Shown piece after piece: positions 1-64,000 of a DNA stretch of 64,000 nt. Positions within the stretch are counted from its first letter, which is position 1, and each line of letters starts with the position of its first letter. A model generated the notes under the pieces. It was not told where the DNA came from, ran no database searches, and saw only the letters and a list, made by a program, of their open reading frames with translations. The position numbers and the translations under genes were made by a program. The stretch lies in contig JAHIUD010000072.1 of assembly GCA_018817515.1 (NCBI GenBank), positions 1-64,000 of the forward strand. The letters run 5' to 3'. The stretch is from Pseudomonadota bacterium. Its GTDB lineage: Bacteria > Desulfobacterota > Desulfovibrionia > Desulfovibrionales > Desulfovibrionaceae.

Positions 1-61
1 CGGAGGTGACCCTCGCGGAGGTGACCTTCCTGCGGCGGCTGCCCCTGGGAGCCCTGGCGGC

Positions 62-1633
62 TCATGCGGCGGGCCTCTTTCCCGGCCCGATATCCGGCCT
101 GATTTTCAGAACCTTCGGTCCAGCGATTATCCGCGCCCCGGCGGCGCGGGCGATGTTGCGCAGCATGGCCGGGAACAGCAGGCCGTGGGCGGGCCACATG
201 GCCCACCAGTAGGCCAGGCCCCACAGCCCGCGCGGCTGGAAGCTGGTCAGGAGCAGGATGTCCGTTGCTCCGCCCCCGGCATCGGTCCGTGGCGAGAGGC
301 GCAGTTCCAGGGTGGCCGCGCCCGGCAGCTTCATCTCGGCCAAAAGGAGCAGGCGTCGCTCCGGTTCGGCCGCCAGCACGCGCCAGAAGTCCACGGTGTC
401 GCCCTCGATGAGCTGCTCGGCGTCGCGGCGGCCACGGCCATGCCCCGGCCCGCCCGCGAGCTTGTCCACAAACCCGCGTATGCGCCACAGGCTGTCGCCC
501 GCATACCAGCCGGTATTCCCGCCGATGCGCCGGACCGCGTCCCAGACCTGCGCAGGATCGGCGGCCAGGGTGGCGGCGTAGTCGGCCCGAAACAGCGTGC
601 CCCCGGCAAAGCCCGCGTCCCCGGCGCGCGTCCACTCCGCCGGGCAGGACGCGGCTGCGCCGAGCTCCCTTGGCGCGCAGGGCGTCCCGGCATCGAAGCA
701 GCAGGTGGCCGCACCGCCCTGGCGGGTCTCGGACAGGGCCTCGGTGATGGCCTCCCCGCAGCCCAGGAGCGTTTGCGGAACCAACTCCAGAATGCGCGCG
801 TCGCGGCAGACGACCTCGTTTCGCAGGCCCTCGATGAGCGGGCGCACCAGGTGCGCGGGCACGGGCGTGATGAGGTTGACCCAGAAGGCGGACAGCCCAG
901 GAGTCAGCAGCGGCACCGGGATGATGAGCGGGGCGCGGATGCCCGCCGCCCGAGCGTAGATGCGGAAAAGTTCGCCGTAGGTGATGACGTCCGGCCCGCC
1001 GATGTCCAGCGTCAGCCCGCTGGTGGCCGGGTTCTCCAGGCAGCCCAGGAGATAGCCCAGCACGTTGGATACGGCGATGGGCTGGCAGCGGGTGCGCACC
1101 CAGAGCGGGGTGATCATGAGCGGCAGGCGCTCCACCAGGGCGCGGATGATCTCGAACGAGGCGCTGCCCGAACCCAGGATCACCGCCGCGCGCAGCACAG
1201 TGGCCGGCACCGGGCCCTCGGAGAGGATGCGCCCGACCTCGGAACGCGAGCGCAGATGCTCGGACAGGCCGGGGGCGTCATCCCCCAGCCCGCTCAGGTA
1301 AATGATGCGCCCCACCCCGGCCTCGGCAGCGGCCTGGGCCATGTTGGCGGCGGCCTGGCGGTCGGTCTGGGCGAAGTCCCCTCCCGCGCCCATGGAGTGC
1401 ACCAGATAATAGGCCACGGAGCAGCCGCGCATGGCGGCCACGAGGCTGGCCTTGTCCGCGACGTCGGCGGCGAAGATGCGCAGGTCCGGGTGTTGCCCCC
1501 AGGGCCGGGCCGCCAGCTTGCGCGGGCTGCGCACCGCCGCGTGGACCCTGTACCCGTGCGAGAGCAAAAGCGGGGTCAGCCGCCCGCCCACATAGCCGGT
1601 AGCCCCGGCAACGAATACGGCGTCCTGCGCCAC
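62..1633 (-). CDS. NAD(P)-binding SDR/NmrA-type protein with C-terminal DUF2867-like region
   Basis: N-terminal Rossmann motif VFVAGATGYVGGRL; long C-terminal domain typical of DUF2867 fusion proteins. Confidence 0.8.
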   Translation of the reverse strand: MAQDAVFVAGATGYVGGRLTPLLLSHGYRVHAAVRSPRKLAARPWGQHPDLRIFAADVADKASLVAAMRGCSVAYYLVHSMGAGGDFAQTDRQAAANMAQAAAEAGVGRIIYLSGLGDDAPGLSEHLRSRSEVGRILSEGPVPATVLRAAVILGSGSASFEIIRALVERLPLMITPLWVRTRCQPIAVSNVLGYLLGCLENPATSGLTLDIGGPDVITYGELFRIYARAAGIRAPLIIPVPLLTPGLSAFWVNLITPVPAHLVRPLIEGLRNEVVCRDARILELVPQTLLGCGEAITEALSETRQGGAATCCFDAGTPCAPRELGAAASCPAEWTRAGDAGFAGGTLFRADYAATLAADPAQVWDAVRRIGGNTGWYAGDSLWRIRGFVDKLAGGPGHGRGRRDAEQLIEGDTVDFWRVLAAEPERRLLLLAEMKLPGAATLELRLSPRTDAGGGATDILLLTSFQPRGLWGLAYWWAMWPAHGLLFPAMLRNIARAAGARIIAGPKVLKIRPDIGPGKRPAA

Positions 1634-1636
1634 GCG

Positions 1637-1933
1637 CTAATCCCTGTCCTTGGACTTCCAGCCCAGGCGCTTCAGGCAGTCGGCCAGGGCCGTCTCGCGC
1701 GCGTCGCCCTGGGGCTGGGCGCCGATCTTGTCCTCACAGAACTTCGAGTCCTCCACAAAAAGCATGTCCTCCTTGCGCGGGTCAGGCTGCTCTGGGTGTG
1801 TCCAGGCCTTGGACTTGGGCAGGCAGCCGCCCAGGCTCAGGGCCAGCAGGATCACGGCGGAGCTGCGAAGACAGTGGCGAAGGGTTCTGGACTTCAGGCG
1901 CATGGTTCCTCCGAAAGTGTCACGATGGGACAT
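1637..1933 (-). CDS. small putative lipoprotein
   Basis: Signal peptide plus lipobox (LSLGGC); 98 aa. Confidence 0.6.
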   Translation of the reverse strand: MSHRDTFGGTMRLKSRTLRHCLRSSAVILLALSLGGCLPKSKAWTHPEQPDPRKEDMLFVEDSKFCEDKIGAQPQGDARETALADCLKRLGWKSKDRD

Positions 1934-2478
1934 CAGGGCAGCGCGAGCTCGGCTGCCGGGGCCACCTGGGCGAAGACCGCGCCCAAGGCCGCCAGATAGG
2001 CAGTCTGCACATCGGCGGCGGCCACGCTCCGGCCAGCAAAGGCAAGCTCGCGGGTGGCGCAGGCGTCCGCCGCCAGACGCACGCTGAAGCCCAGGTCAAA
2101 GGCCGCGCGCACGGTGGTGTCCACGCACATATGCGTCATCATGCCGCACACGGTCAACCGCGTGGCGGACATGCCGCGCAGGATGTCGAGCAGGTTCGTG
2201 TCGCGGAAGGAGCTGGGGAAGTGCTTGAGCACCACCGACTCGCCGGGCAACGGGACCACGCACGGGTGAATCTCCGCGCCGCTGGTGCCCGGCAAAAAGA
2301 AGGTCGCGCCGGGCCGGAGGTTCTCGTGGCGCACGTGGATCACGGGCAGCGAGGCCGCGCGGAACCGGGCCAGCACGCCTGCGGCCACCTGCCCGGCGGC
2401 CAGCGCGCCCTCAAGCTCCATTGCCCCGCCGGGGAAATAGTCGTTCTGGATGTCGATGATGAGGAGGACGTCGGACAT
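1933..2478 (-). CDS. isochorismatase-family cysteine hydrolase
   Basis: LLIIDIQNDYFPGG, and TRLTVCGMMTHMCVDTTVRAA catalytic Cys region. Confidence 0.88.
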   Translation of the reverse strand: MSDVLLIIDIQNDYFPGGAMELEGALAAGQVAAGVLARFRAASLPVIHVRHENLRPGATFFLPGTSGAEIHPCVVPLPGESVVLKHFPSSFRDTNLLDILRGMSATRLTVCGMMTHMCVDTTVRAAFDLGFSVRLAADACATRELAFAGRSVAAADVQTAYLAALGAVFAQVAPAAELALP

Positions 2479-2640
2479 GTGGCGCTCCGCAAACGAGAGT
2501 CGCGGCCCTCGCTATACGATGAGACGAAGGTCCGCGCTCGCGCAGTGTAGCAGAGATTGTCCGGTCCGCCAATGACCGACTGTCCCTTGTCGCCCCGTGC
2601 CCGACATGCGCCTGGCCTCTGCCCCGGCACAGAATTGATC

Positions 2641-2657
2641 TTGACATTCAATTTCAA
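2641..2657. promoter_or_regulatory. candidate Fur-like palindrome overlapping a -35 TTGACA
   Basis: TTGACATTCAATTTCAA, a near-perfect palindrome; TTGACA then N17 then CTATGA. Confidence 0.35.
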
Positions 2658-2776
2658 TTCACACTATGAGGGCCCACGAACGCTGAATCGCCTAGCAATG
2701 ACAGCTTGCCTAACTAGGCGGACGCGACGGAACATGCCCCCGCATGCGCACCAGGCCATATGCAAGGAGGATCGAC

Positions 2777-3538
2777 ATGCTACTTTTGACAAGCGGCGGC
2801 GCGCCGCACAAGGACTGTTCCGGGGCCGAGCCCGGCGGGTGCTCGGGAAAATGCGGCGGGCTCGGCGCCTGCGCCATGAACACGGCGCACCAGTTGGCCG
2901 AATCCCTTGGCCGGGCCGTGGACGCCCGCGACCGGCGGCTCTCGCGGCACTCGGAGCTGGTGGCCGAGATATCAGGGCTGCTGGCCAGAACGCATGGACT
3001 CACCGCCCGGCAGGCGGAGCTGGTGCACATGGCCGGACACCTGCACGACATCGGAAAAATCGGCGTGCCCGACGCCGTGCTGCACAAGCCCGGCCCACTC
3101 TCCCCACAGGAATGGGCCCTGGTGCGCGAACACCCCCGCCTGGGCGCGGACATCCTCTGCCCGGTGCACGTGTTCCGGGGTCCGCACAGCGTCTGCGAGA
3201 TGGTGCTCTCGCACCATGAGCGCTTCGACGGCACAGGCTATCCGCGCGGCCTTTCCGGCCATGGCATCCCCCTGGGTGCGCGGCTGGTAAGCGTTGCCGA
3301 CGCTTTCTGCGCCATGACCGAAGACCGCCCCTATCGCCAGGGCATGTCCATCGACGATGCGGTCCAGGAAATCGAGAATTCGGCCGGTACCATGTTCGAC
3401 CCGTGCGTGGTCAAGGACTTCCTGCGCATCCGGCTGCTTCTGCCGGGCCTGCTGCTGGGCGGCAGCGGCATGTCCTGCGCCCTGCCCTGGGGCGCGCCAG
3501 GAGTCCTTCATTGCGCCCTGGCGCCAGGAGAGATATAG
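2777..3538 (+). CDS. HD-GYP domain phosphodiesterase with Cys-rich N-terminus
   Basis: AAGGAGG RBS before ATG 2777; GHLHDIGKIGVPD and HHERFDGTGYP motifs. Confidence 0.85.
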   Translation: MLLLTSGGAPHKDCSGAEPGGCSGKCGGLGACAMNTAHQLAESLGRAVDARDRRLSRHSELVAEISGLLARTHGLTARQAELVHMAGHLHDIGKIGVPDAVLHKPGPLSPQEWALVREHPRLGADILCPVHVFRGPHSVCEMVLSHHERFDGTGYPRGLSGHGIPLGARLVSVADAFCAMTEDRPYRQGMSIDDAVQEIENSAGTMFDPCVVKDFLRIRLLLPGLLLGGSGMSCALPWGAPGVLHCALAPGEI

Positions 3539-3557
3539 AGAGGAGGAAAGAGAGGTT

Positions 3558-3704
3558 TCAGGCCAGAATGCGCCTGTACACGGAGCGCTCGTAGGCCTTG
3601 CAGAGGCGGCGCGCCAGGGCTTCGGTCAACCCGGCCTGCTGCAATCTGCAGTAGATATGCAGGGGGTTCAGGATATGCTGCAGTTGGTGGCGCATGTTGT
3701 TCAC
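3558..3704 (-). CDS. small (48 aa) hypothetical protein
   Basis: GTG start preceded by AAGGAGG on the minus strand; NPLHIYCRLQQAGLTEALARRLCKAYE. Confidence 0.45.
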   Translation of the reverse strand: MNNMRHQLQHILNPLHIYCRLQQAGLTEALARRLCKAYERSVYRRILA

Positions 3705-3757
3705 AATGTCCCCCTCCTTGCCGGGGCTCGCCTCATGGCGAAAATTAAGCAAAAGGC

Positions 3758-4684
3758 ATGCCCGTATTGAAAAGCGCAGCAAATCCCAGCGGGTCGTTTT
3801 CGGCGACAAAAACCGGGCGGCAAATTCCCGCCAGGGCTGATCTGCACGCCCTCGCCTCTGAGGCCGCCCGGGCCGCTGGAATCACCGGCTATGCGAGCCT
3901 GCCGCCCTGGAGCCTGGCCGCGCCCTCCTGCGTGCTGCCAGCCGATGTGGGAACAAATTGCACGGCCCTGGCCCGGCACTTCCCGGAGCTGGGCCTGTGC
4001 TTCTTCGAAACCGGGGCCTGCCTGGGCTACACCGAGGCCGACCTGCCTGCGGACTTGCGCACCCTGCCGGTGCGCTGGCATATGCACCTGCCCCTGGACC
4101 TGCCCTGGACCGGGGGCGCTGATGCGGTGGCCAAGGCAATCCTGGCCCTGGCGGAAAAGGTTGCAGGACTCGCGCCCTGGGCTTATGTTCTGCACCCGCC
4201 GGAGGCGCCGGACGACCTGCGCGGGGGCGGCGCGGAGCAACTGCGCTGCGTGGCCCTGGCCCTGAAAGAGCGCGGCATCAGCCCCGAGGCGCTGCTGGTG
4301 GAGAACATCAGGGGCCGCGACCTGGAGACCATGTGGCCCGTGGTGCGCGAGCTGGGCCTTGGCGTGTGCCTGGACCTGGGCCACATGCTGGAACGTGGCC
4401 AGGAGGATTTTCTCACCCTGCCGGGGTTGTGGGTCCACGCGCGCATGCTGCACCTGAATGCCCCGGACGAGGCCAGGCCGGGCCGCCACGCCGCGCTGGA
4501 CCGGCTGGACGCCGCAGGACAGGCGGTTTTGGGCCGGATGCTCTCGTCCTTCGCTCCTGGCGGCAGCGTGGTGCTGGAGCTGTTCAGCCCGCGCGAACTG
4601 TTCGATTCGCTGCGCTTCGTTCAGACCTTTTGGGCCGACCTGAACGGGAACAATGCGGACGGGCGCAAGGAGGATACTGCGTGA
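3758..4684 (+). CDS. cbiR: TIM-barrel AP-endonuclease-2-like protein, probable cobamide-remodeling phosphodiesterase CbiR
   Basis: Sugar-isomerase-like TIM barrel (LLVENIRGRDLETM, VCLDLGHML) directly upstream of cobU. Confidence 0.65.
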   Translation: MPVLKSAANPSGSFSATKTGRQIPARADLHALASEAARAAGITGYASLPPWSLAAPSCVLPADVGTNCTALARHFPELGLCFFETGACLGYTEADLPADLRTLPVRWHMHLPLDLPWTGGADAVAKAILALAEKVAGLAPWAYVLHPPEAPDDLRGGGAEQLRCVALALKERGISPEALLVENIRGRDLETMWPVVRELGLGVCLDLGHMLERGQEDFLTLPGLWVHARMLHLNAPDEARPGRHAALDRLDAAGQAVLGRMLSSFAPGGSVVLELFSPRELFDSLRFVQTFWADLNGNNADGRKEDTA

Positions 4685-4771
4685 TCACTTTCGTCATCGG
4701 TCGGATATCGCACCCACGGACTGCCCCGCCTGGGCGCAGGGAGGATACTGCGTGATCACTTTCGTCATCGG
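4661..4771 (+). repeat. 40 nt direct repeat (39/40 identical) at 4661-4700 and 4732-4771 spanning RBS and start of cobU
   Basis: gggcgca[a/g]ggaggatactgcgtgatcactttcgtcatcgg present twice. Confidence 0.95.
4681..4755 (+). other. 24-codon mini-ORF created by the repeat, overlapping cbiR stop and cobU start (GTGA/GTGA)
   Basis: VITFVIGRISHPRTAPPGRREDTA; GTG 4681 overlaps cbiR TGA, TGA 4753-4755 overlaps cobU GTG 4752. Confidence 0.6.
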
Positions 4772-5285
4772 CGGCAACAAATCCGGCAAGTCGGACTTTG
4801 CCCTGGGCCTTCTGGAACGCACCAGCGGCCCCAAGCTTTTTTTGGCCACGGGCCAGGCCAAGGACATGAGCTTTCGCAAGCAGATCGCGCGGCACCGTGA
4901 CCGCCGCGACCCGGCGCTCCCCGTGGTGGAGGTCGGCTGGGACTTGCCACGGGCGCTGCTGGAGGCTAAGAAGGACCATGCTGCCGTGCTCGTGGACAGC
5001 CTGGATTTCTGGCTGTACCTGTGCATGCAAGAGCAGCGCGAGGCCGACCTGACCCAGGCTTTGCTCGATATCTTGAAGACTTGGAATGGTCCGGAACTCA
5101 TCCTTGTATCCTGCGAGATCGGTTTTTCTCCCCTGCCGGGATCGAGCGAGGCAAGAACCTTTTTGAAAAGACTTGGCCGGTTGAACCAGGCTGTGGCGGC
5201 CCTGGCCCACGAGGCTCATCTCGTGGTGGCGGGCATGCCGCTGGCGCTGAAAAAGGCGGAACATGGCGATCCCAAAGCTGATTGA
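4752..5285 (+). CDS. cobU: bifunctional adenosylcobinamide kinase/adenosylcobinamide-phosphate guanylyltransferase
   Basis: VITFVIGGNKSGKSDFA P-loop; LFLATGQAKD; RHRDRRD. Confidence 0.85.
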   Translation: MITFVIGGNKSGKSDFALGLLERTSGPKLFLATGQAKDMSFRKQIARHRDRRDPALPVVEVGWDLPRALLEAKKDHAAVLVDSLDFWLYLCMQEQREADLTQALLDILKTWNGPELILVSCEIGFSPLPGSSEARTFLKRLGRLNQAVAALAHEAHLVVAGMPLALKKAEHGDPKAD

Positions 5286-6258
5286 CGAAAAAGCCCAGAC
5301 GCTGCTCTCGCTCCTGAACAAGGACCAGCGCTGGCTCATCGTCATCAACGCCGACCCGGACTCCATGGGCTCGGCGTTGGCGCTCAAGGCCATCCTCTCG
5401 CGCAAGGTCCTGGACATCGGCATCGGACACGTCAACGAGATCAACCGCCCGGACAACCTGGCCATGATCCGCTACCTGCGCGTGCCCACCCGCAGGCTCA
5501 TCCCGAACCTCATCGCCCAGTACGACCGCTTCGCCCTGGTGGACTCCCAGCCGCACCACCACCCGGAACTGGAAAAGCTCAACTATTCCATTATCATCGA
5601 CCACCACCCGACCCTGCCGGACAAGCCCGTCACCGCGCCGTTGACCGACATCCGGCCCAAGTACGGCGCCACCTGCACCATGCTCACCGAATACTTGCAG
5701 CACCAGAAGATCCGCCCCCCAAAGCTGCTCGCCTCGGCCCTGCTCTACGGCATCAAGGCCGACACCCAGAACTTCCAGCGCAAGTTCATCGACGCGGACA
5801 TCAACGCCTTCAAATATCTTTCCAAGTACGCCGACCACACGCTCATCACGCGCATCGTGCGCAGCGAATACCACCTGGAGTGGATGCGCTACTTCTCGCG
5901 CGCGTTCTACAACCTGCGGCGCATCGGCACCGGGCTCACCGCGCATCTGGGCAAGGTCCAGAGCCCGGACATCCTCGTGGTGGTGGCCGACTTCTTCATG
6001 CGCGTGCACTCCATCTCCTGGGACGCCGTGAGCGGCGTGTTCGGGGACAAGCTGGTGGTCATCTTCCGGGGCGACGGCATCCGCAAGGACATGGGCAAGT
6101 TCGCGGCCAGCCACTTTGCGGACATGGGCTCGGCCGGCGGCCACAAGGGCGCGGCCCGGGCCGAGCTACCGCTGGAGGCCCTGGACGGCAAGGACCCGGA
6201 GATGTTCGTGCTCAAAAAGCTCTCGCGCGGGAAAACCGCCAGCGTCCAGCGGATCTAA
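5263..6258 (+). CDS. DHH-family phosphoesterase (NrnA-like)
   Basis: INADPDSMGSALAL, VDSQPHHHPEL, IIDHHPTLP, GGHKGAAR motifs. Confidence 0.88.
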   Translation: MAIPKLIDEKAQTLLSLLNKDQRWLIVINADPDSMGSALALKAILSRKVLDIGIGHVNEINRPDNLAMIRYLRVPTRRLIPNLIAQYDRFALVDSQPHHHPELEKLNYSIIIDHHPTLPDKPVTAPLTDIRPKYGATCTMLTEYLQHQKIRPPKLLASALLYGIKADTQNFQRKFIDADINAFKYLSKYADHTLITRIVRSEYHLEWMRYFSRAFYNLRRIGTGLTAHLGKVQSPDILVVVADFFMRVHSISWDAVSGVFGDKLVVIFRGDGIRKDMGKFAASHFADMGSAGGHKGAARAELPLEALDGKDPEMFVLKKLSRGKTASVQRI

Positions 6259-6261
6259 TCC

Positions 6262-9126
6262 ATGTCCCTCAAGCACCGTCTGAACCTCGACGACCGCGAC
6301 CCGCTCTTCGTCGTCGACGGCACCAGCTTTCTGTACCGCGGCTTCTACGCCTTCCCGGACCTCAAGCGCTCCGATGGCATGCCCACGGGCGCCATCTACA
6401 TCGTGCTGCGCATCCTTTTGCGCATTCTGAAGGATGAAAAGCCCAAGTATCTTGGCTTCTTCATGGACGGCAAGGGCCCGACCTTCCGCCACGCCATGTT
6501 CGAACCCTACAAGGCCCAGCGCCCCAAGATGCCCGAGGACCTGGCCGCGCAGATCGAGCCCCTGCGCGAGGCCATCCGCCTGCTCGGCCTGTCGCTCACC
6601 ATCAGCGACGGCGTCGAGGCCGACGACTGCATCGCCAGCCTGGCCGCCGCGCACCACGAAACGCGGCCGGTGATCATCGTGGCCTCGGACAAGGACTTGA
6701 AGCAGTGCCTGACCGACAACGTCTACATGTGGGACCCGGCGGGCAAGAACGAGAAGGTCAGCGGCATCAAGGAATTCGTGGCCGAGAACGGCATCATCCC
6801 GGCCCAGTGGCCGGACCTGCAGGCCCTCATGGGCGACACCTCGGACAACATCCCGGGCCTCCCCGGCGTGGGGCCCAAGACCGCGCTCAAGATCATCCAC
6901 GAGTTCCCCACCCTGGAAGCCGTGCGCGATAATTTCGACAAGTTGCCCGAGAGCTTCCGCAAGAAGCTCGACGGCCACATGGACGACGTGTTCCTCTACC
7001 GCGAGCTGACCCGGCTCAAGGCCGACTGCTGCCCGGATCTGGACCTGGGCCAGCTTGCCGTGCGTCCGCCCGACCCCCAGAAGCTGGCCGAGTTCCTGCG
7101 CGCCTACGAATTCAAGAGCCTGCTGCGCGACATCCCCGCGCCGCCCGCGCCGCTGAGCCCCACCGAGGCCGCCGTGGCCGCCTGGTCCGGCCCGCCGCCC
7201 TGGGAGGACGGGGCCATCCATGTGGGGCCCAGCGCCCCCGCGCCAGCGCCCCAGGCCACGCTGCTTACGCCCTATGCCGCGCCCGCAGCCGCCCCGACTG
7301 CGCCGAAGAAGGCCACGCAGAGCGCCAAGACAGCCCAATTCTCGCTCTTCGGCGCAAGCCCGGACGCCCCGCTGCCCGTTGCGCCCAGGCCCGCCAGCGA
7401 CCTGCCCCTGCGCACTGTGGCCGACCCGTCCGCCCTGCCCCCGGTGGCTGGCAAGCGCGTCGGGCTGGTGCCGCCGGAGAATGCAGGCGAGCCCTTCCGG
7501 CTGGCGCTGGAAGGCGAAGCCGTCGAGATCGCCTACACCGGACCGGAGGAGGCCCTGGCCGCGCACGTGGCCAAGGCCGAGCGTATCGCCGCACCCAGCC
7601 TGCAGGAGCTTCTGCGCCGCAGCACGGCCTGGGGCCAGCCAAAGCTGTCGCTCTGGTTCGACCTGGGCCTGGCCGCCTACCTGCTCCGCCCGGAGGACCG
7701 CAACTACACTTTCGAGCGCCTGCGGCTGTCGCTCTTTGCGCCGCAGGACCTGGACGACACCCCCCTGCCCGATTCGGACATTTCCGATGCCGACGAGCTC
7801 GCACCCGCGCCTGATGACAACGAGCCCGCGCCGCATCCCGAGGCCCGCGCCCTGGCCGCGCTCGCCCTCATGCGCTCGCTGGAAAGACGCCTGGGCAAGG
7901 CCGGGCTCAGCGACCTCCTGCGCGACCTGGAGCTGCCGCTCGTCCCGGTGCTGGCAGACATGGAACGCCGGGGCGTGCGCATCGATTTCGCGGCCTTCAA
8001 GAGCTTCCTCGGCGAGGTCAGCGCCCAGGTGGAACACCACGGCAAGCGCGTGCAGGAGCTGGCAGGCGGGCCCATCAACGTGCGCTCCAGCCAGCAGCTG
8101 GCCGAGGTGCTGTTCAAAAAGCTCGGCCTCAAGCCCGCGGGCAAGACCCCCGGCGGGGCGCTGTCCACCGGCAGCGACGCCCTGGAGCGTCTGAGCGGCC
8201 AGCATCCCATCATCGAGGAGATCCTGGCCTTCCGCGTGGCCGAGAAGCTGCGCTCCACCTACCTGGAGCCCATGCCGCGCCTGGCCGACGCCGAAGGCCG
8301 CCTGCACACCCGCTTCAACCAGCTGGCCACGGCCACGGGCAGGCTGTCGAGCTCCGGGCCGAACCTCCAGAACATCCCCATCCGCGGGCCCCAGGGCGCG
8401 CGCATGCGGGCCTGCTTCATCGCCTCGCCGGGCACGCTCCTGGTGGGCGCGGACTACTCCCAGGTGGAGCTGCGCGTGCTGGCGCATTTTTCCCAGGACC
8501 CGGCCCTGCTGGACGCCTTCCAGAAAGACGAGGACATCCACAGCCGCACAGCCGCCCTGCTCTTTGACAAGGACGCGGCGGAGATCACCTCGGACGAGCG
8601 GCGCGGGGCCAAGACCATCAACTTCGGCCTGATCTACGGCATGGGCCCGCAGAAGCTGGCCCGCGAACTCGGCATCAGCGTGAACCAGGCCAAGGAGTTC
8701 ATCAGCCGCTACTTCGAGAAGCTGGGGGCCTTGAAGGCCTTCTACGAAGAGCTGGTGGAGGACGCCATGCTACGCGGCTACGTGACCACGCTGGCCGGAC
8801 GGCGCAGGCTCCTGCCCGAGTTGCACTCGCGCAATCAGCAGGCCCAGGCCCAGGCCCGCAGGCAGGCCGTGAACACCGTCATCCAGGGCTCCGCGGCGGA
8901 CGTCATCAAGCTGGCCATGCTGCGCGTGCACGCCGACCAGCGCCTGGCCGAGCTGGACGCCCGGCTGATCCTCCAGGTCCACGACGAACTGCTGCTCGAA
9001 GCCCCGGAAGCCGCGGCGGACGAAGCCGCACAGCTCCTGCGCGGGCTCATGCAGAATGTCACCACCCTGCTGGTGCCGCTCAAGGTGGACCTGGGCACCG
9101 GCCTGACGTGGGCAGATGCGCACTGA
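6262..9126 (+). CDS. polA: DNA polymerase I
   Basis: 5' nuclease domain plus family A polymerase motifs (DYSQVELRVLAH, RRGAKTINFGLIYGMG, LQVHDELLLEAP). Confidence 0.96.
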   Translation: MSLKHRLNLDDRDPLFVVDGTSFLYRGFYAFPDLKRSDGMPTGAIYIVLRILLRILKDEKPKYLGFFMDGKGPTFRHAMFEPYKAQRPKMPEDLAAQIEPLREAIRLLGLSLTISDGVEADDCIASLAAAHHETRPVIIVASDKDLKQCLTDNVYMWDPAGKNEKVSGIKEFVAENGIIPAQWPDLQALMGDTSDNIPGLPGVGPKTALKIIHEFPTLEAVRDNFDKLPESFRKKLDGHMDDVFLYRELTRLKADCCPDLDLGQLAVRPPDPQKLAEFLRAYEFKSLLRDIPAPPAPLSPTEAAVAAWSGPPPWEDGAIHVGPSAPAPAPQATLLTPYAAPAAAPTAPKKATQSAKTAQFSLFGASPDAPLPVAPRPASDLPLRTVADPSALPPVAGKRVGLVPPENAGEPFRLALEGEAVEIAYTGPEEALAAHVAKAERIAAPSLQELLRRSTAWGQPKLSLWFDLGLAAYLLRPEDRNYTFERLRLSLFAPQDLDDTPLPDSDISDADELAPAPDDNEPAPHPEARALAALALMRSLERRLGKAGLSDLLRDLELPLVPVLADMERRGVRIDFAAFKSFLGEVSAQVEHHGKRVQELAGGPINVRSSQQLAEVLFKKLGLKPAGKTPGGALSTGSDALERLSGQHPIIEEILAFRVAEKLRSTYLEPMPRLADAEGRLHTRFNQLATATGRLSSSGPNLQNIPIRGPQGARMRACFIASPGTLLVGADYSQVELRVLAHFSQDPALLDAFQKDEDIHSRTAALLFDKDAAEITSDERRGAKTINFGLIYGMGPQKLARELGISVNQAKEFISRYFEKLGALKAFYEELVEDAMLRGYVTTLAGRRRLLPELHSRNQQAQAQARRQAVNTVIQGSAADVIKLAMLRVHADQRLAELDARLILQVHDELLLEAPEAAADEAAQLLRGLMQNVTTLLVPLKVDLGTGLTWADAH

Positions 9127-9228
9127 CCTGCGCCGGACAGACGCGCGCTAACCTGCAAGAGGCCGGTGCGCTCCGTCTTTCATGAAATCCCTTTCACGCC
9201 GGGCGCAACTGCGCTAGGAAGAGACCCC

Positions 9229-10053
9229 ATGCAGTCCCCGCACTCCACAAGCCCCCACACCGCAATCCTGCTCGCCGCCTTCGGCTCGCGCCTGCCCGAC
9301 GCCTCCCAGGCGCTGGAGCGCATGCGCGAACAGGCGAGCGCGCTGCACCCGGAGTTCCGGGTGGAGACGGCCCTGACCTCGGGCACGGTGCGCCGCCACA
9401 AGGGCGTGCAAAGCCGCCACGGCCGCTCGCCCGAGGACATTCTGAAGGCCCTGCGCAAGGACGGCGTCACGCGCCTGGCCGTGCAGTCCCTGCACGTCAT
9501 CCCCGGTGACGAGTACAAGGGCCTGGAGCGCCTGGTGGAGAGCCTGCGGGCCAGGCCCGGGCATCCGGGCGGCTTCGAGCAGATTGAACTTGGCCGCCCG
9601 CTTCTGGGCAACCGCGAGGACATCCGCCGCGTGGCCCTGACCATCCTCACTGTGCTGCCGCCCGAACGCAAACCCGGCGAGGCCGTGCTGCTCATGGGCC
9701 ACGGCACGCGCGGCAAGGCCAACGGCGTGTACCTGGACCTGGCCGACGAGCTGCGCGCCCTGGACCCCCTCGTGCTCATCGGCGCGCTGGAGGCCGAGCC
9801 GGGGCTGGCGGCCAAGGTCGACGAGCTGCGCGAACTGGGCGCAAGCCGGGTGCACCTCATGCCGCTTTTGTTCGCCAGCGGCGTCCACGCGCAGCGCGAC
9901 ATGGCCGGAGAGGGCAAGGGTTCCTGGCAGGCCGGACTGACGCGCGCAGGCTTCACCTGTTCCTCCCACGTCAAGGGCGCGGGCGAGCACCAGGGCCTGG
10001 CCGAAATCTGGCTGAACCACCTGCAAGAGGCCGTGGCCAGGCTGGGGGCGTAA
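9229..10053 (+). CDS. cbiK: sirohydrochlorin cobaltochelatase (CbiK family)
   Basis: TAILLAAFGSRLPDA, TSGTVRRH, VQSLHVIPGDEY, LLMGHGTRGKAN, LMPLLFASGVHAQRDMAG. Confidence 0.88.
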   Translation: MQSPHSTSPHTAILLAAFGSRLPDASQALERMREQASALHPEFRVETALTSGTVRRHKGVQSRHGRSPEDILKALRKDGVTRLAVQSLHVIPGDEYKGLERLVESLRARPGHPGGFEQIELGRPLLGNREDIRRVALTILTVLPPERKPGEAVLLMGHGTRGKANGVYLDLADELRALDPLVLIGALEAEPGLAAKVDELRELGASRVHLMPLLFASGVHAQRDMAGEGKGSWQAGLTRAGFTCSSHVKGAGEHQGLAEIWLNHLQEAVARLGA

Positions 10054-10177
10054 GTCCACCAGGCCTCCCCCGTCCGGTCGCCGCCCCCGCGCCCCCCCCC
10101 TCGACGAACGCCCCCTGATCTGGCATGAATATCCACAAGGGAACTTTTTTGACCGCACAGCCAAGCAAGGAGCGGAC

Positions 10178-10567
10178 ATGGGCGAGGAAATCAAGGTACT
10201 CGTGTGCGACGACGAGGAACGTTTTCGCAACACCCTGGGCAAGCTATTGACCTCCCACGGCATGACCGTGACCATCGCCGAGAGCGGGGCCGCGGCCCTG
10301 GACATCCTGCGGCGCGAGCCCCACGACATCGTGCTCCTGGACGTCAAGATGCCGGGCTTAAGCGGCCAGCAGACCCTGCCGGAGATCAAGAAGATCGACC
10401 CGGACATCGAGGTCATCATCCTCACCGGCCACGCCTCTGTGGACATCGCCGCGGAGATGATGGCCCACGGCGGCTCGGACTACCTGCTCAAGCCCTACCC
10501 CATGGACGAGCTGCTGGGCATCATCCACATCGCCTTTGACCGCCGCAAGACGGCGAAGGGACTCTAG
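10178..10567 (+). CDS. single-domain response regulator
   Basis: Receiver domain: VLVCDDEERFR, VLLDVKMPGLSG, LTGHAS, LLKPY. Confidence 0.9.
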   Translation: MGEEIKVLVCDDEERFRNTLGKLLTSHGMTVTIAESGAAALDILRREPHDIVLLDVKMPGLSGQQTLPEIKKIDPDIEVIILTGHASVDIAAEMMAHGGSDYLLKPYPMDELLGIIHIAFDRRKTAKGL

Positions 10568-10575
10568 GCTCAAGC

Positions 10576-11364
10576 ATGCGCATCATCCGCGTCCGCCACA
10601 AGGGCCTGGCCTTCTACGCCGCCATCGTGAGCCCAGAGAGCGTGCGCCCGCTGAACCGCGAGGCCGGTCAGCCGGAGGAGATCCCCCTGGCTGAGCTGGA
10701 GCTCTTGTCCCTGATCCGGCCGAGCAAGGTCGTCTGCGTGGGCCTGAACTACCTCGACCACGCCCGCGAGATGGGCCTGGCCGTGCCCGAGGAGCCCATC
10801 CTCTTCCTCAAGCCGCCCTCCTCGGTCATCGGCGCGGGCGACGCCATCGTGCTGCCCGCCAGCTCCGAGCAGGTGGACTACGAGGCCGAGCTGGCCCTGG
10901 TCATGGGCCGCACCGCCCGCTATGTCAGCGAGGACGCCGCCGCCCAGCACATCTTCGGCTACACCTGCGCCAACGACGTCACCGCCCGCGACCTGCAGAA
11001 GAAGGACGGCCAGTGGACCCGCGCCAAGGGCTTCGACACCTTCTGCCCCGTGGGCCCGTGGATCGAGACCGAGCCCGGCGACCTGGGCTCGCTGGCGCTG
11101 CGCACCGTGGTCAACGGCGAGGTCCGCCAGGAGGGCAACACCGCCAGCATGATCTTCCCGCCGCACCTTCTGGTGAGCTACATCTCAAACATCATGACCC
11201 TGCTCCCCGGCGACGTGATCCTCACCGGCACCCCGGCGGGCGTCGGGCCCATCCGGGCGGGCGACGAGGTCAGCGTGGAGATCGACCGGGTGGGCTTCCT
11301 GCAAAACACCGTCATCGGCGAGAGGATCGACGAGAGCCTCGACGAGCCCACGGCCATGCAATAG
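10576..11364 (+). CDS. fumarylacetoacetate hydrolase family protein
   Basis: VCVGLNYLDHA, EAELALVMGRTAR, NDVTARDLQKKDGQWTRAKGFDTFCPVGP, LLPGDVILTGTPAGVG. Confidence 0.93.
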   Translation: MRIIRVRHKGLAFYAAIVSPESVRPLNREAGQPEEIPLAELELLSLIRPSKVVCVGLNYLDHAREMGLAVPEEPILFLKPPSSVIGAGDAIVLPASSEQVDYEAELALVMGRTARYVSEDAAAQHIFGYTCANDVTARDLQKKDGQWTRAKGFDTFCPVGPWIETEPGDLGSLALRTVVNGEVRQEGNTASMIFPPHLLVSYISNIMTLLPGDVILTGTPAGVGPIRAGDEVSVEIDRVGFLQNTVIGERIDESLDEPTAMQ

Positions 11365-11553
11365 CCCCCGCCGGGGCGCCAGCCACCGGTCCCGGGGCGG
11401 CCTTTGGCAGCCTCATTTTCCGCTTGCCAAACGATCCCATCCGACGTAAAAGCACACGTTTCACAAATCACACGCCCTGGCCACATACTGGGTGCCCCGG
11501 ATGTTCCGGGGAATGGCCAAGCGCCAGGGCGGAGGAAAAACCCAGGAGGATTC

Positions 11554-12330
11554 ATGGCTTACGTTACTATGAAGCAGATGCTGGAGACCGGCGTCCACTT
11601 CGGTCACCAGACCCGTCGTTGGAACCCCAAGATGCGCACCTTCATTTTCGGCGCGCGCAACGGCATCCACATCATCGACCTGCAGCAGACCGTGAAGCTG
11701 TTCCAGAAGGCCCACGACTTCATCGTCGAGACCGTGGCCACCGGCGGCAAGGTCCTGTTCATCGGCACCAAGCGCCAGGCCCAGGAGGCCATCAAGGCCG
11801 AGGTCGAGCGTTGCGGCATGCACGCCGTGACCCAGCGCTGGATGGGCGGCACGCTCACCAACTTCCAGACCATCAAGAAGAGCATCGACCGTCTGAAGAG
11901 CCTGGAAGCCATGTTCGCCGACGGCACCATCAACAAGTTCCCCAAGAAGGAAATCGTGCAGATGGGCCGCGAAGTGGTCAAGCTGAACGACGCGCTCGGC
12001 GGCATCAAGGACCTGAACGAAGCCCCCCGCGCCGCCTTCATCATCGACCCCAACCGCGAGCACATCGCGGTCAAGGAATGCCGCAAGCTCGGCATCCCGG
12101 TCGTGGCCGTGGTCGACACCAACTGCGACCCGGACCTCATCGACTACGTGATCCCCGGCAACGATGACGCCATCCGCGCCATCAAGCTGTTCGCCACCCA
12201 CATCGCCGACGCCTGCATCGAGGGCGCCGCCGTGATGAAGGAAAACGCCCCCGGCGGCGCCAAGAACGCCCCGGCCAAGGACGAAGCCCCCGAGGCCGCC
12301 GAGAAGGCCGCCGAAGGCGGAGAGGAGTAA
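11554..12330 (+). CDS. rpsB: 30S ribosomal protein S2
   Basis: [35 protein letters not shown]. Confidence 0.97.
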
Positions 12331-12333
12331 GCC

Positions 12334-12957
<624 letters not shown>

Positions 12958-12964
12958 CTGATTC

Positions 12965-12992
12965 GAAACGGGCCGCAAGGCCCGTTTCTTTT
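12965..12992 (+). terminator. intrinsic terminator after tsf
   Basis: GAAACGGGCC-gcaa-GGCCCGTTTC-TTTT. Confidence 0.85.
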
Positions 12993-13050
12993 ACCACCAG
13001 TCTATGCGTCGCCAACGGCCGCATCACAACCGCAACAGCCAGGAGAGGAC

Positions 13051-13773
13051 ATGGACAAGCTGCGCTACTCACGGGTACTGCTCAAGCTCAGCGGCGAGGC
13101 CCTGGCAGGGGAACAGAAATTCGGCATAGAGCCCAAGGCCAGCGGCATCTTCTGCAGCGAGATAGCCGACGTCGCCAGCATGGGCGTGCAGGTAGCCCTG
13201 GTCATCGGCGGGGGCAACATCTTCCGGGGCATGGCCGCCAGCGAGCAGGGCATGGACCGCGCCCAGGCCGACTACATGGGCATGCTGGCCACCGTCATGA
13301 ACGCCCTGGCCGTGCAGGACGCCCTGGAAAAACTCGGCTGCGAGACCCGCGTCATGACCGCCATCTCCATGCGGGAAGTGGCCGAGCCCTACATCCGCCG
13401 CCGGGCCGAAAGCCATTTGGAGCGCGGCCGCGTGGTCATCTGCGCAGCTGGCACCGGCAACCCCTATTTCACCACAGACACCGCCGCCGCCCTGCGCGCC
13501 TCGGAGCTCAAGTGCGAGGCCATCCTCAAGGCCACCAAGGTCGATGGCGTCTACGACAAGGACCCCCGCAAGTTCACCGACGCGGTGCGCTACGACACCG
13601 TCACCTACATGGAGACCCTGGAGAAGCGCCTGGGCGTCATGGACGCCACGGCCATCTCTCTGGCGCGTGACAACCGCCTGCCCATCATAGTATTCAACCT
13701 CTTTGAGCAGGGGAACATCCGCCGCGTCATCAAAGGCGAAAACGTTGGAACCATCGTCGAAGGAGGGAACTGA
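13051..13773 (+). CDS. pyrH: UMP kinase
   Basis: [42 protein letters not shown]. Confidence 0.96.
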
Positions 13774-13774
13774 T

Positions 13775-14329
13775 ATGCATGCTGTCATCGAAGACGGGAA
13801 AAAACGCATGGATGGCGCTTTGACGAGCCTGGCCAAGGAATTTTCGCGCCTGCGCACGGGTCGGGCCTCGGTGTCGCTCATCGAGCCCATCATCGCCGAC
13901 TATTACGGCACGCCCACGCCAGTGAGCCAGATCGCATCGCTCTCCGTGCCAGACGCCCGCACCATCACCATCCAGCCCTGGGACAAGCATGCCTTCGGCG
14001 CGGTGGAGAAGGCCATCCTCAAGAGCGACCTGGGCCTGAACCCGGTCAACGACGGCAAGGTCATCCGCATCAGCATGCCGCCCCTGACCGAGGACCGCCG
14101 CAAGGACCTGGTCAAGGTGGCCAAGAAGTTCACCGAGGAAGGCAAGGTCGCCGTGCGCAACGTCCGTCGCGACCTGAACGAGGTCTTGAAGAAGCTCCAG
14201 AAGGACAAGGACATCACCGAGGACGAGCAGCGCAAGCTCACCGAGGACGTTCAGAAGCTCACCGACGAGACCATCAAGAAGTGCGACGAGATCTTCGCGG
14301 TCAAGGAAAAGGAAATTCTGGAGCTGTAG
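13775..14329 (+). CDS. frr: ribosome recycling factor
   Basis: [30 protein letters not shown]. Confidence 0.96.
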
Positions 14330-14332
14330 CCG

Positions 14333-15055
14333 ATGCTTGAGCCTTCTGGCGTGCCCGCGCACGTCGCCATCATCATGGACGGCAACGGCCGCTGGGCCAC
14401 CGCCAGAGGCCTTGCCCGCAGCGAGGGCCATCGCGCAGGCACCCGCGCGGCCAAGGCCATCGTCACGCGTTGCCGCGAGCTCGGGGTGCGCCACCTCACG
14501 CTGTACACCTTCTCGCGCGAGAACTGGTCGCGCCCCAAGGACGAGGTCGGCCTGCTCTTCGACCTCCTGGTGGACTACCTGAAGGGCGAGCTGAAAAACC
14601 TGCTCGAACAGGACATCCGCCTGAAGGTGCTGGGCGAGATGGACGGCCTGCCTTTCATCGCCCGCCAGGCCCTCGGGCACGTCATGACGAAGACCGCCGG
14701 CTGCGCCACCATGACGCTCAACCTGGCGCTCAACTACTCCGGACGCGAGGAGATCCTGCGCGCGGCCCGCGCGCTCTCGGCCAAGAGCGTGCAGGGCGAG
14801 GCCTTGAGCGAAGAGGCCTTCGCGGCGGAGCTTTACACCGCAGGCCAGCCCGACCCGGACCTGATCATCCGCACCAGCGGCGAGCTGCGGCTGTCCAACT
14901 ACCTGCTCTTCCAGGCCGCCTACAGCGAATTCTATTTCACCGACACCTACTGGCCGGACTTCAGCCCCGAGGAACTGGAGCGCGCCCTGGCCGACTACCA
15001 GGGCCGTCAGCGCCGCTTCGGCAAGACGGGCCAGCAGATGGAGCCCGCCGACTAG
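14333..15055 (+). CDS. uppS: isoprenyl transferase (undecaprenyl diphosphate synthase)
   Basis: HVAIIMDGNGRWA, LTLYTFSRENW, PDLIIRTSGELRLSNYLLFQAAYSEFYF. Confidence 0.96.
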   Translation: MLEPSGVPAHVAIIMDGNGRWATARGLARSEGHRAGTRAAKAIVTRCRELGVRHLTLYTFSRENWSRPKDEVGLLFDLLVDYLKGELKNLLEQDIRLKVLGEMDGLPFIARQALGHVMTKTAGCATMTLNLALNYSGREEILRAARALSAKSVQGEALSEEAFAAELYTAGQPDPDLIIRTSGELRLSNYLLFQAAYSEFYFTDTYWPDFSPEELERALADYQGRQRRFGKTGQQMEPAD

Positions 15056-15213
15056 GCCAGCGCCGCGCCGCATCCTCCTGGCGCTTGCGCCCTCCTGTAA
15101 TTTCCCACCCGCCCCGCGATACGCTGCAGCGTAGGCGTTGGGATTGATGGACGCAGCCGCCTCTTGCCATCCGGGGCGATCCGTGTTTGCCTGCGGAAAA
15201 ATCCGGAGGTCAC

Positions 15214-15738
15214 ATGCGCCGCATCCTCATCACCCTGCTCCTGATCACTGGCCTCGCCGCCCCGGCCCTGGCCGCCGTCTCCCAGACGCCCAAAGCAGCG
15301 CCATCCACAGGCGATACGCCCCGAGTGGAGGACGTGCTGACCTACATCGATCTGTTCGGTTATCGCAAGATGATGGAGCTTTCCGTGGACCGTCAGCTGT
15401 CGGCCATCGTGGACTTCATCCGCACCCAGCGCGAGGAGGTGCCGCCCCGCTCCCTGGAAATCATCCAGCAGGAGCTGCGCAAGGAGCTCGCCTCCGCCAC
15501 CGAGCGCTCCCTGCGCGACATGGCGGTTGTGTTCCAGCGCAACCTGACCCAGGCCGACGTGGACTACCTCATCAGCGTAGGCCGCGACCCGCGCATGCGA
15601 AAGGTGGTCAACCTGCAGCCCAAACTGGCCGTGGAGTTGGAAAAGGTCGGCGAAGGCCTGGCCGATGACATCTACCGCCGCGCCGCGCCGCGCATCGAAG
15701 AGCGCCTGAAGGTGATTGAGGGCGGCGAAAACATCTGA
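15214..15738 (+). CDS. hypothetical exported protein
   Basis: Signal peptide MRRILITLLLITGLAAPALAA. Confidence 0.7.
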   Translation: MRRILITLLLITGLAAPALAAVSQTPKAAPSTGDTPRVEDVLTYIDLFGYRKMMELSVDRQLSAIVDFIRTQREEVPPRSLEIIQQELRKELASATERSLRDMAVVFQRNLTQADVDYLISVGRDPRMRKVVNLQPKLAVELEKVGEGLADDIYRRAAPRIEERLKVIEGGENI

Positions 15739-15743
15739 GACAT

Positions 15744-15770
15744 TCTCTAGAAGTATTCTAGAGATTTTAA
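15744..15770 (+). terminator. AT-rich inverted repeat, possible weak terminator
   Basis: TCTCTAGAA-gta-TTCTAGAGA-TTTT. Confidence 0.5.
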
Positions 15771-16139
15771 TTTGTCGTTACTTAGCGAGATTTCGGTGTC
15801 TGCTGAGAACATTTCCTGCAGGATGTATTTAAGACATAGAGCGAAGCCACTCAAACATTACACATACAAATAATCAGGAAGGATACCTTTCCTGGCACAA
15901 ATCACACTGATGCACAGGCCACGCACGAAGTGCATCTGCATTACACTGCGGCCTGCCGCATTGGCATGACGCACTTTGTATTGCAGGAATTTTGCAAATG
16001 CAAAATGAAAGATCACGCTTTGCGTCATATAATGCACAAAGCATTGATGCGTCTCCAATTACCGATGCGATACAGTGTGAGAATCGTGCGCTGCGGACTT
16101 GTCTGGCGTGAATGCTCGAAACATTAATCTGGCGATTGA

Positions 16140-16871
16140 CTACAAGAACCCGGCATCCTGAAAGCTGAAGTGCGCGCCTTCGGTGACCACCAGGTGATCC
16201 AGCACGCGCAAGCCAAGCTCCTGTGCCGAGCGGTTGATGCGCCGGGTCAGGTCCAGGTCGGCCTGGGAGGGTTTGGGATCGCCGCCGGGGTGGTTATGCG
16301 CCAGGATGATCCCCGAGGCCGAGTGCTTGAGGGCCAAGGCCAGCACCTCACGCGGGTACACCGTGGTCTGGTCCACCGTGCCGCGCCCCACGCGTTCCCA
16401 GGTCATGAGCCGGTTCTTGTTGTCCACCAGCGCCACCCAGAACTCCTCCACCTTGAGATGCCCGATGCGCGCGCGTGCGGCTTCGGCCACCACTTCCGGC
16501 CCGGAAAACACCTGCTTCTCGCGCACCGGCGCTTCGCTCACCCGGGCGAAGACCTCGCGCAACAGCGCCCAGTGTCCGCAGAGCGACTCGCCGAAGCCGT
16601 TCACCTCGCACAGGGCCTCGGAAGTGGCCTGGATGACCTCGCGCAAGGAGCCGAAGCGCGTCACCAGAGCCTTGGCCAGGGGCTTGGTGTCGCGACGGGG
16701 CAGCACCTGGCCCAGCAAAAGTTCCAGCAGTTCGTAATCGGCCAGGGCCTTGGGCTCGGTCGTGAGCTTCTCGCGCAAGCGCTGGCGATGTCCCAGGTAG
16801 TGCGGCGGCGGGCACTCGGCGGCCTTGAGGGCGGCGGAAGAAAGAGGTGGCGTCTTCTTGCGTGGGCTCAT
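16140..16871 (-). CDS. radC: RadC family JAB-domain protein
   Basis: ILAHNHPGGDPKPSQAD; start overlaps holA stop (ATGA). Confidence 0.93.
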   Translation of the reverse strand: MSPRKKTPPLSSAALKAAECPPPHYLGHRQRLREKLTTEPKALADYELLELLLGQVLPRRDTKPLAKALVTRFGSLREVIQATSEALCEVNGFGESLCGHWALLREVFARVSEAPVREKQVFSGPEVVAEAARARIGHLKVEEFWVALVDNKNRLMTWERVGRGTVDQTTVYPREVLALALKHSASGIILAHNHPGGDPKPSQADLDLTRRINRSAQELGLRVLDHLVVTEGAHFSFQDAGFL

Positions 16872-17962
16872 GGCCGCCTGCCGCCGCTGGCCTGACTGGT
16901 TGGGGGAGGAGTTGGAGACTTCCCGCCGCCGCCCATGAGCTCGGCCAGTTCGGCCACGTAGCTTTCCAGGGCGTCGTCGGGCCGCCTGGTGCCGCCGATG
17001 ACCCCGAGGTTGGCGTCCAGCGTCAGCTCGATGATCCGCGCGATGCCGGCGCGGCCCAGGCGCTGGGCCATCTTCTGCATCACCGGCTTGTCGCTGGGGC
17101 GCATGCGCACGCGGGCGCCCTCGCCCTGGCTGAGCATCCACAACTGGCGCGCCTGCCAGGCCACATAGCCCAGAAGCTGGAAGAGGATCTTGTCGCCAGA
17201 GGGCCGCAGATGGTCGTCCAGCACGCGCGCCCAGACCTCGCGGGCGGCCTTGGGGGTCCTCGACGACTCGGCAAGAGCCTTCATGAAATCAAAGAACTCC
17301 ATGTCGCCGTGGGGCGCCACCAGCGCGGCCAGGTCCGGGGTGATGGTCTTCCCGCCTGACCCGCCGGGCCCTTCGGACAGCGCGCCCGCCGCAAGCTCGA
17401 TCTTGTCCAGCTCGAGGCCGGCGGCCAGGCCGTCACGCGGGAGGGCTGCGGCCAACGCCTGCCGGGCGGCCGGGTTCAGGGTCAGGCCGCGCTCAGCGGC
17501 CCAGGCGTCGAGAAATTTCGGCAGAGAGGCGTCGGTCAGGCCCGGGGACTGCCAGATCCACTTGTTCTGCTCGGCGGTTTGCCAAAAGGCGCGCCGGGGC
17601 AGAAAGTTCGGCACGGCGGCCTTGCCCTCCTTCCATGCGCCCTCCAGACAGAACACCGGCAGCACTGTGCTGGCCGTGTTCTTGAGGCCCTCGCCCAGAC
17701 GGTCCCAGAGTTCCGCCTTGAGGGACTCGGCTCGGCGCAGCAACAGCAAGGTCGGCGTGGAGAAGAGATTCTGGGTGGTCAGCTCGCCCCAGTAGCCAGG
17801 TGGAAAGGGCTCCTCGTCGCCCCAAAAGACTTTGCGGACGCAGCCAGCTCCAAGCCCTTCGAGCAGCAGCGAGGCCTGGCGCCGGAGCAGTTCGGCGTCC
17901 GGGCAGACGAGGAAGCGGAAGCCGCGGCGGGTCGGTGCTTGATTGGCCGAAGGTCGGAGCAT
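16868..17962 (-). CDS. holA: DNA polymerase III subunit delta
   Basis: HolA-like sequence (LLLRRAESLK, LFQLLGYVAWQARQLWML), lptE/leuS neighbourhood. Confidence 0.85.
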   Translation of the reverse strand: MLRPSANQAPTRRGFRFLVCPDAELLRRQASLLLEGLGAGCVRKVFWGDEEPFPPGYWGELTTQNLFSTPTLLLLRRAESLKAELWDRLGEGLKNTASTVLPVFCLEGAWKEGKAAVPNFLPRRAFWQTAEQNKWIWQSPGLTDASLPKFLDAWAAERGLTLNPAARQALAAALPRDGLAAGLELDKIELAAGALSEGPGGSGGKTITPDLAALVAPHGDMEFFDFMKALAESSRTPKAAREVWARVLDDHLRPSGDKILFQLLGYVAWQARQLWMLSQGEGARVRMRPSDKPVMQKMAQRLGRAGIARIIELTLDANLGVIGGTRRPDDALESYVAELAELMGGGGKSPTPPPTSQASGGRRP

Positions 17963-17972
17963 GGGGCGGCTC

Positions 17973-18506
17973 CTAGTAGTTCTCGGTCATCAGGTCGGCC
18001 ATGCGGCGCACAGCCAGGTCCGTGACGCGCAGGTCCGCACCCTCGGAGTCGCCGGAATAGAAGGATTCGCTCTGGCTCTGCTCGCCGGAGTCCCACAACG
18101 TCGCGCCATCGCTGGCGCGCTGCACGCGGAAGATCAGGGTCAGGCCGGTGCCAAGCTTCAGGGACTGGTCCTGCTGGCCGGAAACGACGGTGGAGCGCGT
18201 GAATTTCTTGATGATCACCGTTAGCAGCGACGTGGCCTTGTCCTTGTCCGTCCAGGTGATGAAACGCCGACGGGTGAACTCGTCGCGGATGAGCGAGCGC
18301 AGGCGAGGCTCAAGCCAGGCCTCGACGGTGGGGTTTTCCACGCGCACCAGGGCCATGGTGCGGAAGGCCGGGTCAAGGCGCGAGGCCGCGGCCGGGTCGG
18401 GCCCAAGCAGGGTGCCCTGGCCGGTGAAGGTGTACCCGCAGCCGCACAGGGTCAGGGCTGCGGCCAGAAGCAGAGCCAGGCCCAGAAACCGTCTCAATGC
18501 GAGCAT
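17973..18506 (-). CDS. lptE: LPS assembly lipoprotein LptE
   Basis: Lipobox LCGCGYTF; position between leuS and holA. Confidence 0.8.
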   Translation of the reverse strand: MLALRRFLGLALLLAAALTLCGCGYTFTGQGTLLGPDPAAASRLDPAFRTMALVRVENPTVEAWLEPRLRSLIRDEFTRRRFITWTDKDKATSLLTVIIKKFTRSTVVSGQQDQSLKLGTGLTLIFRVQRASDGATLWDSGEQSQSESFYSGDSEGADLRVTDLAVRRMADLMTENY

Positions 18507-18528
18507 GCGCGACCTCCCTGCCGTTGTT

Positions 18529-21051
<2,523 letters not shown>

Positions 21052-21074
21052 CTGCTACTCCCGAGAAAAGGGTG

Positions 21075-21680
21075 CTATTTTGCTGCCCTGGTCTTCGTGT
21101 CCGTGGACGTGGTTTGTTTGGCGTCAGCCGGTTTGCCAAGGGGCGCGGCCGGTTTCTGGCCGATCTTTGCGTCGGCCTTCTTGTCGATCTTCTTGTCGAT
21201 CTTTTTATCGATGTCGAAGCGGCCCTCGTCCACTGCCCGGGCCACGGCGTCCAGGATGCCGTTGACGAAGGAGCGCGAGTTCTCGTCGCCAAAGCCCTTG
21301 GCCAGCTCGATGGCCTCGTTGATGGCCACCTTGAGCGGGATGTCCGAGCGGTGCAGGATCTCAAAGAGCGAGAGCCTGAGGATGGCCAGTTCGACCTTGC
21401 CGATGCGCCCGATCTTCCAGTGGTCCGAGTGCTTGCCGATGACCTTGTCGATCTCCGGCAGGTTCTCGCACACGCCCTGCACCAGCTGCGAGGCGAAGCT
21501 CTTGGCGTCCTCAAGCTCGCACTCCTCCACGGCGGGGTTGCGCGTGAAGGCGCGGCGGACGTTGCTTTCGCCTTCCTGGGGGTCGAAGCCCAAACCAAAG
21601 AGAACCTGGAAAGCCAGGGTGCGGCCCTGCCTGCGCGAGCCCTTGCGCTTGTCCGGAGCTGTTGTCACCAATGACTCCAA
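21075..21680 (-). CDS. nusB: transcription antitermination factor NusB with lysine-rich C-terminal tail
   Basis: RTLAFQVLFGLGFD, ELAILRLSLFEIL, AINEAIELAKGFGDENSRSFVNGILDAV. Confidence 0.93.
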   Translation of the reverse strand: MESLVTTAPDKRKGSRRQGRTLAFQVLFGLGFDPQEGESNVRRAFTRNPAVEECELEDAKSFASQLVQGVCENLPEIDKVIGKHSDHWKIGRIGKVELAILRLSLFEILHRSDIPLKVAINEAIELAKGFGDENSRSFVNGILDAVARAVDEGRFDIDKKIDKKIDKKADAKIGQKPAAPLGKPADAKQTTSTDTKTRAAK

Positions 21681-21683
21681 GAC

Positions 21684-22154
21684 CTAGAGCTGCGCGAGAA
21701 CGCGAGCGGTCTCGAGCATGGCCATTGCGGCGTCGACGCCCTTGTTTCCGGCCTTGGACCCGGCGCGCTCGATGGCCTGCTCCAGGTTGTCCGTGGTCAG
21801 AACGCCGAAGCCCAGCGGCATGTTGTGCTCCATGCTGACCATGGCCAGACCCTTGGCGCACTCGTTGGCCACGAAGTCGAAATGCGGGGTGGCGCCGCGG
21901 ATAACCGCGCCCAGGCACACGAGCCCGTCATACTTGCCCGAGGCGGCCAGCTTCTGGGCCACCAGCGGCATCTCGAAAGCGCCGGGGATACGCACGATGG
22001 TCAGGTCCTCGCGGCTGGCGCCGTGGCGGGTCAGGGCGTCCACGGCCCCGCCGACCAGCTTGTCCACGATGAAATCGTTGAAGCGGCTGGCCACGATGGC
22101 CACCTTCAGTCCCTTGGCGTCCAGCTGTCCTTCGACGGTCTTGATATGGCCCAT
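21684..22154 (-). CDS. ribH: 6,7-dimethyl-8-ribityllumazine synthase
   Basis: [53 protein letters not shown]. Confidence 0.96.
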
Positions 22155-22167
22155 GGTTGTCCTCCGT

Positions 22168-23421
22168 TCAGGAAAGGTCAAAGTTCTTTGGTGGGTTGCG
22201 CAATTTCTTGGCGTCGCCCAGATTGGTCAGCATGTGGCCCATCTTGTCTTTCTTGGTCTGCAGATAGCGCTCGTTCAGGGCGCAGGCGGCCATCTCGATG
22301 GGCACGCGTTCCACGACCTTCAGGCCGTAGCCCTCCAGCCCCACGATCTTCTTGGGGTTGTTGGTCATCAGGCGCATCTGCGACACGCCGAGCGAGACCA
22401 GGATCTGCGCGCCGGTGCCGTACTCGCGCAGGTCGGGCTGAAAGCCCAGCTTGGCGTTGGCCTCGACAGTGTCGTAGCCCTCGTCCTGCAGGTGATAGGC
22501 CTTGATCTTGTTGCCCAGGCCGATGCCCCGGCCCTCCTGGCGCATGTACAGAAGTACGCCTGCGCCCTCCTGCTCGATCATGCACATGGCCGCAGCCAGC
22601 TGGTCGCCGCAGTCGCAGCGCACGGAGCCGAACACGTCGCCGGTGAGGCATTCGCTGTGCACACGCACCAGCACGGGCTTGTCCGGGCTGATGTCGCCCT
22701 TGAACAGGGCGATGTGGGTGCGGTGGTCGGCCTCGGAGGTGAAGGCCGCAGTCTTGAACTGGCCCCAGCGGGTGGGCAGCTCGGCCTCGGCGATCTTGGT
22801 CACGGCCTTGCCGCCGAACTTCATGCGGTGCTTGATCAGGTCGGCCACGGAGCAGATCTTGAGCCCGTGCTCGGCCGCAAAGAGCTTCAGGTCCGGCATG
22901 CGGGCCATCTGGCCGTCTTCGCGCATGATCTCACAAATTACGCCTGCGGGCTTGCAACCGGCCAGTCGGGCGATGTCCACGCTGCCCTCGGTCTGCCCGG
23001 CGCGCACCAGCACGCCGCCGCTTCTTGCCCGAAGCGGGAAGATGTGGCCGGGGGTGACGATGTCCGTCGCCTTGACGCCGTCGGCCACGGCGGTGAGGAT
23101 GGTGTGGCTGCGGTCAAAGGCTGAAATGCCGGTGGTGACGCCTTCGCGCGCCTCAATGGACACGGTGAAGTTGGTGCCGAACTTGCTCTGGTTGCTCTGC
23201 GCCATGAGCGGCAGCTCCAGCCGGTCGATCATGTCCGGCGCCATGGCCAGGCAGATGAGGCCGCGTCCGAACTTGGCCATGAAGTTGATGGCCTCAGGGG
23301 TGGTTTTTTCTGCTGCGATGACGAGGTCGCCCTCGTTCTCGCGGTCTTCGTCATCCACCATGATGACCATCCGGCCCTGCCGGATGTCCTCAATGGCTTC
23401 CTCAATGCTGCACAGGGGCAT
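22168..23421 (-). CDS. ribBA: bifunctional DHBP synthase/GTP cyclohydrolase II
   Basis: [47 protein letters not shown]. Confidence 0.96.
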
Positions 23422-23609
23422 GGGTGAACCTCACTCGTAGAGCCGTGGCAGGGGCCAAAAAGCCAGCCAGGCCGGATTCTCAAACATCAGAACCAATCCG
23501 TTTACCCCAAAACCGTACGGCGGGGAAAGCTGTTTTTTATCGCTTAAAATACAGCATGTTATTAATAAGCCAGGGAAGGAGCCCGGCAAAGCCACGGGAC
23601 AGGCAGACT

Positions 23610-25340
23610 CTAGCAGGCTGTGAAGCCGGCCACCTCGACGCAGTTGCGGCCCTTGTTCTTGGCCCGGTACAGAGCCTGGTCGGCGCGCTCCAGAAGCGAT
23701 CCCACTTCGTCGCCCTGGGTATACTCCGCCACGCCGAAGCTGGAGGTAACCCGCCCGACCAGGGGAAAATCCGTGGAGGTGAACTCAAGGCGCAAGCGTT
23801 CGGCCAGAGCCGCCACCACCTGGATCTCCGTCTCCGGGCAGACCAGCAGGAACTCCTCGCCGCCGTAGCGCCCCACAATATCGGTCTCGCGCGCGGTGCG
23901 TGACAGGAGCCCGGCGATGGCGATGAGCACGTTGTCCCCGGCCTGGTGCCCGTGCAGATCGTTGACGTCCTTGAAGTGGTCGATGTCGAGCAGGATGACG
24001 GAGAAGGGCTTGCCGTAGCGCCGGGCGCGCAGCACCTCCGTCCGCAACGCCTCCTCAAGCCTGCGGCGGTTGGACAGCCCCGTAAGACGGTCAGTGCGGG
24101 TCATGACCTCCAGGGCGTGGTTCTTCTCGTCCAGCTCCCGCACGGCTTGCTCCAGCATGTCGTTGGTGGCGGCCAGTTCCTCGGTGCGCAGGGCAACTTT
24201 GGACTCCAGGTTGGTCACCAGGTCCTGCATGCGCGCCACCATGCTTTTGAAGGTGGCGGCCAGCACGCCGATCTCGTCGCCCTCCGGCGCCTTGGGGCTG
24301 TCCTCCAGGCCGTCCACACGGAGCTGCGCAGCTGCCTGGGTCAGGTCGACGATCTTGCGGGTAACCGTGGTATGGATGAGCCAGGCTACCACCATGGCGA
24401 AGCCCAGACCGAGCAGCGCCGTTGCCAGGATGATCACGCTGGCCAGACGGCTGACCCCGCTGATGCGGGCCCTGGCCCGCTCCACCTCGATGGCGGCCAG
24501 AGCCTTGAGGTCGCGGGAAATGGGGTCCACCGCGTGGGCCTGCAGGCTGAAGTCGTTGAGCAGGCCGCGGATCCTCACGTCGACATCCGGGATGCGCCCG
24601 GCCACCACAAGATAATCACGCACCAGCCTGCGGACCTCGGCCCGGCGCGCGGGCGCGAGTTCAGGCGCGGTTTCAAGTGCGCGCTCCAGCTTGAAGCCAA
24701 TGTTCAGGGCAGTCTGCATGTACGGTCGCTGCCGAAGGATGAGATATTTCTGGACGTTGTGGTCCATTTCCAAATAGAGTAGATGCGCTTCCGTGGCGCC
24801 GCGCAGCAAGACGCCCAGGCGGTCGCCCAACTGCCCCAGTTGCTCCAGCAGGCCGGTCTTCGGCGCGGCCAGAACAGCCACCTGGCTCACGGTCTCCTCG
24901 AAAATTTCCCCGAAGCGCTGGGCCGAGGTCAGGTACAAGGTGATGTCCTTGTTGCGTTCGCGCAAGGAGAAGCTGACGTTTGAGGCCTCGACGATCTTGC
25001 GCAGATCCTCGCTTAAGGCCACCACACGTGCGGTGACCGCCTTGGCTGGCAGGAAATACTGCTCATGGGCGTCTGCATAGCCGATCTCAGAGAACTTGAG
25101 GAAGAAGTCGCGGTGCATGCGCCGGGCCTTCTCCAGCTCACCGCCCATCTCGAACACGCGCTGGCGGATCTCCACGCTGGTGAGGATCTCCGACTCGGCC
25201 TCTAGGACCACCCTCAAGGCGCCATATCCCGCCAGCGCCTCCAGCAGGAGCAGCACGAGCAACAGCGAAAAGGCGCAGCCGAACTTGACGCTGAGGCTCA
25301 GGCTGCGCCAATGGCGTAAGATGTCGTGCAGGCGGTTCAT
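23610..25340 (-). CDS. membrane-bound GGDEF diguanylate cyclase
   Basis: N-terminal TM, ~250 aa periplasmic region, HAMP-like segment, GRYGGEEFLLVCPE active site. Confidence 0.88.
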   Translation of the reverse strand: MNRLHDILRHWRSLSLSVKFGCAFSLLLVLLLLEALAGYGALRVVLEAESEILTSVEIRQRVFEMGGELEKARRMHRDFFLKFSEIGYADAHEQYFLPAKAVTARVVALSEDLRKIVEASNVSFSLRERNKDITLYLTSAQRFGEIFEETVSQVAVLAAPKTGLLEQLGQLGDRLGVLLRGATEAHLLYLEMDHNVQKYLILRQRPYMQTALNIGFKLERALETAPELAPARRAEVRRLVRDYLVVAGRIPDVDVRIRGLLNDFSLQAHAVDPISRDLKALAAIEVERARARISGVSRLASVIILATALLGLGFAMVVAWLIHTTVTRKIVDLTQAAAQLRVDGLEDSPKAPEGDEIGVLAATFKSMVARMQDLVTNLESKVALRTEELAATNDMLEQAVRELDEKNHALEVMTRTDRLTGLSNRRRLEEALRTEVLRARRYGKPFSVILLDIDHFKDVNDLHGHQAGDNVLIAIAGLLSRTARETDIVGRYGGEEFLLVCPETEIQVVAALAERLRLEFTSTDFPLVGRVTSSFGVAEYTQGDEVGSLLERADQALYRAKNKGRNCVEVAGFTAC

Positions 25341-26590
25341 CGCTTCGGCGCGTAGGTGAATTCCACGTTGCCCTTGAGCCCCTCCACTCCGCTGGTGGGG
25401 TCCGTCAGCCTGAGGACGTTGAAGCTCTGGGCGGCGCAATCGCCGAACTCGTCGCAAGTGAGACTACCGGTCAGCCCGGGGTAGCCCGTGGTGGAGTACA
25501 GGGCGTCGCGCAGGGCCTGGCGGCCGATGCGCAGACGTCCGTTACCGCCCTTCACTGCAGCCTTCTCGATGGCCGCGAAGAGGATGCCTGCGGCGTCAAA
25601 GGCATTGATGAAGTAATAAGTCGGCGGGGAGCCATGATAGCGGGCCTTGTACTCCGCCTCCAGCTTCTCCAGCTCGGGCGTCCTTTTCGGCGGGGTGGGC
25701 CCCACGAAGTACATGCCGATGGCAGCGGCCTGCACTGCCTGGATGAAGCTGTTCTCGATGAGCGAGCCGTCGCTCATGAGCACGGTCTTGGCCAGGGCCG
25801 GCATCTTCCTGGCTTGCAGCAGCACATGGTTGCCCTCGGGCTGGAACAGCGGAAAAAACACCATCTCGGCCCTGGAGTTGATCACTGTGGTCAGCACGGG
25901 CTCCATGTTTGCGTCGTTCTTATTCACCGTGGCGTCCAGCACGATTTTCCCGCCGAGCTGCTCGAATTCCTCCCGGAACCCGTTCGTCAGCCCCTTGGTG
26001 TAGATGTCGCCGTCATTGATGGTGGCGGCCTTGCGGATGCCCAGTTTTTCATAGGCGAAACGGGCGGCGGCAGGACCGGCGGATTCCTCGTTGGGCGCGG
26101 TGCGCAGGTAGCCCGTCTGCCATTTGGGCGCGCGGTGCCCGCCGATGGCAGTGAGGAACGGGGCGGAGTTGTTGCCGGAGATCATGGCCAGCCCTGCCTT
26201 GGACATGACCTCGGCGGTGGAGGCGGCGGCTCCGGAGCAGGTGGTGCCAAAGATGGCCAGAACCTTGGGATCGGCCACGAGCTTCAGGGCCGCGTTGGCT
26301 CCGCCCTCGGCGTTGCAGCCGGTGTCCTCGGTCATAAGCTTCACCGTGCGTCCCAGAACCTTGTTGCCACGGCTGGCCAGGGCCAACTCCAGGCCGCGAA
26401 TCTGGTCCTGGCCCAGGGGGGCCACCTTGCCGGAGAGGGCCTGGACCACGCCAAGCGTCAGGGGCTCGTCCGGGCCAAGGTCTACGCAGCCGAGCTTGTC
26501 CGCACAGGGCTCCGGCGCCGTCTCGCAACTGCAGAGCAGAGACAACGCGGCAAGGACGACAGTAAGCAAGGCAAGGACGGCACGCTTCAC
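25337..26590 (-). CDS. ABC-type branched-chain amino acid-like substrate-binding lipoprotein
   Basis: LTLGVVQALSGKVAPLGQDQIRGLELAL; lipobox; stop overlaps GGDEF start (ATGA). Confidence 0.85.
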   Translation of the reverse strand: MKRAVLALLTVVLAALSLLCSCETAPEPCADKLGCVDLGPDEPLTLGVVQALSGKVAPLGQDQIRGLELALASRGNKVLGRTVKLMTEDTGCNAEGGANAALKLVADPKVLAIFGTTCSGAAASTAEVMSKAGLAMISGNNSAPFLTAIGGHRAPKWQTGYLRTAPNEESAGPAAARFAYEKLGIRKAATINDGDIYTKGLTNGFREEFEQLGGKIVLDATVNKNDANMEPVLTTVINSRAEMVFFPLFQPEGNHVLLQARKMPALAKTVLMSDGSLIENSFIQAVQAAAIGMYFVGPTPPKRTPELEKLEAEYKARYHGSPPTYYFINAFDAAGILFAAIEKAAVKGGNGRLRIGRQALRDALYSTTGYPGLTGSLTCDEFGDCAAQSFNVLRLTDPTSGVEGLKGNVEFTYAPKR

Positions 26591-26821
26591 GACAGGACCT
26601 CCGGGTTTGCTACAGGCTCTTAACATTAGCCTGGGAAACCTATTACGTAAAGCCCTGCTCTCAATATTTTGAATTGGCCCCTGACCTTGGACAGCCCATG
26701 CCTGCCTGATCCTGCCGAAGGGGATACGCCGTGGAATTGATCCCACGCGCAATACGGCTGCCAATCAGGCCATGGCGCTGATTTTAGCGCCCCTTGCGCC
26801 CGTCGCCACGCCGAAGACCAG

Positions 26822-26865
26822 AAAAAAGGCGCCTCAGCCAGTCAGCTGAAGCGCCTCTAATTTTT
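26822..26865 (-). terminator. intrinsic terminator downstream of tRNA-Leu
   Basis: Minus strand AGGCGCTTCAGC-tgactg-GCTGAGGCGCCT followed by T-run. Confidence 0.8.
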
Positions 26866-26951
26866 GGTGCCGAAGGGGAGACTCGAACTCCCATGGCCTT
26901 GCGACCACTAGACCCTGAACCTAGCGTGTCTACCAATTCCACCACTTCGGC
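26865..26951 (-). tRNA. tRNA-Leu(CAG)
   Basis: GCCGAAGTGGTGGAATTGGTAGACACGCTAGGTTCAGGG...GGGAGTTCGAGTCTCCCCTTCGGCACCA; long variable arm, encoded CCA. Confidence 0.96.
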
Positions 26952-27100
26952 ATTAAGCGGTCAGCCTGCGCTGATCCGTTGTTGCGAGTGAAGCATTTAG
27001 CCGCATCGGCCAGCCTTGGCAAGGACTTTTTGCCCTGTGGGCGAATTTTCCTGCCCGCTGCCGTGCAATGCCCGGCGCTCCCGGCCTCTCGACCCCTGGC

Positions 27101-28378
27101 CTACCTCTCGTCGATGGACACGTAGTCGCGCAGGACCTGCCCGGTGTAGACCTGCCGGGGGCGGTGGATCTTGGTCGTTTCCAGGTGTTCCTCGTACCAG
27201 TGGGCGATCCAGCCGGGCATGCGCCCGATGGCGAACATCACCGGGAACATCTGCACCGGAATGTTCAGGGCCCGCAGAATGATGCCTGAGTAGAAGTCCA
27301 CGTTGGGGTACAGCTTGCGCTCCACAAAGTACGGATCGGCCAGGGCCAGCTGTTCCAACTCCATGGCGATGTCCATGAGCTCGTCGGGCTTGCCCAGCTT
27401 GAACAGCAGGTCGTGGGCCGCCTGCTTGAGGATCTTGGCGCGCGGGTCGAAGTTCTTGTAGATGCGGTGGCCAAAGCCCATGAGCCGGAACTTCTTCTGC
27501 TTGACCATCTCCAGCACCTCGCGCGGGGTGCTCTCGCCATCGCGGATCTGCTCGAGCATGGCCACAACGCCTGCGTTGGCGCCGCCGTGCAGACGCCCCC
27601 ACAACGCGCAGATGCCGGAGGAAACCGAGGCGAAAAGATTGGCCTGGGTGGAGCCCACCATGCGCACGGTGGAACAGGAGCAATTCTGCTCGTGGTCCGC
27701 ATGCAGGATGAGGAACAAGGAAAGCGCGCGCACGGCCTCTGGCGAGGGGTCAAAGGGCTTGTTCGGAATGGAGAACATCATGTGCAAGAAGTTTCGGCAA
27801 TACGAGAGGGCCGGATTCGGGTACATGAAGGGCAGGCCCATGCTCTTGCGGTAGCTGAAGGCGGCGATGGTGCGCACCTTGCTGATGATCTTCGAGGCCG
27901 CGAGGTAGAACTCGCCCCGGCTCTCGATCTCAAGCAGATCCGGGTGGTAGCAGCCGAGCGAGTTGATGATGGCCGAAAGCATGGCCATGGGGTGACCGTT
28001 GGGCGGGAAGCCCTCGAAATGGTGCCGCAGGTCCTCGTGCAGAAGCTCTTCTGCGCACAACCCGGCGGAGAAGCGCGAAAGTTTGTCGCGGGTGGGCAGC
28101 TCGCCGAAGATGAGCAGCCAGGCGGTTTCGGTGAAGGAACCGCGATCGGCGATCTGCTCAATGGGATAGCCGCGATAGCGCAAAATGCCCTTTTCGCCGT
28201 CCACAAAGGTGATGGAGCTCTTGCACGGGCCGGTGTTCACATAGCCGGGATCATAGGTGATGAACCCGCTGTCGGCGCGCAGGCGCGTGATGTCGATGGC
28301 CTTGTCGCCCAGGGTGCCCTCGACGATGGGGAGCTCATAGGTTTTTCCGTCGATGATCAGTTGCGCAGTCTTGGTCAT
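27101..28378 (-). CDS. gltA: citrate synthase
   Basis: ILRYRGYPIEQIA, GRLHGGANAGVVAML, MGFGHRIYKNFDPRA. Confidence 0.97.
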   Translation of the reverse strand: MTKTAQLIIDGKTYELPIVEGTLGDKAIDITRLRADSGFITYDPGYVNTGPCKSSITFVDGEKGILRYRGYPIEQIADRGSFTETAWLLIFGELPTRDKLSRFSAGLCAEELLHEDLRHHFEGFPPNGHPMAMLSAIINSLGCYHPDLLEIESRGEFYLAASKIISKVRTIAAFSYRKSMGLPFMYPNPALSYCRNFLHMMFSIPNKPFDPSPEAVRALSLFLILHADHEQNCSCSTVRMVGSTQANLFASVSSGICALWGRLHGGANAGVVAMLEQIRDGESTPREVLEMVKQKKFRLMGFGHRIYKNFDPRAKILKQAAHDLLFKLGKPDELMDIAMELEQLALADPYFVERKLYPNVDFYSGIILRALNIPVQMFPVMFAIGRMPGWIAHWYEEHLETTKIHRPRQVYTGQVLRDYVSIDER

Positions 28379-28641
28379 TGTCTTTACACTCTCTTCCTAT
28401 GCTGTGGCAGGGCGCCGACGATTCTTCGCGCCCCCCTCCGGGCAAAACCCGAAAATCCAATGAAGCGAGTACCCGGATTCGTACTGATTGTCCAGCGCCC
28501 GCAACACAGCTCGTTTACAATTATGTCACATTTCGGGAGATTTGAACTTTCCCTCGCCAACATACCCCCCGGGGGTTGCCTCCACAGAATTTCGGCTTAT
28601 ACTTGGCATGCGCCACAGCGCCATACCAAACCGGAGTGCCC

Positions 28642-29706
28642 GTGAAAAAGAACAAGCCGTCCAAACCAGATCTCTCGCGCCGAAACTTCCTGGCCAGCCT
28701 CGGCCTCGGCGGCCTCGGACTGTTGCTGCCGCAAACCGCCACAGCAGCCACAGCAGCCTCCAAGGACGAAGAACTTGTCACCCTGCACGACCTCAGCAAA
28801 TGCGTGGGCTGCGGGGCCTGCGTCGAGGCCTGCCGCGAGGCCAACGCGCACAAATTCCCCGAGCCCACACGGCCCTTCCCCAAAATGTACCCGTCAACGG
28901 TCAAGGTTGAGGACTGGTCCACCAAGCGCCAGGTCACCGACCGCCTGACACCCTACAACTGGCTCTACATCCAGTCCGCACGCGGGCAGTACCTGGGGCA
29001 GCGCTTCGAGGTCCACATCCCCCGGCGCTGCATGCATTGCCAGAACCCGCCCTGCGCCAACCTCTGCCCCTGGGGCGCGGCCGCGCGGGAAACAAACGGC
29101 GTGGTGCGCATCGACGACAAAATCTGTCTGGGCGGCGCCAAGTGCAAGACCGTGTGCCCCTGGAAAATTCCCATGCGCCAGACCGGCGTCGGCCTATACC
29201 TTGATATTCTGCCAAGTCTTGCGGGCAACGGCGTCATGTACAAGTGCGACCGCTGTTATGACCGCCTGGCCAAGGGCCAGAAACCGGCCTGCGTGGAGTC
29301 CTGCCCCTACGAGGTGCAGGAGATCGGCCCACGCGCGGAGATCGTCGCCAAGGCCCACGCCCTGGCCCGCAGCATGAACGGCTACATTTACGGCGAGACC
29401 GAAAACGGCGGCACCAACTCGCTCTATGTCTCGCCCGTGCCCTTTGACATCCTGGACGCCGCCATCACCACCGGCCCCGGCAAGCCGGACCTGGACAAGG
29501 CCCCGGACATGATGGCCGACGAGACGAACATGGCCTACGCCGCGTTGTTCGCGCCGGTGGCCGGCATTGTGGCCGGGGCCCTGCGCATCGGCTCGCGCCT
29601 GGCGAACGGGGACAAGGACGGCGGCAAGGGCGACGGCAAAGGCGCCCCCCCGACTGCCCCGCCAGACGCGGGCCAGCCAACCGACAGCAAGGAGCCCTGG
29701 TCATGA
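28642..29706 (+). CDS. Tat-exported four-cluster [4Fe-4S] ferredoxin subunit
   Basis: RRNFLASLGLGGLG Tat motif; CVGCGACVEAC, CMHCQNPPCANLC, CLGGAKCKTVC, CDRCYDRLAKGQKPACVESC. Confidence 0.88.
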   Translation: MKKNKPSKPDLSRRNFLASLGLGGLGLLLPQTATAATAASKDEELVTLHDLSKCVGCGACVEACREANAHKFPEPTRPFPKMYPSTVKVEDWSTKRQVTDRLTPYNWLYIQSARGQYLGQRFEVHIPRRCMHCQNPPCANLCPWGAAARETNGVVRIDDKICLGGAKCKTVCPWKIPMRQTGVGLYLDILPSLAGNGVMYKCDRCYDRLAKGQKPACVESCPYEVQEIGPRAEIVAKAHALARSMNGYIYGETENGGTNSLYVSPVPFDILDAAITTGPGKPDLDKAPDMMADETNMAYAALFAPVAGIVAGALRIGSRLANGDKDGGKGDGKGAPPTAPPDAGQPTDSKEPWS

Positions 29707-30158
29707 GCCGCCTCATCTCGCGCCGTCTGGCCTGGGTCTATATCCTGGTGGTCACGTTGCTGGCAGTAAGCGGCACGATGCAGATGCCCATCGCCAGCCG
29801 CTACCGCATCGTGGCCGTGCCCGGCCTGGGCTGGCTGGGCAACTTCTGGCTCACGCACAAGCTGCACTACCTCGGCGCCAGCCTGCTGCTTGTGCTGGTC
29901 GGCGATCTCGCCACCCGCTGGATGCTGGAATGGCGGCGCAGCCATGTCCTGACGCCCTTCGGCTTGACCCGGGCAGCGCTCGTGGCCGGGCTCATCCTCA
30001 CCGGGGCCGTGCGGGTGCTGAAGAACCTGCCCAACGTCTCCTTCTCGCCCGAGCCCATCATGCTCATCGACTGGACGCACCTGGCCCTGGCCTTTCTGCT
30101 CGGGCTGCTGGCCCTGGCCCGGCGCTGGACCAAGGCCTCGTACCTGCGCCCGCGCTGA
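29703..30158 (+). CDS. small integral membrane cytochrome b-like (DUF4405-like) subunit
   Basis: Four predicted TM helices with His residues (THKLHYLG, RRSHVL, DWTHLAL); ATGA overlap with upstream ferredoxin. Confidence 0.65.
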   Translation: MSRLISRRLAWVYILVVTLLAVSGTMQMPIASRYRIVAVPGLGWLGNFWLTHKLHYLGASLLLVLVGDLATRWMLEWRRSHVLTPFGLTRAALVAGLILTGAVRVLKNLPNVSFSPEPIMLIDWTHLALAFLLGLLALARRWTKASYLRPR

Positions 30159-30180
30159 CGGCAGCCAACATATAAACGCC

Positions 30181-30219
30181 AAAGGGGCCATGCCGGATTG
30201 TCGCGGCATGGCCCCTTTT
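30181..30219. terminator. bidirectional intrinsic terminator
   Basis: AAAGGGGCCATGCCG...CGGCATGGCCCCTTTT between convergent genes. Confidence 0.9.
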
Positions 30220-30244
30220 GTTGGGCGGATGAGCCGGACCGGCC

Positions 30245-30505
30245 CTAGACCACGCGGTCCTGGACGATGCCAGCCTCTTCGGCGGCGGCAATGACGTCGC
30301 GCAGCACCTTGAGGGTCTCGCGGGCCTCCTCGGGGTGGAGCTTGCGAATGGCGAAGCCTGCGTGGATGATGAGGAAGTCGCCCAGGGCCACCTCTTCGTC
30401 AAGGATCATGAGCGAGGCGCTGACGGTGGTGTCGCCCTCGCCCACGCGGCAGGTGGCCACGTCGTCGGAAATTTCAATGATCTCAGCGGGGACTGCTAGG
30501 CACAT
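30245..30505 (-). CDS. hypC: HypC/HupF hydrogenase assembly chaperone
   Basis: MCLAVPAEIIEI; LGDFLIIHAGFAI. Confidence 0.93.
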   Translation of the reverse strand: MCLAVPAEIIEISDDVATCRVGEGDTTVSASLMILDEEVALGDFLIIHAGFAIRKLHPEEARETLKVLRDVIAAAEEAGIVQDRVV

Positions 30506-31029
30506 GGTTCTCTCTCCTGTGTGATGGAGCTGGGATTGGCCTTCAGGCTATAGGAGCCCCCGGCCTTGACGACCTCTTCCAGCACAAAGCCGATGAGCGC
30601 TTCCTGGCGCTCTTTGGCGACGTCCGAGATACCCACATTCAGGGTGTGGTAGTCAAGCGGCTCCATGCCGATGATCACTGCCTCGGGCCTGGTGCCCACA
30701 ATCTCGCACATGATGAGCGTGTCCACAAGGTCCGTCTGGTGCATGGAGTCCTTGAAGGCCAGGCTCTTGCGCAGGTCCTCGCCGGTGAGGCGGTAGATGC
30801 TCCCGGCCGGGCCGTCGCCCAGAACCGCGTCGATGACGATGACCAGGTCGCAGTTCATCATGGGGTCCATGAGCCGGGTGCCCAGGGTGCCGCCGTCCAT
30901 GACGGTGACGTTGTCGGACAGCTCGTACCGGCTCATGATCTGGTCAGCGGCGCTGACGCCGATGCCCTCGTCGGTGAAAAGGATGTTGCCCACGCCAAGG
31001 ACCAGGATGCGTTTTTGAGAGTCTGTCAT
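30496..31029 (-). CDS. hynC: hydrogenase maturation protease
   Basis: ILVLGVGNILFTDEGIGV; VMDGGTLGTRL. Confidence 0.92.
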   Translation of the reverse strand: MTDSQKRILVLGVGNILFTDEGIGVSAADQIMSRYELSDNVTVMDGGTLGTRLMDPMMNCDLVIVIDAVLGDGPAGSIYRLTGEDLRKSLAFKDSMHQTDLVDTLIMCEIVGTRPEAVIIGMEPLDYHTLNVGISDVAKERQEALIGFVLEEVVKAGGSYSLKANPSSITQEREPCA

Positions 31030-31052
31030 GCGGCCTCTTTGCTCCGAGAGTG

Positions 31053-31093
31053 AAAAAGGGACGGGAACCCGGTCGCCCGGATTCCCGTCCCTT
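31053..31093 (-). terminator. intrinsic terminator between hydrogenase large subunit and maturation genes
   Basis: 12 bp perfect stem AAGGGACGGGAA/TTCCCGTCCCTT followed by T5 on the minus strand. Confidence 0.85.
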
Positions 31094-31111
31094 ACAGGAT
31101 GCTCTTACGGT

Positions 31112-32791
31112 TTACAACACCTTGAAGCTGCTGGTCTTGCCGGTCTTGGCGTCGAGCACGTGCACGCCGCAGGCGATGCAGGGGTCGAAGCTGTGGACCG
31201 TGCGCAGGATCTCGACCGGACGATGCGGATCGAAGATCGGGGTGCCCATGAGGGCCTCTTCAACGGGACCCAGCTTGCCAGCGGCGCAGCGGGGGCCAAG
31301 GCTCCAGGTGGAGGGCACGACGAGCTGGAAGTTCTCGATCTTGCCCTTCTTGATCTTGATCCAGTGGGACAGAGCGCCGCGGGGGGCCTGCACGAAGCCA
31401 ACGCCTTCGGCCTCGTTGGGCATCTTCCACGGGGTGTACAGCTCGGTGTCGCCGCCCTTGACGTTGCCGACAAGCGCGTCGAGCCAAACCTGCATCTGGT
31501 TGGCGGTCACGAGGCACTCGATGCCGCGGGCAGCGGTGCGGCCCAGGGTCGAGAACAGCGCGGAGGCGTCAACCTTCAGGTAGTTCAGCACGAACTTGAC
31601 CGCGTCGACCGTGGGCTTGTGGCCCTTGGCAAAGGCGACCAGGACGGTGGCCAGGGGGCCGGTTTCGCAGGCTTCGCCGTTGTAGCGGGGGGCCTTCATC
31701 CAGGAGTAGCGGTCCTTGTCCTCGAGCTTGGTGTACTTGGGCTCGGTGACGCCGTTGTAAGGATGATGAGCCTTGTCGCCCACGTACCAGCTGTGCTTGA
31801 CGTGCTCTTCGATCTTCTTCTGGTCCATGGAGGCAACCTTGGCCAGGTCGCGCTTCATGATGACGCCGGGGGCGAAGAAGCGGGAATCCAGGTTGTACTC
31901 ATCAGTGGGGAATTCGCCGAAGCTGATGAAGTTGCTGGTGCCGCCAATGCCCGCCCAGTCTTTGTAGAAGCTGGCCACGGCGAGCAGGTCGGGGATGTAG
32001 AAGTCCTTGATGAAGGCGATGACTTCGTCGGTCAGGGCCTTGTACTCGGCGATGCGGTCGGGCTTCAGGGCATCGTAGTTGGTGACGCCGCCGACGACGG
32101 TGAACTGGGTGTGCGGGTTCTTGGCGCCGAAGATCGCCATGGCGCGGGCAGCCTTGACCTGCATGTGCAGGGCGTCAAGGTAGTGCTTCACGGCCATGAG
32201 ATCGGCCTCGGCGGGCAGGTAGTAGGCTTCGTTCTTCTTCTCGCCCAGGAAGTAGGCGTTGGTGAAGATGCCAAGCTTGCCGGAGTCGACCAGGGCCTTG
32301 ACCTTGGTCTGGACGGCCTTGAACTGGTCAGCGGTCTCCTTGCGGTTCGGGGAGAGGCTGTTGGACAGCGCGGCGGTCTTGACGGGGTCGGCCTGCAGGG
32401 CGTTGGCCACGTTGACCCAGTCAAGGGCGTGCAGGTGATAGAAGTGCACCAGGTGGTCGTGCAGATACTGCGAACCCATGACCAGGTTGCGCATGATGGT
32501 GGCGTTCTTCGGGATCTTCACCTTGACGGCGTTGTCGACCGCACGGGTGGAGCACAGGGCGTGCACGTAGGTGCAGACGCCGCAGGCGCGCTGGGTGAAG
32601 TGCTGGGCGTCGCGGGGATCGCGGCCCTTCAGGATGATTTCGAGGCCGCGAAACAGCTGCGAGCTGCTGCGGACATCGACGATTTTGCCGTTCTCGACGG
32701 TGGCGTCGATGCGCAGGTGGCCTTCAATACGAGTGACCGGGTCGACAACGACCGGGCCGGAGAAGTTGCTCTGGGGCGTTTTGGGCGCCAT
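31112..32791 (-). CDS. hynA: periplasmic [NiFe] hydrogenase large subunit
   Basis: RIEGHLRIDATVENG; RACGVCTYVHA; DPCIACGVHVLDAKTGK. Confidence 0.96.
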   Translation of the reverse strand: MAPKTPQSNFSGPVVVDPVTRIEGHLRIDATVENGKIVDVRSSSQLFRGLEIILKGRDPRDAQHFTQRACGVCTYVHALCSTRAVDNAVKVKIPKNATIMRNLVMGSQYLHDHLVHFYHLHALDWVNVANALQADPVKTAALSNSLSPNRKETADQFKAVQTKVKALVDSGKLGIFTNAYFLGEKKNEAYYLPAEADLMAVKHYLDALHMQVKAARAMAIFGAKNPHTQFTVVGGVTNYDALKPDRIAEYKALTDEVIAFIKDFYIPDLLAVASFYKDWAGIGGTSNFISFGEFPTDEYNLDSRFFAPGVIMKRDLAKVASMDQKKIEEHVKHSWYVGDKAHHPYNGVTEPKYTKLEDKDRYSWMKAPRYNGEACETGPLATVLVAFAKGHKPTVDAVKFVLNYLKVDASALFSTLGRTAARGIECLVTANQMQVWLDALVGNVKGGDTELYTPWKMPNEAEGVGFVQAPRGALSHWIKIKKGKIENFQLVVPSTWSLGPRCAAGKLGPVEEALMGTPIFDPHRPVEILRTVHSFDPCIACGVHVLDAKTGKTSSFKVL

Positions 32792-32859
32792 ATCTAGATC
32801 CTCCTTAAATGATTAGGTGCAGCGAGAAGGCTGACAATTCCAAGAAATAACGACCGAGC

Positions 32860-33858
32860 CTATTTCTCCATCTCGTAGAACGGGCTCATCTTATCCCAGA
32901 AATTGGGCTCGCTGCAGCCGATGCAGGGGTGACCAGCCTGAACGGGCCAGTTCACGCCGACGCCCTTGTCCAGGGGATTGAACTTCTTGGTCGGGCAGTT
33001 GTTGTAAGTGGAGGGACCCTTGCAGCCGAGCTTGTACAGACACCAGCCCTTCTTGGCCTCGGGGGAGTCGAAGGACATGGCGAACTGCTCCTTCTCAAAG
33101 AAGGGCTGACGCTCGCACTGGTCGTGAACGGTGGCGCCGAAGAACACGGTGGGGCGCAGATCGCCATCCAACGCAGGCAGCGGGGCCTTCTTGGTCACGG
33201 TCATGATGGCCGCGACAACGGTGCCAACCAGGTTGTACGGGTTGGGCGGGCAGCCGGGAACGTTGATGACCAGGCTCTTGGGGAACACGGCCTTGACGCC
33301 CTTGGCGTCGGTCGGGTTCGGTTTGGCGGCCTGCACGCCGCCGTAAGCGGCGCAGGTGCCGTAGGCGATGGTGGCGAGGCAGTTCTTGCTGGTGATGGCC
33401 TTCTTGACCATCTCCAGCATGGTGACGCCGCCGACCTTGCCGTAGATACCGTTGTCCTTCATGGGAATGCCGCCCTCGATCACGAGGAGGTAGGGCTTCT
33501 TCATGGCGTCGTGCAGGGCCTTCTCAGCCATTTCGCCTGCGGCGGCCATGATGGTCTCCTGGTACTCCAGGGAGATGACATCAAGGATCAGGGTATCGAT
33601 GTAGGCGGTTTTGCCGTCGATGGAAGCCATGCGCAGGATGGATTCGGAGCAACCGGTGCACTCTGCGTTGTGCAGCCAGATGACCGACGGACGATTGTCA
33701 GCCGTCAGCGCAGCCGCGACCTCGGTGGCATAAGCCGGCCCCATGCCCATGGTCGCCGCGATGATGCCGCAGAATTTCATGAAGTCGCGACGAGAAACGC
33801 CACTCTCTTCAAGGCGTTTTTCGGCGTCGGCCAAGCCATGTCCTACGGAAATCTTCAT
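32860..33858 (-). CDS. hynB: periplasmic [NiFe] hydrogenase small subunit
   Basis: Tat signal [56 protein letters not shown]. Confidence 0.96.
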
Positions 33859-34186
33859 ACAACACCTCCAGATTATAATGATACGTGACAGGAACGCCTT
33901 GTAAACTCTTGACAATATGACCGCGTGACACAAAAACTCTAACCGTGCCACACTTGCCATACGAATCTTGCAAGAATTAGCAAGCGAAACAGTAGGTTAG
34001 CTGTGGATGCAGATACACGGGTCCAAGGACAAAGGCAAGGGGGGACCGCAAAAAAATCACAACACTCTTGCTACCCAAAGATTTGGCACCTGAGTCATCT
34101 CGCTGTAATCACATAAGATCATATGATTGACATTGAAATATTGACCTGCCCCCCAAGCATCGGCGATAATCGGTCTGGAGGCCTTC

Positions 34187-34981
34187 ATGACCACGCACAC
34201 GCCCCTGCCCCAGCGCAGGATGACCATTGCCCTGGCACGTCCGGGAGCTCCCGCCCTGGCTGTGCCCGTGCCGCTGCCCGCCGGACCGGCCAGCCTTGTC
34301 GACATCCTGCCCGCCGTGCGCGCCGTGACCGACGCCCTCCAGGACGAGGCCGCACGCACCCTGGCCGAAATGGGCCGCCCGATATCCTGTGGACGTGGCT
34401 GTGACACCTGCTGCAAGCATCTTGTGATGCTCGGCGAGGCCGAGGCCCTGGCCCTGCTGCGAACCCTGCGCGCCCTGCCGGACGAGCACCGGGAGCGCGT
34501 CACCGAGCGCTTCCGCGCCGGACTCGAGCGCCTGGAATCGGCCGGGCTCATGCCGGACCTTTACGCCGCGTTCACCCGTCAGCCCTACGACTCCCGCCGC
34601 CGGGGCGAGATGCAGACTGCGTACTGGGAGCTCGCCATCCCCTGCCCTTTCCTGGACGACGGGGCCTGCGGCATCTATGCCGAGCGCCCGCTCGTCTGCC
34701 GCCAGTACGCCATGACGACGCCGCCGGAAGCATGCAGGACGCCCTTCGGACCCGATGCGGCCCTGGTGAAGGTGCTGCCGCCCATTGACCTGGCCGGAGC
34801 TGCGGCGGCCTTCGACGGCCAATGGGTCCACGCCAGCCGCGTGCTGCCGCTGCTGCTGTGCCTGCTGCGCGAGGTGCCTCTGAGCCAGCGGCTCTTCCCG
34901 GTGCTGGAGCCGGAGCCCATGCTGGCGCGCTTTTTGGAATTCGCCTCGGAGCACTATGCCCGCAAGGCGCAACCTTCGTAA
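34187..34981 (+). CDS. YkgJ-family cysteine cluster protein
   Basis: CGRGCDTCCKHLV; CPFLDDGACGIYAERPLVCRQY. Confidence 0.88.
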   Translation: MTTHTPLPQRRMTIALARPGAPALAVPVPLPAGPASLVDILPAVRAVTDALQDEAARTLAEMGRPISCGRGCDTCCKHLVMLGEAEALALLRTLRALPDEHRERVTERFRAGLERLESAGLMPDLYAAFTRQPYDSRRRGEMQTAYWELAIPCPFLDDGACGIYAERPLVCRQYAMTTPPEACRTPFGPDAALVKVLPPIDLAGAAAAFDGQWVHASRVLPLLLCLLREVPLSQRLFPVLEPEPMLARFLEFASEHYARKAQPS

Positions 34982-34997
34982 ATTATAAGGAGGGCGC

Positions 34998-35312
34998 ATG
35001 AGCGTCATCGTGGAACTCTCGCTCTTCCCCCTGGACCAAGGTCAAAGCGTGGGGGCCTATGTCGCCCGGGCCGTGGGGATAATCCGCGAAAGCGGGTTGG
35101 CCTGCCAGCTCACCCCCATGGGCACCTGCATCGAGGGCTCGTGGGATGAGGTCATGGCCGTGGTGGACCAATGCTTCAAGGACCTGGCGAAGGACTCGGA
35201 CCGCGTCTACCTGACCCTCAAGGCCGACTGGCGGCGCGACCGCAAGGACGGCATGCGTGACAAGACCCGCAGCGTGGAGCGCAGCCTGGCCAAGACTGAG
35301 GAGGAAGCGTGA
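34998..35312 (+). CDS. MTH1187-family thiamine-binding protein
   Basis: MSVIVELSLFPLDQGQSVGAYVARAV; LTPMGTCIEGSWDEVM. Confidence 0.88.
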   Translation: MSVIVELSLFPLDQGQSVGAYVARAVGIIRESGLACQLTPMGTCIEGSWDEVMAVVDQCFKDLAKDSDRVYLTLKADWRRDRKDGMRDKTRSVERSLAKTEEEA

Positions 35313-35325
35313 AGGAGGAGGGAGC

Positions 35326-35913
35326 ATGAAGGATGTCGTCTGCCTGCTGGGCAGCCCCAGACCCAAGGGCAACAGCGCGGTGATGGCCCAGGCCCTGTGC
35401 GAGGCCGCCGCAGGGACCGGGGCGCGGGTAACGACCTTTGCCCTGAACAAGCTGGAATACCGGGGCTGCCAGGGCTGCCTGGTTTGCAAGAAGGACGCCC
35501 AGGCCTGTGTGCTGGACGACGGCCTGACGCCCGTGCTGGAGGCCGTGCGCGCCTGCGACGTGCTGGTGCTTGCCACGCCGGTGTACTTTGGCGAGGTCAC
35601 GGCCCAGCTCAAAGGCTTCATCGACCGCACCTTCTCCTACCTCCACGCCGGCTACGCGCACCTGCCGCGCGGCCAGCGCTCGCGCCTCACCCCCGGCAAG
35701 ACGCTGGTCTTCGTCATCGCCCAGGGCCACCCCAGGGAGGACCTGTTCACCGACATCTTCCCGCGCTACGAGTACCTGCTGAACTGGCAGGGCTTCACCC
35801 AAAGCCACCTGCTGCGCGCGTGCAGCGTGTACCACCAGGGCGATGCCGCCGCCCGGCCGGAGGTGCTGGAAGAGGCGCGCACCCTGGGAAGGAAGCTGGC
35901 CGCGCCGGACTGA
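35326..35913 (+). CDS. NAD(P)H-dependent FMN reductase / flavodoxin family protein
   Basis: LGSPRPKGNSAVMA; GCQGCLVCKK; ATPVYFGEVTAQLKGFIDR. Confidence 0.92.
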   Translation: MKDVVCLLGSPRPKGNSAVMAQALCEAAAGTGARVTTFALNKLEYRGCQGCLVCKKDAQACVLDDGLTPVLEAVRACDVLVLATPVYFGEVTAQLKGFIDRTFSYLHAGYAHLPRGQRSRLTPGKTLVFVIAQGHPREDLFTDIFPRYEYLLNWQGFTQSHLLRACSVYHQGDAAARPEVLEEARTLGRKLAAPD

Positions 35914-35937
35914 CGCTGCTGCGCCTCACCTGGTCGG

Positions 35938-36432
35938 CTATTGGGGCGGGCCGGGCGGGCAGTTCAACCCCTCCAGGCAGAAGAAGCGCACCAGCTCACG
36001 GGAGTAGATGGCGCGCAGGTACTTGGGATCGGCCAGGCGCAGCCGGTGGCCGTTGGTGCAGTCGGTGATGTGGGCGGCCTCCTGGGCGTGGATCTTGCGG
36101 GGGAAGCCCTCGACCACGAAACGGGCCTGAAAATAGTCGCGCCGCACGTCGCGGGTGGCCGCGGCCAGGCTTGCTTGGCTCACGGTGCGGCAGTTGGCGG
36201 CCACGTCGATGTCGCAGTTGGCCTCCACGATGGTCCTGCCGTCCTTGTCCTCAAAGCGGCTCCACTGCACCTTCATGAAGTACGGGTACCCCTCCAGGGC
36301 CTCGGCCACGGTCATGGACGGGTCCGGGGAGATGCGCGCCTGGCGCACGGCCTCCACGGGGTCGCCGCAGGCGGCCAGGAAGACGGAGGACGCCAGCAAA
36401 AGGGCTCGCGCAAGCGGGTGGATGCGATGCAT
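35938..36432 (-). CDS. putative lipoprotein
   Basis: Lipobox FLAAC; no recognised domain. Confidence 0.65.
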   Translation of the reverse strand: MHRIHPLARALLLASSVFLAACGDPVEAVRQARISPDPSMTVAEALEGYPYFMKVQWSRFEDKDGRTIVEANCDIDVAANCRTVSQASLAAATRDVRRDYFQARFVVEGFPRKIHAQEAAHITDCTNGHRLRLADPKYLRAIYSRELVRFFCLEGLNCPPGPPQ

Positions 36433-36628
36433 GCCGCACCCTGGCACAGCCCGCCAGCGAAATCAATGGCGCATCAGCCAAGCGGATGCCTGCGCAATAA
36501 AACCTCCGCGACATTGCGAGTGGGGGCTTGCATTCATAGGTGAGAATCAATAAGACTGCGGCGTTGCCGCAATCAGGCCGAGGCTTGGCCGCCCGTACGC
36601 ACAGCCCCCACAGGGGTGGAGGATCAAC

Positions 36629-38188
36629 ATGGATTTTCTCTCGGTATTCCTGGCGTTCTTCCCTGTCATCGCCATCTTCCTCATGCTCCTGGTGTACCGG
36701 GTCGCTGCAGACACGGCGGGCTTCTTCGGCTGGATACTGGCGGCGCTGGTGGCCTGGTTGTACTTTCAGACTCCGGCCGAGGTGGTCCTCACCGCCTCCC
36801 TGGCGGGGATTGTGGCCTCCATGCCCATTGCGCTGGTCATGGCCGCCAGCATCTTGCAGATCACGCTGATGCAGGAAACCGGCGCCGTGGCCCGCGTGGT
36901 GGCGCTGATGAAGACCATCGCCCCGGGCCAGCAGACCGTGCAGATCATGATCATCAACGTGGGCTTCGGCATCCTTTTGACCAGCCTGGGCGCGGTGACG
37001 GTGTCCATCCTGCCGCCCATCATGATCGCGCTCGGCTATTCCACCATGACCGCCATCCTCCTGCCGGCCATCGGCTACGACGCGTTGTGCACCTACGCCC
37101 TGCTGGGCATCCCGGCCGTGGTCTACGCGCAGTTCGTGGGCCGTCCGGTGAATGAGGTCGGCGGCAACTTCGCCATGTACATGCCGGTCATCAGCACCTG
37201 CATAGCTCTGGGCATGCTCCAGGTCACCGGCGGCACGGCCATGGTCAAGAAGGGCTTTGTCCCGGCGGCCATCGCTGGCGTCACCGCAGGCGTCATCGCC
37301 ATCCTCATGGCCAAGGTGGGCCTGGTGACCATCACCGGCATCGCGGCGGGCCTGGGCGTCATCGCCATGCTGGTGCTCTACGTGAAGCTCACCGGCAAGC
37401 AGTTGCAGGACCGCAGCCTGCTGAACGAAAAAGACCTGGCCGCCGAGCAGCGCCTGAGCCTGGCGCGCGCCTGTTCGCCCTGGATCATCCTCACCGTGTT
37501 CTCGCTGATCCTGAACGCGCCGAGCCTGCCCTTCTTCAAGATAACCTTCGTGGACTGGGCCATGCCGGTTGAGATCATCCCCGGCAGCCCGGAAAAGCTG
37601 CGTCTGCTCTGGCAGGCCTATACCTGGGTGGTCATCTGCACCTTCCTGGCCCTGCCCCTCATGCGCGCCACGCGCGAACAGATCGTGCGCGGGATCGCGA
37701 CCTCGGGCAAGCGCGCCTTCCGGCCCATCATGTCGGCCGCGGTGTTCTTCGCCATCGCCTACCTCATGAACCACTCGGGCAAGGGCATCGACTGGAAGCT
37801 GGCCGACCCGACCCACAACATGATCTACGTCATGGCCGACGCCTCGGCAGCCACCTTCGGCAAGTTCTACGCGGCCTTCGCGCCGTTCCTGGGCCTGCTC
37901 GGCGGCTTCATCAGCGGCTCGGAGACCTCAAGCATCGCCATGCTGACCAAGCTGCACCTGTCCACGGCGGAGCGCATCGGGCTCAGCGTTTCCGGCGGCA
38001 TGATCATCGCGGCGGCCAGCGGCATCGGCGGCGGATTGGCCAGCGTCATCTCCCCGGCCAAGCTGCAGACCGCGGCCTCGAGCATCGACAAGATCCGCGA
38101 GGCCCAGGTGGCCATCCGCCCGGCCTTCGTCATCTCCATGCTCATCACCGCCGTGGTGTCCGTCATGACCATGTACTTCGTCTTCTAG
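36629..38188 (+). CDS. L-lactate permease family transporter
   Basis: Polytopic; GFISGSETSSIAMLTKLH; GGLASVISPAKLQTAAS typical of LctP family. Confidence 0.9.
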   Translation: MDFLSVFLAFFPVIAIFLMLLVYRVAADTAGFFGWILAALVAWLYFQTPAEVVLTASLAGIVASMPIALVMAASILQITLMQETGAVARVVALMKTIAPGQQTVQIMIINVGFGILLTSLGAVTVSILPPIMIALGYSTMTAILLPAIGYDALCTYALLGIPAVVYAQFVGRPVNEVGGNFAMYMPVISTCIALGMLQVTGGTAMVKKGFVPAAIAGVTAGVIAILMAKVGLVTITGIAAGLGVIAMLVLYVKLTGKQLQDRSLLNEKDLAAEQRLSLARACSPWIILTVFSLILNAPSLPFFKITFVDWAMPVEIIPGSPEKLRLLWQAYTWVVICTFLALPLMRATREQIVRGIATSGKRAFRPIMSAAVFFAIAYLMNHSGKGIDWKLADPTHNMIYVMADASAATFGKFYAAFAPFLGLLGGFISGSETSSIAMLTKLHLSTAERIGLSVSGGMIIAAASGIGGGLASVISPAKLQTAASSIDKIREAQVAIRPAFVISMLITAVVSVMTMYFVF

Positions 38189-38212
38189 CCCGGCCATACA
38201 CCAGCACCCGCA

Positions 38213-38245
38213 GGGGGCCGCAGGCGCAAGTCTCCGGCCCCCTTG
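38213..38245 (+). terminator. intrinsic terminator after permease
   Basis: AGGGGGCCG...CGGCCCCCTT. Confidence 0.6.
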
Positions 38246-38289
38246 CCGTTGTCCCTGTATTCAGATATAGATACGGCTCGGAGGTGTTC

Positions 38290-38652
38290 ATGCGCCTGAT
38301 CCTGCCCCTCATGCTTCTCGTCCTGTTGCTGCCCCACGCTACCTTTGCAGCGCCTCCGGACCAACCAACTGCCCCCCCCTCTGAAAAACAGGTCACCCTA
38401 GACGAGGTCAGGCGGTTGATAATCAAGCCAAACAACAACGACACAGGCGTCACTCTCAAGTCCGACACAGTGGTTCTCCAGAAAAACACCAGCCTGTACG
38501 AGTCTCACCCCGACATGGGGCCAAATCAAGATAAGAAGACAGTAGGCAACGCAAGAGTAATGTCCATATCCGGTCCGGGACAATATGTAATACGACGAAA
38601 AGGCGCACGCGGCGTCGACAGGACCCCCTACAACGCACCACATCTCCGCTGA
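38290..38652 (+). CDS. small hypothetical exported protein
   Basis: GGAGGTG RBS; signal peptide MRLILPLMLLVLLLPHATFA. Confidence 0.6.
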   Translation: MRLILPLMLLVLLLPHATFAAPPDQPTAPPSEKQVTLDEVRRLIIKPNNNDTGVTLKSDTVVLQKNTSLYESHPDMGPNQDKKTVGNARVMSISGPGQYVIRRKGARGVDRTPYNAPHLR

Positions 38653-38714
38653 GTCGGAGCCCCTTGCCCCGATGCGCCATTGACCCCTTCCCGCCATGGG
38701 CGTAAAGGCGAATC

Positions 38715-38942
38715 ATGCACATAGCCTTAAAATGCTTCGCCACGCTCTCGCGGTTCACCCCGCCGGAGGCCGAGGCCTTTGCCATCGAGCCCGGCGAGAC
38801 CGTGGCCGACCTCGTCAAGCGTCTGGGCATCCCGCCCGCCGACCTCAAACTCGTCTTCATCAACGGCGCCCATGTGGAACCAGATGCCAAGCTGGCCGAC
38901 GGAGACCGCGTGGGGCTGTTCCCCGCTGTGGGAGGAGGCTAG
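38715..38942 (+). CDS. MoaD/ThiS family sulfur carrier
   Basis: ubiquitin-like; C-terminal GLFPAVGGG. Confidence 0.9.
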   Translation: MHIALKCFATLSRFTPPEAEAFAIEPGETVADLVKRLGIPPADLKLVFINGAHVEPDAKLADGDRVGLFPAVGGG

Positions 38943-38944
38943 CC

Positions 38945-39829
38945 ATGCCGCTGTCCCTGACCCTGGATGAAAGCATCCGCGCCCTGGCGCGTGCGGACAC
39001 GCGGCCCGACGGAGGCCAGTGTCAGGTGCTGCCCTACTTCGCCGTGCAGGACCTGGCCCGGGGCCTTGGCCGCAGCCCGGGCAACGGCAAGGGCCACCCC
39101 CACAGCAAGGCCATGGCCCGGGTTGAGCTGGCCGCCCTCGAGCTCGGCATCCTGCCGGAGCGCTACCAGCGCAACAGCACCACCTACAGCTTCACCGAGC
39201 AGATCCGCCTGCTCACCTCGCGCGTGGCCCTGATCGGCCTGGGGGGCCTGGGCGGCCACGCCCTGGAGATCCTGGCGCGCACCGGCGTCGGGCATATCTG
39301 CGCAGCCGACGGCGACGAATTCCAGCCCTCGAACTTGAACCGCCAACTGCTCTGCACCCGGCGCAGCATCAGCGGCTACAAGGCCGCAGCAGCGGCCGCG
39401 CGGGTGCAGCAGGTGAACCCGGCCGTGGACTTCGAGCCCGTGGCGGCCTACCTCGATGAGGAGCTCATGGAGCGCTTTCTGGTGGGTGCGGACCTGGCGG
39501 TGGACGCGCTGGGCGGCCTCAAGGACCGGCCCGCGCTGCTGCACCAGGCGGCCCGCGCAGGCATCCCGCTGGTGACGGCGGCGGTGGCGGGACAGGCGGG
39601 CTACGTGGCCACGGTGTTGCCCGGCGCCAAAGGCCCGTCAGACATCTTCGGGGCCGACAGCGAGGCTGCGGAGAACACGCTGGGCACCCCGGCCCCGGCA
39701 GTGGTCGCGGCTGCGGCGCTCATGAGCGCCGAGGCGCTGAACATCCTCTGCGGGCGCGAGCCAAGACTGGCCGGAGCCATGCTGGTGTTCGACCTGGAAG
39801 GCATGAGTTTCGAGCGGGTGAGTCTGTAG
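38945..39829 (+). CDS. HesA/MoeB/ThiF family adenylyltransferase
   Basis: VALIGLGGLGGHALEILARTGVG; D-x-D-x-F-x-x-SNLNRQ. Confidence 0.92.
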   Translation: MPLSLTLDESIRALARADTRPDGGQCQVLPYFAVQDLARGLGRSPGNGKGHPHSKAMARVELAALELGILPERYQRNSTTYSFTEQIRLLTSRVALIGLGGLGGHALEILARTGVGHICAADGDEFQPSNLNRQLLCTRRSISGYKAAAAAARVQQVNPAVDFEPVAAYLDEELMERFLVGADLAVDALGGLKDRPALLHQAARAGIPLVTAAVAGQAGYVATVLPGAKGPSDIFGADSEAAENTLGTPAPAVVAAAALMSAEALNILCGREPRLAGAMLVFDLEGMSFERVSL

Positions 39830-39832
39830 CCC

Positions 39833-41053
39833 CTACCCCTGGTACTTGGCGCGGATGGCCCGCAAAACGTCCTGGATCTCGGCGAAGACGTCCACCACCT
39901 CCGGGTCGAACTGCGTTCCACGGCCCTTCATGATCTCCTCCACCACCTGCTCCTCCGGCCAGGCGTCCTTGTAGACGCGGGTCGAAATGAGCGCGTCGTA
40001 CACGTCGGCCAGCGAGGTTATGCGCGCCTCGATGGGGATGTCCTCGCCGCTGATGGGTTCGAGGCAGAGCTCACGGGCCTCGGCCAGGTTTGCCGGAAGC
40101 CTGCCGGGATAGCCTGCTCCGTCCCAGCGCTCGTGGTGGCCCAGGGCGATCTTGCTGCACAGCTTGTCCAGCTCCGAGGTGGTGTTGGCGAAGAGCGCGG
40201 CCCCGTAGACCGAGTGCCATTTCATGATGGCCGCCTCGTGGGGCTCGAAGCGCCCAGGCTTCTTCAGAATGGTGTCGCTGATGCCGACCTTGCCCACGTC
40301 GTGGAGCATGGCCGCAAGGCGCAGCACGTCCTTGTTGCGCCGGATGGTGACCTCGTCCAGGCCCTTCTTCTGCGCCCAGCGCTGGTAGATCTCCGCCGAA
40401 TAGGCGCCCACGCGCTGGACGTGGGGGCCCGTTTCCTTGGGGTCGCGCATCTCGGCCATCTTCATCATGCGCAGCATGATCTCGCGGGTCATGATGCCGC
40501 GCTCGATGGTCACCGAGGCCGAGTTGGCGAAGAGCGGCGCGTACTGGATGTCGTCCTTGTTGAAGGGCCGATAGGCGTTGTTGCAGTCGCGCGCGTTGAT
40601 GAGCTGCATGACGCCCACGATCTTGTCCTGAAAGGTCGTGAGCGGGATGGTCAGCATGGAGCGCGTGTGGTAGCCCGTGTCTTCGTCGAACTTCTTGTTG
40701 AACGTGTAAGGTTCGTTGCCTGAAAGGGCGTAGGCGTCGTCGATGACCACGGACTTGCCGGTCATGGCCGCGTAGCCCACGATGGACTTCTCGTCGATGG
40801 GCACGGCGAAGTTGGTGTAGAGGTGTTTGCTCGCGTCCGCTCCCCGGAACAGGGTGTCATTGTGCACGTAGCTGAAGCGGAGATTCTGCCCCTCCACCAG
40901 AAAGATGGAGCCCGCATCGGCATTGGTCATGCCCCGGGCCTCGCCCAGCACGCGGTCCAGGATGGCGTCCACGTCCTTGAGGGTGTTGAGTTCCTCTATG
41001 ACAGTGAGTATGTCGCGGATGATGTCATATGGCTGGCGATCAGTGCATTCCAC
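39833..41053 (-). CDS. GAF-HD-GYP domain protein
   Basis: GAF region (VPIDEKSIVGYAAMTGKSVVIDDAY); HDVGKVGISD; HHERWDGAGYPGRLP. Confidence 0.92.
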   Translation of the reverse strand: MECTDRQPYDIIRDILTVIEELNTLKDVDAILDRVLGEARGMTNADAGSIFLVEGQNLRFSYVHNDTLFRGADASKHLYTNFAVPIDEKSIVGYAAMTGKSVVIDDAYALSGNEPYTFNKKFDEDTGYHTRSMLTIPLTTFQDKIVGVMQLINARDCNNAYRPFNKDDIQYAPLFANSASVTIERGIMTREIMLRMMKMAEMRDPKETGPHVQRVGAYSAEIYQRWAQKKGLDEVTIRRNKDVLRLAAMLHDVGKVGISDTILKKPGRFEPHEAAIMKWHSVYGAALFANTTSELDKLCSKIALGHHERWDGAGYPGRLPANLAEARELCLEPISGEDIPIEARITSLADVYDALISTRVYKDAWPEEQVVEEIMKGRGTQFDPEVVDVFAEIQDVLRAIRAKYQG

Positions 41054-41129
41054 GGGCGCTCCAGGGGGGTTGCAGGTCCATGTACAACTTTTCTTTACGC
41101 CCAGCCCGTAAAAAAATCCAGAGGTCGCT

Positions 41130-41852
41130 TTGACAAATACGCAAATCATGATCCAGGCCGCCGGGGTGAAAAATCTGGCCGAGGCGCGCCTGCTCGCGGC
41201 CTGCGGCGTGACCCACGTGGGCCTGCCCCTGCGCCTGCCCGTGCACACCCCGGACGTCAGCGAGGACGAGGCCAGGGACATCGTGCGCGGCCTTGCCGCG
41301 AATCCCGGCAACACCGCGCAGACCGTGCTCATAACCTACCTGGAGGACGCCCGCGAGACGCTGGCGCTGTGCCGGTTCCTGGGCGTGGACGGGGTGCAGC
41401 TGCACGGGCCCATGCCCCTGCCGGAGGTGCGGCGCCTGCGCGAGGCCGCGCCCGCGCTCTTCATCATCAAGAGCCTGGTGGTCGGCATGGCGGGCAAGCG
41501 GGGGGGCGAGGCGGACCTGTTGGCCGAGGCCGAGGCCAACGCCCCGTACGTCGACGCCTTCCTCACCGACACCTTTGATCCTGCCAGCGGGGCCAGCGGG
41601 GCCACGGGCAAGACCCACGACTGGGACGTCAGCCGCAGGCTGGCGCAGGCCCTCTGGCAGGGGTGGGCAAAACCGCTCATCCTGGCCGGTGGCCTGACGC
41701 CGGACAACGTAGCCCAGGCCATCGCGGCAGTAAGGCCGGCGGGCGTGGACGCGCACACGGGCCTGGAAGACGCGGCCGGAAACAAGGACGAGGCCCTGGT
41801 GCTGCGTTTCGTGGCCGAAGCCAGGGGCGCGCTGGAGGCCCAGGCGCCTTGA
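41130..41852 (+). CDS. TrpF-like TIM-barrel protein lacking the canonical N-terminal Cys
   Basis: VDGVQLHG; DTFDP...GATGKTHDWDVSR; LAGGLTPDNVAQAI; N-terminus IQAAGVKNLAEA instead of xKICGI. Confidence 0.75.
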   Translation: MTNTQIMIQAAGVKNLAEARLLAACGVTHVGLPLRLPVHTPDVSEDEARDIVRGLAANPGNTAQTVLITYLEDARETLALCRFLGVDGVQLHGPMPLPEVRRLREAAPALFIIKSLVVGMAGKRGGEADLLAEAEANAPYVDAFLTDTFDPASGASGATGKTHDWDVSRRLAQALWQGWAKPLILAGGLTPDNVAQAIAAVRPAGVDAHTGLEDAAGNKDEALVLRFVAEARGALEAQAP

Positions 41853-41963
41853 GCGGGACTTGCCAAAGTTCCCGATAAAGCGTAAATAGCGGCACCTTAC
41901 ATGATCCTGGAGCGCAGAAAGGCAACTATGCCAAGGCGTTCTGGGACAATATGCGGAGAATGC

Positions 41964-42182
41964 ATGTCCAAAGAAGAAGCAATTGAAGTTGAGGGCATCA
42001 TCCAGGAAGCCCTGCCCAACGCCATGTTCCGTGTGGAACTGCAAAACGGCCACAGCATTCTGGGCCATATTTCCGGCAAGATGCGCAAGCACTACATCCG
42101 CATCCTGCCCGGCGACAAGGTCAAGGTCGAGCTTTCGCCCTACGACCTGACCCGCGGGCGCATCACCTTCCGCTTGCGCTAG
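41964..42182 (+). CDS. infA: translation initiation factor IF-1
   Basis: [63 protein letters not shown]. Confidence 0.97.
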
Positions 42183-42204
42183 CCCCACCTGCACCAGTTC
42201 GCAC

Positions 42205-42241
42205 AAGCCCGCCCCCCTTGACTGGAAGGGGCGGGCTTTTT
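42205..42241 (+). terminator. intrinsic terminator after infA
   Basis: AAGCCCGCCCC...GGGGCGGGCTTTTT. Confidence 0.88.
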
Positions 42242-42401
42242 GCGTTCCTTGCGCCCAGGCCCGGAGAAGAGGCGTGAGAGGAACGCGAAAGGCGCCCATT
42301 GCGTCCGGACCGCTGCTTGGGCTATGCTCCCCGCAAGCCCGACGAGGCGAATCGACCAGACCCAGGCCAGCCATTGGCCAGCCATCGGCCAGGAGAACTC
42401 C

Positions 42402-42635
42402 ATGCAGAGACAGCGCGGCGTAGTCAGCTATTTCAATGAGCGCAAAGGCTTCGGCTTTCTGCGCGATGCCGAGGGCCGCGACGTGTTCGTGCACTTTGCG
42501 GAGATCCAGCGCGAAGGCTTCCAGACCCTGGCCCCCGGCGAGGATGTGCTCTTCGACTACGCCGAGGAAGGCCAGGGCCTGCGCGCGGTAAACGTGGAAG
42601 TACCGCAGGCCAGGCCCACGCTCAGACGACCCTGA
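42402..42635 (+). CDS. cold-shock domain protein
   Basis: [31 protein letters not shown]. Confidence 0.95.
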
Positions 42636-43000
42636 CCCGCCCAACAGGCCACCACCCATGGCCGCCATTCATCGTTCCGCAAATATTGTGTAGACATTCC
42701 TGACCGGGAGTGTATGACGGACTGTGAGTATCCCGATATGCCGGTGGCAGCGCTCCGCAACGCAGACTGAAACGGCGATGGTGCTGTTTCTTCCGGTCGC
42801 CGTTCCCATGGGCGGCCCATGCGCTGGCCGATTCGCCTCGCTTGGCGTGGGGAGCGGCTTCCCTGCGTGTCCGCACGCACAGCCCAGAGTCAGTTCGGAC
42901 CACAGGGATTGAAACGGTGCCAATGCCGACCAGGGCAACTTGCTCACCCTGGCCGAAGTTCACTTGACGCCTTAGACCATTCGTCGAGCGGGGGGGCCAC

Positions 43001-45123
<2,123 letters not shown>

Positions 45124-45127
<4 letters not shown>

Positions 45128-46113
45128 CTGACGCCCGGCTGCCTGCTCAGGAAGTCCGCGTAGGCCTGGACCAGGCCATGGCGCAGAGGCGTCGTGGCCG
45201 TCCAGCCAGCGGCGGCGAGCTTGGATACGTCACACAGCTTGCGCGGCGTGCCGTCGGGCTTGCTGGTGTCAAAGACGATCTCCCCGGCAAAGCCGACCAC
45301 CTCACGCACCAGTTCCGCCAGCCCGCAGATGCTGATCTCACGGCCCGCGCCGATGTTCACCAGCGGCGGCTCGAAGCGCCCGCTGACGCACTCGTCGCTG
45401 CCCAGAAGCGGGATGAAGCGGTCCTCGGGCAGGCCCAGCAGGTACACGCAGGCCTGGGCCATGTCGTCGCCGTGGAGAAACTCGCGGGTGGGGTTGCCCG
45501 TGCCCCAGACCGTGACGGACTCTTCCCCGCGCACCTTGGCCTCGTGGAACCTGTGGATGAGCCCTGGGATGACGTGGGAGTTCTCGGGGTGGTAGTTGTC
45601 GCCGGGGCCGTAGAGGTTGGTGGGCATCACCGCCAGATAGTGCGTGCCGTACTGCCGGTTGTAGCTCCAGCACATCTCGATGCCTGCGATCTTGGCCAGG
45701 GCGTAGGCCCTGTTGGTTGGCTCAAGGGGCCCGGTGAGCAGGTATTCCTCACGCATGGGCTGGGGCGCCAGGCGCGGGTAGATGCACGAGGAGCCGAGGA
45801 ACAGCAGGCGCTTGACCCCGTGCAGCCAGGCGTTGTGGATGACGTTCAACTGGATGGCCAGGTTCTGGTGGATGAACTCCGCCGGATAGGTGCTGTTGGC
45901 GACGATGCCGCCGACCCTGGCCGCCGCGAGCAGGACGTACTCGGGCCTCTCGGAGGCGAAGAACCCTGCCACGGCCGCGCCGTCGGTCAGGTCCAGCTCC
46001 GCGTGGGTGCGCTTCAGGATGTTCACATGGCCCTGGGACTCCAACTGGCGCACCAAAGCCTGCCCGACCAGCCCCCGATGTCCGGCCACGTAGATGCGCG
46101 CGTCCTTCTCCAT
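45124..46113 (-). CDS. fcl: GDP-L-fucose synthase
   Basis: [82 protein letters not shown]. Confidence 0.95.
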
Positions 46114-46122
46114 GCCCCCCTC

Positions 46123-46245
46123 CTATCTCTGGAAGCCGTGATTCTTGACGCCGTGGACTGCGCAGTGCTTGACCAACAGAAGCGCGGCCAGAGAGGCCCC
46201 GCCCTGCCCGGTGATCCCGGTGCTCAACGCGAATTTCTTCAACAT
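46123..46245 (-). pseudogene. 40-codon N-terminal remnant of GDP-mannose 4,6-dehydratase (gmd)
   Basis: MLKKFALSTGITGQGGASLAALLLVKHCAVHGVKNHGFQR* resembles the Gmd N-terminus (xKxALITGxTGQDGSYLAExLLEKGYxVHGxKRR) then stops. Confidence 0.75.
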
Positions 46246-46477
46246 GGAATGCCCCTTGCATTGTGCTTTCGCGGCGGCAGGAACTGCCTGCGGACGGGGT
46301 GATGCCCCGGCCCTGTGGCCTTGCTCCTAGCCCATTTCCCGGAGAAATGCGAGGGCCGCCAAAGCCGCCACGCCAGAGGCCGACCTTGCCCCAAGGGGGC
46401 ATAACGATTATATAGGCCCAAACGATAGGATAATCAGCTCGGGGCCATAGCCCCGGGAAAGACCACAAGGAGCCCCC

Positions 46478-47035
46478 ATGCGCGCGCGCATTCTGGCCAT
46501 GTCTCTGCTGCTCTGCCTGTGCTGGACCGCCCAGGCCCTGGCTGAGGCGAAGACGGCCTACACCATCGGACCGGAAGACGTTCTGGCCATCTCCGTATGG
46601 AAGGACGAGGCCCTGACCCGCGAGGTGGTGGTGCGCCCAGATGGCAAGATCTCCTTCCCGCTCATCGGCGACATCAACGTTCAGGGCCGCAGCGTCGAGG
46701 ATGTCCGCGCCGAGATCCAGGGCCGCATAGGCGAGTTCGTGCCCGGCTCCCCGGTGAGCGTCATGGCCATCCAGATCAAGAGCCCCAAGATCTACATCGT
46801 GGGCAAGGTGGGCCGCCCGGGCATGTACATCATGTTCGAGCGCATGACCGTCATGCAGGCCCTGGCCCTGGCCGGGGGCTTCACGCCCTTCTCCTCCACG
46901 GGCGACATCCTGATCCTGCGCCTGGCCGAAGGCAAGCAGCAGACCATGACCTTCGACTACGACGCCGTGGCCAAGGGCAAGCACCTGGAGCAGAACATCC
47001 TGCTCAACAAGGGCGACACCATCGTGGTGCCCTAG
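46478..47035 (+). CDS. polysaccharide export (Wza/SLBB-type) protein
   Basis: YTIGPEDVLAISVWKDEALTREVVVRPDGKISFPLIGDINVQG; signal peptide. Confidence 0.93.
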   Translation: MRARILAMSLLLCLCWTAQALAEAKTAYTIGPEDVLAISVWKDEALTREVVVRPDGKISFPLIGDINVQGRSVEDVRAEIQGRIGEFVPGSPVSVMAIQIKSPKIYIVGKVGRPGMYIMFERMTVMQALALAGGFTPFSSTGDILILRLAEGKQQTMTFDYDAVAKGKHLEQNILLNKGDTIVVP

Positions 47036-47057
47036 CCACCGGACGGAAAAGCACTGC

Positions 47058-48227
47058 ATGTCGAGACAAACCGCATACGCACCCCGCACGCCCCTGGCTC
47101 TAGTCCTGGCCGGACTGGTCCTGGCCGGCCTGGGCGTCCTCGCCCGGCCAGGCGGCGCCCTGGCCTGGGAGACCGTCAAGGTCATGCCCACCATCTCCGT
47201 GCGTGAGACCTACGACAGCAACGTCAACTTCATGGGCAAGGGCGACTTCGAGAGCAGCGCAACGCCCGGCGTGCGCGTGGACGTGAAGCAGGAGCGCATG
47301 CGCGGCTGGGTCGTGGCCAAGGGCACTGCCTACAAGTACCTGCGCTTAAACGACTTCGACCGCATCGACCAGAACTACGAGGCAGGCATCGAGGTCAACG
47401 CCACGGAGAAGATCACCGCCAACCTGAAGGGCGGCATCATAGCCGACCACGCCTTCGGTTCCGCCCTGGACGAGACCGGCGAGCAGGCCCCGCGCAGGTC
47501 CTCACGGCAGGTGTACAGCATCAAGCCGAGCCTGACCCTGACCCTGGACGAGACCAACAGCCTGACCCTCTTTCATGCCTTCACCAAGACGGAATACGAC
47601 ACCAAAGACTACACCGACAGCATGAGCAACACCCTGGGCGGACTCTGGGGCCATCGCCTGAATGAGCGCACCCAGCTTTTGCTCCAGCTCTCCGGCTCCA
47701 TGGCCAGCACCCCCAGCGCGACCCAGGACAGCGTGTCCGGCATGGCCGGCTTCGAGTACGCCCTGGCCGAGACCGTCAAGGCCCGCGTGCTCGGCGGCGC
47801 AAGCTCCTTGCGCTCCAAGGTCGACGGACAGGAATCGCGCAAGGCCACCAGCTACGCCGCCGACACCTCGCTGGAGTGGCGGCTTGAGAAGCTGACCACC
47901 ACTGCCGCCTACAGCCGGGACATGACGCTGGGCATCACCGGCGATGACCTGGTGCGCGACAGGCTCTCCCTGAACCTCGCCCTGCGGACCACCGAGCGCC
48001 TGCGCCTGCTCCTGAACGGCAACATGGTGCTCTCAGAGAACACCTCCTCGGCCCAAAGCGCGCAGAAAAACCGCTGGACGGAGATATCGCCCGGCGCCTC
48101 GTACCAGGTGGGCGAAAACTCCTCCATGACCCTGGGCTACGCCTACGGTTCCTCCGAGGACAGGCTGAAGGACGAGACCAAGACGCGCAACCGGGTCTAC
48201 CTGGACTTCAGCATCGCCTTCCCCTAG
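47058..48227 (+). CDS. outer-membrane beta-barrel protein of PEP-CTERM-associated type (TIGR03016-like)
   Basis: TISVRETYDSNVNFMGKGDFESSATPGVRVD; repetitive amphipathic strands; terminal aromatic residue; gene order. Confidence 0.75.
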   Translation: MSRQTAYAPRTPLALVLAGLVLAGLGVLARPGGALAWETVKVMPTISVRETYDSNVNFMGKGDFESSATPGVRVDVKQERMRGWVVAKGTAYKYLRLNDFDRIDQNYEAGIEVNATEKITANLKGGIIADHAFGSALDETGEQAPRRSSRQVYSIKPSLTLTLDETNSLTLFHAFTKTEYDTKDYTDSMSNTLGGLWGHRLNERTQLLLQLSGSMASTPSATQDSVSGMAGFEYALAETVKARVLGGASSLRSKVDGQESRKATSYAADTSLEWRLEKLTTTAAYSRDMTLGITGDDLVRDRLSLNLALRTTERLRLLLNGNMVLSENTSSAQSAQKNRWTEISPGASYQVGENSSMTLGYAYGSSEDRLKDETKTRNRVYLDFSIAFP

Positions 48228-48271
48228 GCGACACAACGCACCGGCGCCCGCAAGGGCGCAGACCAAAGGAC

Positions 48272-50020
48272 ATGAGCATGCAGGCCAAGGCCGACATCAG
48301 AACCTACATCCAGATCGCCAGGCGCAGGCGCTACCAGATCCTGGTGCCAGCCCTGGTCATCTTCACGCTGAGCGTGCTGCTGGCCCTGCTCTTGCCGCCG
48401 GTCTACCGCTCCACGGCCACCGTGCTCATCGAGACACAGAACGTCTCCAAGGACTTCCTCCAGACCACCGTGTCCGGCTATGTGGAGCAGCGCCTGCAGT
48501 CCATCTCCCAGGTGGTGCTCGGGCGCGTGAATCTCATGAGCCTCATCAAGAAGATGGAGCTCTACACCGACCTGAAGGAAATGTTCACGGCGGAAGAGAT
48601 CGTTGCCAAGATGCAGAAGGATATCATCCTCGAGCCCGTGCAGACCGAAGTCAACAACCCCAGCGGCGGTCGCAGCGGCCCGGCCACCATCGCCTTCAAT
48701 ATCTCCTACGAGGGCCGCAACCCGAACAAGGTGGCCGAGGTGGCCAGCGAGCTGGCCTCCCTGTTCCTGCAAGAGAACCTGAAGTCCCGCGAGGAGACCG
48801 CCAAGGCCACCGTGGATTTTCTGGAAAAGCAGCTCGAAGACATCCGCCAGGAGATGCTGACCCTGGAAGGCAAAATTTCGGTGTTCAAGGAAGAGCACCT
48901 CACCGAGCTGCCCGAACTCATGCAGCTCAACATGCAGACCATGGAGAAGCTCGAGAAGGACAAGGCCAACCTCCAGGAGAACATCCGCTCGCTGCAGACG
49001 CGCAACGTCTACCTCGAAGGCCAGCTCGCCACCATCGACCCGCACCTGAGCGGGGGCGGAGGCGAGGGCCAGCGCATGGGCTCCCCGCGCGAGGAAAAGG
49101 AACGCCTGCGCCGCCGCTACATGTCCCTCAAGGCGACCTTGAGCGAGCAGCACCCGGACGTGGTCAAGGCCAAGCGCGAGTATGAGGCCGCGGGCAAGGA
49201 ACTCGGCGGCGGCCAGGACAACCGCTTCCTGGCCGAAGCCATCAAGGAGAAGCAGGCGCGCCTGGCCAGACTCTCCGAGACCTTGTCGGACAAGCACCCC
49301 GACGTGCTGGCCCTGAAGCGCGAGATAAGCGAACTGGAAAAGGCCCGGCAGGACACGCCCAAGGCTTCCTCGGCCTCGGCGGACGACGCCTCCAACCCGG
49401 CCTACATCAACATCAAGACCCAGATCGTCTCCACCGGCATGGAGATCCGCCGCGCCCAGTCCGACCTTGGACGCATAAGCTCGCTGCAGGCCGAATACCA
49501 GCGCCGCCTGGAGGGCACGCCCAGGGTCGAGCAGGAGTACCAGTCGCTCAACCGCGACTACGAGAGCGCCAAGCTCAAGTACAACGAGCTGGCCAACCGC
49601 GTCATGGCCGCCCGCGAATCAAAGGGGCTGGAGGAAAGCCAGATCGGCGACAAGTTCACGCTCATCGCCCCGCCCCTGGTGCCCGAAAAGCCCGTGAAGC
49701 CGCAGCGCATGCTGATCATCCTGGCCGGGTTCGTCCTGGCCCTCGGCTCCGGCGGCGGCCTGGCCATGCTGCTGGAGGCCCTGGACCAGAGCGTCTCGAC
49801 CCCGGAGGACCTGGCCGCCCTCACGGGCAGGCCGCCCCTGGCAGCCATCCCCTATCTGCCCACCCCGGCGGAGCTCAAGGCCAAGTCCAGGCGCAAGCGC
49901 ATCATCCTCGCGGTCATCGCAGGCGGCTTCGTGGGCCTGCTGTTGCTGGCGCACTTCTTCTTCATGCCGCTCGACCTGCTGCTCCTTGGGCTTTCCCGCC
50001 GGATGAGCGCCATATTCTAA
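48272..50020 (+). CDS. exopolysaccharide chain-length determinant (Wzz/GumC family)
   Basis: N-terminal TM, coiled coil, C-terminal TM with extra helices; YRSTATVLIETQNV. Confidence 0.88.
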   Translation: MSMQAKADIRTYIQIARRRRYQILVPALVIFTLSVLLALLLPPVYRSTATVLIETQNVSKDFLQTTVSGYVEQRLQSISQVVLGRVNLMSLIKKMELYTDLKEMFTAEEIVAKMQKDIILEPVQTEVNNPSGGRSGPATIAFNISYEGRNPNKVAEVASELASLFLQENLKSREETAKATVDFLEKQLEDIRQEMLTLEGKISVFKEEHLTELPELMQLNMQTMEKLEKDKANLQENIRSLQTRNVYLEGQLATIDPHLSGGGGEGQRMGSPREEKERLRRRYMSLKATLSEQHPDVVKAKREYEAAGKELGGGQDNRFLAEAIKEKQARLARLSETLSDKHPDVLALKREISELEKARQDTPKASSASADDASNPAYINIKTQIVSTGMEIRRAQSDLGRISSLQAEYQRRLEGTPRVEQEYQSLNRDYESAKLKYNELANRVMAARESKGLEESQIGDKFTLIAPPLVPEKPVKPQRMLIILAGFVLALGSGGGLAMLLEALDQSVSTPEDLAALTGRPPLAAIPYLPTPAELKAKSRRKRIILAVIAGGFVGLLLLAHFFFMPLDLLLLGLSRRMSAIF

Positions 50021-50068
50021 CGGACACGCGAAATTAACCCGCCGACGCTGTCGGCTCTGGAAGAGCAT

Positions 50069-50863
50069 ATGAGCAAGATCACCAAGGCCCTGGACAGGGC
50101 CAAGCAGGAGCGCGGCACCCCCGCAGGCGAGCCGCAGAGGCCGCCCGCAGCGCCGCCAGCGCCGCCGCCAAAGCCGGAGCACGTCAACTACACCCAGACC
50201 CAGGTGGTGGAGCAGCCGCTGACGCCCATGAGCGCCGGACGCATGCTCTCCCACGTGGACGACCCCGCCCTGGCCGACTACTACAGCATGCTGCGCACCC
50301 AGGTGCTGCACCAGACCCGCGAAAAGGGCCACAACATCATCATGGTCACCAGCGTGGGCAAGGGCGAGGGCAAGACCCTCACGGCCATCAACCTCGCCAT
50401 CAGCATGGCCAAGGAGTCGGTGCAGACGGCTCTTTTGGTCGACACCAACCTGCGCGACCCCAAGGTGGCCGAGTACATGGGGCTGAATAACGACCGGGGC
50501 CTGTCGGACCACATGCTCGACGACGTGCCGGTGCACACCCTGCTCATCAACCCCGGCATGAAGAAGCTCGTGGTGCTGCCTGCGGGGCGGCCCATCAGCG
50601 GGGCCACGGAGATCCTGGGCTCGCCCAAGATGCGCGACCTGGTCAAGGAGATGAAGGCCAAGTACCCGGAACGCTACGTCATCTTCGATTGCCCGCATCT
50701 GCTGGACATGCCCGATGCTTTGGTGTTCTCCTCCTTTGTGGACCAGGTGCTGCTGGTGGTGGAGGCAGGCAAGACCACACGCCGCGACATCCGCCGCACC
50801 ATGGAGCTGTTGCAGGGCAAGTCCCTGCTCGGCATCGTCATGAACAAGGTTCCCAAGGACTAG
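50069..50863 (+). CDS. BY-kinase/CpsD-like P-loop ATPase of EPS locus
   Basis: MVTSVGKGEGKTLTAINLA Walker A; YVIFDCPHLLD. Confidence 0.85.
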   Translation: MSKITKALDRAKQERGTPAGEPQRPPAAPPAPPPKPEHVNYTQTQVVEQPLTPMSAGRMLSHVDDPALADYYSMLRTQVLHQTREKGHNIIMVTSVGKGEGKTLTAINLAISMAKESVQTALLVDTNLRDPKVAEYMGLNNDRGLSDHMLDDVPVHTLLINPGMKKLVVLPAGRPISGATEILGSPKMRDLVKEMKAKYPERYVIFDCPHLLDMPDALVFSSFVDQVLLVVEAGKTTRRDIRRTMELLQGKSLLGIVMNKVPKD

Positions 50864-50905
50864 CCCCGGCCCTCCCGACAGCGTAGCGGAGCGTGTAGCG
50901 ACATC

Positions 50906-52033
50906 ATGTACAACGAGTTTTTCGGATTCACCAACACGCCCTTCGACATCGTCCCCAACCCGGACTTCCTGTTTTTGAGCCAGCGGCACAAGACCGCCCT
51001 GGATCATCTGGAATACGGGCTGACCAGCGGTGCGAGCTTCATCCTGCTCACCGGGGAGATCGGCACGGGCAAGACCACCCTGGTGCGCGAGGTGCTGCGG
51101 CGCTGCGTGCCCAGTGAGACCGAGGTCGCCCTGGTCTTCCAGACCAACGTCAGCGCCGAACAGCTCCTGAACATGCTCTTGACCGAGTTCGAACTGCCCA
51201 CCCACCCCGGCGACAAGCCTGCGGCCCTGGACCAGATCAACCAGTTCCTGGTGCAGAAGTACAGCCAGAACCGCAAGGTGCTCATCGTCGTCGACGAGGC
51301 CCAGAACCTCTCGCCCGAGGCCCTGGAAGAGCTGCGCATGCTGAGCAACCTGCAAAGCGACGACCGCATGCTATTGCAGGTGCTGCTGGTGGGCCAGCCG
51401 CAGCTCAAGCGCAAGCTGCTCGACCCCGGCCTGGCCCAGTTCGCCCAGCGCATCGGCGTGAACTACCATCTCACGGGCTTAAGCGACGAGGAGACCGTGG
51501 AGTACATCAGCTACCGCCTGACCAAGTCCGGCGGCCAGCCGGACCTCTTCAGCCCCGAGGCCACCGCCCTGGTGCAGCAGGCCAGCCTCGGCGTGCCGCG
51601 CTCCATCAACCTCATCTGCGGCAGCGCGCTGCTCTACGCCTTTGCAGACCAGCAGCACACCGTCAGCCGGGAGCACGTGGCCCAGGTGGTGGAGGACAAG
51701 AGCGGCCTTGGTGTTGCCGGGCAACAGCCCTGGGAGCGCCTGACGCCGGGGCTGGAGCCTGCCGCCGCGCAGCCCCAGCTGGCCCAGGCGGCCTTCGCCC
51801 AGGCCACGGAGACCAACCAACGCCTGGGGGCCATGGAGGGCGACCTGCGGACCCTGCTCAACTCCTTCGGCTCCTACCAGGACGAGCTGACCCGGCGCAT
51901 CGAGAGCATCCAGGAGCATGAGCGCAAGACCAGCCAGGAGCTTGCCGCGCGCTGCGCGAGGCTGGAGAACGTGGTCCGCCGCGTGGCAGCGCCGCTCGTG
52001 GAGCAGGCCAAAAAGGCCAAGGAAGATCAATAG
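50906..52033 (+). CDS. ExeA-like AAA ATPase of PEP-CTERM/EPS locus (TIGR03015-like)
   Basis: MYNEFFGFTNTPFDIVPNPDFLFLS; TGEIGTGKTTLVRE; VLIVVDEAQNLSPEALEELRMLSNL. Confidence 0.9.
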   Translation: MYNEFFGFTNTPFDIVPNPDFLFLSQRHKTALDHLEYGLTSGASFILLTGEIGTGKTTLVREVLRRCVPSETEVALVFQTNVSAEQLLNMLLTEFELPTHPGDKPAALDQINQFLVQKYSQNRKVLIVVDEAQNLSPEALEELRMLSNLQSDDRMLLQVLLVGQPQLKRKLLDPGLAQFAQRIGVNYHLTGLSDEETVEYISYRLTKSGGQPDLFSPEATALVQQASLGVPRSINLICGSALLYAFADQQHTVSREHVAQVVEDKSGLGVAGQQPWERLTPGLEPAAAQPQLAQAAFAQATETNQRLGAMEGDLRTLLNSFGSYQDELTRRIESIQEHERKTSQELAARCARLENVVRRVAAPLVEQAKKAKEDQ

Positions 52034-52082
52034 GCCCCCAAGCTTTCCCGTCTAAGGCAACACGTCAGCAATTTGTCCAGCG

Positions 52083-52139
52083 TCTATCGATAGAGAATTT
52101 CTATTTTAGAATAGATAGATCACTCATAAAATCTATCTA
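52083..52139. promoter_or_regulatory. cluster of three AT-rich palindromes (operator-like)
   Basis: TCTATCGATAGA; TCTATT-ttag-AATAGA; TAGATAGAT-cactcataaa-ATCTATCTA. Confidence 0.6.
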
Positions 52140-52521
52140 AAGCGGCTTTCAGGGGCTGAAAACAGGCTTGCTTGACCCCGGCGGACAAAACATCGACATC
52201 CATCAATAGCTGAGATTCGATATGCGTGACATATTGCACTCTCACTATTCCAAGCAGATTGCCATTTTGCTCACCCATTGCACCTAAAGAGCGCCATCAG
52301 CAAGACCGATGAGACGTCTAACATTTCGGGGATCAGTCGGCACGTTCGGATGTGTCAACCACGCCCTTCAAGACCACTCTTGTATTACACCCGCGACCCA
52401 ATCCGTAACAGGTTACACGAATCCTCCCAGGAGTATGGCTCGCGCAAACAACCAGAATCACAGTCAAAATTTTAATTGGTAATTTTTATGGAATAGTTGC
52501 GCTGATCAACGGCCAATAGTA

Positions 52522-52550
52522 TTGACATGCATCGCAGGACTTGGTTATAC
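52522..52550 (+). promoter_or_regulatory. sigma70-like promoter for PEP-CTERM-like gene 1
   Basis: TTGACA-N17-TTATAC about 45 nt upstream of ATG 52594. Confidence 0.55.
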
Positions 52551-52593
52551 GATCTATACCAAACGAGTTGATCCAGCCCATGGGGGGGAGCGG

Positions 52594-53205
52594 ATGATGA
52601 AAGCGTTGACCAAGAGCTTGGCTCTACTGGCCCTGAGCCTGCTCCTCAGTGCTCCACTCGCAGGCGGCGCCTTGGCCAGCAATTACTACCCCAACGACAT
52701 CAACACGCTGTCGACCTTCCTCTCCGGGGCGGCTTACACCCAGTATACCGGCGCGCCCCTTACCGGGGCCTATGACCTGACGCCCCTGGGCTTCGAGGCT
52801 GGCGACACCATCCAGTTCAAATCCGCCGTCGCCGGGGACGTCCTGTTCACCAACAAGAATCTGGCCGCCGAGTTCGCCAAGGGCTGGAAGACGGCCGATC
52901 TGGGCAGCGCCATTTTCAACGACCTCACCACAACCCTGAAGACGAGCGTCAACGACCTGAACAGGGTGGCGGTGCTGCAACTGACCCAGGCCTGGACCTT
53001 GAGCAGCGGCCTGACCCTGAACGCCGGCACCCTTATTCTTGGCCTCAATGACGACGGCTCCAAGGACGGCGACTTCGACGACTTCATCCTCGCCGCCAAG
53101 GCCGCGCCCACGCCCGTTCCCGGCGCGGTGTGGCTGCTGGGCAGCGGGCTGCTCGGCATCATGGGCTTCAAGCGCACGCGCAAGGCCCTCGCGGTCCAGT
53201 CTTAA
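52594..53205 (+). CDS. secreted protein 1 with PEP-CTERM-like (VPGAVW) sorting signal
   Basis: Signal peptide; C-terminal PTPVPGAVWLLGSGLLGIMGFKRTRK. Confidence 0.85.
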   Translation: MMKALTKSLALLALSLLLSAPLAGGALASNYYPNDINTLSTFLSGAAYTQYTGAPLTGAYDLTPLGFEAGDTIQFKSAVAGDVLFTNKNLAAEFAKGWKTADLGSAIFNDLTTTLKTSVNDLNRVAVLQLTQAWTLSSGLTLNAGTLILGLNDDGSKDGDFDDFILAAKAAPTPVPGAVWLLGSGLLGIMGFKRTRKALAVQS

Positions 53206-53225
53206 AGAGAATGGCGGAGAGGAAT

Positions 53226-53846
53226 ATGCGCGGATTGAAGAAATGGATCGGCACAGCGGCCCTGCTTGCCGCGCTGACTCTTGGAGCCTTTGCCGAGGCC
53301 CAAGCCAGCTACACCACTCCCGCAGACTGGTATCCCTACGACATCACGGACCTCAAGACCTTCATGAAGGGCGCGAAGTATGCGGACGTCTCCGGCACTG
53401 CGCTCAGCGGCGTGTATAATGTCACCGCCCTGGCCTACCAGTCCTACCTCACCGACCAGTTCCGCGACTCCAGCAAGGACGTGTTGTTCACCAACAACCT
53501 GACCTCCGGCTACGGCACCAAAACCGCTGACCTGACCAGCGCCAGCTTCCGCACCACCGGCCTGTACGGCAATGCCAACCTCGACTTCGTCACCCTGCTG
53601 ACGGATGCGACCCGGGTCCATATTTACGAACTGACCAAGGACTGGGCCCAGATGGGGCTGACCGCCGGCACCCTGATCATCGGCATGAACGATGACGGCA
53701 TAAAGAACGCCTGCACCGACGATTTTGACGACTTCATCCTGGCCGCGTCCAAGGCCGCGCCCACGCCCGTTCCTGGTGCCGTGTGGCTGCTCGGCAGCGG
53801 CCTGCTGGGCATGATGGGCTTTAAGCGGGCACGCAAGAAGGCCTGA
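53226..53846 (+). CDS. secreted protein 2 with PEP-CTERM-like sorting signal (paralog of protein 1)
   Basis: Signal peptide; PTPVPGAVWLLGSGLLGMMGFKRARKKA; body similar to 52594-53205. Confidence 0.85.
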   Translation: MRGLKKWIGTAALLAALTLGAFAEAQASYTTPADWYPYDITDLKTFMKGAKYADVSGTALSGVYNVTALAYQSYLTDQFRDSSKDVLFTNNLTSGYGTKTADLTSASFRTTGLYGNANLDFVTLLTDATRVHIYELTKDWAQMGLTAGTLIIGMNDDGIKNACTDDFDDFILAASKAAPTPVPGAVWLLGSGLLGMMGFKRARKKA

Positions 53847-53891
53847 GGCCCAAGCTTGCAAGACGTTTCGCCACTTGCTTGACCTTGGGCC
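53847..53891 (+). other. long hairpin after secreted protein 2
   Basis: GGCCCAAG-ctt-GCAAG...CTTGC-ttgac-CTTGGGCC. Confidence 0.6.
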
Positions 53892-53933
53892 ATGGCCCAG
53901 CTTCCGCCACGATGACGACAACCTACATGGGGG

Positions 53934-54527
53934 ATGAGCGATATGAAGAAAGCACTGGTCACCACATGCCTGAGTCTCGTGATGCTTCTGGCCGTCGCCG
54001 CCAGCGGCTACGCCTCTGTCTGGACCGCCACCGACGGCGTCGGCACGACCTACGTCAAGCCCACCAGCCTGACGCCGGGGTCCAACGCCTGGAGCAGCGG
54101 CCCGGTGGAAGTGAGCGCTTCTGCCCTCGCAGGCCTGTCGAATCTCCTGTTCACCTTTGACTACATCGCGGTGGGCTCCTGGGACAGCGTGGCTGGCACC
54201 AAGCCGGACAAGCAGGCGACCGTTGACCACTTCTTCGTCAGCATCTTCAACGGTGTCGACACGTTGACGTATGAAAGCATCGTGGACCAGAACCTGCCCA
54301 CCGACTCGCAGGCCGTGCACCTGGAATACCTGCTGCCGAAGATCGCCGGAACGTACGTCTTCCAGGCCATCGGCCAGATGACCGCCACCGACGAGAAGTG
54401 GATACTCTCCGGCGCTTCGCTGGGCTCCAGCTCCACCCCGACCCCGGTCCCCGGCGCGGTGTGGATGCTCGGCAGCGGCCTTCTGGGCCTCATGGGCTTC
54501 AAGCGCGCGCGCAAGAACGCCGCCTAG
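53934..54527 (+). CDS. secreted protein 3 with PEP-CTERM-like sorting signal
   Basis: Signal peptide; TPTPVPGAVWMLGSGLLGLMGFKRARKNAA; divergent body. Confidence 0.85.
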   Translation: MSDMKKALVTTCLSLVMLLAVAASGYASVWTATDGVGTTYVKPTSLTPGSNAWSSGPVEVSASALAGLSNLLFTFDYIAVGSWDSVAGTKPDKQATVDHFFVSIFNGVDTLTYESIVDQNLPTDSQAVHLEYLLPKIAGTYVFQAIGQMTATDEKWILSGASLGSSSTPTPVPGAVWMLGSGLLGLMGFKRARKNAA

Positions 54528-54538
54528 ATTGTTTTTCC

Positions 54539-54585
54539 TCCGGCCATGGCCCCGGGAGCGGTGCTCCCAGAAGGTCATGGCCGGA
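54539..54585. other. nested two-tier hairpin
   Basis: Outer TCCGGCCATG/CATGGCCGGA, inner GGGAGC-ggt-GCTCCC; no T-tail on + strand. Confidence 0.65.
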
Positions 54586-54656
54586 TGTCTGGAACAGAAA
54601 CGCGCCGCTCAAAGCGACGCCGCTACAACAAGCATACCCCAAGCGAGGAGTCGACC

Positions 54657-55145
54657 GTGAAGCTGAACAAAGACGTCACCATCTGCTTTCGCACCAGCGC
54701 GAAACTCCAGGCAGGCTTGAAGGCTGCGGCAGAACGTGAGCAGCTCAACGTTTCCGGCCTCATCAACTCCCTGCTGACCGACTTCCTCAACGCCAAGACC
54801 GGCAGCGACAAGCGTCGCCACAACCGCAAGGACGCCAGCATTCCGGTTATCATCAATGGCGAGACCACCACCGGCACGGTGCTGCTTACAGGCACCATCC
54901 AGGATGTCTCCCTTGGCGGCGTGCGCATCGCCATCCCCAAGCACGAGCAGGCCACCCTGGTCATCAACGCACAGGCCAGCAATTTCGAGATCGTCTTCCG
55001 CCTGCCTGATGGCAGCACCCGCCCGGTCAGCATGACCTGCAAGCCCTCCCGTGTGAGCAAGGTCGGCGAAGACCTGCACATTGGCGCGGCCTTCCAGGAC
55101 GGCGACCTGCAAAGCTACTTCGAGATCCAGAGCTTCCTGATGTAG
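54657..55145 (+). CDS. ribbon-helix-helix / PilZ fusion protein
   Basis: N-terminal VTICFRTSAKLQAGLKAAAEREQLNVSGLINSLLTDFL (RHH-like); PilZ motifs RRHNR (RxxxR) and DVSLGG (DxSxxG). Confidence 0.75.
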   Translation: MKLNKDVTICFRTSAKLQAGLKAAAEREQLNVSGLINSLLTDFLNAKTGSDKRRHNRKDASIPVIINGETTTGTVLLTGTIQDVSLGGVRIAIPKHEQATLVINAQASNFEIVFRLPDGSTRPVSMTCKPSRVSKVGEDLHIGAAFQDGDLQSYFEIQSFLM

Positions 55146-55324
55146 GCCCTCCGCCCTGCGCTGCGCACCTCTTGCAGGCGCGGGACAACCTTGCCGCCGT
55201 GGGCGCTTTGCAGTACCTTGCGGGTGATACGCCTCGCATGGCCCATCGTTGCGGCCACTGTTGCGGCCTCTCGCCCGGGTGTTGCCCGTACCAACAACCT
55301 TGAGCACAGGGGGAGCCTCCGCGC

Positions 55325-56965
55325 ATGTCACCGCTGCTGCTCCTCGTCCTGGCCCTGATCCTGAGCGCCTCGGTCTCTGCGCTGCTGGTCCGGGCCAGCA
55401 CCCACGCGGCCAAGGGCTTCATGGACCAGCCGGGCCACCGCAAGGTCCACGACCACCCCATCCCGCGCACGGGCGGCATTGCCGTCTTCGTTGGCGCCGT
55501 GGCGCCCATGCTGAGTCAGCTCGGGCTGGACCGGCTGCTCACCGGTTTTGCCGCAGGCGCGGTGATCCTGGTCATCTTCGGCATGGTCGACGACTACCGG
55601 GGTCTGGACTTCCGGCTCAAGTTCCTGGGCCAGCTTCTGGCCTGCACTGTGATGGTGCTGCTCTCCGGCCTGGGCATCCATACCCTGGGCGAGTTGTGGC
55701 CAGGGGTGGAGGTGGGCCTGGGCGCCCTGTGGCCGGTTGCCACGATCTTCTTCCTGCTCACGGCCATCAACGCGGTGAACTTCAGCGACGGGCTCGACGG
55801 CCTTGCCGGCGGCATCAGCCTGCTCATCCTGGCCTGCGTGGCGCTCATGGCCTTTTTTTCCGAGCAGCCGACGGTGCTGGTCATCAGCCTCTGCGCCGTG
55901 GGCGGGCTCATCGGCTTCCTCAGGCTCAACGTGCACCCGGCCGTGATCTTCATGGGCGACACGGGCAGCCAGTTTCTGGGCTACACCTTGGGCGTGTGCC
56001 TCATCGCCCTGACCCAGCAGCACAGCATCTACAGCCCGGTGCTGCCGCTCTTCCTCCTCGGCACGCCCCTGCTCGACCTGATCATGGTCGTCTACCAGCG
56101 CCTGGCCAAGGGCCAGAGCCCCTTTCGGCCGGACCAAAACCACCTGCACCACAAGCTGCTGCTCAACGGCCTGGACCACGCCCAGTCCGTGACCTTGATC
56201 CATGCGGGCAACCTGCTCATGCTGGCCCTGGGGTTCTCCCTGCGCTTCTCACGCGACTACCTGCTGGCCGGCATCTACGTGGGGCTGGTGAGCGCGCTTT
56301 TGTGCATCATCAGCGGCATCCGCAGAAGCTACCCCCTGCGCGTGCGCATCCAGGAGCTGCTGCACACCGGCTTCCGGGCGCTGGTGGCCGGGGCCATACC
56401 GCTTTACAGCCCCCCGGCGCTGGTGCGCGCCGCGTGGCTGATCTTCGCCAGCACCTTTGCGGCCACCTTCCTGTTTCTCCCTGTTTTGGCCGTCAACCTG
56501 GACAACCGCCTTGGCGCTGGCTTCCTGGCCGTTGCCGTGGTCGGCGCCCTGCTCTACAAGACGAGCCCGCGCTGGTTCGACCAGTATCTGCGCCTGGCCG
56601 CATACTCCACTCTGCTCGTGGTGGTCATCACCCACGCCAACGCGGAGCTCCCCGCGAGCCTGGCGAGCCAGATCGACCGGGGCCTGTTCATCGCCCTGGG
56701 CATCGCCTACTGCGCTTATGTTGTGCTCAGCCGCGAGCACCTGCGCCCGGACGGCATGGACACCCTGCTCATCGCCATCGCGGTGTTCGCCCTGTTCACC
56801 CCCATCACGGAGCGCTTCCCCTCGGCCCAGGTGGTCCTGGCCAAGACCCTGCTCGGCGGGCTGTGCATCAATCTCGTGATGAACAAGCTGGACAGCTTCC
56901 GCAGGCCCTTCGCCTTGCTGTGTCTGGCGTCCTGCCTTGCCATCTTCACGCGTTCAGTGTTATAA
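55325..56965 (+). CDS. MraY/WecA-family polyprenyl-phosphate sugar-1-phosphate transferase with C-terminal membrane extension
   Basis: HRKVHDHPIPRTGGIAVF; NFSDGLDGLAGG; FMGDTGSQFLGYTLG; PDQNHLHHKLL. Confidence 0.93.
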   Translation: MSPLLLLVLALILSASVSALLVRASTHAAKGFMDQPGHRKVHDHPIPRTGGIAVFVGAVAPMLSQLGLDRLLTGFAAGAVILVIFGMVDDYRGLDFRLKFLGQLLACTVMVLLSGLGIHTLGELWPGVEVGLGALWPVATIFFLLTAINAVNFSDGLDGLAGGISLLILACVALMAFFSEQPTVLVISLCAVGGLIGFLRLNVHPAVIFMGDTGSQFLGYTLGVCLIALTQQHSIYSPVLPLFLLGTPLLDLIMVVYQRLAKGQSPFRPDQNHLHHKLLLNGLDHAQSVTLIHAGNLLMLALGFSLRFSRDYLLAGIYVGLVSALLCIISGIRRSYPLRVRIQELLHTGFRALVAGAIPLYSPPALVRAAWLIFASTFAATFLFLPVLAVNLDNRLGAGFLAVAVVGALLYKTSPRWFDQYLRLAAYSTLLVVVITHANAELPASLASQIDRGLFIALGIAYCAYVVLSREHLRPDGMDTLLIAIAVFALFTPITERFPSAQVVLAKTLLGGLCINLVMNKLDSFRRPFALLCLASCLAIFTRSVL

Positions 56966-57007
56966 ATCTACTGGATAGGACATCAATAAAGACGCAGGAG
57001 TTCTTCC

Positions 57008-59398
57008 TTGAAAAAAGCCCTCCACCTCCTGGCCCTGACCGCGTTGTGCCTGGCCCTGCTGGCCTGCGGCTCCTCCCAGGACCGCCGCGACTCCTTCTAT
57101 GCCAAAGCCCAGCAGCTCGAAGCCGAGGGCAAGCACCAGGAGGCCCAGGTCGAACTCAAGAACGCCATCAAGATCGATCCCAAGTTCGCCAAAGGCTATT
57201 CACTCCTGGGCAGCGTGCAACTGCAGGAACGCAACTGGCCCGGCGCCTTCTCCAGCTTCCAGCGGGCGGCGGAACTCGACCCCGAGGACTTGAGCGCCCA
57301 GCTTGGCATGTGCAAGCTCTACCTCATGACGCGCAACCTGGACAAAGCCGAGGCCAAGGCCGACCTTATCCTGGCCAAACAGCCCGGGCATGTGGAGGCG
57401 GGCGTCATCAAGTCCATCGCCCTGACCAAGCAGGACCGCGTGCCCGAGGCCCTGGCCATGCTGGAGAAGCTGCAACAGGCCAACCCGGACAACCCCGACG
57501 TGTTCATCGCGCGCAGCGAGGCCTACTCGGCCAAGAAGGACATGCCCGCCGCCGAGCAGGTGCTGCTCCAGGGCCTGGAAAAGAACCCCAAGCACCTGCT
57601 GCTGAACCTGCAGCTCGCCAACCTCTACTCACACGAGGGGCGCAAGGACGAGGCCGAAAAACGCTTCAGCGACATCGTGGCCCTGGACCCGAACAACGCC
57701 GCCGCCAACATGCTGCTGGTGAACTTCTATTTCCAGTCCGGCCAGCAGGACAAGGCCACCCAGGCCCTATCGGTCCTGGCGCAGCGCTATCCCAAGGAAG
57801 CCAGCTACCGCATCTCCCAGGCCCAGTCGGCCATGGCCGCTGGCAAGCCCGCCGAGGCCGAGGGCATCCTGACCAACGGCCTCAAGGACATTCCGGACTC
57901 AAACGAGCTGCGCCTGGCCCTGGCCGAGCAGTACCTGCGCTCCGGCCAGTTCGCCAAGGTGGAGCCCGTGGTCCAGGTGATGATCGACCGCGACCCCAAC
58001 CACCCGCAGACCGTGACCGCGCGCCGGCTCCTGGCCAACGCCTACCTGGCCGCGCAGCAGCCGGACAAGGCCCGGGTCCAGCTCGACGCGCTGTTCAAAC
58101 GCAACCCCAGGGACACCGAGGGCCGCCTCATCGCGGGCGCGCTGGACATGCAGACCGGCAAGACCCGCGAGGCCATCGTGGCCCTGCGCGAGGTGGTCGA
58201 CGCCGATCCGAAGAACCTTCGCGGCGCGGAGCTTTTGGCCCGCGCGCACATCAAGAACAATGAGCCCGCCCTGGCCGAGACCGTGCTGACCAAGTTCGTG
58301 GCCGACAACCCGGAAAACAGCCAGGCGCGCATGATGCTGGCCGAGACCCTGCTGGGCCTGGGCAAGACCGAACGCGCCCTGAGCGAGCTTTCCTCCATGG
58401 CCGGGCCGGAGCAAAAGAACCCGGCCGTGTTCCTGGCCATGGGCGACATGTACGCCCAGAAGCAGAACATCGGCGCGGCCAAAAACGCCTACAAGCGCGC
58501 CACTGAGGTCGCGCCCAAGGACCCCGCCGCATACGTCAAGCTCGGCCGCCTGCTCTGGGCCACAAGGGACGCGCGCGGCGCCATGGCCGCCTTTGACCAG
58601 GCTCTGGCCGTGGCGCCCGGCTCCCGCGACGCCGCCGAGGCCAAGACCGGCCTTTTGATGCAGGAGAAGCGCGCGCCCGAGGCCCAGGCCTTCGCCAGGC
58701 AGCTCCTGGCCGCCAAGCCGGACGACGCCTTCGTGCACACGCTCCTGGGCCGCATCCTGATGGACTCCGGCGACATGGCCGGGGCCGAGCAGGAACTGTC
58801 CAAGGCCGTGCAGCTCGCCTCGGACGTGCCCGCCCCGTATCACTATCTGGGCATGCTCTACATCCGCCAGGGCAAGCTCGACGCAGGCATCGGCAAGTAC
58901 CGCGAGGCCTTTGCCGCCAGCCCGGACAACGTCGCGGCTGGCCTCGCCCTGGCCATGCTCCTGCAACTGAACAACAACCGCGCCGAGGCCATCAGCGTCT
59001 ACGAGAAGGTCCTGGCCAAGAAGCCGGACTACACCCCGGCGGTGAACAACCTGGCCTACCTCTACGCCGACGGCGAGCCCAGCCCCGCCGAGCTCGCCAA
59101 GGCCCAGGCGCTGGCCGAGAAGCTCAAGGCTGTGGACGCGCCCATCAGCTACGACACCATCGGCTGGGTGCAGTTCAAGCTCGGCAACAAGGAGGAGGCG
59201 CTGAAGTACCTCCTGCGCGCCTGGGACAAGGCCAACGGCCTGCCCACGGTGGCCTACCACCTGGCTGCAGTCTACCAGGCCAAGGGCGACACCGCCACCG
59301 CGGCCAAGTGGCTGGAGAAGTCCCTGGCGGGCAAGGCGCAGTTCCCGGAGCGCGCCCTGGCCACGGCTGAACTGGCCAAGCTGCGCGGCAGGAAGTAG
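57008..59398 (+). CDS. prsT: PEP-CTERM system TPR-repeat lipoprotein (PrsT-like)
   Basis: Lipobox LLACGSS; many TPRs across 796 aa; locus context. Confidence 0.85.
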   Translation: MKKALHLLALTALCLALLACGSSQDRRDSFYAKAQQLEAEGKHQEAQVELKNAIKIDPKFAKGYSLLGSVQLQERNWPGAFSSFQRAAELDPEDLSAQLGMCKLYLMTRNLDKAEAKADLILAKQPGHVEAGVIKSIALTKQDRVPEALAMLEKLQQANPDNPDVFIARSEAYSAKKDMPAAEQVLLQGLEKNPKHLLLNLQLANLYSHEGRKDEAEKRFSDIVALDPNNAAANMLLVNFYFQSGQQDKATQALSVLAQRYPKEASYRISQAQSAMAAGKPAEAEGILTNGLKDIPDSNELRLALAEQYLRSGQFAKVEPVVQVMIDRDPNHPQTVTARRLLANAYLAAQQPDKARVQLDALFKRNPRDTEGRLIAGALDMQTGKTREAIVALREVVDADPKNLRGAELLARAHIKNNEPALAETVLTKFVADNPENSQARMMLAETLLGLGKTERALSELSSMAGPEQKNPAVFLAMGDMYAQKQNIGAAKNAYKRATEVAPKDPAAYVKLGRLLWATRDARGAMAAFDQALAVAPGSRDAAEAKTGLLMQEKRAPEAQAFARQLLAAKPDDAFVHTLLGRILMDSGDMAGAEQELSKAVQLASDVPAPYHYLGMLYIRQGKLDAGIGKYREAFAASPDNVAAGLALAMLLQLNNNRAEAISVYEKVLAKKPDYTPAVNNLAYLYADGEPSPAELAKAQALAEKLKAVDAPISYDTIGWVQFKLGNKEEALKYLLRAWDKANGLPTVAYHLAAVYQAKGDTATAAKWLEKSLAGKAQFPERALATAELAKLRGRK

Positions 59399-59470
59399 CC
59401 GCCCGTGACGCGCGGGCGCACCTCCGACGCGCAGCCCCCGCGCCAGACCCGCAGGAGCGCCCGAGAGCCC

Positions 59471-60721
59471 ATGAAGCGCATCATCTTCATCAACCGCTTC
59501 TTCCACCCGGACCTGGCCCCCACGGCGCAGCTCCTGGCCGATGTGGTGGAAGCCCTTGAGAGTGCGGCGACGGGCGCGGACCTCGAAGTGCACGTGATCG
59601 CCAGCAGGCAGTCCTACACCGACCCCAAGGCCGACCTGCCGCGCGAGGGCCGCTTCCACGGCGCCCTGGTGCACCGTTGCTGGTCCACCCGCTTCGGACG
59701 CAAGGCCCTTGCCGGGCGCGCCCTGGACTCCATCTCGTTCATGCTCGCCGCGTGCTTGCGGCTGCTGCGCCTGGCCCGCCCGGGCGATGTCGTCGTGGCC
59801 AAGACCGACCCGCCGCTCATCGCCAGCCTGGCCGCCCTGGTCTGCCGCCAGCGCGGGGCGCGGCTGGTCAACTGGGTGCAGGACCTGTTCCCGGACGTGG
59901 CCGTGAGCCTGGGCGTCATCCGCCCGCTCAGCCTGGCCCACCGTTTCCTCGGCGCCCTGCGCGACATCGCCCTGCGCCAGGCCAGCGTGAACGTGGCCCT
60001 GGGCCTGCGCATGGCCGGGCGCATCGCCGACTGCGGCGTCGCCCCCCGGCGCATCCACGTGCGCCACAACTGGGTGGACAGCGCCCTGGTGGCCCCCCTG
60101 GACCGCGCCGACAACCCCCTGCGCGCGGCCTGGGGCCTGTCGGACCGCTTCGTGGTGGGCTACAGCGGAAATTTCGGCCGCGTGCACGAGTTCGAGACCA
60201 TCCTGGAGGCGGCCCGGCTGCTCGCCAGCGATCCGCTCGCCAGCGGCCCCGGCGTCTGCTTCCTCTTCATCGGCCAGGGTGCGCGCCTGGAGCGGCTCAA
60301 GGTCCGGGTGGGCGAACTGGGACTGGCCAACATCATGTTCCAGGACTACCAGCCGCGCGAGCGCCTGCGGGAGTCCCTGGCCGCGGCCGACGCGCACCTG
60401 GTGTCGCTCTTGCCGGGCATGGAGGGCTGCGTGGTGCCGAGCAAGTTCTATGGCGTGGCGGCGGCGGGCAGGCCCACCCTCTTCGTCGGCGATGCCGACG
60501 GCGAGATAGCCCGGCTGCTGGCCCTGCACGACTGCGGGCTGACCTCAAGCCCCGGCGACGCGGAGGCCCTGGCCGCGCACATCCGCCACCTGGCCGCCAA
60601 CCGGGAGGAAGCCGAGCGCCTGGGCAAGAACGCCCGCGCCGCCACGGATGAACTCTACGCCAAGCCCCTGGCCCTGGCGGACTGGTGCGCGCTGCTGCGT
60701 CGCGTGGCCCACCAGGCCTGA
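59471..60721 (+). CDS. GT4-family glycosyltransferase (WcaI-like)
   Basis: IIFINRFFHPDLAPTAQLLADV; VGYSGNFGRVHEFETILEAA; VPSKFYGVAAAGRPTLFVGD. Confidence 0.9.
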   Translation: MKRIIFINRFFHPDLAPTAQLLADVVEALESAATGADLEVHVIASRQSYTDPKADLPREGRFHGALVHRCWSTRFGRKALAGRALDSISFMLAACLRLLRLARPGDVVVAKTDPPLIASLAALVCRQRGARLVNWVQDLFPDVAVSLGVIRPLSLAHRFLGALRDIALRQASVNVALGLRMAGRIADCGVAPRRIHVRHNWVDSALVAPLDRADNPLRAAWGLSDRFVVGYSGNFGRVHEFETILEAARLLASDPLASGPGVCFLFIGQGARLERLKVRVGELGLANIMFQDYQPRERLRESLAAADAHLVSLLPGMEGCVVPSKFYGVAAAGRPTLFVGDADGEIARLLALHDCGLTSSPGDAEALAAHIRHLAANREEAERLGKNARAATDELYAKPLALADWCALLRRVAHQA

Positions 60722-60769
60722 CCAGGACCGCACGATCCGACGCAACGCCCAAGCAGGAACAATGAGCAC

Positions 60770-62143
60770 ATGCCGATGAACGAGGCCCCCATGGAACAGG
60801 AAGCACCAGACCAGATCTTGCAGGAGCCCGCAGACAGCGGAATGAGCCTGGGCATGGTCTTTTTTGCGTGCATCCTCTTCGACACGGCCTTTTCCTATTT
60901 TCTTCCCAAAGGCTCCATGTTCCGCGTCAACGCCCTCGCCCCTGTCTACTTCCTGATCATGCTCATGAAGTACGGCTGGAGCAAGGTCATCCCCCCGGCC
61001 AAATACTGCGTGCTGCTGTACCTGTTCGTCATCAGCATAGGCATCGGCTATTTCACCATCCCGCACTTCGTTTACAGTGGGTGGCATTACAATTTCTACG
61101 GGTTCGCCGATGACAAGTTCCTGCTCATCGCCAACGCCGTCTGCGTGTTTCTCATCGGTTACGCCGCCATCGCCAACACCAGCAGCGACGAGAGCGTGGC
61201 CAAGACGTTTCTCTTCGTCGGCCTCGTCTACGGGCTCATTTGCGTCATCGCGCTCAAGCAATGGCTTCCGAACTATTTTCCAATGGATGTAAGCTATTAC
61301 GCAAGCGGCGGGAAGCTTATCAGCAGACCGGCCATAACCACCAACCAAAACTATCAGGTCTACTACCTCTTTCCGGTCATCCTGCCCCTGGCCCTGCAAC
61401 TGCGCTTCGCGCGCTCGGCCCTGTGCCTGGCCGGGGTGGCCTGCGCCGCCTTCACCCTCTTGCGCATCCAGTCCCGCAGCGGCCTGCTGGTCTTCGCCGC
61501 CCTCGGCGTCATCTGCCTTCTGGTCCCGTTCTTCTCCAGAAGCCGCGGGCGCGCCAGGTCCGTTGTCCTCTTCATCTGCTTCGCCCTCGCCCTTCTGGTC
61601 TTCTACGGGACCATACGCGAGGAGAGCGCACACATCCTGAACCGGTTTGCCGACAGGACGGAAACGACCACGTCGGGCAGAATCGTGTCCTTCCTGTACC
61701 TGCTCGAAAAAATCACCGACCTGCGCTGGTGGCTCCCCCAGGGCACCCTCGAATTCCTCAGGGGGCACCAGGTGGAGCCTCACTGCACCCCGACGCTGAT
61801 GTTCTGCGATGCAGGCATGCTCGGCCTGATCTCATGGATCATGCTCATCTGCGCACCGGCCATCGCCCTCATGAGCCGACTGATCCGGGGCGGGGCCACA
61901 GGCAAGACGGCCATGGTCGCCCTGGGCGGCATCGGCTCCCTGGTGCTCCAGCTTTCGCTCCCGGCCCACCTCAACAAGCAGGTCTGGCTCTGGGCTGGAG
62001 CCGTTGTTGCGTGCCTCACCATAGACCACCTGCAATCCAGGCCTGAGCGAGAGGCGCAGATCCCGTGGCCATCCGGACCTGAGCAGCCCAGGCCTGAACA
62101 GTCTGGGCCCGAACAGTCTGGATTTCCACCGCCCAAGGTTTAA
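60770..62143 (+). CDS. O-antigen ligase/polymerase-like membrane protein
   Basis: Polytopic, periplasmic loop, RIQSRSGLLVFAALG; in EPS locus. Confidence 0.78.
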   Translation: MPMNEAPMEQEAPDQILQEPADSGMSLGMVFFACILFDTAFSYFLPKGSMFRVNALAPVYFLIMLMKYGWSKVIPPAKYCVLLYLFVISIGIGYFTIPHFVYSGWHYNFYGFADDKFLLIANAVCVFLIGYAAIANTSSDESVAKTFLFVGLVYGLICVIALKQWLPNYFPMDVSYYASGGKLISRPAITTNQNYQVYYLFPVILPLALQLRFARSALCLAGVACAAFTLLRIQSRSGLLVFAALGVICLLVPFFSRSRGRARSVVLFICFALALLVFYGTIREESAHILNRFADRTETTTSGRIVSFLYLLEKITDLRWWLPQGTLEFLRGHQVEPHCTPTLMFCDAGMLGLISWIMLICAPAIALMSRLIRGGATGKTAMVALGGIGSLVLQLSLPAHLNKQVWLWAGAVVACLTIDHLQSRPEREAQIPWPSGPEQPRPEQSGPEQSGFPPPKV

Positions 62144-62258
62144 GGCCGTAATCCATATGCCCCCTTGGCGCAGGGGCCAGGGCTATCCCTTTGCCCCTGA
62201 AGAGTATATGTTGCTCCAAAGGACTCAGGAACAATCAATCCCAGGCGTGGAAGGACCT

Positions 62259-63479
62259 ATGCCGGACATCAAAAGCGTTCTTGTCTCCTGCTCCTCGGCC
62301 CCGGACGAAGGCTCCGGCATCTTGGCCTATGCCCAGGAGCTCAGCCTCGGGTTCAAAAAGCAGGGACTGGACGTTCATTTCATGTCGCCCACGCCCAGGT
62401 CGCGCTGTTGGCTTGAGGAGTACGGCATCCTGCACCTCGCCACGGACAAGCTGGCAGACCAGGTGCAAAGCGCCCGCAACGCCTTGGACTATCTGAACCG
62501 GCAGCACATCGACCTTGCCGTGAACAACGACAACCCGGTGCTGCAGAGCATCGCCCCGGCCCTGGCCTGCCCGCTCATCGTGGTGGGGCACCTGAACTCC
62601 ACGGTGATTGCCGCCCTGGCCTGTCACCAGCCCCAATGGACTGACCATGTCGTGGCCATCTCAAACGACATGCTCGCCAACTATGTCAGCAAGCGCAGGC
62701 TCCCTGTCCACAAATGCTCGGTCGTCCGCAACGGCATCGCCGAGCCTCCCCATGTGGCCCAAGCGGCCCAAGCGACCCAGACAAGCAACCCTGGCAGCGG
62801 CGGACACCCCCTCAGGGCGGTATATCTCGGCGGCTTCGACCGCCGCAAAGGCGGCGACCTGATGCTTGAGGCGCTGCGCCTGCCAGGCTGGCAGGAATCC
62901 TTCAGCCTGGATTGGTACGGCGGGCTGCCCGATGGCGCAACGGCCAAGCTTGGCAGAATCCCCGGCGTGCGGCTGTGCGGCAGGGTGCCCAGGGACGAGA
63001 TCCTGAGACGGCTTTCCGGCTATGACGTGCTGCTCTTCCCGTCACGTGCGGAGGGCTGCCCCATGGCGATGCTGGAGGCCATGAGCCAGGGGGTCGTGCC
63101 CATCGCCAGCGACGGTGTCGGGGCCATGCGCGAGATGATCGACAGCGGGCGCCACGGCTACATCTGCCCCCTCAAGGGGTGGCCGGAGCAGATGCTCCAG
63201 TGCGTCGCCCGCCTCAAGGCCGACCCGGCGCGCCTGGAACACATGAAGCACGCCGTCAGGCAACGCTTTCTCAGCGAGTTCCAGGTCGAACGGGTGGTCG
63301 AACGGCTTCTGGAACTCGGACGCCTGCCCACGGTGGACAGGACCCGACGTCCCGAGGTCATTCCCGTGCTGCGCTGGCACCGCATTTCAAGGGCCGAGGC
63401 GGGCGGGCCGAACCTCGTCCACAGGCTCTGTTACCGGCTTGGAATTCTGCGCACAGCGGGAGAACTGCATGTGCGGTGA
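62259..63479 (+). CDS. GT4-family glycosyltransferase
   Basis: YLGGFDRRKGGDLMLEAL; LLFPSRAEGCPMAMLEAMSQGVVPIAS; start position uncertain. Confidence 0.88.
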   Translation: MPDIKSVLVSCSSAPDEGSGILAYAQELSLGFKKQGLDVHFMSPTPRSRCWLEEYGILHLATDKLADQVQSARNALDYLNRQHIDLAVNNDNPVLQSIAPALACPLIVVGHLNSTVIAALACHQPQWTDHVVAISNDMLANYVSKRRLPVHKCSVVRNGIAEPPHVAQAAQATQTSNPGSGGHPLRAVYLGGFDRRKGGDLMLEALRLPGWQESFSLDWYGGLPDGATAKLGRIPGVRLCGRVPRDEILRRLSGYDVLLFPSRAEGCPMAMLEAMSQGVVPIASDGVGAMREMIDSGRHGYICPLKGWPEQMLQCVARLKADPARLEHMKHAVRQRFLSEFQVERVVERLLELGRLPTVDRTRRPEVIPVLRWHRISRAEAGGPNLVHRLCYRLGILRTAGELHVR

Positions 63480-63513
63480 CACGTTCTGGAACATCAAACA
63501 TGAGAGGCGAGCG

Positions 63514-64000
63514 ATGAAACACATCTCCCACTTCCTGGCCAAAGCACTGCTTATCGGCCTGTGTCTTGCGTTGCTGCCGCTTGCGGCTCAAGCCAAACAG
63601 TTTCTGATGTTCGATGGAACGCTGTACTCGGGCAAGCCGAATCTGGCGACCCAGGGCCTGCTGCCCATGACCGTCATCTACCAGAGCTCCTACTGGAAGC
63701 GGGGACAGAACATCAAGCAGCTCCCCCCCAGGGAGCAGGTGCTGGCCCTGGGCAAGACCATTCCGGCCAAGGGCGACTACCTCACTGTGGACGTGGAGCA
63801 TTGGAAGCTGGACAACGTCTCCGACATTGAGATCGTCCAGAATATCGAGCGCTACAAAGCCATCGTCAAGTGGACCAGGGAAGCCTTCCCCGGCAAGAAA
63901 ATCGGCATCTTCGGCCGCCTGCCCATCTGGGACAACTACCGCTGCAACACCGAGCACACCAGCGCGCGGTACTTGCAGTGGCAGGCGGCGAACAAGAAGC
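63514..64000 (+). CDS. exported protein, possible polysaccharide-active enzyme (truncated by window edge)
   Basis: Signal peptide MKHISHFLAKALLIGLCLALLPLAAQA; open frame to end of window; LTVDVEHWKLDN. Confidence 0.6.
   Translation, partial: MKHISHFLAKALLIGLCLALLPLAAQAKQFLMFDGTLYSGKPNLATQGLLPMTVIYQSSYWKRGQNIKQLPPREQVLALGKTIPAKGDYLTVDVEHWKLDNVSDIEIVQNIERYKAIVKWTREAFPGKKIGIFGRLPIWDNYRCNTEHTSARYLQWQAANKK

Follow-up and report, generated by a model that had tools for sequence, protein, structure and literature searches.

How a gene junction comes to carry the same translation start twice, and whether the short reading frame created in this way matters for the downstream gene, are the questions raised by the cbiR-cobU junction in a window of 64,000 nt, i.e., the whole stretch of DNA analysed here. 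Going by its named relatives, the host genome lies in or near Humidesulfovibrio. The names cbiR and cobU, given to the two genes by a first-pass annotation of the window, were upheld by profile matches (Table 1), and the cbiR product scored under the cut-off of the PF01261 profile. The coordinates of cbiR are those of the longest open reading frame (ORF), with a provisional start. The CbiR enzyme family has been described in Akkermansia (PMC7733943).

Table 1. Coordinates of the features at and around the cbiR-cobU junction (positions in the window; SD, Shine-Dalgarno sequence).
Feature	Position	Strand	Evidence
cbiR, cobamide remodelling phosphodiesterase	3758..4684	+	NF041277 coba_remo_CbiR, 181.5 bits, E=1.9e-53, residues 51-289
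Repeat copy 1 (cbiR 3' end, SD, GTG, start of cobU)	4661..4700	+	Repeat comparison
Mini-ORF SD, AAGGAGG, 7-nt spacer	4667..4673	+	Duplex with canonical anti-SD core, -11.4 kcal/mol
Mini-ORF, 24 codons	4681..4755	+	GTGA overlaps at 4681-4684 (cbiR) and 4752-4755 (cobU)
Filler, 31 nt	4701..4731	+	No second match found in databases searched
Repeat copy 2	4732..4771	+	Repeat comparison
cobU SD, AGGGAGG, 7-nt spacer (G where copy 1 has A)	4738..4744	+	Duplex with canonical anti-SD, -11.1 kcal/mol
cobU, adenosylcobinamide kinase/guanylyltransferase	4752..5285	+	PF02283, E=3.9e-37; start region conserved in the genus
Operon context: DHH-family phosphoesterase gene that overlaps the 3' end of cobU	5263..6258	+	PF01368, E=1.2e-12

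The junction harbors a 40-nt direct repeat whose copies are identical at 39 of 40 positions, are offset by 71 nt and enclose a 31-nt filler (TCGGATATCGCACCCACGGACTGCCCCGCCT). Copy 1 is continuous with the body of cbiR and copy 2 with that of cobU, and the sole mismatch between them (A4668 versus G4739) falls within the SD. A mini-ORF, with the translation VITFVIGRISHPRTAPPGRREDTA, begins in the upstream copy; it has no Pfam match, and its peptide ends ahead of the CobU P-loop (GGNKSGKS). Its GTG (4681-4683) overlaps the cbiR stop codon TGA (4682-4684), while its own TGA (4753-4755) overlaps the cobU GTG (4752-4754), so that the -4 nt stop/start overlap of gene pairs coupled by termination-reinitiation is found at both edges. 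The first-pass annotation had described the repeat, its offset and separation, and the doubly overlapping ORF with coordinates that were all correct. An Rfam search of positions 1-12000 returned nothing at the junction and one sub-threshold match elsewhere.

A repeat of this kind is not expected by chance. Under a simple independent-base model, about 2e-12 repeats matching at 39/40 within 200 nt are expected in 3.6 Mb, and a chance origin is excluded under that model. For the frequency of short-range repeats, 218 kb of the same genome and 100 kb of relatives served as a sample, and a scan of the window found no other short-range repeat of comparable quality. Repeats of other kinds were also seen. 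In the window, a 109-nt repeat occurs three times at 53076-54515, around 650-680 nt apart and with 74-82% identity to the first, and probably represents repeated protein domains. At L049 (G000:C2), positions 14158-14276, a 29-nt repeat with a 90-nt offset corresponds to an in-frame 30-residue protein repeat (MDKQTFGAAVV..) within a small minus-strand ORF, i.e., an ordinary coding repeat. A GC-rich 23-nt tandem repeat in nearly three copies lies at L055 (G000:C8), positions 915-978, and a 53-nt tandem repeat occupies the very start of a contig at L057 (G000:C10), positions 1-119, possibly a VNTR at which the assembly stopped.

The junction was then compared in relatives, with one genome per species. 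CobU was found in 13 of the 14 other genomes of the genus, and the comparison covered ten genus loci (L035-L044) and one locus from another genus of the family (L046); one of the 13 genomes (L015/L045), in which the contig starts within cobU, was left out of the count. All ten genus junctions carry a single copy, and nine of them show a direct cbiR-cobU GTGA overlap. In the exception, L042 (2978-3003), the overlap has been lost, the cbiR stop lying around 20 nt upstream and cobU starting with TTG behind a strong SD. The junction of L046 has an ATGA overlap. No 14-mer repeat was found near the cobU start in L035-L044 or L046, and when the genus was searched for paired cobU starts 40-70 nt apart, this genome alone, one of 15, fitted the pattern. 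The single-copy junction of the relatives and the restriction of the two-copy pattern to this genome together show that the 71 bp are a derived, lineage-specific insertion or partial duplication at an ancestral GTGA overlap. This bears out the first-pass annotation, which had spoken of an insertion and proposed this very comparison. Since each edge of the insertion carries the ancestral overlap, both the C-terminus of CbiR and the N-terminus of CobU are unaltered.

As to the age of the duplication, the near-identity of the copies had originally been taken as a sign of recent origin or selection, an argument that lost weight once the same 40-nt stretch was found to match L037 and L038 at 36-37 of 40 positions; in the cobU genes of these two, third positions are only 77-79% identical to those of this genome. 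For cobU, identity to the four nearest relatives is 88-90% at the nucleotide level and 75-79% at third positions. Since the stretch is this well conserved in two congeners, the 39/40 match is only weak evidence of recency and does not by itself require a very recent origin or selection; it fits a duplication that postdates the divergence from the closest species sampled. Copy 1 probably kept the older base at the variable SD position, because an A is found there in four of the five nearest relatives.

With regard to the source of the filler, no other match with up to three mismatches was found in its own genome, and among 288 family genomes it was present, at the same threshold, in this one only; viral contigs gave no exact match. 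Its origin as diverged cobU codons following copy 2, which a simple 73-nt tandem duplication would imply, was not supported by global alignment against random window segments (P=0.18). Similarly, a derivation from nearby DNA gained no support, as local scores of 13-15 on both flanks were inside the null range. The earlier description of the spacer as unrelated sequence thus stands, inasmuch as it has no significant similarity to the following cobU or to the flanking DNA. Local partial tandem duplications arise by replication slippage or end joining and resemble this case in giving a short-range direct repeat in one lineage. However, the unit of a simple tandem duplication equals the repeat period and has no foreign filler, whereas here 31 nt separate the copies. 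We infer a duplication with non-homologous filler.

A misjoined stretch is conceivable in a draft of 114 contigs when the feature is known from one genome, but it is improbable: the feature totals 111 nt, which ordinary reads can span, the copies differ by one base, and the assembly holds no other copy of the filler to misjoin. Furthermore, assemblers usually collapse repeats rather than create one around a unique filler. The architecture also matches that of the mycobacterial interspersed repetitive units (MIRU), small elements that target start codons and bring along a short ORF with -4 nt coupling (PMC12548453). Such an element is highly improbable here, and this reading is largely refuted by the lack of other copies. 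MIRU are dispersed in multiple genomic copies, whereas the 71-nt unit and its filler are unique: in the genome the unit matches its own locus only, apart from 14-19 nt matches at chance level, and the filler recurs, at up to three mismatches, in no other genome among the 288 of the family. Over half of the unit, 40 of 71 nt, was copied from the local junction, and the case concerns a single locus in a non-mycobacterial genome, with no sign of mobility.

The account that we favor, with somewhat more confidence than doubt, is an illegitimate 71-bp insertion with a translated relay mini-ORF, near-neutral in effect. A lineage-specific event added 71 bp at the cbiR-cobU junction and left a 40-bp direct repeat flanking a 31-bp filler. 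Ribosomes ending cbiR would start again at the duplicated GTG, read through the 24 codons of the mini-ORF and then reinitiate once more at the native cobU GTG, aided by the second strong SD. In three E. coli gene pairs, reinitiation fell by 80-90% or was abolished at a spacing of 38 nt, and around 20 nt nearly abolished coupling in E. coli reporters (PMC10666635). Given this steep fall with distance, an untranslated spacer of 67 nt would be expected to uncouple cobU, and the mini-ORF would serve as a relay keeping cobU coupled over this otherwise untranslated gap; as both copies retain a strong SD, such a preservation of termination-reinitiation is plausible. Overall, CobU would probably be affected only slightly, the variant is most likely near-neutral, and the mini-ORF peptide probably has no function of its own.

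Known -4 nt pairs coupled by termination-reinitiation (PMC6728339, PMC10666635) share with this junction the 4-nt stop/start overlaps, an SD near the overlap and co-directional genes of one pathway, but here a third cistron of 24 codons, derived from duplication of the junction, lies between the genes. Short ORFs that hand ribosomes to a downstream gene have also been discussed (PMC12548453). They likewise end at the downstream start; the present one differs in lying inside an operon and in being itself fed by an overlapping upstream gene.

It may equally be that cobU initiates de novo from its own strong SD, the relay then being irrelevant. A real duplication left as a passive scar, with a mini-ORF without influence, is a possible but rather unlikely alternative. 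It is in line with the SD retained by copy 2, whose duplex strength falls within the range of the relatives' cobU SDs (-7.7 to -12.2 kcal/mol) and whose mean local accessibility (0.35) nearly equals that of the mini-ORF SD (0.37). A strong weakening of cobU by the SD substitution was rejected, the change being only 0.3 kcal/mol. Coupling at both ends also comes cheaply: once the overlap is copied, it requires only an offset of 3n-1 and a filler without an in-frame stop, and when fillers of 30-32 nt were shuffled, 28% of them gave a double overlap. On the other hand, downstream genes of other pairs depended strongly on the overlap in reporters (PMC10666635), and the overlap is retained by nine out of ten relatives within the genus, which suggests that coupling matters here. 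A more adaptive role, a leader favored for tuning CobU relative to CbiR, could claim the intact coupling and the near-identical copies, but is quite improbable. No second lineage among those compared has two copies, SD strength and accessibility scarcely differ, and, given the frequency among shuffled fillers, preserved coupling is no argument for an adaptive leader. The earlier statement that the insertion preserved coupling holds for the -4 nt overlap at each end, which does not argue for selection. Purifying selection could, however, have purged insertions that uncouple cobU. In sum, the whole feature is most likely an accident of local duplication.

The feature is real, derived, known from a single genome and of modest interest. 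It is unlikely, though conceivable, that duplication of overlap junctions offers a route to new coupled mini-cistrons without a mobile element, which slippage between the 40-bp repeats might later remove, with heritable variation in CobU dosage as a result. The junction lends itself to testing if reinitiation over a spacer can be rescued by a short relay ORF, and it provides a natural example of an operon taking up DNA at a stop/start overlap with its proteins unchanged and the overlap unbroken.

Follow-up and report, generated by a model that had tools for sequence, protein, structure and literature searches.

An RHH-PilZ protein in an EPS/PEP-CTERM locus of a Desulfovibrionaceae genome: a probable c-di-GMP-responsive transcription regulator

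MrkH of Klebsiella pneumoniae is a PilZ transcription factor for surface structures (PMC12564702), and CdbA of Myxococcus xanthus binds DNA by a ribbon-helix-helix (RHH) fold that c-di-GMP controls (PMC7156744). MrkH binds DNA via a PilZ-like N-terminal part and has no RHH domain. CdbA lacks a PilZ domain, and its RHH fold has one surface for which DNA and c-di-GMP compete. Repressors of the CopG/Arc type carry neither a PilZ domain nor another c-di-GMP-sensing domain. AmrZ of Pseudomonas is an RHH regulator that is likewise tied to exopolysaccharide and c-di-GMP control, but it controls c-di-GMP genes and is without a PilZ domain. PrsK/PrsR regulates PEP-CTERM/EPS loci of the kind described here, as a two-component, sigma54-dependent system.

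The protein studied here is encoded at 54657..55145 on the plus strand of the window, that is, the whole stretch of 64,000 nucleotides that was analyzed. It has 162 amino acids and a GTG start, and it is almost certain that it consists of an RHH and a PilZ domain. It likely resembles MrkH and CdbA as a c-di-GMP-linked DNA-binding protein, but it is a member of neither family. That is, its N-terminus is an RHH domain and not the PilZ-like domain by which MrkH binds DNA, and the RHH is followed by a separate PilZ domain, whereas the RHH of CdbA stands alone. The strand-helix-helix spacing and the sequence profile are shared with CopG, Arc, ORF56 and PutA. We found no description of an RHH-PilZ fusion in the open-licence papers that were searched, and the family is apparently undescribed.

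A GAGGAG ribosome site is located about 7 nt 5' of the GTG (window 54657). A longer frame starting with ATG at 54546 is possible in the window genome. The ortholog L004 has only one open codon ahead of the GTG, which excludes a longer protein there, and we therefore retained the GTG start. Four close orthologs of the window protein were found in public genomes (75-86% identity, full length), and in L001 and L002 the gene is likewise flanked by the PEP-CTERM genes on one side and the WecA-like gene on the other. The window genome (3.6 Mb) gave ten PilZ matches, and the family profile matched the RHH-PilZ protein alone. We also observed a strong hairpin at window 54539-54584, between the last PEP-CTERM gene and the RHH-PilZ gene (z -4.4, no T-run). 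A hairpin of different sequence is present at the equivalent place in L001 (about 9876-9910, z -3.9, no T-run), and none is present ahead of the gene in L002.

The RHH domain covers residues about 5-47 (54669..54797, plus strand), as judged from PDB profile matches, AlphaFold and Foldseek. Its parts are a predicted strand at residues 7-12 (V-T-I-C-F-R), helix A at 15-27 and helix B at 32-47. A Pfam search with the single protein sequence gave no RHH match and nothing N-terminal of PilZ. In a first collection of relatives, 57 of 200 genomes of the order had matches, and the N-termini of these proteins align. When 56 family members were scanned one by one, individual members matched the RHH_1, RHH_5, NikA-like and CcdA models, and 55 of the 56 matched PilZ. 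The profile of the 56 sequences was compared with the PDB; residues 1-56 matched mostly RHH chains (CopG, ORF56, AvtR, PutA, EndoAI, MazE7, Arc and Mnt), and the part from residue 51 matched the PilZ domains of BcsA/YpfA (cellulose-synthase). A family profile of the N-terminus only matched CopG with an E-value of 7.8e-7, and the eight distinct PDB sequences below 0.001 were all RHH or RHH-like. The profile of the window protein's own clade (A4) gave no PDB match at E 0.01, and the sequence evidence for the RHH domain thus depends on the broader alignments.

The AlphaFold model of the full protein (pLDDT 85) has extended residues at 1-14, helices at 15-27 and 32-47, and then the PilZ barrel. 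The same two helices were obtained when the N-terminus was modeled alone. No strand was assigned in the N-terminus of the AF2 monomer model, as is expected of an RHH monomer. In Foldseek, the full model matched the PilZ structures of MotI, BcsA, MapZ and MrkH at the top (E 8e-6) and no RHH protein was among the matches listed, and therefore the N-terminus was modeled separately. It matched Arc, ORF56, NikA, PutA, CopG, CdbA and AmrZ with TM values of about 0.6-0.8. The E-values of this comparison of 52 residues were non-significant, yet the top ranks were occupied almost exclusively by RHH proteins. The earlier note had proposed an RHH-like N-terminus, and the CopG profile match, the predicted helices and the Foldseek ranks bear this out. 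As for the structure prediction that it had proposed as a check, the helices and the PilZ barrel were predicted, but the ribbon strand was left unassigned in the monomer model.

The PilZ domain covers residues 51-161 (54807..55139, plus strand; Pfam PF07238), with an E-value of 9.1e-8 and a score of 32.8 bits against the curated cut-off of 22.5. As had been claimed, it comes right after the RHH domain and keeps both c-di-GMP signatures: RxxxR at 53-57 is intact as R53-x3-R57, and DxSxxG at 83-88 as D83-V-S85-L-G-G88. An alignment of 83 family members shows no variation at R53 and R57; S85 occurs in 82 of them and G88 in 77. Both motifs are kept in 63 of 71 members, the window protein included. 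The second motif is lost and the RHH strand is kept in six paralogues of one related genus. These second RHH-PilZ copies (L048, L065, L066, L067, L079 and L080) have the strand KISFRT, and a gene of the same cluster adjoins each of them except L066; in L048 this gene encodes a GntR-type regulator.

In RHH proteins, the N-terminal strand reads the DNA and the start of helix B touches the DNA backbone. Five residues, I9, F11, R12, S33 and I36, do not vary among 20 members of the window protein's own clade, which spans several of the phylum's classes. By their fit, I9, F11 and I36 would be core positions. R12 faces outward on the strand, where it aligns with T8 of CopG, and S33 lies at the start of helix B. 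That such exposed positions do not vary speaks for DNA binding by the window protein's own clade. In the 83-member alignment, R at position 12 is often replaced in the other clades by D, Q, E, S or a hydrophobic residue, and thus these clades may differ in DNA specificity or even in whether they bind DNA.

We then considered the genes around the RHH-PilZ gene. EPS export and chain-length genes, the candidate targets, lie upstream at 46478..52033 (plus strand) and encode a Wza-like protein, an outer-membrane protein, an XrtA-type chain-length determinant, a tyrosine autokinase and an XrtA-associated ATPase. They are followed on the same strand by three ORFs for PEP-CTERM-like exoproteins (52522-53205, 53130-53846 and 53934-54527), whose Pfam matches are sub-threshold (E 0.01-0.03), as is the floc_PepA tail of the third. 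The region downstream (55325..63479, plus strand) encodes a WecA-like transferase, a PrsT TPR protein, glycosyltransferases and an O-antigen-ligase-like protein. These flanks are those described earlier, namely three exoproteins before the gene and the transferase after it, with the sub-threshold scores just given for the exoproteins. The exosortase gene (G000:C17:69998-70744) is 15 kb from the RHH-PilZ gene, and an HD-domain (HD_5) response regulator follows it past the end of the window.

The recognized genes from 45.1 to about 71.6 kb, the end of the exosortase gene, comprise EPS export, chain length, kinase and ATPase genes, as well as PEP-CTERM-like proteins, transferases, a flippase, an acyltransferase and the exosortase. 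RHH-PilZ is thus the sole recognized DNA-binding protein in the cassette, and no sigma54 regulator of the PrsK/PrsR kind was recognized there. With respect to c-di-GMP, the nearest enzyme within the window is the GAF-HD-GYP protein at 39833..41332 (minus strand; Pfam), a likely c-di-GMP phosphodiesterase with the motif HDVGK + HHERWDGAGYP. The nearest GGDEF gene (23610-25457) is 29 kb from the RHH-PilZ gene. No diguanylate cyclase gene adjoins RHH-PilZ at the window locus, and no c-di-GMP riboswitch was found in the window or its congeners.

In the genus of the window genome, the RHH-PilZ gene is present in 5 of 13 genomes, and three of these five have an exosortase. The gene lies in an XrtA/PEP-CTERM EPS locus in the window genome, but not in the congeners G005 and G253. 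In these two, whose genomes have no exosortase, a protein of 75-78% identity is encoded directly after a hybrid histidine kinase. In the window, a homologue of this kinase gene lies ahead of the EPS genes (43001..45127, plus strand). The arrangement with RHH-PilZ directly 3' of the kinase was observed at L004:6854-10489 and L095:9756-13520, in congeners without the EPS/exosortase cassette.

Among 299 genomes of the class, 80 have the family when a match by any part is accepted at E 1e-8, and 63 when both the RHH and the PilZ parts have to be matched. An exosortase is present in 84 of the 299 genomes. It occurs in 52 of the 63 family-positive genomes as compared to 32 of the 236 family-negative ones (odds ratio 30, Fisher p 3e-25, with ancestry ignored). 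The earlier note had suggested a search for the same architecture beside exosortase loci, and this search was positive: in 24 of the 52 genomes, RHH-PilZ lies on one contig with the exosortase at a distance of 30 kb or less, against about 1.5 expected, again with ancestry ignored. The members within this distance are spread over several separate tree branches. The family continues in other classes of the phylum, and no EPS or exosortase gene was recognized near the relatives there. Two single cases were also observed. The incomplete genome G720 has six family matches, which suggests a lineage-specific expansion, and at G124:C1:4089413-4089893 the RHH and PilZ halves are in two frames, apparently by a frameshift or a sequencing error.

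The neighbors of the family were counted at 39 loci of relatives, with gene identities assigned by Pfam and NCBIfam. Of the 173 genes at most two positions away from a member, 21 were GGDEF genes and 18 sigma54 regulators, as compared to 2 and 6, respectively, of the 504 genes further out; both counts concern sister clades and ignore ancestry. In sister clades, five c-di-GMP-I riboswitches precede sigma54 response-regulator genes that are divergent from RHH-PilZ genes. Four of them (L049:9115-9189, L050:9328-9402, L056:9461-9535 and L057:6700-6774) lie between an EPS-adjoining RHH-PilZ gene and the divergent regulator, on the strand of the regulator, and the fifth (L051:10679-10756) has an equivalent arrangement with its regulator. 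The sigma54 regulators adjoining sister-clade members resemble TIGR02915 below its cut-off. It is the sister-clade members that are linked most tightly to cyclase genes and EPS genes. Because position 12 of their strand is often not R, the window protein need not share their function. As a side observation, genes for a FeeM-type N-acyl amino acid synthase and a ThiF-family protein adjoin the RHH-PilZ gene at L062:11852-14799, and a ThiF gene is present in the window at 38696-39829.

Operators were sought as motifs upstream of RHH-PilZ genes and of the EPS genes. The pattern ATGT-N3-ACAT, picked post hoc by pattern enumeration, occurred exactly in 7 of 25 upstream regions of the window protein's clade (0.14 expected) and in 0 of 26 of the other clades. 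In new genomes, exact matches came from the already-used genus only and none from new genera. We rejected this pattern because it was post hoc and unreplicated in new genera and its sites overlap likely -10 boxes. The sequence GGCAGGAACTGCC upstream of EPS genes was also rejected, since its genome-wide count was not above that of the reversed-pattern control. A 17-bp palindrome, CATTTC-N5-GAAATG, lies upstream of the EPS genes at 46333..46349. Three congeners with an exosortase have it at the corresponding position and four others lack it; the pattern control gave 0. This palindrome is a candidate operator of some protein, and nothing ties it to RHH-PilZ.

The EPS/PEP-CTERM genes had been named as the obvious targets. 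That RHH-PilZ is the sole recognized DNA-binding protein in the cassette, together with the linkage to exosortase, agrees with this claim. On the other hand, G005 and G253 keep the protein without an exosortase, no EPS genes were recognized near the relatives in other classes, and the operator searches gave no validated site. We therefore think that the chances for and against the EPS genes being direct targets are about even.

From the sequence, we strongly infer that the window protein binds both DNA and c-di-GMP, because R12 and S33 are invariant in its own clade and c-di-GMP genes flank the sister-clade members. It is probable that RHH-PilZ is a one-component transcription regulator responsive to c-di-GMP. 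Two chains would pair via the RHH domain, and the two-stranded ribbon would read the DNA with the side chains of T8, C10 and R12. The PilZ barrel behind it would bind c-di-GMP through R53/R57 and D83/S85/G88, and this binding may shift the placement of the PilZ domain and so alter the affinity or cooperativity of the dimer for DNA. The most likely targets would be the EPS/PEP-CTERM genes around RHH-PilZ, and possibly a few genes elsewhere in the genome. The analysis shows the two domains, their intact motifs, conservation across the family and the genomic linkage; the targets, and whether RHH-PilZ would activate or repress them, are inferred.

PilZ proteins commonly act on proteins, and it is conceivable, though unlikely, that the RHH is a mere dimerization or protein-docking module and that the protein, as a post-translational PilZ effector, targets the EPS machinery itself at high c-di-GMP. 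Such an effector would fit the change of the DNA-facing strand in the sister clades, though the tightest EPS/cyclase linkage is theirs, and also the operator searches, which gave no validated site. However, mere dimerization would not require the exposed R12 and S33 to be invariant across classes.

The persistence of the gene in two congeners without the EPS cassette and its location apart from EPS genes outside the class would agree with a nucleoid-type or global DNA-binding protein, that is, a c-di-GMP-regulated, CdbA-like protein of moderate specificity and no dedicated EPS regulator. We regard this as improbable: the patchy distribution (5 of 13 genus-mates) and the exosortase linkage are unlike a housekeeping chromosome protein, and CdbA binds c-di-GMP through its RHH fold and not through a PilZ domain. 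The six paralogues with the lost second motif and the kept RHH strand might point to a DNA-binding regulator whose PilZ barrel is an oligomerization scaffold that no longer responds to c-di-GMP. For the window protein, which like 63 of 71 members keeps both motifs, this is very improbable. The c-di-GMP-responsive transcription regulator is the preferred explanation.

No description of c-di-GMP control of exosortase/PEP-CTERM biofilm loci was found in the open-licence papers that were searched. With about equal chances of being right or wrong, we speculate that the RHH-PilZ proteins are widespread undescribed one-component c-di-GMP transcription factors of the phylum, that many of them are dedicated to exosortase/EPS loci, and that several lineages are doubly controlled by c-di-GMP. 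If this double control is true, c-di-GMP would act on RHH-PilZ and also on the c-di-GMP-I riboswitch of the divergent sigma54 regulator, at loci where a diguanylate cyclase gene adjoins this pair. A single small protein that reads c-di-GMP and DNA directly would, if true, be a simple switch and a handy tool. The family offers dozens of natural variants for studying how the two domains communicate, and in some of these the PilZ motif is broken or the DNA-facing strand has changed.
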